From: Candidatus Galacturonatibacter soehngenii
GTDB lineage: Bacteria; Bacillota; Clostridia; Lachnospirales; Lachnospiraceae
DNA: 64,000 nucleotides
Assembly (NCBI RefSeq): GCF_008830185.1
Contig: NZ_WAGX01000005.1
Coordinates: forward strand, 1,116,001-1,180,000
Reading direction: 5' to 3'
Every line of letters starts with the position of its first letter. Position 1 is the first letter of the stretch. Below, in pieces: positions 1-64,000 of this stretch. A program made the position numbers and the translations under genes. The notes beneath the pieces were generated by a model. That model saw nothing but the letters and a program-made list of their open reading frames with translations. It was not told the origin of the DNA and did no database searches.

Positions 1-1661
1 TAAGTGGTGCAACAGAGTCCTCTGATGGTTTTCTAGCTGCAATTGAAGATGCCCTTACTCAGGCAGGTGCAGACATTGATTCTTTAAAAAAGGAAGTAGC
101 AAAGGAAAATGAAGGAAAAACAATTGAATTATCTGCTGATGTAGTCGTAATCGGTGCTGGTGGTGCGGGAACAGCCGCTGCTGTTACAGCTGCTGAAAAC
201 GGAGCCAAGGTGATTGTTCTTGAAAAAACAGCTATTGCAGGGGGAACCACTGCAAACGGAGGGGGATTTTTTGCAGCCAATAGTAAAAAAGCAAGAGAAT
301 TAGGTGATGAGCCAGTTGACATCGACTATATATTTGAAGAATGGATGAAGGAAATGGATTGGCTTTCAGATGCTTCTTTGGTAAAGCAGTTCCTTGAATT
401 ATCAGGCACGACTGGAGATTGGCTAGAAGATCACGGTGTTGTATTCCACAAGACTGAACAAGCCGTACAGCAAAGTCATGGAGCTGGTACAAACGGTTAT
501 CATAAATACGATGATTATACAAAAACCTCAGAGCAATTAGGAGCAATGTTGACCAAAATAAAAGAGGAAAATGGAGCAGAAATTTACTATGAAACACCTG
601 CTGATGGCTTAATAACCGACAATGGAAGTGTAACTGGTGTAACCGCCAAAGCTAAAGACGGTGCAACTCTTAAAATTACTGCTAAGTCGGTTATTGTTGC
701 GACAGGTGGCTTTGTTGGAAATCAAGATATGATAAAAGAGGCATTAAATGGCGTAACCGTAAATGCGGCCGGATATAATTCCAATGTAGGAGATGGAATT
801 TTGATGGCATGGGAGGCAGGGGCTGCTTCTAGAGGCTTATCCGCCATGGTAGCACATACCTTCAATGTAGAAGGCAATGGCCAGATTGAAGGCGACTACG
901 AATTTATGGATTTATACCAAGCAACTTCCTCGGTAGCATATATGCCTATCATTCCATGGGTAAATGCCCAAGGTTATCGATTTGCCAATGAAGATATTGT
1001 TTATGATAGAGCACTTTCCAGTAATTCTGTAATATCACAAGGAAATTACGCATATTTTCTGTATAATGAAGAACTCTTAAAAACATTAGAAGAAAAGGGC
1101 GCAAGATCTGCTGGTATGAAAGATAAGATTGCTATGGGGCCTATGCCTGAGATTACTCCTATGGATAAAGGCTGGGGTAAACTAACTGAAATCACAAACA
1201 AAATGGTAGATGGCGGATATGTTGTAAAAGCTGATACCTTAGAAGAATTAGCAACGAAGCTTAATATGAAACAAAGTACATTGCAAGAAACTATGAACCG
1301 CTATAATACGGATGCCAAAAATGGTAAAGATACTCTTTTTGGAAAAGATGCACAGCATATGTACGAGATGAGTCAAGGACCTTATTACGCTTATAAAGTC
1401 AGTGTTAATAATCTTTGTACCGTTGGGGGAATTCGTATTAATTCAGCCTTTGAAGTAGTACAGGCAGATCCAGAAAACGGCTATACTACAATTCCTAATC
1501 TGTACGCTGCGGGAGCAGATGCTGGCGGAATTTATTCTGACCATTATGCCCATACCATAGAAGGTGCTGCACAGGGATGGGCTTATAATTCCGGAAGACT
1601 TGCCGGTGCTGCTGCAACAGAAAATGCATTAGGAAAAGATATTGACTTGCTTAAACAATAG
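1..1661 (+). CDS. FMN-binding/FAD-dependent reductase, fumarate-reductase flavoprotein family (5' end cut by window)
   Basis: The reading frame is open from base 3, so the gene starts left of the window; the first in-frame ATG (210) lies inside the FAD fold and is not the start. The first codons read SGATESS, the C-terminal motif of FMN_bind domains, in which the Thr carries a covalent FMN. A dinucleotide-binding GAGGAG motif follows near 150-170, then a fumarate-reductase/succinate-dehydrogenase FAD domain (GTTANGGGF, GYRFANE, SGRLAG). Family knowledge: FMN_bind plus FAD domains occur in extracytoplasmic anaerobic reductases such as urocanate reductase. By eye, positions equivalent to Shewanella Fcc3 Arg402, His504 and Arg544 are not conserved (Tyr in GYRFANEDIVYD, no HH in VNNLCTVGG, no Arg in the C-terminal SDHYAHT segment), so the acceptor is probably not fumarate. 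Its tail overlaps the convergent MerR gene. Confidence 0.88.
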   Translation, partial: SGATESSDGFLAAIEDALTQAGADIDSLKKEVAKENEGKTIELSADVVVIGAGGAGTAAAVTAAENGAKVIVLEKTAIAGGTTANGGGFFAANSKKARELGDEPVDIDYIFEEWMKEMDWLSDASLVKQFLELSGTTGDWLEDHGVVFHKTEQAVQQSHGAGTNGYHKYDDYTKTSEQLGAMLTKIKEENGAEIYYETPADGLITDNGSVTGVTAKAKDGATLKITAKSVIVATGGFVGNQDMIKEALNGVTVNAAGYNSNVGDGILMAWEAGAASRGLSAMVAHTFNVEGNGQIEGDYEFMDLYQATSSVAYMPIIPWVNAQGYRFANEDIVYDRALSSNSVISQGNYAYFLYNEELLKTLEEKGARSAGMKDKIAMGPMPEITPMDKGWGKLTEITNKMVDGGYVVKADTLEELATKLNMKQSTLQETMNRYNTDAKNGKDTLFGKDAQHMYEMSQGPYYAYKVSVNNLCTVGGIRINSAFEVVQADPENGYTTIPNLYAAGADAGGIYSDHYAHTIEGAAQGWAYNSGRLAGAAATENALGKDIDLLKQ

Positions 1662-2427
1662 GCATATATACATCAAACAATTGTGAAATAAGGCCGTCCT
1701 TCTTCGTTTCATGAAGTATATTTCCATAGGTAATTCCACTTAAGGAATAACCATTTTGGCGGCAGTATTGATTTGCCTCCTCCAGCAAAGTGTTCATGTG
1801 TTCAAACAAATCAGTGTTTAAAAGAAACATGGTATACAAGCACTTAGTTGGAGGAAGGTGAATCATATCAGCTAACTCAACGTGTTCTACTTCAATACCA
1901 TATCCAAAACTAATTTTATCATCAATGGAAGGCTCATAATAAAAACATGGCCAGATTGATGGAAAATAATCAAAGCAATGCCAACTATTTTCAAATACAG
2001 TGGAGTTTAGAATAAAAGAGTCAAGTGTTTGATTGGGATGATAATAACATCCAGGGGATTTTACAATTTCAAATCCACCCTGAAATGATTTCCATTTATT
2101 TAACTTAATCTGTAAGTCAAAGATATGCTTATGTGCTCGTTCTAAATAATTTTGATTATTTTTTATAACTGTCAGCTGTTCATTTAGCTTGTCTAACAGA
2201 TAATCCTCGGAATTTCCTGATACTAACTGTTTAGCATCCGTGGACGAAAAAAGAAGAGAACGATACATTTTATAAGCAAATATTTTATTAATATCCGTTG
2301 CTTTAAAGTAACGGTAATTATTACTTTCATCTCGGCTGGTTTTTATGATATCCTGATTGTCATAATATCGTAGCGTTTCTTCTTTGATATTTAAAATACG
2401 TTTTACATCTTTAATTTTGTACTTCAT
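1651..2427 (-). CDS. MerR-family transcriptional regulator with C-terminal effector-binding-like domain
   Basis: A protein of 258 residues. The N-terminal 70 residues form a MerR winged HTH (YKIKDVKRILNIKEETLRYY, then NNYRYF). A coiled-coil dimerisation segment follows, around residues 75-115, and then a C-terminal domain of about 140 residues that resembles GyrI/BmrR-type ligand-binding domains in layout. I start it at 2427, where AGAGG lies five bases upstream of an ATG; an upstream in-frame ATG at 2451 has no such site. The last 11 bases overlap the end of the convergent reductase. It may sense a substrate of that enzyme, but this is inference from position only. Confidence 0.85.
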   Translation of the reverse strand: MKYKIKDVKRILNIKEETLRYYDNQDIIKTSRDESNNYRYFKATDINKIFAYKMYRSLLFSSTDAKQLVSGNSEDYLLDKLNEQLTVIKNNQNYLERAHKHIFDLQIKLNKWKSFQGGFEIVKSPGCYYHPNQTLDSFILNSTVFENSWHCFDYFPSIWPCFYYEPSIDDKISFGYGIEVEHVELADMIHLPPTKCLYTMFLLNTDLFEHMNTLLEEANQYCRQNGYSLSGITYGNILHETKKDGLISQLFDVYMPIV

Positions 2428-2502
2428 GATAACCTCTTTTCCAAATATCATTTATCAATAAAATAGTATTAAGACTAAGTTTATGGAAGCAATTTTATGA
2501 GT

Positions 2503-2949
2503 CTATCGTTTTTTGCCTTTTGATAGAACTTTATTAAAATTCCCTTTCTCTTTTAATGTTCCATCTGCTGTCATACGATATTTTTTCTTTTCTTGTAAAG
2601 TCTTCTTTGCAGGCTCTTTTTTTACTGATATAGCTGTCTTTGATGATGTATTCTTTCGTTTTTCTTGAGATTTCTCTGTTTTTGTTTTCTCTTTTCTTGG
2701 CTGTACAACCTTTATTCTTGGAAAGTTATTTTTTAATGGAAATGGATGATCATTTATCTCTATTAATTTCTTACCAATTTTTTAATCCATTAAGGCAGCT
2801 AATCTGCCTGGTGTGGCAACTAATATATCTACCTTACGTTTTAAATTTTCTTCTTGTTGTTTTTGCGATAAGCCTCCGTATACAACACAACATTTTAGTT
2901 TTGTAAATTTATCCAATGGCTTATCGGTCAATTTCTTTCGCTTTTGTAT
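2503..2949 (-). pseudogene. Remnant of a DEAD-box RNA helicase (RhlE-like), internally deleted
   Basis: Translating the minus strand gives CVVYGGLSQ...VDILVATPGRLAALMD, which is the GG and PTPGR-type motif region of a DEAD-box helicase N-terminal domain. An in-frame TAA (2782-2784) follows directly. In the same frame comes IGKKLIEINDHPFPLK and a Lys-rich basic tail ending at 2503, typical of the extreme C-terminus of clostridial RhlE-type helicases. The whole helicase C domain (SAT, ARGxD, HRxGR motifs) and the N-terminal Walker A/Q motif are missing, and the frame closes upstream at a TAG (2950-2952). This is a decayed gene that has lost its middle and its 5' end. Confidence 0.75.
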
Positions 2950-3385
2950 CTAGGACAAAACACAAAATGGTAGTTTACTAGTGAAACTGTTGTCATTGTA
3001 CTTATATATTTTATTTCCATAATATAATTATATCAAAATGTAGATATAAGTTAAACATACATCTACATATTGATAAATAATTTAAATATCTTGTACTGAT
3101 TGCGTAAACTACAAACATTTGCAAATTAAGGCAATATATTTAATGGGCTCTCCTAGTCTTTGTATTGACAAAAAGCACATAATTATCCATAATTAAGCTA
3201 TTATAATAATTGCGGAAGTTATCAACATCCCTTTCAAAATAAATACTCATCAATAAATATAATGTAGTTTTAAGGGAATAAATGTGCTATTGTTATTGAT
3301 GGATAATTCAGATTTATCAGGATTTTAGGTTTATGTGAATAAATGAATTATCTTATAATAAAAACAAAAGAAGAGGGGAAATTTT
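2950..3385. other. AT-rich intergenic region without a gene
   Basis: About 435 bases of very AT-rich DNA between the helicase remnant and the lipoprotein gene. I find no reading frame with coding character. The only recognisable element is the promoter listed at 3165-3193. Some loosely repeated ttatcc/ggataa words occur around it (3183-3190 and 3298-3305), but I cannot assign a function to them. Confidence 0.5.
3165..3193 (+). promoter_or_regulatory. Sigma-A type promoter for the lipoprotein gene
   Basis: TTGACA (3165-3170), a 17-base spacer and CATAAT (3188-3193). It lies about 190 bases upstream of the lipoprotein start, leaving a long AT-rich leader. A second TATAAT-like word sits at 3202-3207. 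Confidence 0.45.
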
Positions 3386-4066
3386 ATGAAAAAAGTTATA
3401 GTATTAGTACTAATTGTATGTATAGTGTTCACTAGTTGCTCTACAAAAGACACATCAACATCTGAAACCGAAGTAAATACTCAAACAACAAATAGCAAAA
3501 AAACTGAAACCAAATCTGAAACCGAATCAGACACCGAATCTAGAACAGAGGCTGAAATGAATTCTGAAATCGATGACACAATTGAAACAATAGGAGAGGT
3601 TGAAGTTGATAAAAGATTATTAACTATTGAAATCGTAATACCAGCAGAATATATGGAGGGTACTTCTCAAGAAGATTTAGACACTTCAAGTCTGGAAAGT
3701 GGATTTATATCGGCAACATTAAATGCGGATGGAAGCGCAACTTATGTAATGACAAAGGATACACATAATAAATATATGGAAGAATTAAAAACACAATTAA
3801 CATCTGAAATTAATGAAATGGTCGGTTCAACTGATTATCCCAATATATCTTCGATTGAAATAAACGATGATTATACCGAATTTAATATTACTACGACTTC
3901 TACCGAGCTATCAATGAGTGAGTCTTTTTCCGTTATAGCATTCTTTATGTATGGTGGCATGTATAACATGTTTAACGGAACTAAAACTGATAACATAACA
4001 GTTAATTTCATAAATGCAGATTCTGGAGAACTCATTAACACAAGCAATTCTGCTAATTTAAAATAA
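3386..4066 (+). CDS. Secreted lipoprotein of unknown function
   Basis: A protein of 226 residues. A hydrophobic signal peptide ends in the lipobox FTSC (Cys at about residue 18), so it should be lipidated and anchored on the outer face of the membrane. Residues 20-70 form a low-complexity Thr/Ser/Glu/Lys linker (repeated ETES/DTES words), followed by a folded-looking domain of about 150 residues that I do not recognise. GAGGGG lies seven to eight bases upstream of the ATG. It stands alone: a promoter lies upstream and a terminator-like hairpin follows. No function can be assigned. Confidence 0.8.
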   Translation: MKKVIVLVLIVCIVFTSCSTKDTSTSETEVNTQTTNSKKTETKSETESDTESRTEAEMNSEIDDTIETIGEVEVDKRLLTIEIVIPAEYMEGTSQEDLDTSSLESGFISATLNADGSATYVMTKDTHNKYMEELKTQLTSEINEMVGSTDYPNISSIEINDDYTEFNITTTSTELSMSESFSVIAFFMYGGMYNMFNGTKTDNITVNFINADSGELINTSNSANLK

Positions 4067-4102
4067 TAGGAAACAAAAACTGCTCCCTAGGAGTAATCTA
4101 GT

Positions 4103-4180
4103 TTGCCCCTAGCTAGACAAAAATTAAATCAGGCAAACTTTCGTTTAATTTATTGTCTAACAAAAGGGGCAATTTTAATT
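4103..4180 (+). terminator. Long imperfect hairpin with T-rich tail after the lipoprotein gene
   Basis: Outer arms TTGCCCCT (4103-4110) and AGGGGCAA (4165-4172), inner arms TAGACAA/TTGTCTA (4114-4120, 4153-4159) and ATTAAA/TTTAAT (4123-4128, 4144-4149), followed by TTTTAATT. It separates the lipoprotein gene from the convergent corrinoid transporter genes. Confidence 0.6.
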
Positions 4181-4195
4181 AAGGAATGGCAATTT

Positions 4196-5020
4196 TCATA
4201 CTTTCTTATCCTTTGAAAATGGAACATAGTATTTCTTTCCTGTTCGCGGATTTTCTAATATGTCAAAATCGACATCATAGACATCAATTAAGTTTTCTCT
4301 TGTAAGAACCTCTTCTGTCTTACCATTGCTGTGGATACGTCCATTCTTCATCATGATAATCCGATTACAATATTGCGCTGCCATATTAATGTCATGAAGT
4401 ACTGCGATAATCGTTTTTTCTTTCTTTTCATTCAATTTTACAAGGGCTTGCATAAGTTCTATCTGATGCTTTACATCCAAACTAGAGGTCGGTTCATCCA
4501 GAACCAAACATTGTGTATCTTGGGCTATTGCTCTGGCTGTTACAATACGCTGTGCTTCCCCGCCACTCAAGGTTGTAACGCTTTTATCCCGCAATTCATA
4601 GCAATCTGTTAATAACATTGCTTTTTTTACTTTCTCTCTATCTATTTCGCTTGCATCGGCAAATCGCTTTTGATATGGTATTCTTCCCATCATTACGATA
4701 TCTTTTACTAAAAAAGAACTTTCAATCCGTATGTTTTGTGGCACCAATGCAATTTTCTTTGCTAAGTCCTTCCGTTTGTAATTCATCAGGTTAATCTCAT
4801 CCAATACAATCTTACCTTCTTCTGGTTCGATGAACCTAAGAATATTTTTCATAAAAGATGTTTTACCTGAACCATTCGGTCCGATGATACCATAAATATA
4901 TCCTTTTTCAAATAAACAATTTAACTTATCAAGAATTGGGTTTTTATCCTTCTTAGGGTACCAGGAGAGTGAATCAACTAAAATCCCTGGCTCTTTTGCC
5001 TGTTTTATTTCTTTCTTCAT
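4196..5020 (-). CDS. btuD: ABC transporter ATP-binding protein, corrinoid/iron-chelate type (BtuD-like)
   Basis: A protein of 274 residues with a complete ABC ATPase: Walker A GPNGSGKT near residue 47, the Q-loop, the signature LSGGEAQR near 152, Walker B CLVLDEPTSSLD and the switch His in AVLHDINM. Sequence style is that of the FecE/BtuD family, which powers uptake of cobalamin, heme or siderophores. Its ATG overlaps the TAA of the permease gene by one base (TAATG), implying translational coupling. The cobalamin riboswitch at the head of the locus makes a corrinoid the likely cargo. Confidence 0.9.
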   Translation of the reverse strand: MKKEIKQAKEPGILVDSLSWYPKKDKNPILDKLNCLFEKGYIYGIIGPNGSGKTSFMKNILRFIEPEEGKIVLDEINLMNYKRKDLAKKIALVPQNIRIESSFLVKDIVMMGRIPYQKRFADASEIDREKVKKAMLLTDCYELRDKSVTTLSGGEAQRIVTARAIAQDTQCLVLDEPTSSLDVKHQIELMQALVKLNEKKEKTIIAVLHDINMAAQYCNRIIMMKNGRIHSNGKTEEVLTRENLIDVYDVDFDILENPRTGKKYYVPFSKDKKV

Positions 5021-6096
5021 TATGACAATCCCCCTTTCTTATTGCGTTGCAATAAATAGATAAAATATGGGGTACCTAACATCGCCGTAATGACTCCAAC
5101 AGGTATCTCAGATGGTGCCGCTGCGTTGCGAGCAATGGTATCGCAAATAATCATAAAGATTGCACCGCCTATACAAGACAAAGGCAGCAATCCTTTATGC
5201 CTTGGTCCGCTAATCATGCGAATACAATGTGGAATTACCAACCCCACAAATCCAATTATTCCACTAACCGATACACATGCTGCGACTTGCAAAGATGCTA
5301 CAATCATAATGATTTTTTTAATTCTAACTGTATTAATACCTAAACTTTCTGCTGTATCATTTCCTGTCGTTATTACATCCAATTCAGTTGAAAATAGGAT
5401 CAACACACCACAGCAAGTTACAGTGAAAATAAAAAGGAATAATACCCTGTCCCAAGTTGCTGCTGAGAAGGTACCCATCGTCCACAAAAATACTTTTTCT
5501 ATTTTATCGTGGTGAAACGTCATTAATAAAGATATTACAGAAGAAAGCATCGTGCTAATGGCAGTACCTGTCAATAATATATTTACCACAGGCAATTTAC
5601 TCCCTACGCAGGATATCTGATACACAATAAAAGCTGTTAAAAGGGCACCAAAAAATGCAAATGTTCCAATCACTCCAAGACCAAAGAAATGAAGCCCGAT
5701 GCCACTTAACATAGCAAGTGTCGCCCCAAGTGCTGCACCTGAAGAAACACCTAAAATATGTGGGTCTGCTAATGGATTGCGAAATAGCCCCTGAAATGCA
5801 GCACCAACCACAGATAAACCACATCCTACCAAACCAGCCAGTAAAATTCTTGGCATTCGAATCTGCCATACAATTCTAAGATAGACTTCTGCAATTTCTG
5901 ATAAATCAATACGCTTTCCAAAGTACGGAATCCGAGAAAAGATTATCTTCAAGCTGTCGCTTACAGACAAATCAGCAGAACCTAAAGAAGCCGAGATGAC
6001 AATGCACATAAACAAAATTATGATTAGAATTAGCTTATACCACATATCTTTACTATTTACATATTTTCCTAAATTTATTATTTTTCTTGTATTCAT
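5020..6096 (-). CDS. btuC: FecCD-family ABC permease, corrinoid import (BtuC-like)
   Basis: A protein of 358 residues with about ten membrane segments. It contains the family's typical stretches: RMPRILLAGLVGCGLSVVGAAFQGLFRNPLADPHILGVSSGA in the first third and GFVGLVIPHCIRM near the C-terminus, which forms the coupling helix that contacts the ATPase. It would form the BtuC2D2 channel with the downstream gene product. The gap of about 175 bases to the upstream binding-protein gene holds a weak stem (ATAGGC/GCCTAT, about 6219-6250) that may lower expression of the membrane components relative to the binding protein. Confidence 0.92.
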   Translation of the reverse strand: MNTRKIINLGKYVNSKDMWYKLILIIILFMCIVISASLGSADLSVSDSLKIIFSRIPYFGKRIDLSEIAEVYLRIVWQIRMPRILLAGLVGCGLSVVGAAFQGLFRNPLADPHILGVSSGAALGATLAMLSGIGLHFFGLGVIGTFAFFGALLTAFIVYQISCVGSKLPVVNILLTGTAISTMLSSVISLLMTFHHDKIEKVFLWTMGTFSAATWDRVLFLFIFTVTCCGVLILFSTELDVITTGNDTAESLGINTVRIKKIIMIVASLQVAACVSVSGIIGFVGLVIPHCIRMISGPRHKGLLPLSCIGGAIFMIICDTIARNAAAPSEIPVGVITAMLGTPYFIYLLQRNKKGGLS

Positions 6097-6271
6097 ACCG
6101 TTTTTTTGTCCTTAAAGCTCTCTATTTTTAATTTATTCATCTATTTATTTTTTGAACAAGTATGTTCCTTCTTATCCTATCAAGCAAACTCAATATAAAT
6201 CCAAATTGGGGTAAAACAAATAGGCCCAGAACAAGATATTTGCCGCCTATCCTGTTCAAAGCCTGATATAA

Positions 6272-7285
6272 CTACTGAAACGCCTCTGGATGTATTATTT
6301 CTGCTAAGGCTCTTAACCCTTCCGCATTTCGATACCCTTGACGTTCCACTAAATCTTTATTTATTCCGTATACGTGATCATTTTTTACAGCCGATAAGTC
6401 TTTATAATTTTCTGCTGCCTCAAAGTCAGCCTTTAAATCTATAGGAATTATTATGATATCAGGGTCTGCTTCTACTAAAGCTTCTAATGTATATGACCAT
6501 CCAGATATATCCTGTGCGATATTGTTACCACCAGCAAGTGAAAGCATCTGACCGATGAAAGTGTCTCCTCCTGCTGTATAATCACCATATTCACCATAAC
6601 CTACCACATAATATACACTTGGTTTATGTAATCCTTCTATCCGAGATTTTACCTCTGTTATTGTTTTATTCATATCATGAACAACTGCTGCAGCTGTTTC
6701 ATTTGCATTTAAAATGGTACCCATTGATGTAATAATTGAATATACGCCCTCTATTTCAAATTCATCATAAAGAACGACAACCTTTACACCTAAATCAACT
6801 AATTTTTTATTTGCTTCTTCACTAAAATGTGTGGAGGCAATTACAACATCTGGTTCTAAACTAATTATCTTCTCAATATCAGGCTCACGTAAGGTGCCCA
6901 CCGATTCTATACTACTTACCTGTTTGGGGTAATCGCAATAATCTGTACGTCCAACGAGCTTACTTTCTAAGCCAAGCTGATACATCATTTCCGTAATATT
7001 AGGTGCCATGGAAACAACCTTCATAGGTTCTGAGTCAAAGGTCACCTCACTCCCTTGTGAGTCGGTAATTGTTATCGGATATTTGGTTACCTTTGCGAAT
7101 GATTCCGACGCTTCTGTAGCAGATTGGAAATCTGTCGTTTCTTTCGTTTTTTCCGTTGTTACTGATGCCGTTGCCGAATCGACATTTGTATCCTCTAAAC
7201 TGTTTTTCTTTGTACTGCATGCCGAAAGAGCACATATTAAGCCCAAACAGCATAATACTACCATTATTTTACGTATATTATTCAT
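6272..7285 (-). CDS. btuF: ABC transporter substrate-binding lipoprotein, corrinoid type (BtuF-like)
   Basis: A protein of 337 residues. A signal peptide with lipobox LSAC (Cys at about 23) is followed by a Ser/Thr/Glu linker (residues 24-65) and then a periplasmic-binding-protein type III fold (ITITDSQGSEVTF, VVSMAPNITEMMYQLGLESKLVGRTDYCDYP, EPDVVIAS). The TDYCDYP segment is typical of BtuF-like proteins. It is the first gene after the cobalamin riboswitch, so its transcript should be switched off when corrinoid is plentiful. The ligand itself is inferred from the riboswitch rather than from binding residues. Confidence 0.9.
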   Translation of the reverse strand: MNNIRKIMVVLCCLGLICALSACSTKKNSLEDTNVDSATASVTTEKTKETTDFQSATEASESFAKVTKYPITITDSQGSEVTFDSEPMKVVSMAPNITEMMYQLGLESKLVGRTDYCDYPKQVSSIESVGTLREPDIEKIISLEPDVVIASTHFSEEANKKLVDLGVKVVVLYDEFEIEGVYSIITSMGTILNANETAAAVVHDMNKTITEVKSRIEGLHKPSVYYVVGYGEYGDYTAGGDTFIGQMLSLAGGNNIAQDISGWSYTLEALVEADPDIIIIPIDLKADFEAAENYKDLSAVKNDHVYGINKDLVERQGYRNAEGLRALAEIIHPEAFQ

Positions 7286-7337
7286 TAAAATCTCCTTCTG
7301 CTCTCTCTTCCCTCCGAAGATGAACGGTTCAGTTATA

Positions 7338-7525
7338 TATGGCAGGTTTCCTGACTTATGGTTAACTTACTAACTGCAGTCTTCTCAGATTAATGTATCT
7401 TACTCAACCTAGTTTTCACGGCAATAGATGAGCATTCTATCATATCTCCAATGACTATTACGTACAGCTTTCAAACCAATTACAGTAGCGGGGGCTGTTG
7501 TGGACTTAAACCACATTCCCTTTTA
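7338..7525 (-). promoter_or_regulatory. Cobalamin riboswitch
   Basis: Reading the minus strand from 7525, the hallmarks appear in order: GGGAATGTGG, then the conserved ACAGCCCCCGCTACTGT segment (about 7483-7500), variable arms, and finally the B12-box AGTCAGGAAACCTGCC (7341-7356). Known class: the B12 box pairs with a loop that controls translation or termination of corrinoid uptake and synthesis genes. It ends about 55 bases before the start codon of the binding-protein gene, so control of ribosome access or a terminator in that interval are both possible. Confidence 0.95.
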
Positions 7526-7561
7526 ACTTTAAAAAGCACCATATAATTGTAACACTTCCAT

Positions 7562-7590
7562 ATTATATATGTTTTATTATTATAATACAA
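7562..7590 (-). promoter_or_regulatory. Promoter of the corrinoid importer transcript
   Basis: On the minus strand TTGTAT (7585-7590), a 17-base spacer and a perfect TATAAT (7562-7567). It lies just upstream of the riboswitch, as expected for the start of this transcript. Confidence 0.6.
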
Positions 7591-7804
7591 GGCTGAAAAT
7601 GGCTATTCGTGTATGAACGTTCTCACGGGATACACTCTTAAAACATTTTAATTTTATCACCTTAATAATAAGAATCCATACGATATGTAGACAACAACCT
7701 ATTCCATAAATCTTTGGATATATACTTATTAAGAAACTTATAACTCTTACCAACACTGAGTGTAAATCCTGTTTCTATTCCAACTTTCCACGATTGTTTC
7801 ACCA
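7591..7804. other. Intergenic region, nothing recognised
   Basis: AT-rich sequence between the riboswitch promoter and the end of the epimerase-like gene. I see no coding frame, RNA or clear terminator here. Confidence 0.4.
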
Positions 7805-8737
7805 TTACAAATTTATTGCATCCTCTATTTTATTCATTTTTTTATCGACATCAATATTAGAATGATTTTTATACCAGTCATAGGATAATTTCATTCCATC
7901 CTCTAATCCAATGTTAGGGATAGGTAAGTTATCCTTTTCCAAATTTATGACATCTAGCAGATATGTGCAATCTCTAAATGGGAAAAATTCTCGAGCTTTT
8001 AATTTTCCTTGGTAGTGAACTTTCTTAATTCTTGCATGTCTGCCAACAGCAAGAGCTGCACATCTTACTAACTTTTCCCAATTAGTTACTTCAGGGTTTG
8101 TTACATTGTATATTCCTCCTGCCTGCATATATAGTAACTTATCAAAAATCTTCAATAAATCAGATATATAAACAAACTGTATCTGACTACTACTATCTGG
8201 AATTGGGATTATCTCGCCTTTTTCTATCTTTTCAAAGAAATAACTCTCCCTATATAAATTATTACCAGCACCATAAATATATGAAGGTCTTACAATTGAA
8301 ACAGATACCTTATCGGAAATACTTTTTTCCTGTAAAAAAGTCTCGGCAGATAATTTATCTGTTCCATATTCACCCCAATTCTCATTATAGCCACATTCGG
8401 ATTTTTCATTTAAATATTCAACTGATGGTAAATATACTGCACCCGAACTACATAAAATATATTTTTTTAATGATTGTTTATCTAGTACTTGATATAACAG
8501 CTCGACATCTTCTTTTGTATAGGCGGAAATATCATATATAACGTCAAACTTTTTATTTCTTAAACTTTCTAAGTCAGTAGCATTTTTACGATTACCTATA
8601 AAATGCTCCTCTATACCTTCGTAATCTAAATTAGACTGATTTCTCGTAAAGATAGACACCTTATATCCTTTATCTATCATATATTTTGCTAACTCTTTGC
8701 TAACAAATTGCGTTCCTCCCATTAATAGTATATTCAT
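7805..8737 (-). CDS. NAD(P)-dependent epimerase/dehydratase-like protein (extended SDR)
   Basis: A protein of 310 residues. The N-terminus MNILLMGGTQFVSKELAKYM is a Rossmann nucleotide-binding segment of the atypical type GGTxFxSxxL seen in extended short-chain dehydrogenases that act on nucleotide sugars or in mRNA-binding-protein relatives. A YGTDKLSAE segment (YxxxK) sits near residue 130. I start it at ATG 8737, seven bases after GGAGG; an in-frame TTG at 8749 lies inside that ribosome site. It has no co-directional partner, and a transposable element follows upstream. The substrate is unknown. Confidence 0.8.
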   Translation of the reverse strand: MNILLMGGTQFVSKELAKYMIDKGYKVSIFTRNQSNLDYEGIEEHFIGNRKNATDLESLRNKKFDVIYDISAYTKEDVELLYQVLDKQSLKKYILCSSGAVYLPSVEYLNEKSECGYNENWGEYGTDKLSAETFLQEKSISDKVSVSIVRPSYIYGAGNNLYRESYFFEKIEKGEIIPIPDSSSQIQFVYISDLLKIFDKLLYMQAGGIYNVTNPEVTNWEKLVRCAALAVGRHARIKKVHYQGKLKAREFFPFRDCTYLLDVINLEKDNLPIPNIGLEDGMKLSYDWYKNHSNIDVDKKMNKIEDAINL

Positions 8738-9021
8738 TTTTTCCTCCAATAAATGTATAATTACTTATATTTAGTGCTGGTTAAAGGATTAACTCATAAC
8801 AATTATTATATCTAAACATTTTATATTGTCAAAACAATTTATCCGCAAGCAGCGGTGAAGAATAAATTTTATTTATTCCATTTCAAAAATAGTATTTTCT
8901 ATTTTTGCTAATTATCCACTTTTTTTCATTTGTTTCTTATTGTTATGCACATCCTACTGCGCTACTTAACCAATTTTTAAAGCTTGTGGATAAATATTCT
9001 GTTATTTCATCTTTCATTCAA
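8738..9021. other. Intergenic region before the first insertion sequence
   Basis: About 280 bases, AT-rich, no coding frame seen. It ends at the left inverted repeat of the IS4-like element. Confidence 0.4.
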
Positions 9022-10456
9022 TCACCACCTGTGCTACAATTAGCTTGTTATTCGAGATACACAGTTGTGTATCTGTTTATGTAAGATACATCTTCTTGTG
9101 TTACTGTTAGTCCTCGAAAACTTTCCAGTAGGCCTGAAGATGTATTTTTTATGCTCTGTTTTAGTTCCTTTATATACGGATTCCACGCAAGATAGAGTTG
9201 CATCAGAATATCCGATATCTGTGTCAGCAGGTAATGGTTCTTCATCGCATTACTGTTTTTACTGTTAAGATGTTCGATGCGATAAATTCCATTCTTCTGA
9301 TTATTAAATCCTTCATTTTCTATTTTCCAACGACCTCTTCCTGCAAGTATTATTTCTTCCAGATTTCGATTGGTTACTTCTAGACTACTTATCCATTGAA
9401 AACGAATTATCTGCTTTTTCCCTTCTTTATCTTTCGTCTCATATTCATACTCTAATACATTCATGACCTCTTCTTTTTCAGCAAGTTCTTCCACATGGTT
9501 TGCATAATAGGCCGTTCCTTTTTCTTTACAGAGCCCTTTCTTTCGCGTTGTATCTTCGCCGCTTTTGATCCATTCAAATCCCTCACCCAGTTTCTTTTGT
9601 CTGGTATTTTTCTGTGTAAAAAGATACTCCCAATGATATTTTTTTCGGCAAAGATTCATGAATGGTTCTGTTGCATACAAAGCATCCCCCTGTACACAAA
9701 TCGGCAGTCTTTTGTAGTCTTTCTTTATTTTCTTTAGCAGACGTTTTGCTGCGTTTATTTCACAATCTTGCTTGCTTATATCTTCTTTTTCATTTTCTAT
9801 GAATTCCGTACCTAGGCTTATAACTACATTATCATTCAATACAATTTTTGCTTCCAACACTTTATGATAGTACAACTTCATTGCCTTTCCATCGTCCGTC
9901 TTCCTTGTCACGCAAAGACAGTTATCACAATGCTTCTCTTTGAAATAGAACAAACCCGTTCCATCCAGAATAATACGCCAGTATTTTCCTAGCATACGTC
10001 CTCTGTTGAACTGTTTCCCACGGATTAGACTTGTAACCATCTTTTTCCTCAAGCCTGACAGGCAATCTGGCGAAAGTTTTTCGAGATAATAATTCAAGGT
10101 ATCATAGTGAGGCATTTCCTCTAGGTTCTGATTTCCTGACATAAGACGTAAAGTAGCAATACATGTTTCCTTATTAAAGTTTTCTTCCATTTCCCTCATT
10201 GAGTGCTGTCCACATACATTTTTCAGAATTGCCATATAAGTTAGATCCGTTTGTGTATATGTGGTATAACTCGGGTTCCTTGGATCATCCATTTCCAAAA
10301 TCCATTCTTTCAATGCATGAAAAAAATGATTAGCAACCATCATAAAATCAACAATTCCACGGTCCTGTTTTTTACGCTTACGTTTTTCCTTTTTTGTCAT
10401 CTGTATCCTCCTGTGCGAAAAGTTTCTTGCTTATATTTTACCGCACAGGTGGTCAC
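9022..10456 (-). mobile_element. IS4-like insertion sequence, about 1.43 kb, apparently intact
   Basis: A single transposase gene is flanked by an imperfect terminal inverted repeat: TCACCACCTGTGC at 9023-9034 region and its inverse GCACAGGTGGTCA at 10443-10455 (the 11 bases ACCACCTGTGC are identical). The exact tips and the target duplication could not be fixed by eye. Left arm is 13 bases past the transposase stop, right arm about 43 bases before its start. Confidence 0.7.
9048..10400 (-). CDS. DDE transposase of an IS4-like insertion sequence
   Basis: A protein of 450 residues with a very basic N-terminus (KKEKRKRKKQ). DDE residues can be placed: Asp in ILDGTGLFYF, Asp in VQGDALYATEPFMN, and Glu in GRWKIENEGFNNQKNG, which matches the Y-R-E-K type signature of IS4-superfamily enzymes. 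A CDNCLC motif sits between the first two. The frame is uninterrupted. I cannot assign it to a named IS family from memory with confidence; ISNCY-like groups are an alternative. Confidence 0.85.
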   Translation of the reverse strand: MTKKEKRKRKKQDRGIVDFMMVANHFFHALKEWILEMDDPRNPSYTTYTQTDLTYMAILKNVCGQHSMREMEENFNKETCIATLRLMSGNQNLEEMPHYDTLNYYLEKLSPDCLSGLRKKMVTSLIRGKQFNRGRMLGKYWRIILDGTGLFYFKEKHCDNCLCVTRKTDDGKAMKLYYHKVLEAKIVLNDNVVISLGTEFIENEKEDISKQDCEINAAKRLLKKIKKDYKRLPICVQGDALYATEPFMNLCRKKYHWEYLFTQKNTRQKKLGEGFEWIKSGEDTTRKKGLCKEKGTAYYANHVEELAEKEEVMNVLEYEYETKDKEGKKQIIRFQWISSLEVTNRNLEEIILAGRGRWKIENEGFNNQKNGIYRIEHLNSKNSNAMKNHYLLTQISDILMQLYLAWNPYIKELKQSIKNTSSGLLESFRGLTVTQEDVSYINRYTTVYLE

Positions 10457-10672
10457 CCTGCATGAAATTTAAATATTTTATTGCGAAAAATTTTTATTCC
10501 TCAAAGCTGATCCGCAAGATTATTTATTTGCAGATAAATTTAACATAAAACTAATATTCACCTATATGATTACATTTTTAAATATATTAATTTTAAGTGA
10601 TGCAAAAAATGCTATCAAAATGGAAAATGACAGTAAAAAGTGCACTCATATCCTTTCGATATTGACAGGAAT

Positions 10673-12525
10673 AGGGGCTGTTGCAAAATGACTGATTTTT
10701 AGTCATTGAGCAGCAACCTTGTTTTTTTTCTATTTTATGGAAGTGAATAGAATCTCATTTTGTTTTTATGCGCACTTTAATAAGGTATAATCTTTCTCTC
10801 TTTTATGCTGGTCTTTTCAAACTGTGCAGATAGGATTTTAACCTGTCATTTTGTATCTTGGCATGAAGTTTGTTAATGTTATAGCCAAAACACAGTAACA
10901 TAAATTCAGTTTTTACTCGGTTTTTGCCACGTGTTAAAAATCTTTGAAATTCATAGTCACTTTTTAGCACCCCAAATGCACCTTCAACCTGAATGGAACG
11001 GTTCATACGAAGTCTTGCCCCTTCTTCTATACTTATGTTACGATAGGATATTTCACGCTTTTCTATGAAGGTTTTAGAAACCTGCATCTTGCGATTCCCT
11101 TTCGCTTTCGTACATTTTTCTTTCCATTGACAACCCTCACAACTCTCGCATTCATACACTGTCACTTCCGAAATATATCCAGTAGCCGACTTGCGGTGTA
11201 CGATGCCCTTTGGTCTTAACATTTTCCCATTGTGGCAGGTATAACTATCGGTCTCCTGATTGTAAGACATATTTTCCCGCTTGCTGATATCCTTTTTGAA
11301 GCTTTTCTTTTTCCATTTTTCATAAGTCTGGGGCTTGATATAGGGTGTCTGCTGATTCTCTTCCAAATATAGATAATTCTCTTCACTTTCATATCCAGAA
11401 TCAGCTATCACATTTGTATATTTTCTGCCCAGTTTTTTAGACATGGTCTCCAGCATAGGGATTAGGGTTGCTATGTCATTTCTATCTTGGAAGATACCAA
11501 CTCCCACCACGTATTCGCTCTCCACTCCAATCTGTACATTATATGCTGGTTTAAGCTGGGAATTACGCATGTGATCGTCCTTCATATGCATGAAAGTGGC
11601 ATCCGGATCCGTTTTGGAATAGCTGTTTCGCCCAACCATCTGGGTATTTCCATAATCATACTTTTCTTTTCGTTCTTTAAACTCTGTCAGCTGTTCTGTC
11701 CATTTTTGAATGGAACTTTTCCGTTTTCCTATACCATGTACAAATGTAATTTTTCGTTTTGTCTTCTCTTCATCCAGCCACTTGGACACCTGATTCATAT
11801 CTTCCGGTAAAGTGTCGCGTGATACGAAAAAATCTTTGATTTCTGATTGGTTGATTTCTGCTATAAGAGCCTGGATTTTTGGATACATCTTTTCTTCGTT
11901 TTTCTTGATTACTTTTTTCCAGACAAAAGTATAGCGGTTTGCATTCGCCTCTATTTTTGTTCCGTCAATAAATAAATTTTTATACTGGATTTCTTCCACT
12001 TCTGCAAGATATCTTACCTGTTGGTAGAAAATGTCATCCATCACCTCGTCCGTTAGATAAAACTGCCGAAAACGGCTTATCGCACAGTGGTCTGGCGCTT
12101 GAGTACCAGCAAGTAGCCACCGAAAGTTGATGTCACGAAGGCAGGCTTTTTCTATTTTCCTGCTAGAATAAATGTTTTGCGAATAAGCATAAGTCACTAC
12201 CTTGCACATGATCTGCGGTTCCACTGCTGGTTTTCTTCCTGTAGAAGCATAAGCCTGATACAACTTCGTGTAATCCAATCCCTCCATAACGTGGCTATGC
12301 AGTCGGACAGAGTCATCTTCTGGTATAAGACTTTCCAAATTTAATGGTAAAACTAATTGATAAGAATCATTAAATTCGGTATAATCTTTATAGTTAATTA
12401 CGTTACTTGTCATAACATAATTATACTATTAATGCAGGTTCTTCGGAACCTGCATTTTTCACCTAATGGCATAAAAAGGAGGCTGTTGAAAACTAACCTA
12501 ATTAGTTAGTTTTGCAACAGCCCCT
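10673..12525 (-). mobile_element. IS1182-family insertion sequence, 1,853 bp, intact
   Basis: Perfect 16-base terminal inverted repeats AGGGGCTGTTGCAAAA at 10673-10688 and its inverse at 12510-12525, surrounding one full-length transposase gene. Both ends also fold on themselves: at the left, GGCTGTTGC...AGTCATT pairs with the following AGCAGCAACC (10676-10720); at the right, GGCTGTTGAAAACTAAC pairs with GTTAGTTTTGCAACAGCC (12480-12523). Such end hairpins can shield the transposase from outside transcription. Insertion is only 217 bases from the IS4-like element. Confidence 0.88.
10803..12413 (-). CDS. IS1182-family transposase
   Basis: A protein of 536 residues, the usual length for the family. 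The N-terminal domain reads LPLNLESLIPEDDSVR and the typical IYSSRKIEKACLRDINFRWLLAG; DDE elements include NLFIDGTKIEANANRYTF, NVIADSGYESEENY and the C-terminal RSIQVEGAFGVLKSDYEF. A CxxC cluster (CESCEGCQWKEKC) lies near residue 430, as is common in this family. The frame is intact, so the element may still be active. Confidence 0.93.
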   Translation of the reverse strand: MTSNVINYKDYTEFNDSYQLVLPLNLESLIPEDDSVRLHSHVMEGLDYTKLYQAYASTGRKPAVEPQIMCKVVTYAYSQNIYSSRKIEKACLRDINFRWLLAGTQAPDHCAISRFRQFYLTDEVMDDIFYQQVRYLAEVEEIQYKNLFIDGTKIEANANRYTFVWKKVIKKNEEKMYPKIQALIAEINQSEIKDFFVSRDTLPEDMNQVSKWLDEEKTKRKITFVHGIGKRKSSIQKWTEQLTEFKERKEKYDYGNTQMVGRNSYSKTDPDATFMHMKDDHMRNSQLKPAYNVQIGVESEYVVGVGIFQDRNDIATLIPMLETMSKKLGRKYTNVIADSGYESEENYLYLEENQQTPYIKPQTYEKWKKKSFKKDISKRENMSYNQETDSYTCHNGKMLRPKGIVHRKSATGYISEVTVYECESCEGCQWKEKCTKAKGNRKMQVSKTFIEKREISYRNISIEEGARLRMNRSIQVEGAFGVLKSDYEFQRFLTRGKNRVKTEFMLLCFGYNINKLHAKIQNDRLKSYLHSLKRPA

Positions 12526-12726
12526 TAATACTTTATTGTATAAAATGATGTATAGATCCTCTAAGTGACACTGGCTTATTACTCGTAAATACAATTCTTA
12601 AATTCCCAATATTGGTAATATTCGAACCAAAATGAGTATATAGCCCAACTCATAGTGATTGAGTGTTTGTACTAACCGTTAGCCACTCATTACCCAAACC
12701 CCTACATACTCTTCAAGCATACTCCA

Positions 12727-13071
12727 TTATTCTTTTTTTCTAATAATATCAATCCATAAATCCTGATCCTTTAGTTCAACAATCGCCTGATCAATCATTG
12801 TCCCAACCAAAGATAACTCATCACAATCATCATCATCTCCCACCAATTGCCAATAATAGCCTTCCACCTCTGCCTGACGGTGAACATTTAAACTATAGCG
12901 TAGCATCTGAATGAAATCCTCATCATAACTGCATTTGCGCTGTATGATAGCAATTTCTGTCGCTTCGTCACTTCGCTTAATATCCACTTCAATGTTTCCA
13001 TTCCCGTTGAGCAAAAGCATTGTAACCAGTTCATTCACAATAAGTGCAATTTTTTTTGATTCATGCTGCAT
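12727..13071 (-). CDS. Small acidic protein coupled to the DUF1576 membrane protein
   Basis: A soluble protein of 114 residues with no signal peptide. Its ATG (13071) lies within the end of the DUF1576 gene (11-base overlap), preceded by AAGGAG, so translation is coupled; a longer frame beginning at 13098 lacks such a site. The segment IVNELVTMLLLNGNGNIEVDI recalls the N-box of GHKL ATPases (NELVTN), but no G1/G2 boxes follow, so I regard this only as a hint. An acidic run GDDDDCDE lies near residue 82. Function unknown; it probably works with its membrane neighbour. Confidence 0.75.
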   Translation of the reverse strand: MQHESKKIALIVNELVTMLLLNGNGNIEVDIKRSDEATEIAIIQRKCSYDEDFIQMLRYSLNVHRQAEVEGYYWQLVGDDDDCDELSLVGTMIDQAIVELKDQDLWIDIIRKKE

Positions 13072-14347
13072 GATTATTCTCCTTCTTAAAAGCATCAATT
13101 ACTGGAATCATAACACTTGCAACGATTCCACCTGAAAATCCATTGTTATACAGGTTAATTCCACCATGTACCACACCTACATTGGTAACTAAAATCAAAT
13201 GTAATATACCAGATATAAATCCTGCCATCGGTCCATATGTACCTGCAATTGGAGCAAGTGTTGTAGAAAATAAAACAGCTATAATGATATTCGTACTAGA
13301 AAGTTCAAACTGAAACAACAAAGCTGTAACAATGGTTCCAAGCACAACTGGCAAGCAGTTTTTTATATGTTTACCAAGTGCAGAAAAGCCAACAATTGTA
13401 AACACACCAGCCAAAGTTGGTCCATTTAACGTACCACCAATCAGTAAAACGTATGCCATACTGAATATACCCATAATAGCCATATTAAAAAATGTGATTC
13501 CATACCCTACTTTGTGCGTAAAATCAGTAATTAGTTTGCCCTTATATTCAAAGATACCAAAATAATCCTTTAAGGTTCTAGGATTTAATATAAATCCTGT
13601 TATCAAAAAACCTATAAAGATAAGAAGCAGCACTACAATTATAATGATATTATTTTCATTTGATACCGTATTGGCAGGTCCTACTGCTATTCCTAAATTT
13701 CTCAGTAGACTGGTAAATATCATACCTATTATACCAGAAGTAAAACCAATATTGTATAAATTATAACCATCATGGAATTTTAACATATGAGATGATAAGG
13801 GTAAGATTACAAACCCTACAAAAATACCTGTAAGAACAGCCACAAAAACTGCAATCGGCCAAGGTAAGAATCCCGAAAAACTAATTTCACTAATCATTGG
13901 GGCAAGCGCTGTCCCAAACATGATTACTACAATTACATCTTTAAATGAAATCTTTTGATATTTGGTGTATATATATCCTCCCAGATAGATTGGTAAAATA
14001 TTATATACATTTTTTCCAAAAAACGAGAAACCAATTACGGTAAAAAATGCTGCGATTAAAACACCATTAATTTTTAATCGATAGATATACAGTAAATAAA
14101 CATTGAAAAACCCAATCAAAGCAACATTTATAAAAGCAGCTTCGATTCCACCTACCTTAATAAAATCAGTAAATAAAATAGTGGGTGAAGTAATAATATT
14201 TTTCATACCTTCTATGATATCAAAATATCTTGCACGTGAAATGGCAAAACCAATTCCAGCGATAAAAAATAAAAGAGGGGTGGCAAATAAAAGTGATAAA
14301 AGCTCCATGCGCCCCAGATTTTTTTCTTCAATAATTCTGTAATTCAA
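13061..14347 (-). CDS. DUF1576 polytopic membrane protein with internal duplication
   Basis: A protein of 428 residues with about ten to twelve membrane segments. The start is a TTG at 14347, six bases after a perfect AGGAGG; no equally good ATG exists. The two halves repeat: NGVLIAAFFTVIGFSFFGKN (residues 95-115) matches NGPTLAGVFTIVGFSALGKH in the second half, and DGYNLYNIGFTSGI matches GGINLYNNGFSGGI. Two-fold repeats with NLYNxGF loops look like a channel or transporter fold, but no substrate is known for DUF1576. A promoter lies at 14402-14430 and the next gene overlaps it. Confidence 0.85.
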   Translation of the reverse strand: MNYRIIEEKNLGRMELLSLLFATPLLFFIAGIGFAISRARYFDIIEGMKNIITSPTILFTDFIKVGGIEAAFINVALIGFFNVYLLYIYRLKINGVLIAAFFTVIGFSFFGKNVYNILPIYLGGYIYTKYQKISFKDVIVVIMFGTALAPMISEISFSGFLPWPIAVFVAVLTGIFVGFVILPLSSHMLKFHDGYNLYNIGFTSGIIGMIFTSLLRNLGIAVGPANTVSNENNIIIIVVLLLIFIGFLITGFILNPRTLKDYFGIFEYKGKLITDFTHKVGYGITFFNMAIMGIFSMAYVLLIGGTLNGPTLAGVFTIVGFSALGKHIKNCLPVVLGTIVTALLFQFELSSTNIIIAVLFSTTLAPIAGTYGPMAGFISGILHLILVTNVGVVHGGINLYNNGFSGGIVASVMIPVIDAFKKENNHAA

Positions 14348-14401
14348 TAGAGTCCTCCTATAGTTAAGAATTTTGCATTTTATTATTTACTTATTATTTA
14401 A

Positions 14402-14430
14402 ATTTTACATTAATTTTTTTTCTGTGTAAA
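14402..14430 (-). promoter_or_regulatory. Promoter of the DUF1576 gene pair
   Basis: Minus strand TTTACA (14425-14430), 17-base spacer, TAAAAT (14402-14407), about 55 bases before the TTG start. Divergent from the GH2 promoter 50 bases away. Confidence 0.5.
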
Positions 14431-14478
14431 CTTTTAATTTCATTTTTTTGTATCAATTTGTAACAAATGTATGATACT

Positions 14479-14507
14479 TTGGACACCTTTTTGTAGCAAA
14501 ATATAAT
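14479..14507 (+). promoter_or_regulatory. Promoter of the GH2 beta-galactosidase gene
   Basis: TTGGAC (14479-14484), 17-base spacer, TATAAT (14502-14507), followed by a leader of about 110 bases. No LacI-type operator was seen next to it. Confidence 0.55.
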
Positions 14508-14621
14508 TCACGCAACAATAGTCGCTAAAATACAAATACAATCACTCAATTCCATTGCATTAATGAAGTAGAAAGCTATACTTAAAGATAGTTTTAATTT
14601 TATTTCATTAAGGAGGATTCT

Positions 14622-17015
14622 ATGGATAAACAACAAATATATCTAACAAAAAATTGGCGCTTTCATCTTGGCGATATTCCTGAAAGCTTTAGCAAGACCT
14701 ATCAAGACGTAGATTGGGAGAAGGTAGAGATTCCACATGACTGGTCGATAAAGCAACCTTTTTCCACAAATCATTCAAGTGGTACTGGGTATGTAGCAGG
14801 AGGAATCGGGTGGTATCGATGTTCTTTCTTTTTAGATGAAAAATACCGCGGCAAACATATCAGCATTGTGTTTGATGGTGTATATAAGAATAGTCAAGTA
14901 TGGTGCAATAGCTATTACAAAGGAAGCTGGCCATATGGTTACACTACCTTTCACCATGATATTACGAATGATGTATGCTTTGGCGATGAAGAAAACTTAA
15001 TCTGTGTCAAGGTAAGCCATACGGATATCTCAGATTCTAGATGGTTTACTGGTTCTGGTATCACAAGAAAAGTCACCTTACTAATTGAAGATGAAATACA
15101 TCCCGTTGCGGACGGCATTTTCTTTCAGACCCCTAAAGTATCAAAGGAAGAAGCTGAAATTCTAATTACAAATGAAATTGCAAATTCTTCTAACAGCCAA
15201 AAGAATGTAACAATAAAAAACGTATTAAAAGACAAGGAATCTAATGAGATACTAACACTTTCTTCTACGTGTACTTTGGAAAAGAATACCACGTGTGAGT
15301 CGAAACAATTGGGTATCTTAACCAATCCTATTCTTTGGTCTACCAAACAGCCATATCTATATACCTTAGAAACCTATATCAAATATGAAGATGTTGAAAC
15401 AAAAGACAATACGTCTTGGTATTTGGCAAACACAATGAAAGTCGGGATACGAAGCTTTGCTTTTCACCCTGATACTGGCTTTACTCTAAACAATGTCTCA
15501 CAAAAATTAAAGGGCGTATGCCTACATCATGATGCGGGTTGTCTTGGTGCTGCCGTAACCCCTCTTGTATGGGTTAGAAGGTTATTAAAGTTAAAAGAAA
15601 TGGGTTGTAACGCCATTCGTACGAGTCACAATCCACATATGCCAGAACTCTATGACTTGTGTGATTCACTCGGATTTTTCGTAATGGATGAAGCCTTTGA
15701 TGAATGGGAAGGCGCTAAGAATAAGTGGTCCACTGGACATAATGTTTATCCGCCAAAACACCAAGGGTATTATGAAGTATTCCCAGAATGGCATGAAAAA
15801 GATCTAGTCGCTTTGATTCGAAGAGATCGCAATCATCCAAGTATCATTATGTGGAGCATTGGAAATGAAATTGATTATCCAAATGACCCTTATTGCCACC
15901 CACTCTTTCAGAGTATGACTGGTAACAACGATAAAAATAAACCAGCAGCGGAACGTGAGTATAATCCAAATAAACCAAATGCCACACGCTTCGTTTCAAT
16001 TGCAAATCGCTTGATTGAAATCGTAAAAAACGAGGATACTTCAAGACCCGTAACACTTGCGTCAGCTTTTCCAGAGTTATCAAGTCAGCTTGGACTCTAT
16101 GAGAATTTGGATGTGATTGGGTATAATTATAAGGAACATTTATACGAAGAGGATCACAAATCTTTTTCTAATCAGCCAATACTTGGTAGTGAAAATGGCC
16201 ATGGATATCAGGAATGGTTAGCTGTCACCAAAAATGATTACATAGCAGGACAATTTTTATGGACTGGTATTGATTATCTGGGCGAAGCATATGGATGGCC
16301 AATTCATGGCTCAAGTGCTGGACTTTTAACACTTGCTGGTTTTGAAAAGCCTGCATATTATAGGCGAAAAAGCTTATGGGCAAATCATGCATGCATTTAT
16401 CTAGCCACAACAAGGTATGAGATGGATAATCATGAATTTACAACCGTTTATGAATCATGGAATTACATTCCAGGTGAAGAAGTTGAGGTTCGTTGTTATA
16501 CCAATCTAGGCAGTGCAGAATTATTCTTAAATGAAAAAAGCTTAGGAGTCAAAGAAACCTCAAAGGATACTGGTTATGTCTCCTTTGTCGTACCTTTTGA
16601 AGAAGGTTTGCTAAAAGCAGTTGCTAAGCATAAAGATGCAAACTTAACCTCTTTGGATACAACCTTAACTACATGTTTGCAAACAACATATGCACCATGT
16701 AAAATAAATTTGAAGGAATTTACATGTGAGGACTTCTATCAAGAGAATTTACATCAGATTGAAGTTACAATTGAAGACCAAAATTCGAATCGAGTGGTAA
16801 CAGATTCTTCTATGCTTCATATTGGCTTAGAAGAAAATGCAATACTCTTAGGACTTGAGAATGGGGATTTAGCTGATGTTACAGCTTATTGTGAACCTGC
16901 TAGAAGAGCATATGAAGGGCGTATGTTAATTTACTTAAAAAAGAAAGATCCTACCCTACCTGCTAAAATTAAAGTAGAAGGGGCGAATCTTAAAACCAAC
17001 TTTTTTACATTTTAA
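14622..17015 (+). CDS. Glycoside hydrolase family 2, probable beta-galactosidase
   Basis: A cytoplasmic protein of 797 residues (no signal peptide). Domains in order: sugar-binding jelly roll (residues about 10-170, GGIGWYRCSF), an immunoglobulin-like domain (180-285), a TIM barrel (from 286) and C-terminal beta domains of the DUF4982/GH2-C type (from about 610). Catalytic acid/base is Glu416 in WSIGNEID; nucleophile is Glu524 in LGSENGHG. NAIRTSHNPH and MDEAFDEWEG are family signatures. AAGGAGG precedes the ATG. Together with the GH35 gene and the importer it would hydrolyse imported beta-galactosides. Related GH2 enzymes can act on other glycosides, so the substrate is inferred. Confidence 0.9.
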   Translation: MDKQQIYLTKNWRFHLGDIPESFSKTYQDVDWEKVEIPHDWSIKQPFSTNHSSGTGYVAGGIGWYRCSFFLDEKYRGKHISIVFDGVYKNSQVWCNSYYKGSWPYGYTTFHHDITNDVCFGDEENLICVKVSHTDISDSRWFTGSGITRKVTLLIEDEIHPVADGIFFQTPKVSKEEAEILITNEIANSSNSQKNVTIKNVLKDKESNEILTLSSTCTLEKNTTCESKQLGILTNPILWSTKQPYLYTLETYIKYEDVETKDNTSWYLANTMKVGIRSFAFHPDTGFTLNNVSQKLKGVCLHHDAGCLGAAVTPLVWVRRLLKLKEMGCNAIRTSHNPHMPELYDLCDSLGFFVMDEAFDEWEGAKNKWSTGHNVYPPKHQGYYEVFPEWHEKDLVALIRRDRNHPSIIMWSIGNEIDYPNDPYCHPLFQSMTGNNDKNKPAAEREYNPNKPNATRFVSIANRLIEIVKNEDTSRPVTLASAFPELSSQLGLYENLDVIGYNYKEHLYEEDHKSFSNQPILGSENGHGYQEWLAVTKNDYIAGQFLWTGIDYLGEAYGWPIHGSSAGLLTLAGFEKPAYYRRKSLWANHACIYLATTRYEMDNHEFTTVYESWNYIPGEEVEVRCYTNLGSAELFLNEKSLGVKETSKDTGYVSFVVPFEEGLLKAVAKHKDANLTSLDTTLTTCLQTTYAPCKINLKEFTCEDFYQENLHQIEVTIEDQNSNRVVTDSSMLHIGLEENAILLGLENGDLADVTAYCEPARRAYEGRMLIYLKKKDPTLPAKIKVEGANLKTNFFTF

Positions 17016-17030
17016 TCAATAGGCTTTCCT

Positions 17031-17933
17031 CTAACTTTTGATATAATGAGTCGGAGCTACACCTGTATGCTTTTTAAATACTTTACTAAAATAATAAATA
17101 TCCAAAAATCCAACCCGTTCTCCTATTTCACCGACCGAAAGAGACGTGGTGGATAGAAGTTCTTTTGCATGTTCCATTCGAACCTTATTCAAATAAGAAA
17201 AAATCGTACTGCCTGTTATTTTCTTAAAATTACGGTTCATAGAATCAAAATTGCAAGAGAACCTCTCTTCTAGTATTTGGCTAGATAAGCTTTTAGGATA
17301 GTCTTCATTAATATAATTAAGAATAGCTTCGACCTTGGTATATGCCTTTGCACTACTAAGGTCGAAGTTCTCCATACAGGTAGATACAAAATATCGCTCC
17401 ATAGTTACCATGGCTTCCATAACCTTGCAAGAACACGTTACCTTATAACCCTCCAAATGAGTTTTATTTTCTTCAATTGCTTCATTAAGAACATACATAA
17501 GCTTAATAAAGCTTGCTTGATTGCTATAATGAAAATATTTCGGAAGTACAAGCTTTTCCTCATCATAAATCTCATATGAAAAGGAGTTACTTTGTAGTGC
17601 ATCACTTCTCATTTGTATCAAACGTTTCTTAGACACCTTCCTATCAAGTTCTACTTCTTTACTCATTGCCTCATGTCTAAAATGAATATAATAATACTCG
17701 CATTCAGAAGCTTTTAATCCTTCATGATAGAAATCTGGATCAAGCGTTATTACATCGCCTGATTTTAGTTCATATGTCATATCACCTTCTTTTAAATACA
17801 TGACACCCGATTTTATCACATACATAATATATTCATCTGCCCTTCTTTTCTTATGCACATAGGGCGGTTTTATGTGTGCAATGTTTACTAAGCTTATTTT
17901 AGGAAGTATGGCTGATTTCAAAAAATAATACAT
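17031..17933 (-). CDS. AraC-family transcriptional regulator
   Basis: A protein of 300 residues. The N-terminal part is a cupin-like sugar-sensing domain (YELKSGDVITLDPDFYHEG, residues about 50-75). The C-terminal 100 residues carry the two AraC helix-turn-helix motifs (SLSSQILEERFSCNFDSMNRNFKKITG and SVGEIGERVGFLDIYYFSKVFKKHTGVAP). I start at ATG 17933, five bases after AGAGG; a GTG at 17948 overlapping the GH35 stop lacks a site. As last gene of the sugar operon it probably activates the operon or the convergent GH2 gene. Confidence 0.9.
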   Translation of the reverse strand: MYYFLKSAILPKISLVNIAHIKPPYVHKKRRADEYIMYVIKSGVMYLKEGDMTYELKSGDVITLDPDFYHEGLKASECEYYYIHFRHEAMSKEVELDRKVSKKRLIQMRSDALQSNSFSYEIYDEEKLVLPKYFHYSNQASFIKLMYVLNEAIEENKTHLEGYKVTCSCKVMEAMVTMERYFVSTCMENFDLSSAKAYTKVEAILNYINEDYPKSLSSQILEERFSCNFDSMNRNFKKITGSTIFSYLNKVRMEHAKELLSTTSLSVGEIGERVGFLDIYYFSKVFKKHTGVAPTHYIKS

Positions 17934-17944
17934 AGTGACCTCTT

Positions 17945-19693
17945 TCACCCTAAGTCAGGTTCTGCTTCTAAGGAGATGTTCTCCCCAATTTTACCATCTG
18001 TTTCAAAAACAATAATTTGATTTCTTCCAACCTTTAAAAATGGCGCTGGAATATAAAGACGCTTTTGTGGTCCCCTTTCCCAAAAACGACCAATGTTTTC
18101 ACCGTTTACAAATACACAACCCTTGCCCCAACCATTCAGTGCAAGAAATGTATCACATGCCTCTTTTATGTCTAATTCAAATTCATAAAAGGACGGTGTA
18201 CCTACCTTATAGGATTTGTTAAAATCAATTTGATCTACATTGTCAAGCGGTAGTGTATAATGGCTCCAATTGCAATGTAGCATTCCATCAAAGGCGACAC
18301 CCTTTTTAATCCCCTTTGCTTGTTCCTCTAGTCGAAGACCAAAATTAACCCTTCCCATATTCTCCATTAGTATATCTAAGGTAACTTCTTCTTTTGGCAC
18401 CTCAAAATCATATTCTTGTTCTAACTCCAAATTATAACGTATTCCTACCTGTTGTTCTTCAGCAAATAAAATAGCACGATCTCCTGCTCCTAAAATCCTG
18501 CATTTTTTAATGTGAGTTCCTCGATGTAACTTGGTTCGGTAAAGAATATATCCATAATTTTGACCAAGCTGTTCCATGGTAAGCGTGCAAGGACTTACTA
18601 CCTCTTTGCTAATATCGTCAAGGACAGAGAATAAACTAACTTTTCTATTGATTGCTAATGTCCCATAAGCACATTTCTTAATATCAGTGGTAAAGTTAAC
18701 CTTTGGAAGCGTTGTATACGTTCCAATTATTTTTTGAAATTCATAATACTTCTTAGTTAACTCTCCATTTTCAGTTAAGATAGCATCATAGTCATAAGAA
18801 GTAACATCTGGCTCCAATCGATCATAAAAGTTTGCCCCATTCATAAAACCAAAATTAGTTCCGCCATGAAACATGTAGAAATTTACATGTCCAAGTTCTA
18901 ACATATCTGTAAGATCTTTTTTATTTTCTTCTAAGTCTGAAGTATTATGCTTGCCACATTCCCAAGCATCAAACCAACCAATCCAAAATTCCATACACAT
19001 AAGCGGCTTATCACCAATGCATTCTTTCATGATTTGAAATCGCTCTCTAGTTCTTGAACCAAAATTGCCAGTTGGTAAGACTCCTGGGATTCCCCCATCC
19101 ATAAGCGTTTGCTTGGTTGGACCATCGGAAGTAACAAAAGGAACAATGGCTCCATTTTTTTCCATACTGCTCTTTAACGTTATCATATAATTTACATCAT
19201 TTCCATAATAGCCATATTCATTTTCAATTTGCATCATGATAATAGGCCCACCATAAGGAAGCTGTAATGGTGTTAGTATTTGAAATAGTTCTTGATAGTA
19301 ACGCTCAACCAAGGAAAGAAACGGCTCTGTATTTGTTCGAAGGCGTATGGATTCTTTACTTAATAGCCAAGCTGGAAGTCCTCCAAATTCCCATTCTGCA
19401 CAAATAAAAGGAGATGGTCTTACAATGACCCAAAGCCCTAATTCTCCTGCCAATTCAATAAATTTCTTTATATCATACATACCCTCAAAACAAAACTGCC
19501 CTTCTTTTGGCTCATGAACATTCCATGCAACATATGTTTCTACGGTATTGCAGCCGAGTGCTTTTAATTTTTCTAATCGATCTCTCCAATACTGCCAAGG
19601 TATTCTAAAATAGTGCATTCCTCCAGAAATAATTTTTATTTTCTCTCCATCCATATAAAAATCATCTCTTATTTCAAATGTGTGTGTATTCAT
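17945..19693 (-). CDS. Glycoside hydrolase family 35 beta-galactosidase
   Basis: A protein of 582 residues with no signal peptide. GH35 signatures: SGGMHYFRIPWQYWRDRLEK, GGLPAWLL, acid/base Glu159 in QIENEYG and nucleophile Glu235 in CMEFWIGWFD. C-terminal beta domains contain a galactose-binding fold (NGWGKGCVFVNGENIGRFWERGPQ). It removes terminal beta-galactose in the cytoplasm from sugars delivered by the ABC importer encoded upstream. A ten-base hairpin (19746-19777) sits between the binding-protein gene and this gene and may trim or partly stop the transcript. Confidence 0.93.
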   Translation of the reverse strand: MNTHTFEIRDDFYMDGEKIKIISGGMHYFRIPWQYWRDRLEKLKALGCNTVETYVAWNVHEPKEGQFCFEGMYDIKKFIELAGELGLWVIVRPSPFICAEWEFGGLPAWLLSKESIRLRTNTEPFLSLVERYYQELFQILTPLQLPYGGPIIMMQIENEYGYYGNDVNYMITLKSSMEKNGAIVPFVTSDGPTKQTLMDGGIPGVLPTGNFGSRTRERFQIMKECIGDKPLMCMEFWIGWFDAWECGKHNTSDLEENKKDLTDMLELGHVNFYMFHGGTNFGFMNGANFYDRLEPDVTSYDYDAILTENGELTKKYYEFQKIIGTYTTLPKVNFTTDIKKCAYGTLAINRKVSLFSVLDDISKEVVSPCTLTMEQLGQNYGYILYRTKLHRGTHIKKCRILGAGDRAILFAEEQQVGIRYNLELEQEYDFEVPKEEVTLDILMENMGRVNFGLRLEEQAKGIKKGVAFDGMLHCNWSHYTLPLDNVDQIDFNKSYKVGTPSFYEFELDIKEACDTFLALNGWGKGCVFVNGENIGRFWERGPQKRLYIPAPFLKVGRNQIIVFETDGKIGENISLEAEPDLG

Positions 19694-19745
19694 TAAACTA
19701 GTCCTCCTACTTCCATCATTACCCTTACTATCTTATACATTATTT

Positions 19746-19777
19746 AAGACTGTTGCAAGGGCATTACAACAGTCTTA
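19746..19777 (-). repeat. Intercistronic hairpin between binding-protein and GH35 genes
   Basis: AAGACTGTTG (19746-19755) and CAACAGTCTT (19768-19777) form a perfect ten-base stem. On the transcript it is followed by AAATAAT rather than a U-run, so it is more likely an mRNA-stabilising or partial-attenuation element than a full terminator. Confidence 0.6.
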
Positions 19778-19812
19778 TTTCCTTCATTTGTAAGACGTTT
19801 CAGTCGTTATCA

Positions 19813-21414
19813 TTATTTTGATTCATTTAATTGGGTCTGAACTTCATTTAAAACCTCATCATATCCAGCCGCTTTTAGCTTTTCTCTAAATTCAGCTACC
19901 ATTGCCTTTGGATCATCTACTTTTCCAAATGCAATTCTTGGAATATAATTGGCACATACATCTGCCATTGCTGCAATCTGCGTTGATACCTTACTGTTAT
20001 CAAATACAAACTTTCCATATGGGTAATCAATGGCATACGTATCATAATCTGCATAAATATCTGCTGCACCTTTATAGTGTCTTGCATTTGGCAATTCTAA
20101 TTCATCATTTCTTCCACACCAGAAATTTGATTCTAGTGCATCAATGGATTGATCCCATCCATCTGGTCGGTCTAATTCACCGCTATCATTGATAATGTAA
20201 TCCGAACCTTCAATTCCATAATTAATATAACGATAGCATTCTTCATCATTACGAAGTAAATCATACACCATAAGTGCACGCTCTGCATTCTTTGAACTAG
20301 CTCCGATTGCAACACAACCATGTGTAATGCTTGTTTTTACTAGGTTCTTACTTGGTTCTGAAAAAGAAAACATTTGCGTATCCGATCCAGGCTGCTTAAT
20401 GTCCATATTTGGTCTTACATCTGTTACATAAGTCTGCGTATGATGTTGATCTGCGCCTGAAGCACCTGCCTTAAATAACTCTCTGGTGTCACCGTCATAA
20501 TTTAATACGTCTTCTCTCCAGTATCCTGCATCCGCCCATTCCTTCATCAAAACTGCAAAATCTTCAAAAGAAGTTCCCTCCATATAAGGTGAAGTAACCG
20601 TATAGGCATCATCTTTTGAGGCTCCATAATAAATAGAAGATAATCCAATTGGCACTCCATCAATCACGATATTACTGGTAGTTGACTGCACATAACCAGA
20701 TGCTAATGCGTTACCATTTGCCGCTGTGCCAGATACATCCCATGGAATGACATTACTCTTGTTATCTTTTACAAATTGAAAGTATTTTCCAAGGTCTGAA
20801 AAGTTATTGATATTACTAAGTCCTGCTTCCTTTGCCCAGTCTCCTCGATAGAAAATACCATGATTGGTATACTGGGTATAGTGATTTTCAGGAATGAGAT
20901 AAATCTGTCCGTCATAGCTGCACTTTTCCCATTCTTCACTTGTTACAGAAGCATACGTATTAGGTGCATAGGTTTTAATCATATCATGAGTCAAAGGCAT
21001 AAAAGAACCTTTTTTAATATTTGGCCACGCATCCAACCAGTCAGTCGCTGTCGTAATTAAATCAATTGAGGAATCTCCACTTGCTAAGAGCAAATTATAC
21101 TGCGTCTGCCAATCCGCCCACTCCACGTATTGCAAATCTAACTCAGCATTTACTTTTTCTGTTAACACTGTATTTAGTTCTTTTAGCATTGATTCTAACC
21201 TACCATTAGTTGGACGGTTTCCTAATACTACAAATTTTACTGTAACATGCTTGGATGTGTCTAATCCACCATCGTTTGTTGTCTTATTTGTTGCAGAATC
21301 CGCAGAAGGATTTGTATCTGTGCTGGTTTGTTTTGAACCACCACAAGCTGCAAGACTTAATGTCATGGTTGCTGTTAAAACTGCTGCTAGAATCTTTTTC
21401 CCTAACTTTTTCAT
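19813..21414 (-). CDS. CUT1-type extracellular sugar-binding lipoprotein
   Basis: A protein of 533 residues. Signal peptide with lipobox LAACGG (Cys about 24), Ser/Thr/Asn linker, then a large type-1 solute-binding fold (TVKFVVLGNRPTNG, LLLASGDSSIDLI, WLDAWPNIKKGSFMPLT). Length and style match the large LipO/YtcQ-like binding proteins of clostridial oligosaccharide importers. It should capture a galactose-containing oligosaccharide for the two permeases encoded just upstream. No ATPase gene is present, as usual for this group, which share a common MsmX-type ATPase. Confidence 0.92.
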   Translation of the reverse strand: MKKLGKKILAAVLTATMTLSLAACGGSKQTSTDTNPSADSATNKTTNDGGLDTSKHVTVKFVVLGNRPTNGRLESMLKELNTVLTEKVNAELDLQYVEWADWQTQYNLLLASGDSSIDLITTATDWLDAWPNIKKGSFMPLTHDMIKTYAPNTYASVTSEEWEKCSYDGQIYLIPENHYTQYTNHGIFYRGDWAKEAGLSNINNFSDLGKYFQFVKDNKSNVIPWDVSGTAANGNALASGYVQSTTSNIVIDGVPIGLSSIYYGASKDDAYTVTSPYMEGTSFEDFAVLMKEWADAGYWREDVLNYDGDTRELFKAGASGADQHHTQTYVTDVRPNMDIKQPGSDTQMFSFSEPSKNLVKTSITHGCVAIGASSKNAERALMVYDLLRNDEECYRYINYGIEGSDYIINDSGELDRPDGWDQSIDALESNFWCGRNDELELPNARHYKGAADIYADYDTYAIDYPYGKFVFDNSKVSTQIAAMADVCANYIPRIAFGKVDDPKAMVAEFREKLKAAGYDEVLNEVQTQLNESK

Positions 21415-21463
21415 ATTACCTATACCCTCTCTTTCCTTTTTTATGTGAATTCTTAAAGAATTG

Positions 21464-22360
21464 TCACCCTTTTACTGCTCCTATTGTAATACCAGATATA
21501 AAATATTTTTGAACAAATGGATAAAGCAATATAATTGGCCCTGTCGCAATCACAGCGGTTGCCATCTTAAGTGATTGTGTTGGAATGGTACCAGGATTTA
21601 CATTAGAACCAGCCAATGAGTTCTTAAGCGCCGCTGCCTGTGTGATAATTCGATACAAATAGTACTGAAGCGGATAATACTTGATACTAGAGGAGGAGGA
21701 TAAATATAACATAGAGTTATACCACTCGTTCCAATAGCCAAGTGCCAAGAATAAGCCAATCGTTGCCAATGCAGGCTTTAACATTGGTAAAATAAGTGCT
21801 GTAAATATCTTAAAATCTCCTGCCCCATCTATTTTTCCTGACTCTGTGATTTCAAAAGGAACTGACTTTGCAAAGTTCTTCATCAGTACAATAAGCCATG
21901 GTGTCATTAGTAATTGTAAAAAGACAGCAAGATAGCTTCCTTTTAAATGCAAGTACTTCGTAATCCAAAGATAGGTTGGTGCAAGACCTGCTGAAAACAA
22001 TGTAGTAAAATAAATGAAAAAGGATATCACATTGCGAAATGGAAAGTCTCTTCTTTGTAAACAATATCCTGTCATTGCAATTAAGAATAATCCAATCACC
22101 GTACCAAAAACTGTCATTACAATTGTAACTACATAAGAACCAAGAATCATTTTAGGAACTTTAAATATCAATTCGTAGGCTGCAATCGTAAAACCTTTTG
22201 GTAATAAGCCAATTCCAGTTTGGTTTATCATTGTCTCATTGCTAAAAGATGCAGATATCATTAATAGAAAAGGGACTAAACAAGAAATTGCAAAACCCCC
22301 GATCAGTAAATAAGCAAAAATATGTAATATAGTAGTGAATTTATCTTGTTTGATTTTCAT
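21464..22360 (-). CDS. CUT1-type sugar ABC permease (LplC/YtcP-like)
   Basis: A protein of 298 residues with six membrane segments. The coupling motif is EITESGKIDGAGDFKIFTALILPMLKPALATIGLF, typical of MalG-type inner-membrane components (EAAxxDGAxxxxxFxxIxLPxxxP). GGGGGG precedes the ATG. It follows the partner permease after 11 bases and would pair with it as the two membrane halves of the oligosaccharide importer. Confidence 0.93.
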   Translation of the reverse strand: MKIKQDKFTTILHIFAYLLIGGFAISCLVPFLLMISASFSNETMINQTGIGLLPKGFTIAAYELIFKVPKMILGSYVVTIVMTVFGTVIGLFLIAMTGYCLQRRDFPFRNVISFFIYFTTLFSAGLAPTYLWITKYLHLKGSYLAVFLQLLMTPWLIVLMKNFAKSVPFEITESGKIDGAGDFKIFTALILPMLKPALATIGLFLALGYWNEWYNSMLYLSSSSSIKYYPLQYYLYRIITQAAALKNSLAGSNVNPGTIPTQSLKMATAVIATGPIILLYPFVQKYFISGITIGAVKG

Positions 22361-22371
22361 TTTTATCCCCC

Positions 22372-23322
22372 CTAAAACAATGCATAATCTTTATCAATTC
22401 TACGTACTATGCCGTTACTAAACATGACAACAACAAAACCAAATAATGACTGATAAAGACCAACTGCCGAGGCACTAGGGAAGTTAAAGTTATTCATTAA
22501 GGTACGATATACATAGGTCTCAACAATATCGGTATACGGCCATAACGTAGCATTGGATGAACCAACCAGATTGTAAAACAATCCAAAGTTACCTTTCATA
22601 ATTCCACCAATTGCAAATAGGAATAAAATAATAATCGTAGGTTTTAAACTTGGTAATATAATATAGCGAATCTTAGCAAATACATTTGCTCCGTCAACTT
22701 GTGCCGCTTCTATCATCTCTTGATCTATTCCGCATATAGCTGCAAAGTATACAATAGAACCATAACCCGTTTGTTGCCATAGCTGAGCCAATACAATAAT
22801 AACAGGCCAAGCCTTTGGAGTCTGATAGACACTAAATGGTTCTCCACCTAATTTCTGAATTATCGTTGTTAAAAAACCAAACTCATAATTTAGAATATTA
22901 AATGCCAATAGCCCCACTAAAACCGCTGAAATAAAATAAGGTAAAAACATAATTGTTTGAGAAATTTTCTTAAAGACATTGTTTTTTACTTCATTTAACA
23001 AAATAGCAACAATAATTTGTAACACATTACCAAGGACGATAAATGCAAGATTGTAAAGAATGGTATTGCGGGTTAACATCCATAGACTTCCTGAATTCAA
23101 TAGAAACTTAAAGTTATCAAGCCCTACGAAATCGCTTCCAAAAATCCCCTGCTTATAATTAAAATTTGTAAATGCTATGTATGCACCTGGCATTGGACAA
23201 TAAAAGAAAACGATAAAAAATAAAATTGCTGGCAAACACATGATTATCAAGGTTTTACTGTCCCATAACTTTTTGCCTAAGGGCTTTTTGTTGACTGCTT
23301 TTTTTACATTTTTTATTTCCAT
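22372..23322 (-). CDS. CUT1-type sugar ABC permease (LplB/YteP-like)
   Basis: A protein of 316 residues with six membrane segments and the coupling motif EMIEAAQVDGANVFAKIRYIILPSLKPTIIILF. It is the first gene of the operon permease-permease-binding protein-GH35-AraC, transcribed from the promoter at 23444-23472 and controlled by two LacI-type operators. Confidence 0.93.
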   Translation of the reverse strand: MEIKNVKKAVNKKPLGKKLWDSKTLIIMCLPAILFFIVFFYCPMPGAYIAFTNFNYKQGIFGSDFVGLDNFKFLLNSGSLWMLTRNTILYNLAFIVLGNVLQIIVAILLNEVKNNVFKKISQTIMFLPYFISAVLVGLLAFNILNYEFGFLTTIIQKLGGEPFSVYQTPKAWPVIIVLAQLWQQTGYGSIVYFAAICGIDQEMIEAAQVDGANVFAKIRYIILPSLKPTIIILFLFAIGGIMKGNFGLFYNLVGSSNATLWPYTDIVETYVYRTLMNNFNFPSASAVGLYQSLFGFVVVMFSNGIVRRIDKDYALF

Positions 23323-23347
23323 TGCGTAAGTTCACCCCTTTATTTTT

Positions 23348-23361
23348 TGAAATCGGTTTCA
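23348..23361 (-). promoter_or_regulatory. LacI-type operator in the leader of the sugar operon
   Basis: Near-palindrome TGAAATCGGTTTCA with the central CG typical of LacI-family sites. The core GAAATCGGTTTC is identical to the site in front of the lacI gene at 24760-24771. It lies in the transcribed leader, 75 bases from the first operator, allowing loop formation or a roadblock. Confidence 0.75.
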
Positions 23362-23422
23362 TATATTGTGAAAAAAAATACTATTTTTAAAAAACAGCAA
23401 ATATAACAATTTTCTTTTATTT

Positions 23423-23436
23423 TGAAACCCATTTCA
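23423..23436 (-). promoter_or_regulatory. LacI-type operator at the start point of the sugar operon
   Basis: TGAAACCCATTTCA, a palindrome with a degenerate centre, begins eight bases beyond the -10 box and so covers the transcription start. Binding there would block RNA polymerase. Confidence 0.7.
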
Positions 23437-23443
23437 TAGTCAT

Positions 23444-23472
23444 ATTATATGTTTCTGCAAGGGAAATGTCAA
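23444..23472 (-). promoter_or_regulatory. Promoter of the sugar importer operon
   Basis: Minus strand perfect TTGACA (23467-23472), 17-base spacer and perfect TATAAT (23444-23449). A consensus promoter needs repression, which fits the two operators immediately downstream. Confidence 0.8.
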
Positions 23473-23684
23473 GTACTTTATATTATTTCTTTGTCTATAT
23501 ATTATATTTATCAAGTTGTATACGGTTATTATTTGTGTATTTTTCCTTAATAATACTATTAACTAATAAGATGTATCGGTAAGATTTCTATTGTCTTTTA
23601 TATACAAAAAGAGATAGCATATACTACCTCTTAGCTAAATAAGAACAGTTCTGAAAAAGAATATCTTACAATCTCAGCCAACTT

Positions 23685-24722
23685 TCATCCTATCTTGGTA
23701 CAAGATTCCTTAATCACCAACCTCGTATCAATCAAGCTGATTCTTGCCACCTTTTCACCACGAATCACACGAATCGCTGTCTCTATTATTTTCTTTCCAA
23801 AATATTCATAATTATAATCAATTCCTGTCAACTTGGGAACTGTTAGATCCGTTAAAAAACTATTGTCATAACTTACTAAGGAGATATCATTTGGAACCGT
23901 TAACTTTCTCTCTTTCATAGCCCTCATAATGCCTATTGCTGTAAAATCATTGATGGCTATAATTGCAGTTGGTAATTGCTCTACTGCATTGAGTAGCTGC
24001 ATCATCGCTTGGTAACCACCAGCTTCATCATAATCATAATCATCCATTATCAGTTCATTTTTGCATTCAATTCCAAAGCGATTTAATAGCTGTTTGAAGC
24101 GTAGTTGCTTTTCCACTGTGCTGATAACATCTCTTTTTCCTCCCACTAACGCAATCTCTTTATGTCCATTTGAAACAAGATACGAAATGACAAGTTCCAT
24201 TGATTTGCCTTCATCAATGTTAACCTGATAACAATCTGCGCCATCTAATTTTCCTGTTATAATAATAGGAATTTTATTTGCAATCCGATTCACTCGCTCA
24301 ACATAACTGCGATCTGATACTAATTCATCGACTCGCCCACCAATTTGTACAATCGCTTCCACTCGCTGGCTCTCGAGATTCTCAAGTTGCAAATCTTCCA
24401 GTTCTTTGTTATTTAACGAATTACATAACACTACCCGATAACCAAACTCATTCGCAGCTTTTTCACACTCAACAAAAAGTGTTGCATAGAATGGATTACG
24501 TATGTCTGATGCAATAATTCCAATGACCTTACTTTTCGTTTCACTCAAACCTCGAGCCATTTCATTTGGTTTGTAATTATACTTTTCAATCAAATGTTGA
24601 ACTTTTTCTTTTTTTTCTTTACTGACGTTTGCATTGCCTGTAAGAACTCTTGATACTGTAGATACAGAGACTCCCGCTTCTTTTGCAATGTCATATATTG
24701 TAACTTGTCTTTTTATCTCCAT
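23685..24722 (-). CDS. LacI-family repressor of the beta-galactoside locus
   Basis: A protein of 345 residues. The N-terminal HTH reads TIYDIAKEAGVSVSTVSRVLTGNANVS, the hinge YKPNEMARGL, then a periplasmic-binding-like sugar-sensing domain (KVIGIIASDIRNPFYATLF). It is transcribed alone from a promoter that carries the same operator core found twice before the importer operon, so it most likely represses both itself and that operon until an inducer sugar is imported. Confidence 0.93.
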   Translation of the reverse strand: MEIKRQVTIYDIAKEAGVSVSTVSRVLTGNANVSKEKKEKVQHLIEKYNYKPNEMARGLSETKSKVIGIIASDIRNPFYATLFVECEKAANEFGYRVVLCNSLNNKELEDLQLENLESQRVEAIVQIGGRVDELVSDRSYVERVNRIANKIPIIITGKLDGADCYQVNIDEGKSMELVISYLVSNGHKEIALVGGKRDVISTVEKQLRFKQLLNRFGIECKNELIMDDYDYDEAGGYQAMMQLLNAVEQLPTAIIAINDFTAIGIMRAMKERKLTVPNDISLVSYDNSFLTDLTVPKLTGIDYNYEYFGKKIIETAIRVIRGEKVARISLIDTRLVIKESCTKIG

Positions 24723-24759
24723 ACTTGCTCCCTGTTACATCCTTTAGCAATTCTTTTAA

Positions 24760-24811
24760 GAAATCGGTTTCATTCTTTCTCGATTATACTTCGGATTATG
24801 ACAAATATCAA
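24760..24811 (-). promoter_or_regulatory. Promoter and autoregulatory operator of the LacI gene
   Basis: Minus strand TTGATA (24806-24811), 17-base spacer, TATAAT (24783-24788), then GAAATCGGTTTC (24760-24771) covering roughly +5 to +20. The operator core is identical to that at 23349-23360. Confidence 0.75.
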
Positions 24812-24834
24812 CTGTTCGACACAACATTTTTAAA

Positions 24835-24877
24835 ATAAAAAAAGATCATCCAAAGCCTTACTAACTATTGGGTGATC
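24835..24877 (-). terminator. Rho-independent terminator
   Basis: Minus strand GATCACCC (24870-24877) and GGATGATC (24844-24851) form the stem, followed by a long T-run (complement of 24835-24843). It lies just past the metallo-beta-lactamase remnant. Confidence 0.7.
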
Positions 24878-24896
24878 GATTCTTGTATCATCTATA

Positions 24897-25163
24897 TCAT
24901 TCATCTGGATAACCGCAATCAATAATATCTTCTAATTCTTCTTTTAACTGTTTGCTTTCATATTCTCCACCATGATAGCAAATCAATTTTACAATGGGAT
25001 AAGGAAGAACCTTCCTTAATGACTGTATTTCAGCTTCTTTATCTATCACAAACTCCTTGGTAGCAATGTCTAAAATCCCTTCTTCTGAAATGAGTAAATC
25101 TCCACATATTAAAGTGTTTGAGGATTCTACATAAAGTGACAAATTATTGCTTTTTTCTACATA
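24897..25163 (-). pseudogene. C-terminal fragment of a metallo-beta-lactamase-fold hydrolase
   Basis: The open frame (24897-25163) encodes YVEKSNNLSLYVESSNTLICGDLLISEEG... and LPYPIVKLICYHGGEY, which correspond to the last third of a glyoxalase-II-like MBL protein: the strand with the metal-bridging Asp (CGD) and the final His (YHGG). The HxHxDH motif and everything before it are absent, and a TAA (25164-25166) closes the frame. Only a TTG at 25142 could serve as a start, without a ribosome site. It retains a terminator, so it seems to be the leftover end of a once complete gene. Confidence 0.7.
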
Positions 25164-25264
25164 TTATACCACTTAAACTTGTAAGATACTATATAAAACA
25201 CTAATAAAATCAAAAAATAGTTTAGTTTTACTACGTATGTTACATATCAAACATAAGAATTTAA

Positions 25265-25315
25265 AAAGCCCTTTTCGCTATTATATCTACATTGTAATAA
25301 CGAAAAGGGTTTTTA
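25265..25315 (-). terminator. Terminator after the amino-acid ABC operon
   Basis: AAAAAGCCCTTTTCG (25265-25278 region) pairs with CGAAAAGGGTTTTT (25301-25314), with further TTAT/ATAA pairing. A/T runs on both sides make it bidirectional. It follows the importer's ATPase gene. Confidence 0.75.
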
Positions 25316-25330
25316 TCATTTATTTTTATG

Positions 25331-26095
25331 TTATCCCAAGTTATGGTATTGACCAAGAAACTCTCTGGTTCTTTGATTGGTAGATTGAAACATTTCTTCT
25401 GGAGTCGTTTCTTCTACAATTACACCCTTATCCATGAATATCATTCGATTGGATACATCTTTTGCAAAATTCATCTCATGGGTTACAATCACCATCGTCA
25501 TTTTTTCCTTGGCTAATTCCTTAATTACCTTTAATATCTCTCCCGTTAATTCTGGATCTAGCGCAGAAGTTGGTTCATCAAAGAATAAAATCTTTGGGTT
25601 CATAGCCAAAGCTCTTGCTATAGAAACTCTTTGCTGTTGTCCACCAGATAACTGGCATGGATAGTAATCGGCTCTATCACTTAAGCCCATTTTCTCAAGC
25701 AACAGCTTTGCTTCTTTGTTTACTTCATCCTTATTTCGTTTTTGTACATGTATGGGTGCATCAATGATGTTTTTTAATACTGTATAATGAGGAAAAAGAT
25801 TAAAATTTTGAAATACGAGTCCAAAATACTGTTGAATCTTTTTCAATTCATTGCTATTTGCATATTCTGCTTTTCCACTCACGTTAGCCGCTGCTTTTTC
25901 ACCTAAATAAATTAACTCTCCTGAATCCATAGTTTCCAACAAAGTTGCACATCGAAGTAAGGTTGATTTTCCAGAGCCAGAAGGCCCTATAATCGATACC
26001 ACTTCTCCTTCTTCTACCGTCAGGGTAATGTCCTTGAGCACTAAATTATCATCAAAGCTTTTTTTTACATGATTCATTTCTAGTAACTTCTTCAT
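25331..26095 (-). CDS. Polar amino-acid ABC transporter ATP-binding protein (GlnQ/TcyC-like)
   Basis: A protein of 254 residues: Walker [10 protein letters not shown], signature [15 protein letters not shown], Walker [16 protein letters not shown], switch His in VTHEMNFA. The sequence [20 protein letters not shown] is characteristic of the polar amino-acid family. Third gene of the operon binding protein-permease-ATPase. The exact substrate (glutamine, cystine or another polar amino acid) cannot be read from it. Confidence 0.93.
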
Positions 26096-26108
26096 CTTTG
26101 TGCTCCTC

Positions 26109-26759
26109 CTATTTATAGTAACTCATTTTCTTTTCCCAATACTCCATCAAAGCTGCCACAATAAAGTTAAAAATATAGTAAAATACTGCGGCCGCCATAA
26201 AAGGAACCATGCTTCTTTGGGATGCTGCAAGGGATTTTGCAACCGTAAACATCTCAGCATAAGCAATGGAAAATGCAAGGGAAGTATCTTTTACCAAGGT
26301 AATTACTTCATTGGTTATAGATGGTAAAATACGCTTTATCACCTGAGGCATAATAATTCGAATAAACGTCTGACTCTTTGTATATCCTAACACCTTTGCT
26401 GCCTCGTACTGCCCCTGTGGCATAGACTCTATTCCTCCGCGGTAAATTTCTGCAAAATATGCCGCGTAGTTAATCGCAAATGCTATGATTACAGCGTATG
26501 CTCGGTAAGATGAAGAAATTGAAATTCCAAATATGTAATATGGCCCAAAATACACTACCAAAAGCTGTAGCATAAGAGGTGTTCCCCTCATGATAGAAAT
26601 GTAGATTTTGGCTAAATTGCGAATTATTATATTCTTTGACATCCTTCCAAAGGAGATTAGTAAACCGAGTGGAAGAGAAAATACTAATGTCATTACAAAT
26701 ATGATGACGGTTGTGACCATTCCAGCAGCAAGCTGGCTAAGCATAGTAGAATAGCTCAT
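26109..26759 (-). CDS. Polar amino-acid ABC transporter permease (HisM/TcyB family)
   Basis: A protein of 216 residues with about five membrane segments, including the family signature [47 protein letters not shown]. Lies 13 bases before the ATPase gene and five bases after the binding-protein gene, forming one operon. Confidence 0.93.
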
Positions 26760-26764
26760 TTGTT

Positions 26765-27616
26765 TTATTCTCCTAAAATAGATACATCGTATCCAAAATA
26801 TTTATTAGAAATCTCTGCAAAGGTTCCATCCTCTACCAATTCCATTAATGCAGCTTCAACTTTATCTCTTAACTCTTCATTTCCCTTTAAGAAACCAATT
26901 CCATATTGCTCGCTGGAAATTTGTTCCTTCAATATGGTAAATTTGTCTTCTTTTCCTTCTAATTGAAAATGTGCAACACCAATATCAATACCAATGGCGT
27001 CCACCGCACCTGATTCTAAATCCATAAAAGCAGTATTATATTGATCGACTGTTAAGAACTGTCCAAATGAAGCTAATAAATCCTTATGATCATCATCTTC
27101 TAGCGCAGTCTGTGCGGAAGATTCTTTTTGTACTTCTACGACTTTACCAGCTAAATCTTCTAAACTTGTAATTCCTGAATCTGCTTTAACCACGAATACC
27201 TGTGAGTTATCCATATAAGCTTTTGTCCAAGTATACTTGTCTTCACGCCCATTAATGGTAAATCCATTCCAAATACAATCAATGGTTCCTGCCTCTAATT
27301 CCATATCCTTTGCATCCCAGTCAATTGGCTGAAGTACAATTTCTTTTCCCATACGTTTTACACATTCCTTTGCCATCTCTATATCAAAGCCTGTGTATTC
27401 CCCGTCATCTCCAACATATCCAAATGGTGGAAAGTCTTGGTCAAATCCCACAACTATCGTATTACTTTCTTTTGTGTTGGCACTTTCTTGGCTTACTTCT
27501 TTTGCCGATTCAGCACTCGTCTTTTCCTTTGATGCTGAATCATTGTTACTATTTCCACATGCTCCCATTGAAAATACCATTCCAACAGAAAGTATAATCG
27601 CTAAAAATTTCTTCAT
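26765..27616 (-). CDS. Amino-acid ABC transporter substrate-binding lipoprotein
   Basis: A protein of 283 residues. Signal peptide with lipobox SMGACGN (Cys about 20), Ser/Glu-rich linker, then a family-3 solute-binding fold (VVGFDQDFPPFGYVGDDGEYTGFDIEMAKEC, FTINGREDKYTWTKAY). Residues for binding the alpha-amino and carboxyl groups (the GFDIDLA-type segment and the Arg of GRE) are present. First gene of the operon, with AGGAGGAG before the ATG and a promoter at 27684-27711. Confidence 0.93.
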   Translation of the reverse strand: MKKFLAIILSVGMVFSMGACGNSNNDSASKEKTSAESAKEVSQESANTKESNTIVVGFDQDFPPFGYVGDDGEYTGFDIEMAKECVKRMGKEIVLQPIDWDAKDMELEAGTIDCIWNGFTINGREDKYTWTKAYMDNSQVFVVKADSGITSLEDLAGKVVEVQKESSAQTALEDDDHKDLLASFGQFLTVDQYNTAFMDLESGAVDAIGIDIGVAHFQLEGKEDKFTILKEQISSEQYGIGFLKGNEELRDKVEAALMELVEDGTFAEISNKYFGYDVSILGE

Positions 27617-27683
27617 AAATAATCTCCTCCTAATTCGTTATGGTAGCATGTTATTACGCTGCCACAATAAAGTACTCCTATAA

Positions 27684-27711
27684 ATTATCACATCTATCGC
27701 TTGGTTGTCAA
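27684..27711 (-). promoter_or_regulatory. Promoter of the amino-acid ABC operon
   Basis: Minus strand TTGACA (27706-27711), 16-base spacer, GATAAT (27684-27689), about 65 bases before the start. No T-box or other leader RNA was recognised. Confidence 0.55.
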
Positions 27712-27745
27712 TCCTGACTTAGCCATAATGAGTAATTGGAATAAA

Positions 27746-27776
27746 TTAAAAATGAGGCTAGTTCATTCTAACCTCA
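27746..27776 (-). terminator. Terminator after the small membrane protein gene
   Basis: Minus strand TGAGGTTAG and CTAGCCTCA (27753-27776) pair with one mismatch, followed by TTTTTAATTT. Confidence 0.7.
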
Positions 27777-27809
27777 CTTTATCCTATTATCACCTTTATA
27801 CTACATAAT

Positions 27810-28373
27810 TTATGCTTTTTTTAATTTGTTAATTTGATCTTCTAATAACTCAACAATTTCCTTATTATAATAAAAACGAATGCCCTTCTTTGCCGCTCTA
27901 AACTTATCATAAACGAGTCCCACTATATAAAACACAAGTAAACAGATACCGATTAAAACCATGACATTCATCTGCATATTAATAAATTCCAAATTCATAT
28001 TGGCAATTACTGCGCCTAGTTTCGATAATGGATTTTCATTTACTGTTGCTAAATTATTTGTATCTAATTGTGCTTTTTGGTTTACTTGTGCCGCTGATAA
28101 GATTTGTGAGCTAATTGCACTTATAATCGTTACAAGCATTAACAAGATTGGTGTTATTTTCGTTATAAAATCAACAATATGACCGCCACTTTTATTGGTG
28201 ATATTATTTAACTCATAAGGCTTTTTTAAATCCTCAAGTTCTTCAATGGTTAATCGTTCATCATATAAATTCTCAATTACATTCTTTTTCCATTCGGAAT
28301 ACTTTATTTTTTTCTTTCTAATCCTTTGGAACTCTTTGTAGATTTTTCTCTCGTTTGTAAATGTCCACCCCAT
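27810..28373 (-). CDS. Membrane protein of unknown function
   Basis: A protein of 187 residues. The first 60 residues are charged and cytoplasmic-looking (KIYKEFQRIRKKKIKYSEWKK), followed by two hydrophobic segments (about residues 70-92 and 133-152) separated by a polar loop, and a basic C-terminal tail. GGGAGG precedes the ATG and a terminator follows, so it is a single-gene unit. I do not recognise the family. Confidence 0.75.
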   Translation of the reverse strand: MGWTFTNERKIYKEFQRIRKKKIKYSEWKKNVIENLYDERLTIEELEDLKKPYELNNITNKSGGHIVDFITKITPILLMLVTIISAISSQILSAAQVNQKAQLDTNNLATVNENPLSKLGAVIANMNLEFINMQMNVMVLIGICLLVFYIVGLVYDKFRAAKKGIRFYYNKEIVELLEDQINKLKKA

Positions 28374-28436
28374 GCTTTATCCTCCCTTATCTTATGTTTC
28401 TACTTATACCCCTTTAATAATGAACTCAACATAACA

Positions 28437-28468
28437 GAATAAACGGCTAACGAAATAGCCGTTTATTC
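28437..28468 (-). terminator. Terminator after the TipA-like regulator
   Basis: Perfect 13-base inverted repeat GAATAAACGGCTA (28437-28449) and TAGCCGTTTATTC (28456-28468), T-rich on both sides. Confidence 0.65.
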
Positions 28469-28547
28469 ATTTAATCCTATTATACTACATTTTCTTGCAA
28501 AACCAAATAAATATTGACATTTTTATTTACTTTAAACTTTTGGCCTT

Positions 28548-29312
28548 CTACACCGTTGTTTTTGTATAAAATAAAATGGCATCTCTTAAAAATTCTGCTA
28601 ATCCAGATTGGTTTTTATCATAGTAGGCCCTAAATCTCTCATCTGCTACATACATCTGTGCAATACCTGCATGTGCTTCCTTTGAGTATTCTTTCCATGT
28701 ATATCCCAACCACTTTCGGTGTAAATCAGCCGCTTTTTGGGCAAGTTCTCCTTTTGGGTCCTTTGTCTGATATGCAGCTTCTAGGGTATCTAGAATTTCT
28801 TGTTCCAATTTCTTAAAGGCTTCATATTCTTCCTCTGTCATTTGAAGCATTTTTTGATTGGCTTGATTCACCACATCATCAGAATATTTCTCCCTGATTT
28901 CCTTTCCATACTTTTCTTCATTATCGTCTACAAGCTTTTTCTTAAAGCCTTCAAATTTTTCTTTATCACTCATTTGAATCCTTCCTTTCTTATATGCAAT
29001 CGTCTTGTTTACATTCTCAATTAGTAAATCCAATTGATTTCTCTTTGCAAGAAGACTATCAAGATGGCTTGCGAGTGCATGAACTTCATCAAAATTCTTT
29101 GCGCTAAGAATTTCTTTGATGGCGGAAAGCTCAAGTCCCATTTCTCGATAAAACAAGATTTGTTGTAGAGCATCCACTTCCTTTTGTCCATAGATACGAT
29201 ATCCTGATGAATTGATTCTAGCCGGCTTAAGAATTCCAATTTCATCGTAGTAGCGTAACGTTCTTGTACTGACTCCAGCTAATTTTCCTAATTTTTGCAC
29301 TGTATATTCCAT
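28548..29312 (-). CDS. MerR-family regulator with TipAS-type antibiotic-recognition domain
   Basis: A protein of 254 residues. N-terminal MerR HTH (YTVQKLGKLAGVSTRTLRYYDEIGILKPARINSSGYRIYG), a coiled-coil linker (residues 75-120) and a C-terminal TipAS fold (about 135-254; LHRKWLGYTWKEYSKEAHAGIAQMYVADERFRAYYDKNQSGLAEFL). TipAL/Mta-like proteins bind drugs and activate their own promoter from a 19-base-spacer site, which is exactly what lies upstream. No drug pump is adjacent, so targets may be elsewhere. Confidence 0.92.
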   Translation of the reverse strand: MEYTVQKLGKLAGVSTRTLRYYDEIGILKPARINSSGYRIYGQKEVDALQQILFYREMGLELSAIKEILSAKNFDEVHALASHLDSLLAKRNQLDLLIENVNKTIAYKKGRIQMSDKEKFEGFKKKLVDDNEEKYGKEIREKYSDDVVNQANQKMLQMTEEEYEAFKKLEQEILDTLEAAYQTKDPKGELAQKAADLHRKWLGYTWKEYSKEAHAGIAQMYVADERFRAYYDKNQSGLAEFLRDAILFYTKTTV

Positions 29313-29333
29313 GTTGCACCTCCTTACAAACCT

Positions 29334-29364
29334 AGTGTAAACCTTTCCGCTACGTGAATGTCAA
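29334..29364 (-). promoter_or_regulatory. MerR-type promoter with 19-base spacer
   Basis: Minus strand TTGACA (29359-29364), a 19-base spacer containing CACGTAGCG, and TACACT (29334-29339). The over-long spacer is the hallmark of promoters that MerR-family activators untwist, so the gene probably activates itself. Confidence 0.7.
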
Positions 29365-29400
29365 TACCTTTTCAAAATATTTTGTAAAATGTATATTATG

Positions 29401-29432
29401 TGATGCAACTTTGATGCATTTTAGAGTATAAT
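29401..29432 (+). promoter_or_regulatory. Two-component operon promoter with tandem response-regulator site
   Basis: TGATGCA occurs twice at an 11-base spacing (29401-29407 and 29412-29418), followed by TATAAT at 29427-29432 with no good -35 box. OmpR/PhoB-type regulators bind such 11-base direct repeats in place of a -35, so autoregulation by the downstream response regulator is likely. Confidence 0.55.
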
Positions 29433-29585
29433 TTATAAATAGATTGGACAGGCCACCCAAAGTAAGTAGACCAATTGTAGGTCGTTGAATAAAATAATAT
29501 TTACTTATTCGTAAAATTATATTTAAGAATATAGTTGGTAGAAAGGAATGTTATTTCTTATACTGGAATGACATTGTAAACATGT

Positions 29586-30245
29586 ATGATAAATATACTT
29601 ATTGTTGAAGATGAAAAAAATATTTCTGATTTAATAAAAATAAATCTTATGGAAGCAGGATATCATTGTGTTTGTGCTTATGATGGAAAACAAGCTGCAG
29701 ATTTGATTGAGCAAAACAATTGGGATTTGATTTTGCTTGATATTATGCTACCCAAAATCAATGGATATGAACTAATCGAATATATCAAGCCGTTAGATAT
29801 CTCAGTTATATTTATTACTGCAAAAGCTAGTGTAACTGATATCGTAAAAGGTCTTAAGTTAGGTGCAGATGATTATTTGACGAAGCCCTTTGAAATAATA
29901 GAGCTACTTGCTCGTGTAGAAAGTGTTTTACGACGTGATAAAAAAAATAATCGCATACTAGAAGTTGCTGATATCTCGATAGATACCTTTTCTCGCCTTG
30001 TCAAACGAGGGGAGGATACGATTACACTGACTTTAAAAGAATACGAACTTCTTTTACTTTTTATACGAAGTAAAAACATTGCCCTATTTCGTGAGCAAAT
30101 CTATGAAAAAATATGGGGGGATGATTATATGGGTGACAGCCGTACCGTAGATTTACATGTACAAAGACTACGCAAAAAGATGGGTTGGGAAAAATATATA
30201 ACAGCTGTTTATAAAATTGGTTACCGATTCGAAGTGAAGCCATGA
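29586..30245 (+). CDS. OmpR/PhoB-family response regulator
   Basis: A protein of 219 residues. Receiver domain with acidic pocket EDE (residues 8-10), phosphorylatable Asp in LILLDIMLPK, Thr in FITAKAS and Lys in TKPFE; C-terminal winged HTH (SRTVDLHVQRLRKKMGWEKYITAVYKIGYRFEV). Its stop overlaps the kinase start (ATGA). The ribosome site is weak (GGAATGA about 12 bases upstream). Confidence 0.94.
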   Translation: MINILIVEDEKNISDLIKINLMEAGYHCVCAYDGKQAADLIEQNNWDLILLDIMLPKINGYELIEYIKPLDISVIFITAKASVTDIVKGLKLGADDYLTKPFEIIELLARVESVLRRDKKNNRILEVADISIDTFSRLVKRGEDTITLTLKEYELLLLFIRSKNIALFREQIYEKIWGDDYMGDSRTVDLHVQRLRKKMGWEKYITAVYKIGYRFEVKP

Positions 30246-31708
30246 AGCTCTTTTGGAAATTCTTTTTCAGTACAAGTATTATTTCATTATTTATGTTTGG
30301 TTTAGGAAGTTCTATTATGATAAATACACTCTTTCAGTCTTCATTAAAACAAGAAATCAATTATTCTTTCAATGAAAATGACATTTTACAGACTGCTTTA
30401 AATAATGAACTTACAAGAATCTATCAAAACTCCAATACATCTAATACTGGCAAAGAAGCTGTTAGCTCTTTTACTAGTGAATCCGCAGATAACCTTATAA
30501 TAAATGCATTAACCCAAATCGCTATAAGTACCTCGAATGGAAGCATTCCATTCCAAATCAGCAACAGTAATTACATTACGGTCTATACTACAAGTTCGCT
30601 AAATTATGATAATAAGCTGATAAAACTACTCGATAACGGTACGAGAGCATATGAGGTGACTTCACTAGACAATCGTTATTACATTCGAGTGGCATGCCCA
30701 ATTTTATTTGCTGGAGAAAATTACTATCTTGAAACCTACAAAGACATTACTGCTTTGTTTCAAATTAGGGAAAACCAGTTTCAAATTTTTTTCTATTCTG
30801 TCATTGGTATCATTGGGTTTAGCTTTATTCTAATCTTTTTTGTTGCATATTGGCTGACGAAACCACTAAAGGAACTTGCCAATTCAGCCATACGTATTTC
30901 AAAAGGAGATTATGATCTACCAGTTTTACAAGAAGGTTATGATGAAATCGGCTTACTTACTAGAGCGTTCAACCAAATGTCTACTAGTTTAAGGCAAACG
31001 ATGACTGAGTTAGAGGCTAGTGCTCTACGTCAAGAGAATTTTATTGCAAGTTTTGCTCACGAATTAAAAACACCTATGACTTCTATCATAGGTTATGCGG
31101 ATATGCTTCGTTCCAAAAAAGTGAGCCAAGAACAATTAATATTATATTCAAACAATATTTTTAAAGAAGGGAAAAGATTAGAAGCTCTTTCCTTCAAGCT
31201 AATGGAGCTTATTGTCTTAAAAAAACATGAATTCCAAATGAGAACCGTTTCTGCTTCTCATTTTTTTGAAACGGTACAAAGTGTAATTACTCCTATACTA
31301 AAGCGTGACAAAATAGAATTCATAACCAAAGTAGCTGAAATGAATTTACAACTAGAGCCTGATTTAATGAAAACAGTTTGCCTTAATCTATTGGATAATG
31401 CAAGAAAATCAATTGATGTAAATGGACGCATTCACTTTCTTGGAAACGTTGAAAAGGATGGCTATTGTATTACCATAGCAGACAATGGAAAAGGGATTGA
31501 GTCAGACGAGATTTCAAAAATCACTGAGGCTTTTTATATGTCAGATAAGTCACGTTCAAGGGCAACTGGTAGCGTAGGTCTAGGTCTAACGATATGCTCC
31601 CAGATTATCGAAATACACCATGCTAAAATGCTTATTGAAAGTGTGCCAGGTAAAGGTACTTGCATCTATATTCATCTAAAGGAGAGCAAACCAAATGAAA
31701 ACATATAA
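30242..31708 (+). CDS. Sensor histidine kinase, HAMP type
   Basis: A protein of 488 residues. Membrane segment about 8-28, an extracytoplasmic sensor domain of about 150 residues, a second membrane segment about 183-203, HAMP (WLTKPLKELANSAIRISKGDYDLP), dimerisation domain with phospho-acceptor His in SFAHELKTPMTS, and a GHKL ATPase (NLLDNARKS, DNGKGIES, GLGLTIC). It overlaps the regulator by four bases and the following gene by 14 bases, so all three are co-expressed. The signal is unknown. Confidence 0.94.
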   Translation: MKLFWKFFFSTSIISLFMFGLGSSIMINTLFQSSLKQEINYSFNENDILQTALNNELTRIYQNSNTSNTGKEAVSSFTSESADNLIINALTQIAISTSNGSIPFQISNSNYITVYTTSSLNYDNKLIKLLDNGTRAYEVTSLDNRYYIRVACPILFAGENYYLETYKDITALFQIRENQFQIFFYSVIGIIGFSFILIFFVAYWLTKPLKELANSAIRISKGDYDLPVLQEGYDEIGLLTRAFNQMSTSLRQTMTELEASALRQENFIASFAHELKTPMTSIIGYADMLRSKKVSQEQLILYSNNIFKEGKRLEALSFKLMELIVLKKHEFQMRTVSASHFFETVQSVITPILKRDKIEFITKVAEMNLQLEPDLMKTVCLNLLDNARKSIDVNGRIHFLGNVEKDGYCITIADNGKGIESDEISKITEAFYMSDKSRSRATGSVGLGLTICSQIIEIHHAKMLIESVPGKGTCIYIHLKESKPNENI

Positions 31709-32543
31709 GATAATCGCAATCAATCTTTTACTTACTTTAATCCTTATATTCTCCTTGATATTTCCTTTGCTTTTATCCAAACTAAAGGACAAGCAACTTC
31801 TAGGAAAAGTCTCCTTACAACAATACGATGCAATTAAAAATATTAATTACATTCAGAACGAGGCTACGAATTACACTATAATAGACAAACTAAAACTTTT
31901 ATATGGTGTTCGTATCAAGTCTGATAATATCGTTGTAATCCAAAACTCGCAACTGTCGTCAGCGGAACAAGAAAGGATTAAAACGGCTTACAAAACCGAA
32001 TTATTAAAGCTTAGTGCTATAAATTTACTCCCAGACTTAGAAACTGATATGAATAATCCTGCAGAGATATCAACCTTTACCTACTCTTCCACATTAGCCC
32101 CTGATTTAACAGCTAACTTTTATATGGTAAAACTAAATTCAGCCGCATATACTATTACTTTTACAATGGATGCTGAAACAAACAAAATCTATGCTTTTGA
32201 TATTAATTCTAGCGTTGAGCCTTTGACAATTGATTTCTCTAATGCTGATTCTCTCTGGCAAAACTATATTGGTCTACCTCTTTGGTATGTCCCACAAAAT
32301 ACGGACAATGATGAAATGACAGATGATACTTATATTGATAATGAAATGCAATCAAGCCTCATGAACGAACCCATTAGTGAAAACAATTCCAACGACCAAT
32401 TAGCCACCTCTTCACAAATTGAAGAATCTGACCTATTAAACGCAACTGCAAGTGATTATACAGATGGTAATCAAATCGTTTCATTTTCTTTTTATGTAGG
32501 AGATAATTGCAAAAAATTTTCAATTCGATGTTCTTTTAATTAA
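31695..32543 (+). CDS. Membrane-anchored extracytoplasmic protein linked to the two-component system
   Basis: A protein of 282 residues with an N-terminal membrane anchor (residues 5-27), an extracytoplasmic mixed alpha/beta region, an acidic Asn/Ser/Glu-rich stretch (about 205-250) and a short conserved-looking C-terminus. Start lies inside the kinase gene, so the pair is translationally coupled. This arrangement recalls accessory proteins that tune a sensor kinase (as YycH/YycI do for WalK), but there is no recognisable sequence match. Function inferred from context only. Confidence 0.75.
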   Translation: MKTYKIIAINLLLTLILIFSLIFPLLLSKLKDKQLLGKVSLQQYDAIKNINYIQNEATNYTIIDKLKLLYGVRIKSDNIVVIQNSQLSSAEQERIKTAYKTELLKLSAINLLPDLETDMNNPAEISTFTYSSTLAPDLTANFYMVKLNSAAYTITFTMDAETNKIYAFDINSSVEPLTIDFSNADSLWQNYIGLPLWYVPQNTDNDEMTDDTYIDNEMQSSLMNEPISENNSNDQLATSSQIEESDLLNATASDYTDGNQIVSFSFYVGDNCKKFSIRCSFN

Positions 32544-32667
32544 CAATGATACAAAAATGATGGAACTTTGATAAATTTCAGATACAGTGATTTGATAAAG
32601 TTATCTTACAGAAACGGCCGAATCTGTAGGATAAGAAAAATCTAAATCAAACAATTGAAAGGAATGT

Positions 32668-33447
32668 ATGAAAATGAAAAAAATAGTAATTTCAACTTTA
32701 TTTGTAGCATCGATGATATTAGCTTCCACGATAGTAATGGCAAAACCGCTTATTACCCCAGATATAAGCTCGCAACCAGTATCTAAAGTAGTCCATCAGC
32801 CTACCGACAAACAATCTGTAGATGGAATTGAATATACAAAATTAACTCAATTAGAGGAAGACGGTAGCAAAGGGGTTGTGATTGAATCATGGGTAGATCC
32901 AATCACAAATGACAAACGTGTGGATTCAATTGTAAAAGAAAGTGATGGAACAGTCCACCCAAGAAGCAACTACTTATTGGAAGATGGAACCAAATGGGTA
33001 CAAGTAGATAGAGATAAAAATGGAAATGCAATAAGTGGAAAATATTGCAGTCTAACGAAAGAAGAAAGTCAAGATCCAGGCGTTGATATGTGGGATACCT
33101 TCGCTGATTTGAAATTTATATATTCTAAACCAGAATGGAAAAATGAAGGGATGACTAGTTCTAAAGATGGAAAAAAACTTTTAAATCTTTATGGTACTGG
33201 AATATTAGAAGATAACATACAACCAGAAGGATGTAGTGTTAACGTAAGTGAATATGTTCAGATTCAAGAGGATACAGGTCTACCTGTTAATTTAAGTGTT
33301 TATTATGAAGAAAATGGAGTTAAGAGTTTTATGTACGCAGAAGCATATGAGTGTAAATACATTCAAGATAAGGATGTATTCAATTTAACTGATATTCCTT
33401 TAACAAAATATACAAAACTACAGTTTATCCATGGTGAGGAGTATTAG
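32668..33447 (+). CDS. Secreted protein of unknown function
   Basis: A protein of 259 residues with a Sec signal peptide (cleavage likely after VMA, about residue 25) and no lipobox or cell-wall anchor. The mature part is rich in charged and aromatic residues, with repeated YTKLTQLEEDGSKG-like beta segments. It follows the two-component operon after 124 bases on the same strand and precedes a terminator; it may be a target of that system. I do not recognise the family. Confidence 0.75.
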   Translation: MKMKKIVISTLFVASMILASTIVMAKPLITPDISSQPVSKVVHQPTDKQSVDGIEYTKLTQLEEDGSKGVVIESWVDPITNDKRVDSIVKESDGTVHPRSNYLLEDGTKWVQVDRDKNGNAISGKYCSLTKEESQDPGVDMWDTFADLKFIYSKPEWKNEGMTSSKDGKKLLNLYGTGILEDNIQPEGCSVNVSEYVQIQEDTGLPVNLSVYYEENGVKSFMYAEAYECKYIQDKDVFNLTDIPLTKYTKLQFIHGEEY

Positions 33448-33476
33448 TTAACATAGCATGATTTAGTATGAAAATT

Positions 33477-33499
33477 GAGCCTTTGTTATACAAAGGCTC
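33477..33499. terminator. Bidirectional terminator hairpin
   Basis: GAGCCTTTG (33477-33485) and CAAAGGCTC (33491-33499), a perfect nine-base stem between convergent genes. T-rich sequence follows on both strands (AATTTTC on the minus side; a T-run about 12 bases away on the plus side). Confidence 0.65.
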
Positions 33500-33515
33500 G
33501 CCATATTTCATTTTT

Positions 33516-34193
33516 TTATAGTATAAACATAAAAAGCAATACCAAATAAGCCTTTTTGATATCTCGATTCACAAAAAGATACGCTGCTCCAAGCATAAAT
33601 CCTAACAAAAGCCCTTCCAATCCGATGATTACACTTCCCTTAGTTATAATATGCACCAAACCCCAAGTGAAACCGCAAATAATACCTCCATATGGTATCT
33701 TTTTATTATGAAACCATTCTTCAAAGGCTTTTTGAGCAAATACAATAATAAGAAGTACTAATACAATTTCAAAGGCATAATAAATATATTGAAACGTAAA
33801 TAGCAATGCACCTTTTCGCTCAAATTCGATTGCAACTTTAAAACCACCCCAACTTCGATAACTTGAATATATTGACAAGATGATAGATAAAATCACTGCA
33901 ACATATTGCCATACTCTCATGGAGTCCTTCCTTTTGAGTAAATCAAATCCATAATCCTTTTTGGACGTGCGATGTAAGTAAATTGCAACCAATCCCCATG
34001 TAATGCAGGTAAGAGTCCAATGTATTATGCTCTGCATCTGACTCCACTCTTGCATCTGTTTCCCATAGACCATTGGCTCAATCAGATATGCATATAGCAT
34101 CTCTATTCCTAGTCCTCCAAATGCAGTAAGGCTTAATAATAAATAATCAAATCCTCTTTTTTTCTGATTCATTTTAAGCACTTCCCCCTTCAT
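33516..34193 (-). CDS. Membrane protein, possible CPBP-type (Abi) protease relative
   Basis: A protein of 225 residues with six or seven membrane segments. Near the C-terminus, KAFEEWFHNK (EE) is followed by FTWGLVHI (His) and GLEGLLLGFMLGAAY, an order that resembles the EExxxR / FxxxH / G-rich motifs of CPBP intramembrane metalloproteases, though the Arg of the first motif is missing. AGAGG lies four bases before the ATG at 34193. Assignment to this family is tentative. Confidence 0.6.
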   Translation of the reverse strand: MKGEVLKMNQKKRGFDYLLLSLTAFGGLGIEMLYAYLIEPMVYGKQMQEWSQMQSIIHWTLTCITWGLVAIYLHRTSKKDYGFDLLKRKDSMRVWQYVAVILSIILSIYSSYRSWGGFKVAIEFERKGALLFTFQYIYYAFEIVLVLLIIVFAQKAFEEWFHNKKIPYGGIICGFTWGLVHIITKGSVIIGLEGLLLGFMLGAAYLFVNRDIKKAYLVLLFMFIL

Positions 34194-34300
34194 AAACCTC
34201 TAATCTTTTCCTTTCCCTCATTATATCAAATCGTCATTAAAGCACAACCAATTTTTAACTATGTTACATTTTATGGGTATAACTTACATTCTATGTAACT

Positions 34301-34355
34301 ACCATATATCGGATACCTGAAAATGGATTTTATTTTCAGATATCCGATATATGGT
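34301..34355. repeat. Long near-perfect palindrome (24-base arms)
   Basis: Arms at 34301-34324 and 34332-34355 (accatatatcggata... and its inverse) match at nearly every position around a seven-base loop. There is no T-run directly after it on the minus strand, so although it lies 60 bases after the decarboxylase operon it is not a textbook terminator. Confidence 0.6.
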
Positions 34356-34415
34356 TAAACTAATATGATGCTCCCTTTTCTTTATGGAAACAATGTTTTT
34401 TCTTCTATAAAAAAC

Positions 34416-35825
34416 TTAAAAGTCCCCATTTGTAAAATCTTCCACAATTAGAACTTTCGAAATATCCATTTTTTCATGATTTGAGGAAGAATCTCTTTTT
34501 TTCAAAAATGTTGTTGCTACTTGTGGAAGCATAGCATAGCTAAGTACGTCTTCCTCTGACTTTGCAATCTCTTTACATTCTTCATACACCCTATCAAACT
34601 CTTGTTCAAGCAAATCTGCTGGTCTTACCGTAATAATCTCTTGCTGATTAATTGCCTTTTTTCTTACCTCTTCATTTACTTGTCCTGGTAGCTTTCCATA
34701 TGCTCCCCGCAATAAATCTTTTGATTCTTTTGAAAACATCTTATACCGCTCACCTGCTAAGATATTTAATACGGCTTGTGTTCCAACAATCTGACTAGTT
34801 GGAGTTACCAAAGGAGGATAACCAAAATCTGCCCTTACTTTTGGTATTTCTTCTAGTACATCTTCATATTTATCTTCTGCATTCGCTTGCTTTAGCTGTG
34901 ATAATAAATTTGACAACATTCCTCCTGGGACTTGATAAACCAGTGTATTGGTATCTACTCTTAACACTTTTGGGTCAATTTCTAACTTATCAACCACTTT
35001 TCTAAAATGCTTAGAAGCCTCACTTAACTTCTTCAAATCCAATCCTGTATCTCTTACTGTTTTTGCTAAACTAGCTACTAGCGATTCTGTTGCTGGTTGA
35101 GCTGTTCCATTTGCCAACGGAGAAAGCGCACAATCCACAATGTCTACTCCAGCCTGTGCAGCCAAGATATAAGTCATGTCACCAGTTCCAGTTGTATTGT
35201 GCGTATGTAGATGAATGGGTACTTTGATATTTTCCTTTAACTTTTTTACTAAAGAATACGCCTCATAAGGTAGCAAAAGGTTGGCCATATCCTTTATACA
35301 TATACTATCTGCCCCCCTTTTTTCAAGTTCAATTGCCATCTTTACAAAATAATCCTCTTCGTGAACTGGACTTTTTGTATAACTAATGGCTGCCTCGCAA
35401 TGCCCGCCATACTCTTTTACATACTTCATAGCTGTCTCCATATTTCGAATATCGTTTAAAGCATCAAAAATACGAACGACATCAATTCCATTTTCCAATG
35501 ATTTTTTACAAAAGCGCTCAACGATATCATCGGCATAGTGACGATATCCCAACAAGTTCTGCCCTCTTAGTAACATTTGTAGCTTTGTCTTTGGCATTGC
35601 AGCTTTTAAAAGCCTTAACCTCTCCCAAGGATCTTCATTCAAATATCTCATACATACATCAAAAGTCGCTCCACCCCAACATTCTATTGACCAATACCCC
35701 ATTTCGTCCAAAAGACTGCAAGCCTTTAACATATCTTGCGTCCTCATACGAGTAGCGGCCTGAGATTGATGGGCATCACGTAAAATTGTATCGGTAATTT
35801 TCAAAGGATTCTTTTTCTGCTCCAT
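34416..35825 (-). CDS. oadA: Oxaloacetate decarboxylase alpha subunit (carboxyltransferase), biotin domain separate
   Basis: A protein of 469 residues: HMGL-like carboxyltransferase TIM barrel (ITDTILRDAHQSQAATRM; metal ligands in HLHTHNTTG; catalytic Lys in CIKDMANL) plus the conserved PYC_OADA C-terminal domain (PGGMLSNLLSQLKQ). It transfers the carboxyl group of oxaloacetate to biotin. The biotin carrier is a separate small protein encoded upstream, as in many clostridia. Last gene of an operon with the Na+-pumping subunit. A pyruvate-carboxylase B or methylmalonyl transcarboxylase role is less likely in this context. Confidence 0.92.
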   Translation of the reverse strand: MEQKKNPLKITDTILRDAHQSQAATRMRTQDMLKACSLLDEMGYWSIECWGGATFDVCMRYLNEDPWERLRLLKAAMPKTKLQMLLRGQNLLGYRHYADDIVERFCKKSLENGIDVVRIFDALNDIRNMETAMKYVKEYGGHCEAAISYTKSPVHEEDYFVKMAIELEKRGADSICIKDMANLLLPYEAYSLVKKLKENIKVPIHLHTHNTTGTGDMTYILAAQAGVDIVDCALSPLANGTAQPATESLVASLAKTVRDTGLDLKKLSEASKHFRKVVDKLEIDPKVLRVDTNTLVYQVPGGMLSNLLSQLKQANAEDKYEDVLEEIPKVRADFGYPPLVTPTSQIVGTQAVLNILAGERYKMFSKESKDLLRGAYGKLPGQVNEEVRKKAINQQEIITVRPADLLEQEFDRVYEECKEIAKSEEDVLSYAMLPQVATTFLKKRDSSSNHEKMDISKVLIVEDFTNGDF

Positions 35826-35861
35826 GTTTTTTCCTTTCTCAATTTATATCTTACCCATTCA

Positions 35862-37037
35862 TTACGAATAAAATATTGCTAACAACACACCTGCAGCTAC
35901 AGCCGATCCGATTACTCCTGCCACATTTGGTCCCATTGCATGCATCAAAAGAAAATTAGAAGGCTCTTCTTTTTGTCCTACTACCTGGGATACCCTAGCC
36001 GCCATCGGGACAGCTGAAACACCTGCCGAACCTATCAGAGGATTTAATCGATTTTCTTTCTTACAAAACAAATTTATGAACTTTGCCAAAAGTACTCCTG
36101 CGGCACTTCCTATGCCGAATGCACATACTCCTAATACGATTATTTTAATGGTATTAATGTTCAAGAAGTTTTGTGCTGTAGTCGTTGCTCCTACTGAGAG
36201 TCCTAAAAATACGGTTACAATGTTCATTAGTTCGTTTTGTACTGTTTTAGAGAGTCGCTCGGTCACGCCACTTTCTCGTAATAAGTTACCAAGCATTAGG
36301 GCTCCTACCAATGGTGCTGCTGATGGTACAATCATAGAAACCAAAAGTGTTACTACGATGGTAAACATTATTTTTTCAGTTTTACTAACGTTTCTAAGCT
36401 GTTTCATTTTTATTTTGCGCTCTTCTTTTGTAGTAAGCAATTTCATAATAGGAGGTTGAATTACAGGAACCAGCGCCATATAAGAGTAAGCTGCAACTGC
36501 GATTGCTCCTAAAAGATGCGGAGCTAATTTTGAAGTAAGATATATTGCTGTTGGACCATCTGCTCCTCCAATGATTCCAATTGCACCAGATTCTGCTCCT
36601 GTAAATCCCACTTTTTTTGCACATAAAAATGTAAAAAAGATACCAAATTGAGCCGCAGCTCCTAATAGAAGACTCTTGGGATTTGCAATTAATGGTCCAA
36701 AATCAGTCATGGCACCAACACCGATAAAAATCAACGAAGGATAAATACCTAATTTTACTCCTAAGTATAGAATATCTAACAATCCTGCATTTCCAGTGCC
36801 AAACTCACTCCAGGCAATATTTCCGTTTGCAAAAAATTCAGGGTGATAAAGTCCTGCCCCTGGCAGATTGGTCAAAAACATACCAAAAGCAATTGGAAGT
36901 AATAATAATGGTTCGAATTTTTTTACAATCGCTAAATAAAACAATACAAATGATACTGCTATCATGATAAAATTAAGCGAATTATCTTTCATTAAGGCAA
37001 ATCCACTCTGGAGTAGAAAATCTATTATAATATCCAT
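35862..37037 (-). CDS. oadB: Sodium ion-translocating decarboxylase beta subunit
   Basis: A protein of 391 residues with about ten membrane segments and the family-specific stretches [34 protein letters not shown] (the conserved Asp region that binds Na+) and [20 protein letters not shown]. It decarboxylates carboxybiotin and exports Na+. The next gene begins 37 bases on. The same family serves glutaconyl-CoA and methylmalonyl-CoA decarboxylases, so the substrate is set by the alpha subunit. Confidence 0.95.
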
Positions 37038-37067
37038 TTATACAATCTCCTTTTCTTACAATATCCG

Positions 37068-37406
37068 TTAAGAGATGGAGCAGAGAATGGTTCCACTTTC
37101 TACGCTGGTTCCTTCTTGCACATTAATATTGGTTACTGTTCCATCCTTTGGAGCCATAATTTCATTTTCCATTTTCATTGCCTCTAAAACAAATAAAACA
37201 TCTCCTGCTTTGACTGTCTGTCCATTTTTAATATTTATTTTAAATATGGATCCAGGCATTGGAGATATTATATTTTCTACATCTGTTGTTGGAAGAGTGG
37301 TTGCATGCATGGTGTTTGTTTGTTTTGTTTCAGATACTTCATTGGTAACCTCTTTTATTAAAACTTCATATGGGGTTTTATTTACTTCTACATAATATTT
37401 TTTCAT
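37068..37406 (-). CDS. Biotin carboxyl carrier protein of the decarboxylase
   Basis: A protein of 112 residues. C-terminal biotinyl domain with VLEAMKMENEI (biotinylated Lys) preceded by PMPGSIFKINIKNGQTVKAGD; a flexible Thr-rich linker precedes it. AAAGG lies eight bases before the ATG at 37406; an ATG three codons earlier (37415) touches the ribosome site. It shuttles carboxyl groups between the alpha and beta subunits. Confidence 0.93.
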   Translation of the reverse strand: MKKYYVEVNKTPYEVLIKEVTNEVSETKQTNTMHATTLPTTDVENIISPMPGSIFKINIKNGQTVKAGDVLFVLEAMKMENEIMAPKDGTVTNINVQEGTSVESGTILCSIS

Positions 37407-37433
37407 TTTATTCATCCTTTTCTTTATATTGTT

Positions 37434-37721
37434 TTACGCTTTATTGGATTTTAGGGATGTAATTGAATGAATTTGGATTTTAGAAACATCTGTTTTTAAC
37501 TCCTCTGCAATTGCAACTGAAATTGCTGCAATTATTTTTTGTTTTTCTACTTTATCTACACCGATTACACTTGTTTGTTCTTGCTTTTTTGGTAAAACAT
37601 CTTTTACCAGAATCTGCATAATCTTTCCCATAACTATAATCATTACAATCAGTATGATTAAACTAATAAAAACAGTTCCCATCCCCATAAATACTACTTG
37701 TAAACTTCCTATTTCCTGCAC
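37434..37721 (-). CDS. oadG: Oxaloacetate decarboxylase gamma subunit
   Basis: A protein of 95 residues with one membrane segment near the N-terminus (MGMGTVFISLIILIVMIIVMGKIMQ) and a short hydrophilic tail, the layout of OadG, which holds the alpha and beta subunits together. The start is a GTG (37721) preceded by AGGAG. First gene of the operon gamma-carrier-beta-alpha. Confidence 0.85.
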   Translation of the reverse strand: MQEIGSLQVVFMGMGTVFISLIILIVMIIVMGKIMQILVKDVLPKKQEQTSVIGVDKVEKQKIIAAISVAIAEELKTDVSKIQIHSITSLKSNKA

Positions 37722-37800
37722 TCTTTATGTTCTCCTCTCGTTTTCTAATAACCTTGGAGTAGATTAATAAAATTGTTGATTTTATGTATTGCAATTCATA

Positions 37801-37817
37801 ATACAAAACGTGTGCAT
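37801..37817 (-). promoter_or_regulatory. Operator-like site upstream of the decarboxylase operon
   Basis: ATACAAAACGTGTGCAT: its first 11 bases are identical to the site at 40204-40214 and resemble the left half of the perfect palindrome at 38958-38973. Probably a binding site for the LacI protein encoded at 39145. Confidence 0.45.
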
Positions 37818-37842
37818 CAACACTTACGACTGTTTATAATTT

Positions 37843-37881
37843 AAAAAGGTCTCTTTACAACTAGCTGCTGCAAAAAGACCT
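37843..37881 (-). terminator. Terminator after the DapA-like aldolase gene
   Basis: Minus strand AGGTCT (complement of 37876-37881) and AGACCT (37847-37852), with inner pairing, followed by TTTTTAAATT. It separates the aldolase transcript from the decarboxylase operon. Confidence 0.65.
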
Positions 37882-37896
37882 ATTTTATATTACAAC

Positions 37897-38871
37897 TTAA
37901 TCTTGATATTTGCTCATATCAACTTTAGCCAATTCGCTGCGTTTGATTCCTAAAGCAATCCAATCTTTTTCTTCTTGTCCTAATGGAAGAACTGGTTTAC
38001 GCATTAATCCAGATGAGAAGATTCCTCGTTGTACTAATGTTTCTTTCAAGCGAGCATGAGCCTCGCCAGAAGGCTGTCCTCCACCATAAATAGCTTGTGA
38101 TATATGATATATGCGATCTGACCATTCTTGTGCTTCTTTTAATGTATGTTTGTCTGGGTTAGCAAACACTTCACGCGCTGGGCAAATTATTTCAGGAACA
38201 CATCCAGCAAAACCAATTAACGCTCCGTCCATACCTGGGAACCAGCTTACACATAGTGTTTCATCATGGCAGGTGATAAGTGAGATATCTGGGCATTCCT
38301 GACGAAGTAGACGTACGTCATGTTCGTAAATAGAAGTAACACGTGTTCCCATCTTAATACATTTTACATGATCAATTTCTTTACACATCTTAATCAATGT
38401 TTCTACTGGATAAAAGGCTTTGCTAGTTGCAGGATATAAGTGAATAATGATATCAATATCCGCACCTTCTGCTACTTCTTTTACATATTGATAAGGAGCA
38501 TCTTCGTGCATTCCAAAACGTAACCACATGTGTGGAGGCATAAGAAGAATTCCATCTGCTCCTGCTTCTTTGGCTTCTTTTGCCATTTCAATACTTTCGA
38601 TTGTATTTTCACAGTTGATCCCTGAAATAATTGTCATTACATCGCCGCATTCTTCTGCACAGATTTCAATCACTCTCTTACGTTCTGCTCTACTTAATCC
38701 AGTAATCTCACCTGTATGTCCGTTGCAAACCAATCCATCCATACCTTTACCGTAGAAGCTTTTAATCCAACGTAAATATGCGCGAAACTCTTTTTCGTTA
38801 ATGGAATAATCATCATTAAATGGAACTGAAACTGCTGGAAATATCGTTTTAAAATTTTTAACTTTAGCCAT
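37897..38871 (-). CDS. Dihydrodipicolinate synthase/N-acetylneuraminate lyase superfamily aldolase
   Basis: A protein of 324 residues: TIM barrel with GLVCNGHTGEITGLSRAERKRVIE (equivalent of the GTTGE motif), a Tyr in IIHLYPATS and the Schiff-base Lys in VKCIKMGTRV. These enzymes cleave or make 2-keto acids through a pyruvate-lysine adduct. Not the lysine-pathway DapA in all likelihood, because it sits with a LacI regulator, a transporter and an oxaloacetate decarboxylase; a catabolic keto-acid aldolase or dehydratase is more plausible. The substrate is unknown. Confidence 0.88.
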   Translation of the reverse strand: MAKVKNFKTIFPAVSVPFNDDYSINEKEFRAYLRWIKSFYGKGMDGLVCNGHTGEITGLSRAERKRVIEICAEECGDVMTIISGINCENTIESIEMAKEAKEAGADGILLMPPHMWLRFGMHEDAPYQYVKEVAEGADIDIIIHLYPATSKAFYPVETLIKMCKEIDHVKCIKMGTRVTSIYEHDVRLLRQECPDISLITCHDETLCVSWFPGMDGALIGFAGCVPEIICPAREVFANPDKHTLKEAQEWSDRIYHISQAIYGGGQPSGEAHARLKETLVQRGIFSSGLMRKPVLPLGQEEKDWIALGIKRSELAKVDMSKYQD

Positions 38872-38957
38872 AATATGTTCTCCTTTTTTGTATGCGAAAT
38901 ATGTTTTATTGTTTTAGTTATCTGTGAGGCTTTGCGCATCGCTCTCACTATTTCCAA

Positions 38958-38973
38958 ATACAAACGTTTGTAT
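38958..38973 (-). promoter_or_regulatory. Perfect LacI-type operator before the aldolase gene
   Basis: ATACAAACGTTTGTAT is a perfect 16-base palindrome with a central CG, placed about 14 bases downstream of the -10 box of the aldolase promoter. Confidence 0.75.
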
Positions 38974-38986
38974 ATTTTGTATTTTT

Positions 38987-39015
38987 GTTATATCATACAA
39001 AAAAAATCGAGTCAA
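38987..39015 (-). promoter_or_regulatory. Promoter of the aldolase gene
   Basis: Minus strand TTGACT (39010-39015), 17-base spacer, TATAAC (38987-38992), with the LacI-type palindrome directly downstream. Confidence 0.65.
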
Positions 39016-39144
39016 CCATCTGAAACCCTTCTGCAATATTTTGCATATATTACTATTTTTCTGCATTTTTGCTTCTTTATTTAGTAATATTGTATATTTT
39101 AGTAGCAGATTGACGTACACACTATACTATATGAAAACCTTTTT

Positions 39145-40143
39145 TTATGTCGTTTCTCGTTCTACCAAAGACGCCTCTAGTACTACATGCTGCAAGGCTG
39201 GCCCATTGGGTGAATTTGACTCAATCTCATCAATAATCATTTTTGCCGCCTTTTCTCCCATTTCTTTTGAAGGAACTTCCATTGAGGTCATTGTTGTCTC
39301 CAACATGCCTCCAATCGAATGCCCTGTAAGACTGATTACTTTTACTTTATTTGGAACGGGAATGTTTTTATCCTTCAAAGCTCTAATCACACCTATTCCT
39401 TGCACATCCACTGCGGTCATGATACTGTCAATGTTTGGATTATGCTCAAGTAACTGCAAGACTCCATCATATCCATCTTTATAAAAATTCTCTTTTGAAA
39501 TTCTAGATTCTGTCACTAATTCCTGACATCCACATTCTCTGATTGCTTTTCGATACCCCTTATATCTATCCTGATATGGGATAATATCCAATGCTCCATT
39601 TACGAAGCCAATATTACGACACCCTTTTTGATAGAGGAATTTAACAGCTTCATATGCACATGAATAGTAATCACTCACTACACTACTAAATAATTTATCT
39701 TGTTTTCTTACTATTTGAACAACAGAAATACCACTTGTCTTAATGTCTCTAAGAAGTCTTGCATTTTGTCCAGTGGATGCAATTAATATTCCGTCTACAA
39801 GTCCATTTCGAAGTCTGTTTAGACACTCTTGCTCGACAATTGGATTATCCTTTGTATTGCAAATCATAATACTATATCCTTGTTTTCGTGCCTGAATTTC
39901 AATTCCTTGTACAACTTCTCCAAATATCGACAAGTTAATACTTGGCATAACTACCCCTATGCTATGCCTTTTTCCCTGACGCAAACCTTTTGCCAGTAAA
40001 TTGGGTTTATAACTTAGCTGCTCCACTGCCTTATAAATCTTTTTCTTTGTTTCTGGATGTACGTAAGATGTATTATTTAACGCTCTTGATACGGTACTCA
40101 CATCCACATTTGCGAGTTTTGCAACGTCTTTTAAAGTAGCCAC
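39145..40143 (-). CDS. LacI-family regulator of the keto-acid/decarboxylase locus
   Basis: A protein of 332 residues. HTH ATLKDVAKLANVDVSTVSRALNNTSYVHPETKKKI, hinge YKPNLLAKGLRQG, then a sugar/acid-sensing domain (IGVVMPSINLSIFGEVVQGIE). The start is a GTG (40143) seven bases after a perfect AGGAGG; the longer frame to 40209 has no site and runs into the promoter region. Related operator-like sequences occur before the aldolase gene, the decarboxylase operon, the divergent transporter gene and its own gene. Confidence 0.92.
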   Translation of the reverse strand: MATLKDVAKLANVDVSTVSRALNNTSYVHPETKKKIYKAVEQLSYKPNLLAKGLRQGKRHSIGVVMPSINLSIFGEVVQGIEIQARKQGYSIMICNTKDNPIVEQECLNRLRNGLVDGILIASTGQNARLLRDIKTSGISVVQIVRKQDKLFSSVVSDYYSCAYEAVKFLYQKGCRNIGFVNGALDIIPYQDRYKGYRKAIRECGCQELVTESRISKENFYKDGYDGVLQLLEHNPNIDSIMTAVDVQGIGVIRALKDKNIPVPNKVKVISLTGHSIGGMLETTMTSMEVPSKEMGEKAAKMIIDEIESNSPNGPALQHVVLEASLVERETT

Positions 40144-40159
40144 CTTTTCTCCTCCTATA

Positions 40160-40175
40160 TGCAATCGTTTGTCTA
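40160..40175 (-). promoter_or_regulatory. Operator-like half palindrome before the LacI gene
   Basis: TGCAATCGTTTGTCTA shares the right half CGTTTGT of the perfect operator at 38958. Lies 17 bases before the GTG start; suggests autoregulation. Confidence 0.4.
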
Positions 40176-40203
40176 TTTTATTTATATCATATTCCTTGTT
40201 TAA

Positions 40204-40219
40204 ATACAAAACGTTTCAT
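40204..40219 (+). promoter_or_regulatory. Operator-like site between the divergent LacI and transporter genes
   Basis: ATACAAAACGTTTCAT, centred on CG. It matches the perfect palindrome at 38958 in most positions and shares 11 identical bases with 37801-37811. Confidence 0.45.
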
Positions 40220-40291
40220 TTAGATTTTTTACGCTATATTTTATATATTTTAGACAAAACATGCAATTTATTGCAGTTATTATTGTATATA

Positions 40292-40321
40292 TTGACACGT
40301 TGTTTGTTGAAATGCTATAAC
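40292..40321 (+). promoter_or_regulatory. Promoter of the NRAMP-fold transporter gene
   Basis: TTGACA (40292-40297), 18-base spacer, TATAAC (40316-40321), giving a leader of about 75 bases. Confidence 0.55.
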
Positions 40322-40402
40322 CATATTAGTATTTCATACCAAAAGTTTACGTACGTGCACAGTTATGTAAAACCATTAAATCTTAAGGAGGATTATGCAT
40401 AC

Positions 40403-41701
40403 ATGTCTAATTTAGAAAATGCTAAAGCAATTGCCCAGGAAACTTTTGATGAGGAATCATTTGACGAAAGTAAAGTAAAGAAGCTCCCTATAGGACAGCT
40501 TCTAAAGCGTGTAGGACCTGGATTAATTCTCACTGGTGTAGTAATTGGCCCAGGTGCCGTTACGACTGCAGCTATGTTGGGGGCTAAATATGGATATCAA
40601 TTAATCTGGCTTTATCTGCCAATTATGTTTATGGGAATCGTTTATATGATGACTACCTACCGAATTACCTTGTTAACTGGTATGCCAACCATACATGCAA
40701 TCGAACATTACTATGGCAAATTTGCAGCGCGGTTTGTAAGCTTAGCAACATTTATATCCTGCTTTTTCTTTACCCTTGGTAATATATCGGGTAGCGGTGC
40801 TGGAGCAAGTTTAATTTTTAATGTGGATTGGAAAATCGGAGCATTGATTATGATTGCAATCCTGACCTATTGTTATTTTTCAAAAGGTGTATATAACAAG
40901 GTCGAAAAGGGAATTACGTTATGTATCCTAGGAATGATTATTGCCTTCTACTTTACTTTATTTGGTACTGGTGGACCAAATGTAGCTGAACTTGGAAAGG
41001 GATTTGTTCACTGGACATTTCCAGCAGGAAGTGTCGTTTCCGCATTGGGATTTATGAGTACGCATGCATCTGTAACAACGGGAGTATATGGTACTTATCT
41101 TGGAAAAGAAAAACAATGGAAAAAAGAAGATATGCTTAATGGAGTTATGCTTACAGATGCCATTGTCCACATACTTGGCGTAATCTTAATCTCTATAGCA
41201 ATTATGGTTGTTGGTGCAATTGTGCTAAATCCTACAGGAACCACTATCACAGCACCAGCACAATTGGCCGAAATGTTAGCTCCTACTCTTGGTGTAGCAG
41301 CCAGACCAATCATGGGAATTGCACTTTTAGCAGCTGGTTTTTCTTCGTTACTAGGAAACACACAAAGAGCGGTCGTACTCTTAAATGCAGGATTTAATCG
41401 TCCTACTTCACTGGAACATAAGAGTATCAAGTGGGGAGCATTGATTGTTATTCTCATTGCAGCACCAATCTGCTTTATATACGGTGGTTCTCCAACTCAA
41501 TTAATTTTTATTGCAAACGTACTTACTGGTGTATCCACCCCAATTGCAGGATTTTTTATTTGTCGTATGATTTGCAGAAAAGATGTAAATCAAGGGCTAA
41601 AACAACCTCGTGTATTACAGGCCTGCATGATAATTTGCTACATATTCTGCGTTATTTTGACTTCTGTCTCTTTGTATAACACAATATCAAAGGTATTATA
41701 A
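40403..41701 (+). CDS. NRAMP-family transporter lacking the canonical metal-binding motif
   Basis: A protein of 432 residues with about eleven membrane segments. NRAMP character is seen in GPGLILTGVVIGPGAVTTAAMLGAKYGYQLIW (first segment) and FMSTHASVTTGVYGTYLG (sixth). Family knowledge: true NRAMPs bind metal through DPGN in segment 1 and MPH in segment 6. Here the first motif is GPGA, losing the Asp and Asn, and the second is MSTH. So a classical Mn/Fe cargo is unlikely; an organic acid is an alternative, as with YcsG in the Bacillus 5-oxoproline operon. Start chosen at 40403 after AAGGAGG; the frame is open upstream to 40169 but that part overlaps the promoter. Confidence 0.82.
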   Translation: MSNLENAKAIAQETFDEESFDESKVKKLPIGQLLKRVGPGLILTGVVIGPGAVTTAAMLGAKYGYQLIWLYLPIMFMGIVYMMTTYRITLLTGMPTIHAIEHYYGKFAARFVSLATFISCFFFTLGNISGSGAGASLIFNVDWKIGALIMIAILTYCYFSKGVYNKVEKGITLCILGMIIAFYFTLFGTGGPNVAELGKGFVHWTFPAGSVVSALGFMSTHASVTTGVYGTYLGKEKQWKKEDMLNGVMLTDAIVHILGVILISIAIMVVGAIVLNPTGTTITAPAQLAEMLAPTLGVAARPIMGIALLAAGFSSLLGNTQRAVVLLNAGFNRPTSLEHKSIKWGALIVILIAAPICFIYGGSPTQLIFIANVLTGVSTPIAGFFICRMICRKDVNQGLKQPRVLQACMIICYIFCVILTSVSLYNTISKVL

Positions 41702-41740
41702 AAGATAATACAATGAAATAGACCTATCATTTCTAGCTAA

Positions 41741-41800
41741 AAAAGGGGATGTTCACTTTCGTTTTCCCTTCAGAACCTACGTGAACATCCCCTTTTATTT
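41741..41800. terminator. Bidirectional terminator
   Basis: AAAAGGGGATGTTCAC (41741-41756) and GTGAACATCCCCTTTT (41781-41796), a 16-base stem with A- and T-runs, between the transporter gene and the convergent chemoreceptor gene. Confidence 0.85.
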
Positions 41801-43865
41801 AAATCTTAAATTTCTCAATTAAACTTCTTAATTCTTCTGCTATTGTAGCCAAACCTTCTCCTGATCTTGCAATTTCTTCAATCGTGGCTGCTTGTTCTTC
41901 CATAGCAGCGGAGGCTTCCTGGGTACCCGCCGCATTTTCTTCAGAAATTGCAGCTAAATTTTGAGTCAGTTCTATTACTTTACTTTTATTACTCGTCATT
42001 AGCTTTGAAGAATGATTTAGTGTATCTATTTTGCTTTTAATTATGTCTATAGCCTCTGCAATACCTTCAAATTTTTCTTCGGTTGCTTCTACGCTTTGTG
42101 TTTGTTCATTTACAATCTGCTTTGATTCTTGCATTATCGCAACAGCATTTTGCGAGTTTTCTTTTAATTCACTGATTACTTTTTTAATGTCTTTTGTAAA
42201 TTCATTCGATTGGTCAGCTAACTTTCGTATTTCATCTGCAACTACTGCAAAGCCTTTACCAACATCACCTGCTCTTGCAGCTTCAATTGCAGCATTTAAG
42301 GATAAGAGATTTGTCTGATCTGCTATTCCTTGTATCATTGAGCTTGCATTATCAATTTTTTCTGCGCTCTCGTTATTGCTTAGAATAATTTGATAGACAT
42401 TATTTGAAGCATCATTATTTTTCTTCGTATTATTGATCAAATCTTCAATAATAGAGAAACCTTCTTCTTTTTGTTTTTCAATCTGAACAGTAGCAGAATT
42501 CAATTCCTCTAGGTACTGAAAATCTTGTTCCAATAATTTGCCCATTTCCTCTACATTAATAGCAGTCATTTCGGTGTCTTTTGCCTGGTCTCCAGCTCCC
42601 TTTGCAATCTCTTCAATGGTTGTTGCTATTTCTTCTGATGCGGTTGATGCTTGTAAGGAGGTAGCTGTTAACTCTTCTGATGAAGCTGCTACTTGTTCTG
42701 CGGCTTGTGATGTATTAAAAATAAAATTAGCTACATTATCCCTCATGACCTTGAGCGCTCGCACCATATCACCAATTTCGTCTTTTCCATTGATATATTT
42801 TTCTACATCAGAATTAGCTTCTGCTGAAAAATCCAACTTTGCAAATTCTTGAACTTTCTTTGTCACTGCTATTATCGGTTTGGTTATGCTTCCTGCAACA
42901 TAGCTTAAAATAAGAGAAGCAACGAATAATATAACAACTGTTGAAACTGCAACACTGCTTATTATCTTTCTTGCCCCAGACTCTAGTTCGTATTTTGACA
43001 TAAACGAAGCTAAAATCCACTCCGTTCCTTCAACTTTATACGGATTTACAATATATTTAGCATTGTTAACCGTAACGGTAAAAGGGGTTAATTCTTCACC
43101 AAGAAGTTTATTCAATCCTTCGATTTCAATCTCATCGATTTTTTTAAAGTTATTGTTCGCATTACTGCCGTCTGCCATAATTAGACCGTTATTATGTATA
43201 ATCATGGAATAACCTGTTTCACCAGTTTTCATACCACTAAGCATACTACTAATTTCAGCCTGTTGAACATCGATTCCAAGTGCACCTATGATATTACCGT
43301 TTTTATCTGTAATGGTACGTGCATTGCTTGTAAGCAACTGTGATTTGTACTCATACGGTTCTGTCCTTATGATGCTGCCTTTCTCCTCTAATGCCTGATT
43401 AAACCAAGGTCTTTTGGTTGGATCAAACCCTGCCATTGTAGTCTCTTCAGGCCATTGTATATATCCACCATCTTTCGTTCCTAAGTATACATAGCTAGTA
43501 CCTTCGTGACTAGTTGCATATTGCTCAAAAACCTTATAGATTTCTTGTTCTATTCCTTCATTTTTAGAAGGATTCATTGATGTTTCCTGGGTAGTATTCT
43601 TGTATGTAGTGATACTACTGTCAGCCTGCATAATTACTGGATTTGTAGCCAACATATCAATATTCTTATCTATTTGCTCGTAAAAAATATTAATTGCTTG
43701 AGATACAATCTTCATTTGTTCCGTGGAATTGCTATAATAATCTTCATAGGATTTTGTATTAAAAATATAAATTACAATACTGCTCAAAGAAAACATAGTT
43801 ATCAAAAGTACAATCATTGTAGAAATTAATATCTTTCCCTTTATTCCAGCAAGTCTTTTTCTCAT
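41799..43865 (-). CDS. Methyl-accepting chemotaxis protein with Cache-type sensor
   Basis: A protein of 688 residues. Membrane segment about 12-34, a double-Cache-like extracytoplasmic domain ([48 protein letters not shown]), second membrane segment about 303-325, HAMP ([21 protein letters not shown]), then a long signalling coiled coil with the hairpin tip [45 protein letters not shown]. It signals to CheA/CheW. The WFNQA segment is typical for Cache domains binding amino acids or organic acids. It lies next to the keto-acid locus, which may or may not be meaningful. Confidence 0.94.
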
Positions 43866-44207
43866 AAAATTAATTCCTTTCTTTTCAGATAGTTTTTTGA
43901 ATACTTCGCTTCCCCCTATATTTTATTGTAGTTATCCCTCTTTAAATTTTGTCTTTTCTTATCTAGTTATACATTTTTTCCCAAGCGACCTCCATTTTTT
44001 ACACACTACTAATTTTTGACAGCTTGTATTCATAAGCACTATTAATTGGTAAATATTATTATATCTCATAAATTGACAAATTTCTATATGTCCATATATA
44101 GTATTTTCTACCAAATTTATTGATCGTTTTTTGGTCATAAAAGCAGATTGGTACTACAATGATTCTTATTTTCATTGCGTTACCAATCTGCTTTTATACA
44201 CAGTATT
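43866..44207. other. Intergenic region holding a terminator
   Basis: About 340 AT-rich bases. The chemoreceptor's promoter should lie here but I found no convincing sigma-A or sigma-D (GCCGATAA) element. The part next to the ABC-2 permease gene holds the terminator at 44138-44196. Confidence 0.45.
44138..44196 (-). terminator. Terminator after the ABC-2 permease gene
   Basis: TAAAAGCAGATTGGTA (44138-44153) and TACCAATCTGCTTTTA (44181-44196), a perfect 16-base stem with a 27-base loop. Confidence 0.7.
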
Positions 44208-44906
44208 CTATGCCAACTTACATCTTCGATAACCAAGCACAAAGATTAAAAGTGCAACTATCATATTAAGTAACAATATTCCAATGGTATCCACGTGAAT
44301 TGAAATTGTTCCAATTCCCTTTAGCCAATCATTTAGCTGCTGCGAAAATGTAAACCTTGATACTTTAGCAACTCCTTCATTAAACATAGCAATCATTGGT
44401 AGAAAGGAAAAAATCAGCATAACAATTACAGTCACAGACGTTGCGGACATCTGATTCTTACTTAAGGTTCCAATTCCAGCGCCGATTAGAATCGAAATCA
44501 AAATTCCAAGTGCCATAATACTAAGAAATAAAACAAACTCAATCCCTCTATATTGTCCAACTACTGCAAAAATTACACTTCCTAGCATACAAATCAAAAA
44601 GATATAAGAGCCTACCCCAAGTAAATATTCACTTGCCTTTACATTTGACATAAGAAGCACTCGTAGTGTATTCTTTTCTTTTTCCTCTGCTAGAATGGAG
44701 GCCGTACTCGTTAAAGGTGACATTCCAATATACATCGTTGCAAAAAGGATAACAAAATAGTTTCTTGGCATATCCTCAATACGAATCGAGTTTTGCATAA
44801 TTGTGGCTATCACGGGAAACATGATAAACTGTATCAAAACTTCTTTATTTTTTAAGGTATCTTTTAGCTGCTTCCTAAAAATAGCGGCTACTTTTTTCAT
44901 GTTCAT
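44208..44906 (-). CDS. ABC-2 type transporter permease
   Basis: A protein of 232 residues with six membrane segments and the ABC-2 style N-terminus (FRKQLKDTLKNKEVLIQFIMFPVI) and STASILAEEKEKNTLRVLLMSNVKASEYLLG. Start at ATG 44906, within the end of the ATPase gene (32-base overlap), after AAGGGGG; the frame extends upstream to 44987 but that part reads through the ATPase gene. It forms an exporter with the ATPase. Cargo unknown; drug or peptide export is typical. Confidence 0.88.
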   Translation of the reverse strand: MNMKKVAAIFRKQLKDTLKNKEVLIQFIMFPVIATIMQNSIRIEDMPRNYFVILFATMYIGMSPLTSTASILAEEKEKNTLRVLLMSNVKASEYLLGVGSYIFLICMLGSVIFAVVGQYRGIEFVLFLSIMALGILISILIGAGIGTLSKNQMSATSVTVIVMLIFSFLPMIAMFNEGVAKVSRFTFSQQLNDWLKGIGTISIHVDTIGILLLNMIVALLIFVLGYRRCKLA

Positions 44907-45762
44907 CTGTATCAAGCCCCCTTCCTGTAAGCTCCATAAAAACAGTTTCCAAATTGGGTTCTGTGGAATGAATGCTTTCAATCTCATTGTTACTTAAAAA
45001 GTCTGCTACTCGCATCGCCGAAGATGCCTGATTCATTAATTCGATTTGTTCACCTGACTTTGTTAAAATGATAAGTTTATTCTGGTGGTTGTATCGTCTG
45101 CATAGCTCGTATGGATTTCCAAGCTCTATAATTTCACCCTTATTAAGAAGTGCTACATTATCGCATAGCTTTGTTGCCTCCTCCATATTATGAGTGGTAA
45201 GAAATACGGTTGTGCCTTTATTCTTTTCCTCCATAACAAGAGAATGAAGGGATGAGGCTATGACAGGATCAAGCCCACTTGTTGGTTCATCCAGAAATAA
45301 AATTTTGGGCTTATGCATGAGGGCTCTTGCAAATACCAAACGTTGTTTCATTCCTTTAGAAAGTTTATTGACGCATTTTTTTGCCGCGTCGTCTAACCCT
45401 ACTTTTTGAAGAACGATATTTATTTCGGATTTATCAATTCCATAAATTCGAGCAAATAAAAGCAAATTGTCATAGCAGGTAAGACGTTCGTACAATCCTG
45501 TATTATCAAGTACCATACCTATTTGACTCATACACTCTTGCTCAATACGTTCCTTTTCTTTACCAAATAGTGAAACAACTCCACTTGTTGGCTTTAACTG
45601 TCCCGTTAGTATTTTTATTAAGGTAGTTTTTCCTGCCCCAGAAGGACCCAAAAGTCCAAAAATCTCACCTTTTGCAATGCTTAGGTTGATGTTATCTAAT
45701 ACCTTGGTGTTTTGAAAATGCATGGTAATATCTTTTGTATGAATCTGTAAATTATGATTCAT
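44875..45762 (-). CDS. ABC-2 type transporter ATP-binding protein
   Basis: A protein of 295 residues: Walker A GPSGAGKTT, signature NKLSKGMKQRLVFARALMHKP (LSKGM variant common in drug-exporter ATPases), Walker B ILFLDEPTSGLDP, switch His in LTTHNMEEA. Its start overlaps the DUF3021 gene by 11 bases. The C-terminal extension (TEPNLETVFMELTGRGL) is typical of this class. Confidence 0.92.
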   Translation of the reverse strand: MNHNLQIHTKDITMHFQNTKVLDNINLSIAKGEIFGLLGPSGAGKTTLIKILTGQLKPTSGVVSLFGKEKERIEQECMSQIGMVLDNTGLYERLTCYDNLLLFARIYGIDKSEINIVLQKVGLDDAAKKCVNKLSKGMKQRLVFARALMHKPKILFLDEPTSGLDPVIASSLHSLVMEEKNKGTTVFLTTHNMEEATKLCDNVALLNKGEIIELGNPYELCRRYNHQNKLIILTKSGEQIELMNQASSAMRVADFLSNNEIESIHSTEPNLETVFMELTGRGLDTDEHEKSSRYF

Positions 45763-46246
45763 TTTGTTCTTCCTCCTTCCACTGCCTTTTTAGACGTTCC
45801 AGCCCTTCGGAAAGCTTTTGATTTTCCATTTTTGTTTTAATAATCGATAAATAGGTGCTCATGCCAAAACATATTAAAAAACACAAAATAAACATCGCCC
45901 ACGGCTGCCACATACCAATTGGAAACCATTGGAACTTAATAATAAACAATATTACTGTAATAAAAACGAATAGCACCATGCAAATACTTTTTAATTTAAC
46001 AGGTATAAATTTAATGATATTCTCATTTCCTATTGTTGCTTGTAGGACTTCTATAATGACTACTAAAAATAAAAGTTGTGCCATAACTTCACTCGTAACT
46101 CCCTTACTTCCAAGAGCCAAAAAAGAGGAGTATTCTTTTGCACTTTCTCCAAATAAAATTGCAAAGCACAACATGCATACCATGGTAAATCCATAAATAA
46201 TTAATACATGCCCCATAAAGTCAAGGAGCGTTTTTCTTCTTTCCAT
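45752..46246 (-). CDS. DUF3021-type membrane protein, probable inhibitor of the LytTR regulator
   Basis: A protein of 164 residues with four membrane segments and a charged C-terminal coiled coil (KMENQKLSEGLERLKRQWKEEEQ). It begins immediately after the LytTR gene (TAAATG). Known pattern: LytTR regulatory systems such as HdrRM and BrsRM pair a LytTR activator with a small membrane protein that restrains it; DUF3021 proteins are the usual partner in Firmicutes. The role here is inferred from that pattern. Confidence 0.8.
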   Translation of the reverse strand: MERRKTLLDFMGHVLIIYGFTMVCMLCFAILFGESAKEYSSFLALGSKGVTSEVMAQLLFLVVIIEVLQATIGNENIIKFIPVKLKSICMVLFVFITVILFIIKFQWFPIGMWQPWAMFILCFLICFGMSTYLSIIKTKMENQKLSEGLERLKRQWKEEEQNES

Positions 46247-46687
46247 TTACTTAACCCCCAGTCTTTCTTTGATATAGTCTGCGTACTGCCTTGATATCAT
46301 TAACTGTTCTCCATTGCTCATAGTCGCCCGAAGCTTTCGATCGATTTCTGCCTTCAAGGATATAATTTGCTTAAAATTAATGATACAAGATTTGTTAGCT
46401 CGAAAAAAATCCACCTTAGAAAGCTGTTCCTCTAATTCATACAGGTGCAGATATGTCTCATATACACTATCTTTTGTATATATGAATACTTTTTTATCAA
46501 CCGTATCAATATAAAGTACTTTTGATACATCAAGCAAATACGTTTCGCCTTCCTTGATTCCCGTTAATTGCATATCAAGCATACGTAGCATTGCTATCAT
46601 TTTTTCTATTTCTGGCGTTAAATGTTTACAGGTAATCGATACTTCAGTATCTGTGGCCTCAGATGCTGTCTTTATCGTAATTTTCAC
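46247..46687 (-). CDS. LytTR-domain transcriptional regulator
   Basis: A protein of 146 residues: a short N-terminal part and a LytTR DNA-binding domain (residues about 45-146: EGETYLLDVSKVLYIDTVDKKVFIYT, LYELEEQLSKVDFFRANKSCIINFKQI). There is no receiver domain, so it is controlled by its membrane partner rather than by phosphorylation. The start is a GTG at 46687. A paired direct repeat upstream fits autoregulation and control of the ABC-2 genes. Confidence 0.92.
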   Translation of the reverse strand: MKITIKTASEATDTEVSITCKHLTPEIEKMIAMLRMLDMQLTGIKEGETYLLDVSKVLYIDTVDKKVFIYTKDSVYETYLHLYELEEQLSKVDFFRANKSCIINFKQIISLKAEIDRKLRATMSNGEQLMISRQYADYIKERLGVK

Positions 46688-46717
46688 ATTCTCACCCTTT
46701 CTGTTTTCTATATCTAA

Positions 46718-46788
46718 ACTATAGCAAAGGATTGCTTATGCCACAAGTAACATATCGCTTGTTGCCATATATCGTACCTAAGTTGCCA
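46718..46788 (-). promoter_or_regulatory. LytTR operon promoter with 21-base-spaced direct repeats
   Basis: Minus strand TTGTGG (46741-46746), 17-base spacer, TATAGT (46718-46723). Upstream, TGGCAAC occurs twice (complements of 46761-46767 and 46782-46788) exactly 21 bases apart, two DNA turns, as LytTR sites normally are. Confidence 0.65.
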
Positions 46789-46801
46789 AATAGATTATAT
46801 A

Positions 46802-46850
46802 AAAAAGGAAAGCCAGATCCCTTATAATTAGGTATCTGGCTTTCCTTTTT
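46802..46850 (-). terminator. Terminator after the YbaK-type gene
   Basis: AAAAAGGAAAGCCAGAT (46802-46818) and ATCTGGCTTTCCTTTTT (46834-46850), a perfect 17-base stem ending in a T-run. It touches the stop codon. Confidence 0.85.
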
Positions 46851-47319
46851 ACTCCCATCCTTTGCATACATCAATCCAGGATGTATAGCCTGAGTAGTCC
46901 TCAAGCTCTTGTATCGTAAGTTCAATCGCACTGTTACTGCTTCCACAAGCTGGAAAGACCGTTTCAAATCGCTTTAATGATTCGTCAAGATATATGGTTA
47001 CACCTTCATTTACACCAAAAGGACATACGCCACCTACTTTGTGACCGATTTTTTCTTCTACCTCATCTGCAGTTAGCATCTTTGCTTTTGCACTAAATTG
47101 TGCTTTATATTTTGCATTATCTACCTTTGCATCTCCTGCTGCTACAATCAATATTGCTTGTCCATCCACCTGAAAGGATAAGGTCTTAGCAATCCTTTCT
47201 GGGTTACATCCAAGTGCCTTTGCTGCTAGTTCTACCGTTGCACTAGAAACATCAAATTCTTGTATTCTATCCTCTATCTTGTATTTTTTTAAATATTCTC
47301 TTACTCTTTCAATTGCCAT
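46849..47319 (-). CDS. YbaK/EbsC-family aminoacyl-tRNA deacylase
   Basis: A protein of 156 residues with the YbaK fold: CNPERIAKTLSFQVDGQAILIVAAGDAKVDNAKYKAQF (conserved Lys in IAKTL), GGVCPFGVNEGVTIYLDESL and ACGSSNSAIELT. These proteins hydrolyse mischarged tRNAs such as Cys-tRNA-Pro. The ATG at 47319 is 13 bases from GGAGG and a TTG at 47328 is four bases from it, so the exact start is uncertain. Stands alone. Confidence 0.88.
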   Translation of the reverse strand: MAIERVREYLKKYKIEDRIQEFDVSSATVELAAKALGCNPERIAKTLSFQVDGQAILIVAAGDAKVDNAKYKAQFSAKAKMLTADEVEEKIGHKVGGVCPFGVNEGVTIYLDESLKRFETVFPACGSSNSAIELTIQELEDYSGYTSWIDVCKGWE

Positions 47320-47455
47320 AATAACCAAATAACCTCCAATTTATTTCTTTGTATAAGTACCTGTTACTCTTAGTACTTTCAACATAACTTTCCAAACATT
47401 ATAACATTCTCTGACAAAATTACAAGTTTTCAAAACTACTCTAACCTATATAAGC

Positions 47456-47493
47456 ATAGGAGCTTCTTCTTTTAACAAGAAAGAAACTCCTAT
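47456..47493 (-). terminator. Hairpin after the iron-chelate importer operon
   Basis: ATAGGAG (47456-47462) and CTCCTAT (47487-47493) plus TTCTTCTT/AAGAAAGAA inner pairing. The T-run is poor, so termination strength is uncertain. Confidence 0.5.
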
Positions 47494-47525
47494 CTAAAAT
47501 TCATCTTCATTAATTTCCTTTTATG

Positions 47526-48329
47526 TTATTTGTAAACATGATGTCTTCCTTTTGGCACAATAAAAGGAGATCCTGATACTGGATCTTCAATTACTTTACA
47601 TGACAATCCAAAAACCTCGTGCATCAAACTTTCTGTAATAACCTCATAAGGCTCTCCTTGTGAAATTAAATTTCCCTTTTTTACTGCAAAAATATAATCT
47701 GCGTAGCGGGCAGATAAATTAATATCATGAAGAACCATGACAATGGTGGTTCCTCTTTTTCGATTCAAATCAGTTAGTAAATCAAGTATTTCAACTTGAT
47801 ATGTAATGTCAAGGTAAGTAGTTGGCTCATCTAATAGCAAGATATCCGTTTGTTGTGCTAATGCCATTGCAATCCAAACTCTTTGCCTTTGACCCCCTGA
47901 TAGTTCATCTACACTACGATTCGCAAGCTCTGTGATTCCCATAATGGAAAGTGCTTCTTCCACTGCTTCATAATCTTTTTTATCCATTCCCTTTAAAAAG
48001 CTTTGATAAGGAAAGCGTCCTCTTGATACCAAATCAGAGACTGTAATGCCTTCTGGTACTACTGGTGATTGGGGTAAAAGCCCCAATTCTTTTGCAAGTT
48101 GTTTGGGTGCAATCTCTCTGATTTTCTTACCATCTAATATCACTTCACCAGAGACTGGCTTAATTAATCTTGCTAATGTCTTTAATAGTGTTGATTTCCC
48201 ACATGCATTTGCACCAATTATTACACTGATTTTGTTTTGTGGAATGGAAACATCCATATTATTTACAATGATTTTATTATCATATCCTGCGACCAGATTA
48301 CTGGCACCAAAATTAGATCTTTGATTCAT
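47526..48329 (-). CDS. Ferric-siderophore ABC transporter ATP-binding protein (FepC/FhuC-like)
   Basis: A protein of 267 residues: Walker A GANACGKST, signature ELSGGQRQRVWIAMAL, Walker B ILLLDEPTTYLDI, switch His in VLHDINLSARY. The TTYLDI form is typical for iron-chelate uptake. Overlaps the permease gene by four bases. Last gene of a four-gene operon. Confidence 0.93.
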   Translation of the reverse strand: MNQRSNFGASNLVAGYDNKIIVNNMDVSIPQNKISVIIGANACGKSTLLKTLARLIKPVSGEVILDGKKIREIAPKQLAKELGLLPQSPVVPEGITVSDLVSRGRFPYQSFLKGMDKKDYEAVEEALSIMGITELANRSVDELSGGQRQRVWIAMALAQQTDILLLDEPTTYLDITYQVEILDLLTDLNRKRGTTIVMVLHDINLSARYADYIFAVKKGNLISQGEPYEVITESLMHEVFGLSCKVIEDPVSGSPFIVPKGRHHVYK

Positions 48330-49360
48330 GCTGCTCCTCCAGTTTTATTCATACGTATCAATAAGTAAAGAAGATAGGGTGCTCCAAGTATTCCTGTTAT
48401 GATTCCTACAGGGAAATTCGTATCAAAGGCATATTGTCCTATGATATCTGCCAAAAGAACCAATACAGAACCAGTTAGACCCGCTGGAAGAATGGTAGCA
48501 ATTCCTTTCCCCGCAAGCCAACCAGCAATTGGACCTGCTAAGAAAGCAACAAACGAAATCGGGCCAGTTACTGCAGTGGCTACCGCAATTAGAAATACCG
48601 CGCATAAAACCAGTAATATTCTTGTTCGATCCGTTCTTAATCCCAGTGTAATAGCAGAATGTTCTCCTAATTCAAGAATTTTTAACTTTCTTCCTAGTAG
48701 AACTAGCAAACCACCAAAGAACAAAACAGTAAAGCAAAGTGCTGGTATTGATTTCATCTGAATTCCATTTAGACTACCATTTAGCCATCTAAGTGCTGCT
48801 GGTACATCGTAATGATTTGCTCTTAGAAGCAAATAAGAAATCACTGCATTTAACATTGCCTGTAGTCCAATGCCTATCAGGATTAATCTTCCTCCTGAAA
48901 AGCTACCGCCTCTGCTTAGTATATAGATAAGAGAAGATACTAAAAGACCACTGATTACAGCTGCAATTGATACAGCACTACCGCTTACTTGAAATACCAG
49001 AATACAAAACACAGCTGCAACACTAGAACCAGATGTAATCCCAATAATATCAGGGCTTGCAAGTGGATTGCGAAGCATCGTCTGAAAGGTACATCCCGCC
49101 ATACCAAAGGCCATACCAGCTAAAAGTCCTGCAAGCATTCTCGGTAGTCTTAAGGTCATAATTGCAAAGGTAGCACCCTTTATTTCTTCTCCAGCTAATA
49201 CTCTAAGAATAATAGATAAAGGATATTTGGTATTTCCCAGATAAAGAATCATTCCAGCAAGAATTAATGCTATAAGCGCAAGACACATGGAAACGAATAA
49301 AAACCTATATTTTCTTTTTACAAATCCTAATTCTACATCATTTATTTTCTCTGTTATCAT
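48326..49360 (-). CDS. FecCD-family iron-chelate permease
   Basis: A protein of 344 residues with about nine membrane segments and family signatures TLRLPRMLAGLLAGMAFGMAGCTFQTMLRNPLASPDIIGITSGS and GPISFVAFLAGPIAGWLAG. It pairs with the second FecCD protein encoded directly upstream to make a heterodimeric channel. Four-base overlaps (ATGA) on both sides indicate translational coupling. Confidence 0.93.
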   Translation of the reverse strand: MITEKINDVELGFVKRKYRFLFVSMCLALIALILAGMILYLGNTKYPLSIILRVLAGEEIKGATFAIMTLRLPRMLAGLLAGMAFGMAGCTFQTMLRNPLASPDIIGITSGSSVAAVFCILVFQVSGSAVSIAAVISGLLVSSLIYILSRGGSFSGGRLILIGIGLQAMLNAVISYLLLRANHYDVPAALRWLNGSLNGIQMKSIPALCFTVLFFGGLLVLLGRKLKILELGEHSAITLGLRTDRTRILLVLCAVFLIAVATAVTGPISFVAFLAGPIAGWLAGKGIATILPAGLTGSVLVLLADIIGQYAFDTNFPVGIITGILGAPYLLYLLIRMNKTGGAA

Positions 49361-50355
49361 AGTGAACGTACCTTTACTCTCATTGCGATAAATACTAGTA
49401 CTGGCGCTCCTAAAAAGGCCGTAACAATACCAGCTTCTAACTCTCCAGGTGCTCCAAGAAGTCTACCAAAAACATCCGATAAAGTTAATAGTACGGCTCC
49501 ACCCACAGCAGACATTGGAATTATAAGTCTCATATCAGCTCCACAAATAAGTCTTACCGTATGTGGAATCATCAGCCCCACAAATCCAATGGGACCTGCT
49601 ATTGCAGTAACTGCACCACAAAGCAAAACACCTGCAAAAGCTCCTACCAAGCGAATTAAGCCAGTTCTTACACCTAATCCAGTAGCCACATCATCTCCAA
49701 GTGCCATAGCATTTAGCGCAGATGACGTTAAAAGAGCGAGTAAAATACCAACGATAATGAATGGAATTACAAGTAAAATCCCCTTCCAAGTAGCACCGCT
49801 CACACTTCCAACCTGCCAAAAGCGAAAATCTTGCATTGCCTGTGATCGTGGGAGTACGATTGCACTTACAATAGACGTTAAAGCGGCACTTGTTGCTGTA
49901 CCTGCTAATGCAAGTTTAATCGGAGTTGCTCCTCCTGATCCCATAGAACCAATGCGATATACAAAGAAAGCCGTAAGCGCTGCTCCCAACAAAGCAAACC
50001 AAATATATTCTTTTGCAGTACTAATGTTAAAAAAAGCAATTCCACTTACGACAAATAAAGAAGCCCCTGTATTGACCCCAAGTATACTGGGGTCGGCAAC
50101 AGGGTTTCTTGTAATCGCCTGCATCAGTGCTCCTGAAACTCCTAGTGAAGCTCCTGCTATGATACTAAATACAGTTCGTGGAATACGTTCATAAACAACT
50201 TTTGCCTCAAAGGAAGTTCGATCACCACTAAATAGTGTATGTAGTACGCTATTGATTCCAATATTCCTTGATCCAAATGCTAAAGATGCAATCACACAAA
50301 GGAGTAATCCTAAAGCACTAATACCAAGTAATGTTACTATTTGCTTCTTTCTCAT
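49357..50355 (-). CDS. FecCD-family iron-chelate permease
   Basis: A protein of 332 residues with about nine membrane segments; signatures RIPRTVFSIIAGASLGVSGALMQAITRNPVADPSILGVNTGAS and GPIGFVGLMIPHTVRLICG. Starts inside the end of the binding-protein gene and overlaps the next permease gene by four bases. Confidence 0.93.
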   Translation of the reverse strand: MRKKQIVTLLGISALGLLLCVIASLAFGSRNIGINSVLHTLFSGDRTSFEAKVVYERIPRTVFSIIAGASLGVSGALMQAITRNPVADPSILGVNTGASLFVVSGIAFFNISTAKEYIWFALLGAALTAFFVYRIGSMGSGGATPIKLALAGTATSAALTSIVSAIVLPRSQAMQDFRFWQVGSVSGATWKGILLVIPFIIVGILLALLTSSALNAMALGDDVATGLGVRTGLIRLVGAFAGVLLCGAVTAIAGPIGFVGLMIPHTVRLICGADMRLIIPMSAVGGAVLLTLSDVFGRLLGAPGELEAGIVTAFLGAPVLVFIAMRVKVRSL

Positions 50356-51455
50356 TGTACTTTATCTGCCGCCTCTTTATATATACTTAAGAATTCATCA
50401 ATGGTTGCAGGGATTGAAAGTGCACTTGGTGTCGCTGCTGCTGCTAATGCTGAGTTATCTTCGATTAAAGCAACAGAACCTCTTTGTACTGCTGGAATAC
50501 TTCCGATTAATTCATCTGCCTGCATCGCTTTTAATAACTCTTCGTTTCCGTAGGCAACTATAATATCTACATCTTTTAATACATCCGCATTTTCCGCACT
50601 TAGTTCTAGCGCAAAGCTTCCTGCACCTTCCATCATTGCTTTTACACTTTCTGGAACTACCATTCCAAGATCTTCTAGGTAAGCAGCTCGTGGGTCCGTT
50701 GGAAGATACACATAGAATTTTCCAAGATCCGTTGGACTAAAATAAAAGAATGCCGCACTTTTACCTGCAATCTGTGGGTAGGCTGTTACTTTTTCAGCAA
50801 TTAACGCTTCAAGCTCTGCTACCAACTCTTCACCTTCTGTTTTCATACCCATACCAGTAGCATCAAGAATAATCTGATCACGCCAATAAGTCTGCCATGC
50901 TACCGTTGGATAAGCAACAACTGGAGCAATTTGACTTAATAAATCATATTCTTCCTGTGTAACACCAGAATAAGCTGCTAAAATAACATCTGGTTGTGCA
51001 TCACTTATTGCCTCAAAGTCTAGTCCATCTGAATCTGCAAAAAGAACTGGATTTTGTTCTCCTAATTTATCAAAAGCCTCTTTTGTCCATGGTAATAGTT
51101 TCTCTCCTTCTGCTACTCCATAGTTTGCTTCTGAAACCCCTACAGGTACAACCCCAAGCGCTAATGCAACATCTTGGTTCCCCCAAGAAATCGTTACTAT
51201 ATTTTCTGGCTTTTCATTGATGATTGTCTCACCAAAAGCATGAGTGATAGTAATTGGATAAGATACTGCTGTAGCACTCTCATCACTAGACTCCTTCATC
51301 TCTTTCGATGCTTCTTCATCTGCTTCCTTTGTATCAGCTTTACTAGTTTCCTCTTGTTGTGTTGAGCTTGTTGTTGTATTATTACCGCATGCGGCTAGCA
51401 TACTTGTTGCTACCAGTAATGTTAATAGGCCTGAACCAAATTTTCTTAATTTCAT
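50352..51455 (-). CDS. Iron-chelate ABC transporter substrate-binding lipoprotein
   Basis: A protein of 367 residues. Signal peptide with lipobox LAAC (Cys about 23), a long Thr/Ser/Glu/Lys linker (24-60), then a helical-backbone binding fold (PITITHAFGETIINEKPENIVTISWGNQDVALALGVVPVGV). Start at ATG 51455, preceded by GAAGGAG; an in-frame start at 51479 lies upstream of that site. Probably binds a ferric hydroxamate or similar siderophore, but the ligand cannot be read from the sequence. Confidence 0.92.
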   Translation of the reverse strand: MKLRKFGSGLLTLLVATSMLAACGNNTTTSSTQQEETSKADTKEADEEASKEMKESSDESATAVSYPITITHAFGETIINEKPENIVTISWGNQDVALALGVVPVGVSEANYGVAEGEKLLPWTKEAFDKLGEQNPVLFADSDGLDFEAISDAQPDVILAAYSGVTQEEYDLLSQIAPVVAYPTVAWQTYWRDQIILDATGMGMKTEGEELVAELEALIAEKVTAYPQIAGKSAAFFYFSPTDLGKFYVYLPTDPRAAYLEDLGMVVPESVKAMMEGAGSFALELSAENADVLKDVDIIVAYGNEELLKAMQADELIGSIPAVQRGSVALIEDNSALAAAATPSALSIPATIDEFLSIYKEAADKVQ

Positions 51456-51500
51456 AATAATTCTCCTTCCGAACAGCAAGTGGGCACTTACAGTAGTTAT

Positions 51501-51540
51501 ATAAAAATAGCCCTAGTTAGAACTCTCTAACCATGGCTAT
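51501..51540 (-). promoter_or_regulatory. Promoter-proximal hairpin with T-run: attenuator or metal-repressor operator
   Basis: Immediately after the -10 box the minus strand reads ATAGCC...GTTAGA / TCTAAC...GGGCTAT followed by TTTTTAT. As RNA it is a terminator-like hairpin at the very 5' end of the transcript; as DNA the inner GGTTAGAGAGTTCTAACTA resembles DtxR/IdeR-type boxes. Either reading would link the operon to iron supply. Confidence 0.55.
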
Positions 51541-51567
51541 TATACTTGTTACTTTTAAACTTGTCAA
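51539..51567 (-). promoter_or_regulatory. Promoter of the iron-chelate importer operon
   Basis: Minus strand perfect TTGACA (51562-51567), 17-base spacer, perfect TATAAT (51539-51544). No gene lies between it and the binding-protein start; upstream to 51792 the sequence shows nothing else I recognise. Confidence 0.8.
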
Positions 51568-51792
51568 CCAAAACTATACAATTTATTCAAATAGTGAATT
51601 TCACTTCACTCTCGCATACATCGGCTAATTCTCATTGAATTAAAAAGTCTGATACTAAAATAAATGAACAAATCTTTTCTTGCAAATTAGCTTATTCAGC
51701 TGGTGGCTTGTGGAGTCTTCTAAGTTACTGGTGTGCGAAGGGTTGCATTGAGACACCAACTGAATTAGCGAATACAATCTTGTCTTAATCCC

Positions 51793-52173
51793 TTACTCAT
51801 GTAATTCTAAGGGAAGTCCATCTGGGTCAAAGAAAAAAGTCATTTTCTTATTTGTAACTTCGTCCAAACGGATTGGTTCTGTCTCAATTCCAAGTGCATT
51901 CAATTCCTTCACTGTTTCGTTTATATCTTCCACATAAAAGGCTAAATGGCGAAGTCCGTAAGCTTCTGGATAACTTGGTCTTTTGGGGTTGTTGTTACCA
52001 GAAAAGAGTTCTAGTTCACAGCCCTCTAGTTCTAAATCTAGCTTATAGTCATTTCTTTCTTTTCTATATGTTTCTCTGATTACGCGAAATCCAAGTAAGT
52101 CAACATAAAAATGTTTTGATTTCTCGTAGTCTGACACAATAATGGCAACGTGATGTATTTTTTTTAGATTCAT
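51793..52173 (-). CDS. VOC-superfamily (glyoxalase/bleomycin-resistance fold) protein
   Basis: A protein of 126 residues, two beta-alpha-beta-beta-beta modules. Probable metal ligands: His in KIHHVAI, Glu in CELELF, His in LRHLAFYV and Glu in LPLELHE. Length and GLRHLAFYVEDI match the GloA2/SMU1112c-like group. Start at ATG 52173 after GAGGAGG; an earlier ATG (52197) is upstream of that site. The substrate is unknown; methylglyoxal detoxification is possible. Confidence 0.88.
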   Translation of the reverse strand: MNLKKIHHVAIIVSDYEKSKHFYVDLLGFRVIRETYRKERNDYKLDLELEGCELELFSGNNNPKRPSYPEAYGLRHLAFYVEDINETVKELNALGIETEPIRLDEVTNKKMTFFFDPDGLPLELHE

Positions 52174-52211
52174 AATAATGCCTCCTCTCCCTCTCATTAT
52201 GATACTTTCTC

Positions 52212-52240
52212 AAAAAAACAGGAATCTTTTGAAGATTCCT
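52212..52240 (-). terminator. Terminator after the rhamnulose-phosphate aldolase gene
   Basis: Minus strand AGGAATCTT and AAGATTCCT (52220-52240) with a three-base loop, followed by G and seven T. Confidence 0.8.
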
Positions 52241-52332
52241 CCCACTTTAAACCTACTTAAAAATGCAATGTTTAAAGATGAAGCAAACTCATTTAGACTC
52301 CTGTTTTATTGATTACAATCAATACAGATTAT

Positions 52333-53163
52333 TTATTCCTTCTCATATAAGAACTGTTCTGGTAATGATACTTTAAAGTCCTTTGCTAAGTCTCTGAAAT
52401 TCTGTGGCTGAATGGTTTGTAATTTATGTGGAGACATGGATAACATTTTCACTAAAATTTCTGCTGATTTTTCAACTGTGTGCATAAGACCAAAGGTAAG
52501 ATCAAAGTCTGCGCCAGAGCAAAACATACCATGATGTGCCCAGATAGCAACATCATACTTCTCCATTAACTGGGCTGTTTTAATCGCAATTGCTCTGCCT
52601 CCTGGTACCATCCATCCAATAACACCTACGCCTCCTGGAAATACTACTGGGCATTCGGTCGCCATTTCCCAAAGCTCTCTTGTAAATACTTCATCATTTA
52701 GAGGTAATACAAATGTCAATGCAATGATATTTGTTGTATGTGCATGATAAATTACGCGATGTTCACCATTTGTCACTCTCTTTTTTACTTCATGGTTCAT
52801 TAAGTGAGTCGGAAGTTCACTTGTTGGTGTACCTCCTTCTACCAATCCCCATCTAATTCTATAGTTAACACCCTTTTCATCTATTTCAATGATGGCAATA
52901 CATGCCTCAGGATCAACAATAATATTTCTAAAATACTTTCCACTTCCAGTTACTAAAAAATATTCTCCAGCAAGTCCTGGAACCTCTGCACCAATCTCTA
53001 ACCATTCACCTGGGCAGTTCAACCTAGGCTGTATGGATTGCACCTCATCTGGTTTTAAACGATAACTTAAGTTTCCTCCGTTTCGTTCATGCCATCCTAG
53101 TTGATATCCATCATCTGCCATCTTAATAAATCCTTTTACGAATTTTGATTCTAGAATTCTCAT
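52333..53163 (-). CDS. rhaD: L-rhamnulose-1-phosphate aldolase
   Basis: A protein of 276 residues of the class II aldolase family. It matches RhaD in LGWHERNGGNLSYRL, FLVTGSGKYFRNI, zinc-binding His residues in IYHAHTTN and Glu/His in WAHHGMFCSG, the last being specific to RhaD rather than FucA. It splits rhamnulose-1-phosphate into DHAP and lactaldehyde. GGAGG lies before the ATG. No rhamnose isomerase or kinase is adjacent, so the rest of the pathway must be elsewhere. Confidence 0.92.
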   Translation of the reverse strand: MRILESKFVKGFIKMADDGYQLGWHERNGGNLSYRLKPDEVQSIQPRLNCPGEWLEIGAEVPGLAGEYFLVTGSGKYFRNIIVDPEACIAIIEIDEKGVNYRIRWGLVEGGTPTSELPTHLMNHEVKKRVTNGEHRVIYHAHTTNIIALTFVLPLNDEVFTRELWEMATECPVVFPGGVGVIGWMVPGGRAIAIKTAQLMEKYDVAIWAHHGMFCSGADFDLTFGLMHTVEKSAEILVKMLSMSPHKLQTIQPQNFRDLAKDFKVSLPEQFLYEKE

Positions 53164-53225
53164 ACGATCTGCCTCCTTTCTCTTTCTTTTATTTTATCAC
53201 ATAAAACAAGATAAAAGGAAGGTGT

Positions 53226-53260
53226 AAAAGTACTGATTTCTATAGCAAATTAGTACTTTT
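53226..53260 (-). terminator. Terminator after the siroheme reductase gene
   Basis: AAAAGTACT (53226-53234) and AGTACTTTT (53252-53260), with T-run in the distal arm on the minus strand. Confidence 0.6.
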
Positions 53261-53282
53261 TAAAGATTAATTGCACAAAATT

Positions 53283-54875
53283 TTATTTTATACATTGTTT
53301 TATAGATTCCAATCCCACCCGACTTACAAATTGATGAAATAGTTCCTCTTCGTTTCGATTATCAAGGTAAAAAAGTATCAGTCTTTCAATCGCTAAATGA
53401 ACTTCACTTGCTTTTATACGACAATCCAAGTTTTCTGCGAATTTTCCATCACCATATAGCGTACCACCAATCCACATAGTAAACGCATCTACAAGACCTT
53501 CGTCTGTCTTAATCTTTGCTCCTTGCAAGCTGATATCTGCTATTTGCTTTTGTCCACATGAATTTGGGCAACCTGTTATGTGAATTCTGATAGGAGTTTC
53601 TAACTTTATTTTATCATTTAAGTAGGTTATTATCTCTCGTGCTCGATTCTTTGTTTCCACAATCGCCAAATTACAAAATTCCTTACCAGTACAAGCAACC
53701 GTATGGCCAAGAAAGGAGTCTGGATGAGGTGACAAACGTTTAAAAACCTCGTGTTCTAGCACTTGTGAAAGATTTGAATCATCTATCCCAGTAAGGATAA
53801 GATTTTGGGTTAACGTGGTTCTTATGCTACCATCGCCATATTCTTCACTGATATTAGCAAGCGCAAACAGTTCATCTGCTGTTACTTCGCCAAATGGAAC
53901 ATTTAGCCCAATGTAATTTTTCTTACCTTGCTTTTGAGCATGCACCCCATGGTAATAAGATGCATTCCAATCAACCATTTCATCTTCACCACGTTCATTT
54001 ATTACGTCAACATATTCTAATAATTTATTCTGAAATTTTTGAGCGCCCCAGTCTTTTATTAAGAATTTAAGCCTTGCATGGGTTCTTTTTTCTCGATATC
54101 CGTAATCTCTAAATATGGTACATGCTGCCCTCGCAACTGATAATACTTCTTCTGGTTTCACGAATAAGTCAAGCTTTTGTGCTAGCATTGGAGCTGCCGA
54201 TAAGCCTCCGCCTACCCATACATGAAATCCAATTGTTCTTTTTCCATCTATTTCTTTTGTTGCTGGTGTAAATGCCAAATCATTGATTTGAGCATGCCCT
54301 GCATTGTGTATGCTAGAAGAAATTGATATTTTAAATTTCCTTGGTAGATTCGAAAAATCTTTATTCAGCACAAAAAATTCATTCACTTGGTGTACCAAAG
54401 AAGTGGTATCTAATAGTTCCTCTTTGTCTACTCCTGTGATAGGGTTTCCTACAATGGTTCTTGGGCAATCACCACATGCTTCAACGCTACTTAAGGAACA
54501 AGAAGCAAGTCTTTCAAATATACTTGGAATATTTTCAACTTGAATCCAGTGAAATTGAATTGCACCTCTGGTTGTAATATTGGCAACTCCACGTCCAAAA
54601 TCCTTTGCAATTCCTGCTAAAACCTTAAGCTGCTGCTTTGTAATGATTCCAGAATTAATACGAACCCTCATCATAAAATATCCATCTCTAGGCTTTTGCT
54701 CATACACTCCTGCCCATTTAAAACGATTCATATCATCAGGTGTAATGGAAGAATACCCTTCTTTTGAATATTTATCGATAATGGTTTGAATGACATCCAA
54801 ACCATCTTTTTCAAGCTTGATATATTCCACTTCATTTAACTTATCATTATCAGACCATATTGCTTTGTAAGACAT
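53283..54875 (-). CDS. Siroheme-[4Fe-4S] nitrite/sulfite reductase
   Basis: A protein of 530 residues with two ferredoxin-like half domains and two NIR_SIR domains. The cluster/siroheme ligands are CTGKEFC (about 405-411) and CPNSC (about 449-453); ITTRGAIQFHW and RINSGIITKQQL are typical of the ferredoxin-dependent assimilatory type. GAGGAG lies before the ATG. It is encoded alone, without reductase partner, so ferredoxin is the likely donor. Nitrite versus sulfite cannot be decided from the sequence alone. Confidence 0.9.
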   Translation of the reverse strand: MSYKAIWSDNDKLNEVEYIKLEKDGLDVIQTIIDKYSKEGYSSITPDDMNRFKWAGVYEQKPRDGYFMMRVRINSGIITKQQLKVLAGIAKDFGRGVANITTRGAIQFHWIQVENIPSIFERLASCSLSSVEACGDCPRTIVGNPITGVDKEELLDTTSLVHQVNEFFVLNKDFSNLPRKFKISISSSIHNAGHAQINDLAFTPATKEIDGKRTIGFHVWVGGGLSAAPMLAQKLDLFVKPEEVLSVARAACTIFRDYGYREKRTHARLKFLIKDWGAQKFQNKLLEYVDVINERGEDEMVDWNASYYHGVHAQKQGKKNYIGLNVPFGEVTADELFALANISEEYGDGSIRTTLTQNLILTGIDDSNLSQVLEHEVFKRLSPHPDSFLGHTVACTGKEFCNLAIVETKNRAREIITYLNDKIKLETPIRIHITGCPNSCGQKQIADISLQGAKIKTDEGLVDAFTMWIGGTLYGDGKFAENLDCRIKASEVHLAIERLILFYLDNRNEEELFHQFVSRVGLESIKQCIK

Positions 54876-55035
54876 GATATCTCCTCATTCCTTTTTTATT
54901 TTCTATTGTTACTCTATCAATATACAAGAATCCTACCATTCTTTTCCACCAGTATAACATATACCTTTTTCAAGGAACAAGTAATAATTTCTGATAACAA
55001 GAGCAATTCATTCTATGAGTATGAACTTATCAGCC

Positions 55036-55575
55036 TTATTTATTTAAATATCTAAAGTCACGACTTACACCATCGTTAAAATATAAAAGTGAATCAAACG
55101 CAGATATCTTTAGTCTTCCTTCTTCATTTAAATATTCATTTGCTATTAATCTACCTTTGATAACTGCCAAAATATTTGTGATACCTGTGTAGTTTTTACT
55201 TTCTAATACATCTGTAAGTGTACACTCAAGTGAAACAGGACACTCTTTTATTATAGGTGCATTTACTACTTCCGATGCAACAGTGGTTAGATTCAAATGT
55301 TCAAACTTCTTACAGGTTTCACCTGTGTTTTTGCCACAAAATTCAATTTCATTTAATAACGTTTGATCTGGTATGTTAATTACAAAATCCGACACCTCTT
55401 TTATCTGTTTAATTGCATACCCTTTACTACTAAACCCTAGTGCTACCATATCTTTTAATGTATAGGAGGAGGATAACGTAGTGACATTTGCATTTCCATT
55501 TTCATCATAATAACTGATTAGGATGACTGGGAATCCATAATACATTTTTTCATAATTTACTCTTATTTTTTCCAT
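55036..55575 (-). CDS. Flavoredoxin/flavin reductase-like FMN-binding protein
   Basis: A protein of 179 residues with the split-barrel flavin-reductase fold: YGFPVILISYYDENGNANVTTLSSSYTLKDMVALGFSSKGYA (FMN-binding region) and KEVSDFVINIP, FCGKNTGETCKKF. Anaerobes use such proteins as flavoredoxins or in electron delivery. It lies between the Crp/Fnr regulator and the siroheme reductase and could serve the latter; this is inference. Confidence 0.87.
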   Translation of the reverse strand: MEKIRVNYEKMYYGFPVILISYYDENGNANVTTLSSSYTLKDMVALGFSSKGYAIKQIKEVSDFVINIPDQTLLNEIEFCGKNTGETCKKFEHLNLTTVASEVVNAPIIKECPVSLECTLTDVLESKNYTGITNILAVIKGRLIANEYLNEEGRLKISAFDSLLYFNDGVSRDFRYLNK

Positions 55576-55636
55576 AACAATAAATACCCTTTCTTAATTG
55601 ATTATCTGTTTTATCATTTCTTTTCAATTAAAGCAA

Positions 55637-55685
55637 AAAAAGAATAGCAGGAATGTTGCGTATGCAACATACCTAGTATTCTTTT
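55637..55685 (-). terminator. Terminator after the Crp/Fnr gene
   Basis: AAAAGAATA (55637-55645) and TATTCTTTT (55677-55685) with an inner ATGTTGCGTATGCAACAT palindrome (55653-55670), followed on the minus strand by a T-run. Confidence 0.8.
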
Positions 55686-55686
55686 C

Positions 55687-56370
55687 TTAGTTTAATGGCT
55701 TCAAAATTCGAAACATATCCTTATCATAATCAATCAGCCCTTCTTGTTTCATTTGTTTTAACTCTCTAGTTAATGCACTTCTGTCTGCACATAAAAATTC
55801 GGCCATCTTGATTCTTCCCATATCGATTGAAAAATATTGACTTTTCTTTTTCTCTCCTTGAATCACTAAAAAAGCTACTATTTTTTCTCTTAATGTCTTT
55901 TTTGATATCACTTCAATTTTCTGCATTAATTGTATGTTCTTCTTAGCTATTAACGATACCAGATTCTCAATCAGACGATAATGAACCTCACATTCCTCCT
56001 TACAAGAATGTAGCACTTTTTGATAAGGCAAATATAATACCTTGGTATCTGCTCCAGCCACGAATGATACCGTTGATTGAATCATTTGTCCACACGCAAA
56101 TGTCTCTCCAAACAATTCTTTTGGTTTTACATTTACTAGTGTTGTTTTATTCCCAAAAAGATCCTCTTTAATCATTAAAACATTACCTTCTAAAACAACT
56201 CCTATGCAGTCTACATGTTCTTCAAATAGAATCATAAATTCATTTTTTTGATATTTTTTTATATAAGCGCGAAAGCACTCTAACATAGAAATAATTTGTT
56301 TTTTTTCGATCCCCTGAAATAACTCCACCTCTTTATACGTATTTAGGTAGTCCTTAATATTTTCTTGCAT
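55687..56370 (-). CDS. Crp/Fnr-family transcriptional regulator
   Basis: A protein of 227 residues: N-terminal cyclic-nucleotide-binding-like beta barrel (FMILFEEHVDCIGVVLEGNVLMI, PKELFGETFACGQMIQSTVSFVAGADTKVLYLPYQKVL) and a C-terminal winged HTH (IKMAEFLCADRSALTRELKQMKQEGLI). Start uncertain: ATG 56370 has AGGTGA nearby, while GTG 56379 and ATG 56376 lie just upstream. The Cys spacing does not match the FNR iron-sulfur motif. Its nearness to redox genes on both sides suggests it controls them. Confidence 0.87.
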   Translation of the reverse strand: MQENIKDYLNTYKEVELFQGIEKKQIISMLECFRAYIKKYQKNEFMILFEEHVDCIGVVLEGNVLMIKEDLFGNKTTLVNVKPKELFGETFACGQMIQSTVSFVAGADTKVLYLPYQKVLHSCKEECEVHYRLIENLVSLIAKKNIQLMQKIEVISKKTLREKIVAFLVIQGEKKKSQYFSIDMGRIKMAEFLCADRSALTRELKQMKQEGLIDYDKDMFRILKPLN

Positions 56371-56420
56371 TTTCATCACCTGTTAAAAGTATAGCACAGG
56401 TGTAATAATCTTTACATTAT

Positions 56421-57503
56421 TTATTTTTTACAAGGAATTGGCTTTTTAGGGCATCTTGGCTTTACTGCACCTGCTTTTACAATTGCGTGCTCGTCACATG
56501 CGTCAAGGCATACACCACACTGGCTACACTCTTCTTGTTCAATTACATGAATGAATTTTTTCTTTCCAAGAATTGCATCCTCTTCGCACTCATCTGCACA
56601 TTCCATACAGCCCGTACATAAATCTGGTAATATATGAAATGTCACATACTTTGCACAAACTCCAGCCTTGCAACTTTTCTTTGTAATATGTTCCTCAATC
56701 TCATTTCGAAAATAAGAAATGGCTCTACTTACTACCTTTGCAATTGTTACACCTATTTCGCATAAAGACTGTTCTTTCATTCTATCACAAAGCTCAATTA
56801 GTAAATCAAGGTCTGCTTGTTTTCCTTTTTTCAACGTGATATCCGTTAGAATCATACAAATCTGTGTAATACCCTCATGTCCAAATACACATCTTCCACA
56901 GCTTTCACGACTAAAACGCTCTGCTGTTTTTAACAGAAAATGCAATACGCAATTGGTTTCGTCTAAAATCTCAATATAATCGGTTGTCAAAAGAATTTCC
57001 TCATCCAATTTACTCTCATCTATTAACAGTCCCATTGGATGACCAAAATACATCCCTTTAAACTTTTCTTTGCTCTTGCATGCATCTAGAATTTTTCTTG
57101 GAGTTATTTGTTTTGTAAACTCGAAAACTCCACTTATGTTTGCATTTCCTGTAATAAAGACTTTCTTCGTTTGTTCCCCAAGTAGTTCTTCAACAGATAC
57201 AACTTGTTTTGCTTTCTCTAATTCATTTGCCTCATATGGTATGGCTTTTTCTCCCTCTACTACTTTTAAAAGTGCAGAATGATTGCCGTATGTAAACCCA
57301 AAGTCTTGCTTTGCTCTAATTAAAGTAACTTTAGATGATACTTTAATATCTGACAGACTATTAGGAACAATCAAGTAACACGTTTCTTTTTCATTTTCTT
57401 GTAGTAAGGATAAGATTTGTTCTTGCTTTTCTTTTAAAAGTAAGAGAGAAACGGGAGCTTCTTCATAAATTGGCACTGCGTTACAAACTAATATTTCCTT
57501 CAT
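56421..57503 (-). CDS. NuoF-like SLBB/4Fe-4S protein without the FMN domain
   Basis: A protein of 360 residues. After a divergent N-terminal region come an SLBB-like segment (about 160-200; NISGVFEFTKQITPRKILDACK), the NuoF-type N3 cluster motif ESCGRCVFGHEG (about 215), and two ferredoxin-type CxxCxxCxxxC clusters (LCTGCMECADEC and CSQCGVCLDAC) before a basic tail. The GRGGAGFPTG-type FMN/NADH motif of NuoF is absent, so it cannot oxidise NADH alone. Start at ATG 57503 after GGAGGAG; an upstream ATG (57527) overlaps the preceding gene. Likely an electron relay working with the two upstream proteins. Confidence 0.82.
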   Translation of the reverse strand: MKEILVCNAVPIYEEAPVSLLLLKEKQEQILSLLQENEKETCYLIVPNSLSDIKVSSKVTLIRAKQDFGFTYGNHSALLKVVEGEKAIPYEANELEKAKQVVSVEELLGEQTKKVFITGNANISGVFEFTKQITPRKILDACKSKEKFKGMYFGHPMGLLIDESKLDEEILLTTDYIEILDETNCVLHFLLKTAERFSRESCGRCVFGHEGITQICMILTDITLKKGKQADLDLLIELCDRMKEQSLCEIGVTIAKVVSRAISYFRNEIEEHITKKSCKAGVCAKYVTFHILPDLCTGCMECADECEEDAILGKKKFIHVIEQEECSQCGVCLDACDEHAIVKAGAVKPRCPKKPIPCKK

Positions 57504-57516
57504 CTTTTCTCTCCTC

Positions 57517-59607
57517 CTAATATTCATTCCAAAGTTTTGGTCTTGACAGATTTAATCGTAAATCACATTGTAGACAACGACTAGCTTCACAGGAAGACTC
57601 CAAGCAGGTAAATGGTTTTTCTACTGTCGCAAAGCTTTTGACTCTTTCCTTTGCTTCCAATAATTCAGGATATAAGCGTTTTAACTCTCCAAATCCTTCC
57701 TGTCGTCCAATCAATGGGTTAGGCGTTTCCTTATCTAATAATTCCTCACTAATATCGCCGTTTCCTCCAAGGTAGAGATCCATCTCCTCTGCCGCTTGTC
57801 TTCCTGCTGCAATGGCTGCGATTACCGATTTGGTTCCAGTCACAACATCTCCAGCCGCAAAAACTCCTGTGACGTTTGTTTGAAGACAGTTATCGACCTT
57901 AATATAAGGTCCATGCGTTAATTCCACACCAAACTCTTTTGTTCCTTTTGGTCTTTGTCCAACGGCAAAGATAACCGTATCCACTGGTACAATTTCCTTC
58001 GTACCTTCTACCAATTCAATGACTGCTTTTTTATTTTCATCAAAATAGAATTTATCAACTTGTTGAAGCTCAACACCCTCTACCTTTTTTTCACCTGTAA
58101 TACGAAGGAAGGAATGTGCAGAATGTAAAATGACTCCTTCTTCTTTTCCTTCTTCCATTTCATCTTGAGTCGCCGTCATCGTTTGTTCGTTTTCTAGGCA
58201 GGCAATGTGCACCTCTTTTGCTCCCAGACGTAGAGCTGTTCTTGCGCAATCATAGGCTACATTTCCACCACCAAGTACCATGACCTTTTCACCAAGATTT
58301 TGCTCCTGATTCATACGTGCATTTTTTAAGAAGGTCGCATTCACCATAACACCTTCTAGTTCACTGCCTTCTATCGTAAGTATGCTACCTTCATGTGTCC
58401 CAGTCGATAATAATACACTGTCATAGCCTTGTAAAAGTAAGTCCTTTGGTACTTTGACACTGGTATTGGTCAATAGTTTAATGCCGACTTCTAATATATC
58501 GTCAATCTCACGATCTAGTACTTCATCTGGTAAACGGTACGACGGGATTCCATACCGACATTGCCCTCCAGCTTTTTCATTTTCCTCTAGAATCGTTACT
58601 TCATGTCCTTTTTTTGCCAAATAATAGGCAGCTGTTAAACCAGCTGGTCCAGCTCCCACAATGGCAACTTTTTTCCCAGTTGGCGCTTCTATGTTTCTTT
58701 TTTCCTTCCAGTCTTGTGAGTGATTTGTAGCCGCCGCCCTTTTTAACTTACAAATAGATAGGGGCTTTCCAAGTTCATTTCTCTTACAAGCATCTTCACA
58801 AATGTGATTGCAGATACACCCAAGAGTCTCTGGAAAAGGTAGTTTTTCTCGAATGACTGCAGTTGCTTTTTCATAATTTTCATCCTTAATATATCTTAAG
58901 TATCTTGGTATATCTGTGTGAGCTGGACAGGCGGTTTTACAAGGAACCAAATTTTCTGCGTAGGACATTTCTTCTTTCATCATTCCTAGCGCGTCCATAA
59001 TGGAGCCTGTTGGGCATACTTCAATGCAAGCACCGCAAAACTTACATCCTGCCTCCTTTAATGATACATTTCCATCTGTTCCAATCCGCACTCCATCTTT
59101 TGTCTTTTGAAAATCCAATACCTTAACGCCTCGTAACTCTCTACAGGCACGTACACAACGACCGCAGCGTATACATCTTGTAAATAAGTGCATAATTAAT
59201 GGATTGCTCTCATCCGTTGCTACCGTTCTTGTTTTCTTTTTCCAACGCTGCGGACTCACTCCCATATATTGGTACAAAGACTGTAATTCGCACTTTCCAT
59301 ATTTGGGGCATCCCGTACAATCGGCTGGATGTGTGGCAAGAATTAACTCCATTGCAGTTTTTCTTGTTTGATTCGCTTTGTCTCCATTGATGGTAACAAC
59401 CATTCCTTCTTTCGCCATTGTTTTACAGGAAGGAACTGCTTGTTCTATTCCCTCAATTTCCACACAGCAAAGACGACATCCTCCCACTGCTTCTAAGTCT
59501 GGATGCTTACACAGATGTGGAATATACATTCCCGCATTGAGTGCTGCATCAAGAACCGACATACCTTCTATTGCTTCCACTTCTTTTTGATCTATCGTAA
59601 TCTTCAT
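57517..59607 (-). CDS. Ferredoxin/NuoG-like/GltD-like NAD(P)-dependent Fe-S flavoprotein
   Basis: A protein of 696 residues. Order: 2Fe-2S ferredoxin (CKHPDLEAVGGCRLCCVEI, to about 75), His/Cys-rich NuoG cluster domain (HPADCTGCPKYGKCELQ), two 4Fe-4S clusters (CIRCGRCVRACRE, CKFCGACIEVCPTG, about 140-205), the GltD N-terminal Cys cluster (CNHICEDACKR), and a GltD-like FAD/NAD(P)H oxidoreductase (VAIVGAGPAGLTAAYYLAKKG; second GxGxxG in VMVLGGGNVAYD; AAGDVVTG). It should pass electrons between NAD(P)H and iron-sulfur partners. Start at ATG 59607 after GGAGG; the ATG at 59619 lies in that site. Confidence 0.9.
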   Translation of the reverse strand: MKITIDQKEVEAIEGMSVLDAALNAGMYIPHLCKHPDLEAVGGCRLCCVEIEGIEQAVPSCKTMAKEGMVVTINGDKANQTRKTAMELILATHPADCTGCPKYGKCELQSLYQYMGVSPQRWKKKTRTVATDESNPLIMHLFTRCIRCGRCVRACRELRGVKVLDFQKTKDGVRIGTDGNVSLKEAGCKFCGACIEVCPTGSIMDALGMMKEEMSYAENLVPCKTACPAHTDIPRYLRYIKDENYEKATAVIREKLPFPETLGCICNHICEDACKRNELGKPLSICKLKRAAATNHSQDWKEKRNIEAPTGKKVAIVGAGPAGLTAAYYLAKKGHEVTILEENEKAGGQCRYGIPSYRLPDEVLDREIDDILEVGIKLLTNTSVKVPKDLLLQGYDSVLLSTGTHEGSILTIEGSELEGVMVNATFLKNARMNQEQNLGEKVMVLGGGNVAYDCARTALRLGAKEVHIACLENEQTMTATQDEMEEGKEEGVILHSAHSFLRITGEKKVEGVELQQVDKFYFDENKKAVIELVEGTKEIVPVDTVIFAVGQRPKGTKEFGVELTHGPYIKVDNCLQTNVTGVFAAGDVVTGTKSVIAAIAAGRQAAEEMDLYLGGNGDISEELLDKETPNPLIGRQEGFGELKRLYPELLEAKERVKSFATVEKPFTCLESSCEASRCLQCDLRLNLSRPKLWNEY

Positions 59608-59631
59608 TCGTTCCTCCATATGGTTAGGGAA

Positions 59632-59670
59632 GGACTGTAATGAACCTTATTTTACTGTTCATTACAGCCC
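59632..59670 (-). repeat. Intercistronic hairpin in the redox operon
   Basis: GGACTGTAATGAAC (59632-59645) and GTTCATTACAGCCC (59657-59670) pair over 14 bases with one mismatch. No T-run follows on the transcript, so it may be an mRNA-processing or stability element that sets different levels of the reductase and its electron donor. Confidence 0.6.
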
Positions 59671-59686
59671 TATCTTTATTCCTAAA

Positions 59687-61168
59687 TTAAAATTCTACTG
59701 CCTCTTCTGCCGCATTCTCACCAGCAATTCTTCCACTGTTTAGACAAAATCCCATTGTATTTCCAGATAGGATAAAAGGATAGCTATCTCCAAAAATGTT
59801 ACAAGCGTCCGTTCCAACACAGTAAAGTCCAGGTATCACTTTTGCCTCATCATTAAGCACCTGCGTTTTGTGATTAATTAACACGCCTCCCAAAGAACCA
59901 TACGCTCCTACATTTTGTCTACAGCAATAAAATGGACCTTTTTCAATTGGCTGCATGTACGCTCTGTCTTTTTCAAAAATTTCATCAAATCCAGCATCGC
60001 ACATATCATTGTATTCTTCTATTTGCTTTACCAATCCCTCTACATCAATTCCTGCTTTTTCTGCCAATTCTTCAATGGTATCTGCCTGACAAATTGGTTC
60101 ATACCCATCCTTTATATCCTTTTCCCATTGTTCATCAAAATGGTCAAAAAGGTCATGTGGATGCACATGTGATATAATATCAGAACCTTTTTTCTTATAT
60201 TTTTTCAATAACTTACTATCAAAAATGGAATAAGCAACACAACCTGGTTGTGCGGTAATTGCATTTCCTGTAAATGTAGTATTTGCAATCTGATCTTCAG
60301 GCATGAAACGCTGTCCGTTTCGGTTTACCCAAAGACAAGGCTGGCGAAATGCACCATCTAATATAAAGTGATTCATATTATCTGGAAGCTGGTACATCAA
60401 TTCCATGGTACACTCAGTACGCCCTGCTCCTGCTTCCCATGCCATATTAATTCCATCACCCTTCATTCCAGGGATTGCAAAATTAAAAATAGTTTTCCCA
60501 AACTCATATCCCGTTTGTTCTTGAATCATCTTTGGATTATCTCCAAAGCCACCCGTTGCAAGAATAACCACTTTTGCTCTGGCTTCAATTTCTTCTCCGT
60601 CTTTATCTTTAGCAAGCACACCCACTACTGCATTATTCTCAACAATTAACTTAGTTACTGGAGTTTCCATTAAAAATTCTACTCCAAGCTCTCTTGCTTT
60701 CTCCGTCATTTTCTTAGTCATAGCAGTTGCACATCGAGGTCCTGGTGCTCCACCACCTTCTGGCTTTACTACATGCCAAGTAAATTCACCATCTGAATAC
60801 GCTCTAGTTGCCTCTGGTGCACTAAAAGCTCTTTGTACCCCCATAAATTCTACTCCCATGTCCATCAACCACTCAATGGTATCTCCTGATTTAAAGTAAT
60901 AATCGCGAACCATGCGTGCATCTACTCTATAATGCGTATAGTACATGTGTTTTCGAAATGCCTCTCCTGGCGTCAACGAAACCATATGCTCTTTTTGAAT
61001 TGGAGAACCAACTCCCAATGGCCCCATACCCATGTTTGCAGCTCCACCTGTTGTGTTTGACTTCTCAAAACAAATAACTTGAGCCCCATTTTCTGCTGCT
61101 GCTATACTTGCTGCAAGTCCAGAAAGACCAGCCGCTACCACAATAACATCTGTTGATAGATTTTTCAT
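59687..61168 (-). CDS. FAD-dependent reductase of the fumarate-reductase flavoprotein family (soluble)
   Basis: A protein of 493 residues: FAD-binding VIVVAAGLSGLAASIAAAENGAQVICFEKSNTTGGAAN (GxGxxG appears as AAGLSG), RAKVVILATGGFGDN, GMKGDGINMAWEAGA and C-terminal LYCVGTDACNIFGDSYPF...MGFCLNSGRIAGENAA. No signal peptide and no FMN_bind or heme domain, so it is cytoplasmic and needs a protein donor. Residues equivalent to the fumarate-binding Arg/His set of Fcc3 are replaced (GQRFMPEDQIAN, RQNVGAYGSLGG). Probably reduces another unsaturated or keto compound. Start at 61168 after GGAGG; the ATG at 61183 overlaps it. Confidence 0.88.
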   Translation of the reverse strand: MKNLSTDVIVVAAGLSGLAASIAAAENGAQVICFEKSNTTGGAANMGMGPLGVGSPIQKEHMVSLTPGEAFRKHMYYTHYRVDARMVRDYYFKSGDTIEWLMDMGVEFMGVQRAFSAPEATRAYSDGEFTWHVVKPEGGGAPGPRCATAMTKKMTEKARELGVEFLMETPVTKLIVENNAVVGVLAKDKDGEEIEARAKVVILATGGFGDNPKMIQEQTGYEFGKTIFNFAIPGMKGDGINMAWEAGAGRTECTMELMYQLPDNMNHFILDGAFRQPCLWVNRNGQRFMPEDQIANTTFTGNAITAQPGCVAYSIFDSKLLKKYKKKGSDIISHVHPHDLFDHFDEQWEKDIKDGYEPICQADTIEELAEKAGIDVEGLVKQIEEYNDMCDAGFDEIFEKDRAYMQPIEKGPFYCCRQNVGAYGSLGGVLINHKTQVLNDEAKVIPGLYCVGTDACNIFGDSYPFILSGNTMGFCLNSGRIAGENAAEEAVEF

Positions 61169-61292
61169 TTGAAATACCTCCATTTAATTCGTTAAATTAT
61201 TAACGTCCTTCTATGTATGATTATACGATTCTATGCTCTACGCGTCCAATATCAAAAAGCTGTGTCAGTTATAACCAAAAGTTATTAATTAT

Positions 61293-62237
61293 TTAAATTG
61301 ACTTAAATTGAATATTTTTATATTTTACAAGCTTCTCATTTACTATCTCACGGTTTACTGGATTCTGAAAAAAGCCTCCTTGTGTATGTGCAATCTCTTC
61401 CAAATGCTTTGCTCTTCCTTCTACCGTCGTACGATCTCGGCATAATCCATCTTCTTGAATTACAAATTTCCATTTTTTATCTTGAGTTTGTTCCAAGTTT
61501 CCACCAGCTCCACAAACTTGACATTCCACTGGAAAGTAAAGCCCATCCCACTGAACTTCACCAAGAACTAACGCATTGGAATGACAATTTGGACACCACC
61601 CCATATCCTCATCACCCAGCCACTTTCTATCCTTAGGAGCCGTTTTTACTGCCGTCATGATATTTTTCCCAACTTTTCGTGCTCTTTCAAGCATCTCATC
61701 ATGAAGCAAACATTGTGCTGGTGCTGGTACTCTTGTAGCCAAATACATATCAATTACTTGCATATCTGTTGTAAACATAGCAGCCTGCATAGATTCCAAT
61801 GCCATTGACTGCCATGATCTAGTAGAGCCCCCAACCGCGATGAGTGCGCTTACTCTATCCTTGTGTTCAATTGCTTTGATTGTCTCTAAAAATGCTGTCT
61901 CATAGCTTAAACTTCTTTGTGCGAACTTAGCAAACGTGGAACATGACATCAAATCATATGTCGGAGAAGAAAATATGACCGCATCGCAATCTAACATAAC
62001 TTCCATAATTTTTTTCTTATCATCTTTTTTATCCAGTACACACCCAACGTTCTTTCCCTGTGACATTCCAATCGTACAAGCGGTACAACCAGTACAATCT
62101 AAGATATTGTAATCTCTTAAATTAATCATGGTCACATCTGCTCCTGATTCCTGACAGACCAAAAGAGCCTCTTTTAATAAAATCTCACTATTACTGTTTG
62201 CACGCCCTGCGCTTATTCCCATTACTTTTACTGACAT
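61293..62237 (-). CDS. Iron-sulfur flavoprotein, NADPH-dependent FMN reductase family, with zinc-ribbon tail
   Basis: A protein of 314 residues. Flavodoxin-like FMN fold (VKVMGISAGRANSNSEILLKEAL, VIFSSPTYDL) with the compact CTGCTACTIG...C motif (residues about 50-68) that in Isf-type proteins holds a 4Fe-4S cluster. A C-terminal extension of about 90 residues contains CPNC and CQVC pairs, likely a zinc ribbon or rubredoxin-like site. Start at ATG 62237 with AGGAG upstream; the frame extends to 62333 without a site. First gene of the redox operon, divergent from the PucR-type regulator. Confidence 0.87.
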   Translation of the reverse strand: MSVKVMGISAGRANSNSEILLKEALLVCQESGADVTMINLRDYNILDCTGCTACTIGMSQGKNVGCVLDKKDDKKKIMEVMLDCDAVIFSSPTYDLMSCSTFAKFAQRSLSYETAFLETIKAIEHKDRVSALIAVGGSTRSWQSMALESMQAAMFTTDMQVIDMYLATRVPAPAQCLLHDEMLERARKVGKNIMTAVKTAPKDRKWLGDEDMGWCPNCHSNALVLGEVQWDGLYFPVECQVCGAGGNLEQTQDKKWKFVIQEDGLCRDRTTVEGRAKHLEEIAHTQGGFFQNPVNREIVNEKLVKYKNIQFKSI

Positions 62238-62292
62238 ACCATTTTCTCCTTTTCTTTTTCCCTTAAATTTAGTACAATAGTCGAAAGAACAA

Positions 62293-62326
62293 TTTATGAA
62301 AAATGCACAAATAATTCTTTCATAAA
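62293..62326. promoter_or_regulatory. Inverted repeat in the divergent control region
   Basis: TTTATGAAA (62293-62301) and TTTCATAAA (62318-62326) are perfect inverse copies, 16 bases apart. A second pair, TGTAGGAAA (62377-62385) and TTTCCTACA (62429-62437), lies nearer the regulator gene. Both are plausible operators for the flanking genes. I found no clear promoter pair here. Confidence 0.5.
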
Positions 62327-62465
62327 AACCCAAATATAGCTTTTTTTCTGTATTGTTAAAATAATAACATTCGTATTGTAGGAAAGCATCCGTTAATCAT
62401 CGTATCTTTTGTGATATTTATCATGTTTTTTCCTACATTTGTAGCATCGATAATAAGGAGACCTT

Positions 62466-64000
62466 ATGGCATATCTCGAACACATTATTCAAAGGCTTGA
62501 AACAACCTTTCATATACAGGTACACGGAAACAGCACGCGCCATCTTCGTATTGAAAATGTCCAGTTTCTTGTAGCAGAAGATGAAAATTCGATTCATTTT
62601 CAGCCTGAAACACTCTACATTGGAAATTATCAAGAATTTCATTCCACAAAACAAAATGGATGCATTTTACTTTTAAACAGTTGTATGGATAGCCAAGCTG
62701 AAAATGGGCTTTATATTTATCAAGATCTCAATCCTTTTGCTGTCTGTAATTGTATTCAAGAGGAATTGTTTCAAAGTCATAAAGCTAATTTAAAAAAAGA
62801 TGAAATGCTTCATGTCCTACAAGCTGGTTATGGATTACAAAGCCTTTTGGATACCGCTAGAACCTTTCTTAACAATCCAATTACTCTTTGCACGACAAGT
62901 TTTTTCGTGCTTGCCTCTAGTCCTAAGCAATTTCAAGATGATAAATTTGACGTGTATAACAACAAATTTTATTTAGAAAACAACTTTATTCAAAATATGA
63001 AAGAGCAAAAAATATTGGATCACATTTTTGCTTCCTCCGCGCCAATCTATGCTACCTTTGAGGATTCAAAGAATATGGAATATTTATTTTGCAGTATCCA
63101 TATTAAGCACGCAGCTGTTGGATATCTTTGTCTTAGCTGCGCCATCCGTCCTTTTCGAAAGGAGGATTCCACCTTTTTGACAGAATTATCAAAAATGATT
63201 TCCATTGAGATGCAAAAAGATGACTTTTACACTGAAAAATCAGGGCTAAAATACGAATATTTTTTGACTGATTTGATGGAACAAAATATTACAAACCTTG
63301 ATTTTGCAACAAAGCGTCTGGCTCAACTTGGACATACCCTCTACCAATATTTTTGGGTGATTGGATTTTCATTTGACAGTCTTAGTGCCAGCTATATGAA
63401 TCCTAATTACTACATTGATCAGCTACTTGGTATTTTTAGAAATAGTATGGTGTTTTTTTATAAAGGTAACCTTATATTATTACTGTCAAGTAAGTATAGG
63501 AATCCATACGAGAAAGTTAATACACAAAAGCTCTCTCATTTTCTACAACTAAATCAAATGAATATTGCCCTTAGTTTTCGTTATGAAAATCTTTTGGATA
63601 CCCATGTTTATTACAAACAGGTATGCTTTTTACTAAAAAAGGATTGTTGTAACACAATATCTTTGTTTCGCAACTATGAAGATAATTATATGTTTCACCT
63701 ATTTGAAGGTGTGCAAAACACAATGAATCTAAAGAGTATCGTTCACCCTGATATTTATTTTTTACAAAAATACGACCAAGAAAACCACACGGAATATATT
63801 ACTACTTTACAAGCGTACTTTTTGAATAGCCGAAATGCTTTGAGTGCCTCCAATTATTTACATATACACAAAAGTACTTTTTTCTATCGAATAGGAAAAA
63901 TCAAAGACTTAACAGGGTTTGATTTAGAAAATGAAACCATATTGTTTGCATATGAGTTTTCGTTTTACTTGCTTTCTTACCTTAAGAATACCAATGAATA
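62466..64000 (+). CDS. PucR/CdaR-type transcriptional regulator (runs to the window edge)
   Basis: The frame is open for 511 codons and ends with GAATA, so the last two bases are probably the first two of a TAA or TAG stop just outside the window. AAGGAG lies five bases before the ATG. The N-terminal and central parts (about 1-400) have no recognised motif but resemble the sensory and GGDEF-like regions of CdaR/PucR proteins. The last 60 residues (FLNSRNALSASNYLHIHKSTFFYRIGKIKDLTG) form the PucR C-terminal HTH. Members activate catabolic genes in response to a substrate; the divergent redox operon is the obvious target. Confidence 0.85.
   Translation, partial: MAYLEHIIQRLETTFHIQVHGNSTRHLRIENVQFLVAEDENSIHFQPETLYIGNYQEFHSTKQNGCILLLNSCMDSQAENGLYIYQDLNPFAVCNCIQEELFQSHKANLKKDEMLHVLQAGYGLQSLLDTARTFLNNPITLCTTSFFVLASSPKQFQDDKFDVYNNKFYLENNFIQNMKEQKILDHIFASSAPIYATFEDSKNMEYLFCSIHIKHAAVGYLCLSCAIRPFRKEDSTFLTELSKMISIEMQKDDFYTEKSGLKYEYFLTDLMEQNITNLDFATKRLAQLGHTLYQYFWVIGFSFDSLSASYMNPNYYIDQLLGIFRNSMVFFYKGNLILLLSSKYRNPYEKVNTQKLSHFLQLNQMNIALSFRYENLLDTHVYYKQVCFLLKKDCCNTISLFRNYEDNYMFHLFEGVQNTMNLKSIVHPDIYFLQKYDQENHTEYITTLQAYFLNSRNALSASNYLHIHKSTFFYRIGKIKDLTGFDLENETILFAYEFSFYLLSYLKNTNE

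Follow-up and report, generated by a model that had tools for sequence, protein, structure and literature searches.

Near the end of the window, the 64,000-nucleotide stretch of DNA analysed here, four co-directional genes lie on the minus strand, divergent from the gene of a PucR-type regulator; this arrangement, reported in a preliminary description of the sequence, was recovered with good ribosome sites. The genes encode, in order, a homologue of the FLR family of FMN ene-reductases (314 aa; 61,293–62,237; Pfam FMN_red and PDB match to FLR, 7d38), a putative FAD-dependent C=C reductase with a flavocytochrome c/ketosteroid dehydrogenase fold (59,687–61,168; assigned by profiles, model and residues), an electron-entry protein of 696 aa that combines NuoG-like (2Fe-2S, 4Fe-4S) and GltD-like (FAD, NAD(P)H) parts (57,517–59,607), and a NuoF/HydB-like Fe-S relay protein of 360 aa without the FMN/NADH domain (56,421–57,503; PF10589 and Fer4). 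The regulator gene (PF13556) begins at 62,466 on the plus strand and continues past the window end at 64,000, with a stop by L065:502. Start codons of the four genes and of the PucR gene were reassigned by ribosome sites; for the FAD gene a GGAGG was located within the longer open reading frame, so the start was set at the shorter reading. Genes of the Crp/Fnr, flavin-reductase-like and NirA types downstream (53,283–56,379) were considered as members of the set and rejected, with NirA present in 0 of 74 loci at the threshold of this analysis. A PHROGs scan of positions 210–1,661 of the window gave no match.

The intergenic region between the PucR and FMN genes contains a conserved element, TGTTATTATTTTAACA (62,354–62,369, minus strand), which is a candidate operator or promoter element. 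It occurs in the window as an exact copy, where chance alone would give 0.45 copies at up to two mismatches; of 22 relatives scanned, 12 have it between the PucR and FMN genes with no more than two mismatches, and at this limit the other 10 do not. In 39 of 63 related loci a PucR homologue is encoded no farther than 8 kb from the FAD gene, and the PucR protein is presumably the regulator that responds for the set.

The FMN protein displays a flavodoxin fold, a CxxCxxC...C motif and a C-terminal zinc ribbon followed by a helix. In Isf iron-sulfur flavoproteins, a compact motif of this type binds a 4Fe-4S cluster, and the protein had been described as Isf-like with a zinc-ribbon tail. The motif and the ribbon stand, but Isf as the only identity was discarded, as the sole PDB sequence match was the flavone reductase FLR of Flavonifractor plautii (7d38; E 9e-26, 94 bits, residues 4–292 of 314), with homology near full length, tail included. 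By sequence, the protein is therefore best placed in the FLR family, although the relation is distant. Residues W142, H278 and I282, aligned with W149, H271 and I275 of the FLR pocket, are invariant (44/44 rows), as are the four zinc-ribbon cysteines and C48, C51, C54 and C66 of the CxxCxxC...C motif; FLR shares a cysteine pattern of this type. G106 of FLR has no counterpart placed in the FMN protein, its position being an alignment gap, and K282 is aligned with Phe. In the parts of the FLR report consulted (PMC7862272), alanine mutants of W149, H271 and I275, and also the G106 mutant, lost much activity, and activity was measured with an NADH:FMN oxidoreductase supplied as coupling enzyme; the words 'iron-sulfur' and 'Fe-S' are absent from its main text. 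FLR makes the reductive entry into flavonoid breakdown, which resembles the role predicted for the FMN protein; unlike FLR, the latter adjoins an FAD reductase with its own putative electron feeder.

The FAD protein was modelled by AlphaFold2 with middling confidence (pLDDT 76.6). Foldseek and VIA comparisons matched its FAD and capping-domain fold with flavocytochrome c fumarate and urocanate reductases at Z about 34–35, which bears out the fumarate-reductase fold proposed earlier, and nearly level with them was ketosteroid dehydrogenase 4c3x (Z 33.9, rmsd 2.9 over 436). The proposed lack of heme, FMN_bind and membrane parts was likewise confirmed, with no CxxCH motif in a motif scan, no FMN_bind match in Pfam, and hydrophobicity peaking (mean KD 1.89, from residue 10) at the strand of the FAD-binding motif. 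In fumarate reductase, the dicarboxylate is bound by H365, R402, H504 and R544. Opposite H365 stands Y261, which is Tyr in 65 of 71 rows and His in none; T299, opposite R402, is Arg in none of the 71 rows; Y425, opposite H504, is kept in 71/71; and I468, opposite R544 and adjoining an alignment gap, is uncharged in all rows displayed (70 of the 71). Based on the replacement of these His and Arg residues, the substrate is probably not a dicarboxylate.

For the residue comparisons, short or stop-bearing rows were dropped, and 70 FAD, 43 FMN, 63 GltD and 65 NuoF-like rows were kept from 74 loci, with counts taken on match stretches rather than whole open reading frames. The third gene, described as an NAD(P)H/Fe-S flavoprotein, was upheld as such by its NuoG- and GltD-type matches, and the cysteines of its Fe-S motifs and E471 at the NAD(P) ribose site are invariant (64/64 rows). 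The fourth had been called an SLBB/4Fe-4S relay. Its NuoF Fe-S region (PF10589) and ferredoxin-type clusters (Fer4) agree with a relay, but Pfam gave no SLBB match and no match to the FMN/NADH domain (PF01512), the FMN/NADH loop motifs occurred in 0 of 66 matched stretches, and the open reading frame spans merely 172–238 aa in 25 loci. Its sequence relatives are the C-terminal parts of HydB and StnB, and its model (pLDDT 83.9) matched HydB, the B chain of Nfn-ABC and StnB. The ten window proteins that were scanned include no NuoE-like protein. The set thus has in common with StnABC, Nfn-ABC and HydABC (8oh5, 9bov, 8a6t; PMC10482914) the NuoG plus GltD electron entry and a HydB-like Fe-S relay. 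In those complexes, however, the NuoF-like subunit carries the FMN/NADH site, a domain unmatched in the present relay, and the feeder genes here, unlike theirs, adjoin the gene of a putative organic-substrate reductase. In agreement with the earlier statement that no named system has this exact set, none is described in the open-licence literature searched.

Conserved co-occurrence of the genes was examined in two collections, with locus gene labels and thresholds defined in this analysis. The first comprises 63 related loci found via six peptides of the window's FAD protein and is biased to close relatives. In 62 of them no more than 2.5 kb separates the NuoG/GltD gene from the FAD gene, and in 61 the two share a strand; at the sole exception to this proximity, L035, the contig ends 48 bases past the FAD match. 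The NuoF-like gene lies within 5 kb in 58/63 loci, and a close FMN homologue within 5.5 kb in 45, being absent nearby in 18. At L053 the GltD gene is on the opposite strand and the NuoF-like match falls below threshold, L061 has no NuoF-like match at the locus, and L088 carries an FAD homologue without feeder genes within 17 kb. The second collection, 150 genomes sampled evenly across the family, is free of the bias toward close relatives of the window's FAD protein. Here the FAD gene was found in 12 genomes and the GltD gene in 13, both together in 12 (Fisher 7.5e-17, kinship ignored), so that the GltD partner accompanies 12/12 FAD-bearing genomes versus 1/138 others. Rare co-occurrence in related genomes, named beforehand as a result that would refute the proposed system, is therefore not observed. 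FLR-like proteins occurred in 14 genomes, 11 of them shared with FAD (Fisher 2.9e-13, kinship ignored); PF18089, the phloretin hydrolase family, was over its cut-off in 10, 7 with FAD (2.9e-7, kinship ignored); and the C-deglycosidase CGDB was over its cut-off in 13, 8 shared with FAD (1.1e-7, kinship ignored). PF18089 or CGDB was present in 12/12 FAD genomes versus 7/138 others.

The telling gene context, which includes C-deglycosidase and acyl-carrier/kinase genes, is located outside the window. Beyond the window end, the same genome encodes CGDB, next to genes for TIM-barrel and Gfo/Idh proteins, and it also holds a second FLR homologue (E 2.4e-37) and a GH1 glycosidase. The PF18089 profile, which matched 11 other genomes, had no match in the window genome, and own-genome searches with Phy and cyclase queries, run without a positive control, gave no match. 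At six loci (L004, L005, L006, L010, L036 and L052), genes for an SDR, a cyclase, BKACE, a thiolase and a CoA-transferase stand in a row with a PF18089 gene and are followed by PucR, FMN, FAD, GltD and NuoF in this order. Four genes of the L004 row were checked by Pfam, and the labels PGR, DPGC and TAL were given by family and gene order alone. These are gene families of the phloroglucinol pathway as described for Clostridium scatologenes in the parts of that account consulted (PMC10470551), which do not mention the reductase set; the window genome differs in having no PF18089 or cyclase match. Neither a Phy, a thiolase nor a CocE gene is present at 16 of the 63 loci, some of which are cut by contig ends and others not.

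Considering these results, the four genes very probably form a dedicated, predicted NADH-driven system that reduces plant polyphenols such as flavonoids. More specifically, we regard it as moderately probable that the set carries out the initial reductions in an island for anaerobic breakdown of flavonoid-type compounds, with the FAD, NuoG/GltD and NuoF-like proteins acting as one NADH-driven reductase. Built on the observed gene content, conservation, co-occurrence, family placement and residue conservation, this model predicts complex formation, the direction of electron flow, the preference for NADH and the exact substrate. NADH would be oxidised at the GltD-type FAD, single electrons would pass along the Fe-S clusters of the NuoG-like and then the NuoF-like parts, and the second FAD enzyme would hand them over as hydride to a C=C bond that is activated but carries no charge. 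By a pathway-gap argument, this enzyme would most likely convert flavanone/chalcone to dihydrochalcone, which in other gut bacteria is done by Fcr or by CHI plus an enoate reductase; Fcr and CHI may also be encoded elsewhere in the genomes studied here. The FLR-family protein may catalyse a neighbouring reduction of the flavone-to-flavanone type, and cleavage of the dihydrochalcone may then fall to a partner module, which varies from lineage to lineage. In the FLR-Fcr-Phy route of Eubacterium ramulus and Clostridium butyricum, the flavonoid C-ring is opened to a dihydrochalcone, which phloretin hydrolase then cleaves; the source parts consulted describe Fcr as an NADH-dependent reductase in E. 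ramulus and propose an FAD-dependent alpha/beta-barrel oxidoreductase in C. butyricum (PMC11868195, PMC11170127), unlike the present candidate, which combines a fumarate-reductase fold with two distinct proteins as Fe-S partners. The FAD protein matches 10 families, and PF00724, the old-yellow-enzyme family, which this analysis took as a stand-in for the Fcr barrel, is not one of them. One PF00724 gene is present in the window genome; the 14 Phy loci contain 88 unassigned proteins of at least 180 aa, and among the matches listed for these (25 of 98 families) PF00724 appeared for one protein at most.

The preliminary description proposed that electrons from NAD(P)H reach the FAD enzyme through an Fe-S relay and pass to an organic acceptor from diet or host. 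The results support a conserved, soluble set in which the two feeder proteins could supply an FAD enzyme that acts on an organic compound of the diet, but this compound is most likely a polyphenol of the flavonoid type that is being degraded and not a respiratory acceptor. A fumarate- or carboxylate-reducing enzyme of anaerobic respiration would share the fold of flavocytochrome c fumarate reductase and urocanate reductase, but is extremely improbable and was rejected on the substrate-site residues of the FAD protein, the aligned His and Arg being missing across 71 rows, together with the lack of a heme motif, an FMN_bind match and a membrane part. Scarcely more credible is an electron-bifurcating or ferredoxin-linked transhydrogenase of the Stn/Nfn type that stands beside polyphenol genes by chance. 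Nfn-ABC, Stn and HydB are indeed among the nearest solved relatives of the feeder proteins, yet bifurcation is judged unlikely because the FMN/NADH domain was not matched in the NuoF-like protein; the absence of a NuoE-like protein among the ten window proteins and the finding that 12 of the 13 GltD-bearing genomes also hold the FAD reductase point the same way.

The nature of the substrate and the partner of the feeder proteins leave room for two other readings. It is possible that the same NADH-to-FAD reductase acts on another phenolic C=C bond, as in a vinylphenol, hydroxycinnamate, isoflavone, stilbene or C-glycoside aglycone. The best NCBIfam model for the FAD protein, and thus its nearest named family, is the vinyl phenol reductase VprA (NF053717), a phenolic C=C reductase, albeit at 347.6 bits, far below the equivalog cut-off of 600; in the parts of a review consulted (PMC10295242), the vprA map shows the LysR gene vprR as neighbour and does not mention feeder genes. 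C-deglycosidase systems act on several polyphenol classes, and distant FAD homologues (46–56 % identity) have adjacent C-deglycosidase genes in 4/11 regions and a close FMN homologue in 0/11. Against this speak the retention of the FLR pocket residues in the FMN partner and seven loci (the six above and L054) at which the set adjoins Phy and phloroglucinol-type genes. It is unlikely that the GltD/NuoF-like pair serves chiefly as physiological donor of the FMN protein, with the FAD protein acting separately. The coupled assay of FLR would agree with this (PMC7862272, as far as consulted), and the invariant cysteines 48, 51, 54 and 66 could accept electrons from Fe-S proteins; however, GltD keeps its close, same-strand place beside FAD in 61/63 loci even where no close FMN homologue is nearby, and per genome it follows FAD slightly better than FLR homologues do (12/12 versus 11/12).

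Which flavonoid products the host receives is determined by bacteria of the gut and rumen. If the NADH-driven reductase is correctly assigned, the reductive opening of flavonoids may have a second solution that is unrelated to the first. The set would also be a donor candidate for FLR-type enzymes, FLR having been assayed with an added FMN oxidoreductase, and the FAD, NuoG/GltD and NuoF-like genes together may mark polyphenol degraders that a phloretin-hydrolase search misses, such as the window genome.

The partner modules at the loci suggest a further, tentative reading, in which the islands couple flavonoid breakdown to energy conservation by substrate-level phosphorylation and the C-acyl bond of the aryl ketone is cut by acyl transfer and not by water. 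The phenylpropionyl group would be moved in this genome by a serine enzyme of the CocE type, and in Butyrivibrio and others by a thiolase together with its DUF35-type partner. Its acceptor would be an acyl carrier protein dedicated to the purpose, from which a phosphotransacylase would form the acyl phosphate and a kinase ATP. If true, ATP would be gained from flavonoids at a step otherwise described as hydrolysis. This thiolase or the CocE gene is present at 0/14 Phy loci versus 33/49 other loci (Fisher 3.9e-6, kinship ignored), and this exclusion of Phy from loci that mostly carry a carrier, phosphotransacylase and kinase hints at ATP-conserving cleavage. Carrier-protein loci all have thiolase or CocE (30/30); carrier, transacylase and kinase are all present at 14/14 CocE loci, and at the 24 thiolase loci they number 21, 21 and 20, respectively. 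The carrier Ser is kept in 36/37 rows, CocE Ser194 in 15/15, and thiolase Cys98 and Cys99 in every aligned row (25 rows, L021 twice); of three carriers checked, the one from L037 was not matched by PF00550. Against this reading, the kinase exceeds the cut-off for butyrate kinase (415 versus 289 bits) and may simply make butyrate. In addition, the same-genus genome G123, in which FAD has the coordinates given for L002, encodes a PF18089 protein about 365 kb from FAD, so that the exclusion of Phy holds per locus and not per genome. Both findings make the reading somewhat less likely.

In Pseudomonas, the PhlACB acyltransferase and PhlG act on 2,4-diacetylphloroglucinol, and their families recur here, where a hydrolase of the PhlG family (PF18089) and a thiolase paired with a DUF35/ChsH2-type protein are alternatives beside the set. 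The best PDB match of the thiolase is another acetyl-CoA acetyltransferase (7yvy, E 2e-28), with PhlC (5m3k, E 2e-13) weaker, and, unlike PhlACB, the thiolase comes together with an acyl carrier protein, a phosphotransacylase and a kinase.

The four minus-strand reductase genes and the divergent plus-strand PucR-type regulator gene of the preliminary description were all found in place. With starts set from ribosome sites, the four genes encode an FMN protein (start at 62237, 314 aa), a FAD protein (61168, 493 aa), a NuoG/GltD protein (59607, 696 aa; hereafter GltD protein) and a NuoF-like protein (57503, 360 aa). The genome is 4.1 Mb in size and 99.99 % complete, and the window occupies 1116001-1180000 of its contig C5. 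Between the FAD and GltD genes (window 59620-59680) lies a strong, stable hairpin (z -4.8) lacking a clear T run, possibly a processing or attenuation site, so the set may be transcribed unevenly. Immediately downstream of the set (53283-56379) are genes for a NirA-type siroheme reductase, a flavin-reductase-like protein and a Crp/Fnr regulator; no NirA-type gene was found in the related loci.

A single scan of a species-genome collection with six peptides of the FAD protein returned 63 loci with FAD protein identities of 45-93 %, the closest named carrier being Konateibacter massiliensis (93 %; the scan may omit the own genome). These loci came from Lachnospiraceae, Clostridium, Tissierella, Fusobacteriaceae, Oscillospiraceae, Olsenella and Collinsella, with distant members such as Treponema and Sedimentibacter. 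The proposed co-occurrence was borne out: a GltD gene stood no more than 2.5 kb from the FAD gene in 62/63 loci, the contig ending first in the sole exception (L035), and on the same strand in 61/63, with L053 on the opposite strand. The order was mostly FAD-GltD-NuoF (GltD-NuoF-FAD in L058-L060). Of the 63 loci, 58 had a NuoF-like gene at most 5 kb from the FAD gene, 45 had a close FMN homologue at most 5.5 kb from it, and 39 had a PucR gene at most 8 kb from it; counting FMN or FLR2-type homologues at any place in the locus raised the FMN count to 51. Among 150 genomes drawn evenly from the family, the FAD protein (E <=1e-100) was found in 12, the GltD protein (E <=1e-120) in 13 and both in 12, and the latter was single-copy in every carrier. 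The electron feeder therefore looks dedicated to the FAD reductase. G075, the one genome with a GltD protein and no FAD match at threshold, carries a GltD-type partner (49 %) at G075:C132:808-2907, as well as a flavone reductase (FLR) homologue and a below-cut-off match to PF18089, the phloretin-hydrolase family (Phy). Around more distant FAD homologues (46-56 % identity), GltD and NuoF-like genes were present in 9 of 11 regions, C-deglycosidase genes in 4 and a close FMN homologue in none. The set is real and widespread, and apparently a dedicated polyphenol reductase system; no paper on it was found in the freely licensed literature within the terms searched.

The GltD protein matches StnC and Nfn-ABC. 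At its NAD(P) ribose site, the residue following 'CL' is Glu in 64/64 rows, where NADPH enzymes of the GltD type usually have Arg, and use of NADH is therefore predicted from sequence. The NuoF-like protein has a predicted fold like HydB/StnB; the FMN/NADH domain was not matched in the window's protein, and the FMN/NADH loop was found in 0/66 matched stretches. Its whole ORF measures 172-238 aa in 25 loci and 360-400 aa in 25 others, and it is read as an electron relay. The fumarate-reductase-type fold claimed for the FAD protein was upheld by a structure model and structural matches, which place it in the flavocytochrome c/ketosteroid dehydrogenase fold. At the positions aligned with the residues that hold fumarate in fumarate reductase, Tyr replaces two His and two Arg are absent, so a neutral enone or phenolic alkene would suit this protein. 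Electrons would pass from NADH to the FAD of the GltD part, the Fe-S chain, the FAD reductase and the substrate C=C. In Stn, as described in PMC10482914, the GltD-domain FAD accepts electrons from NADPH and hands them on singly, without bifurcation. A further flavocytochrome c/VprA-like FAD protein (235 bits to VprA) is encoded at window 210-1661, where the edge of the window truncates its start.

The sole PDB sequence match of the FMN protein is FLR of Flavonifractor plautii, described in PMC7862272. FLR W149, H271 and I275 correspond to W142, H278 and I282, invariant in 44/44 rows, while G106 faces a gap and K282 a Phe. A protein over the cut-off for PF18089 or C-glycoside deglycosidase (CGDB, PF19906) was present in 12/12 FAD-positive genomes versus 7/138 FAD-negative ones. 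Of the flavanone-cleaving reductases (Fcr) covered in PMC11868195, that of E. ramulus is described as NADH-dependent, and the proposed C. butyricum enzyme as a FAD-dependent oxidoreductase with an alpha/beta barrel, unlike the window's FAD protein. The own genome's one old-yellow-enzyme gene (L106, contig C5, about 571 kb) encodes a long protein whose extra C-terminal part resembles acetoacetate decarboxylase, and is divergent from a PucR-like regulator (both by eye).

An exact copy of TGTTATTATTTTAACA lies at window 62354-62369. With up to two mismatches it recurred in the PucR/FMN intergenic region of ten near relatives (L002-L006, L010, L012, L015, L036, L052) and additionally of L021 and L028, among 22 relatives scanned, and this sequence conservation makes it a possible operator or promoter element.

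In six loci (L004, L005, L006, L010, L036, L052), SDR, cyclase, BKACE, thiolase, CoA-transferase and PF18089 genes adjoin the reductase set, the same families as in the phloroglucinol pathway outlined in PMC10470551; the labels PGR, DPGC and TAL for these genes are our own. In L004, the SDR, PF04199, PF05853 and PF18089 matches were confirmed, preceded by a 3-hydroxyacyl-CoA dehydrogenase gene. L054 combines C-deglycosidase-type genes, the reductase set, Phy, CoA-transferase, SDR and cyclase. We infer that the FAD reductase converts flavanone/chalcone to dihydrochalcone because this step is otherwise unaccounted for in the six loci, an argument that is also the weakest part of the assignment.

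Beyond the window end (L065), the own genome encodes a LysR regulator, an MFS transporter, a DUF1097 membrane protein, a butyrate-type kinase, a phosphotransacylase, a CocE/S15-type hydrolase, an acyl carrier protein and a second PucR regulator; the kinase, phosphotransacylase, hydrolase and carrier form one row (L065:3309-7516), an arrangement that is seen repeatedly next to the reductase set, either in this form or with thiolase. The following stretch (L065:9312-17268) is a polyphenol glycoside island, comprising Gfo/Idh oxidoreductase, CGDB and TIM-barrel C-deglycosidase-type genes, a second FLR homologue (E 2.4e-37) and a GH1 glycosidase, with sugar-transport genes between and after the listed genes (by eye).

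Among the 63 loci, Phy occurred in 14, thiolase (related to BbsB and PhlC, with 7yvy as its best PDB match) in 24 and the CocE-type hydrolase in 14, and no locus joined Phy with either (Fisher 3.9e-6, uncorrected for relatedness). The exclusion is not strict across a whole genome, as G123, by coordinates the K. massiliensis genome with the CocE row at L002, has a PF18089 gene elsewhere. Thirty loci encode the acyl carrier protein, and all of them contain thiolase or CocE as well; PF00550 was matched in 2/3 carrier proteins tested, and catalytic-type residues are conserved in the downstream-module enzymes. PF18089 was unmatched in the own genome by a search that matched 11 others; separate Phy and cyclase queries, run without a positive control, likewise gave no match there. 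The own genome's kinase has one further, distant relative there (30 %), adjoining a second transacylase (34 %). These observations suggest a bolder reading, in which the downstream module possibly performs an ATP-conserving C-acyl cleavage, whose energy-conserving step may be categorically new. More plainly, the kinase and transacylase could turn ring carbon into butyrate or acetate, as reported for C. scatologenes in PMC10470551; the kinase score exceeds the butyrate-kinase cut-off, which favours this reading, and the transacylase scores below both the Pta and Ptb cut-offs. Thiolase and CocE modules occur together in five Olsenella/Atopobiaceae-type loci (L041, L042, L043, L047, L057), with one reductase set each. 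Elsewhere in the window (9048-12413), two adjacent ORFs resemble transposases by eye.
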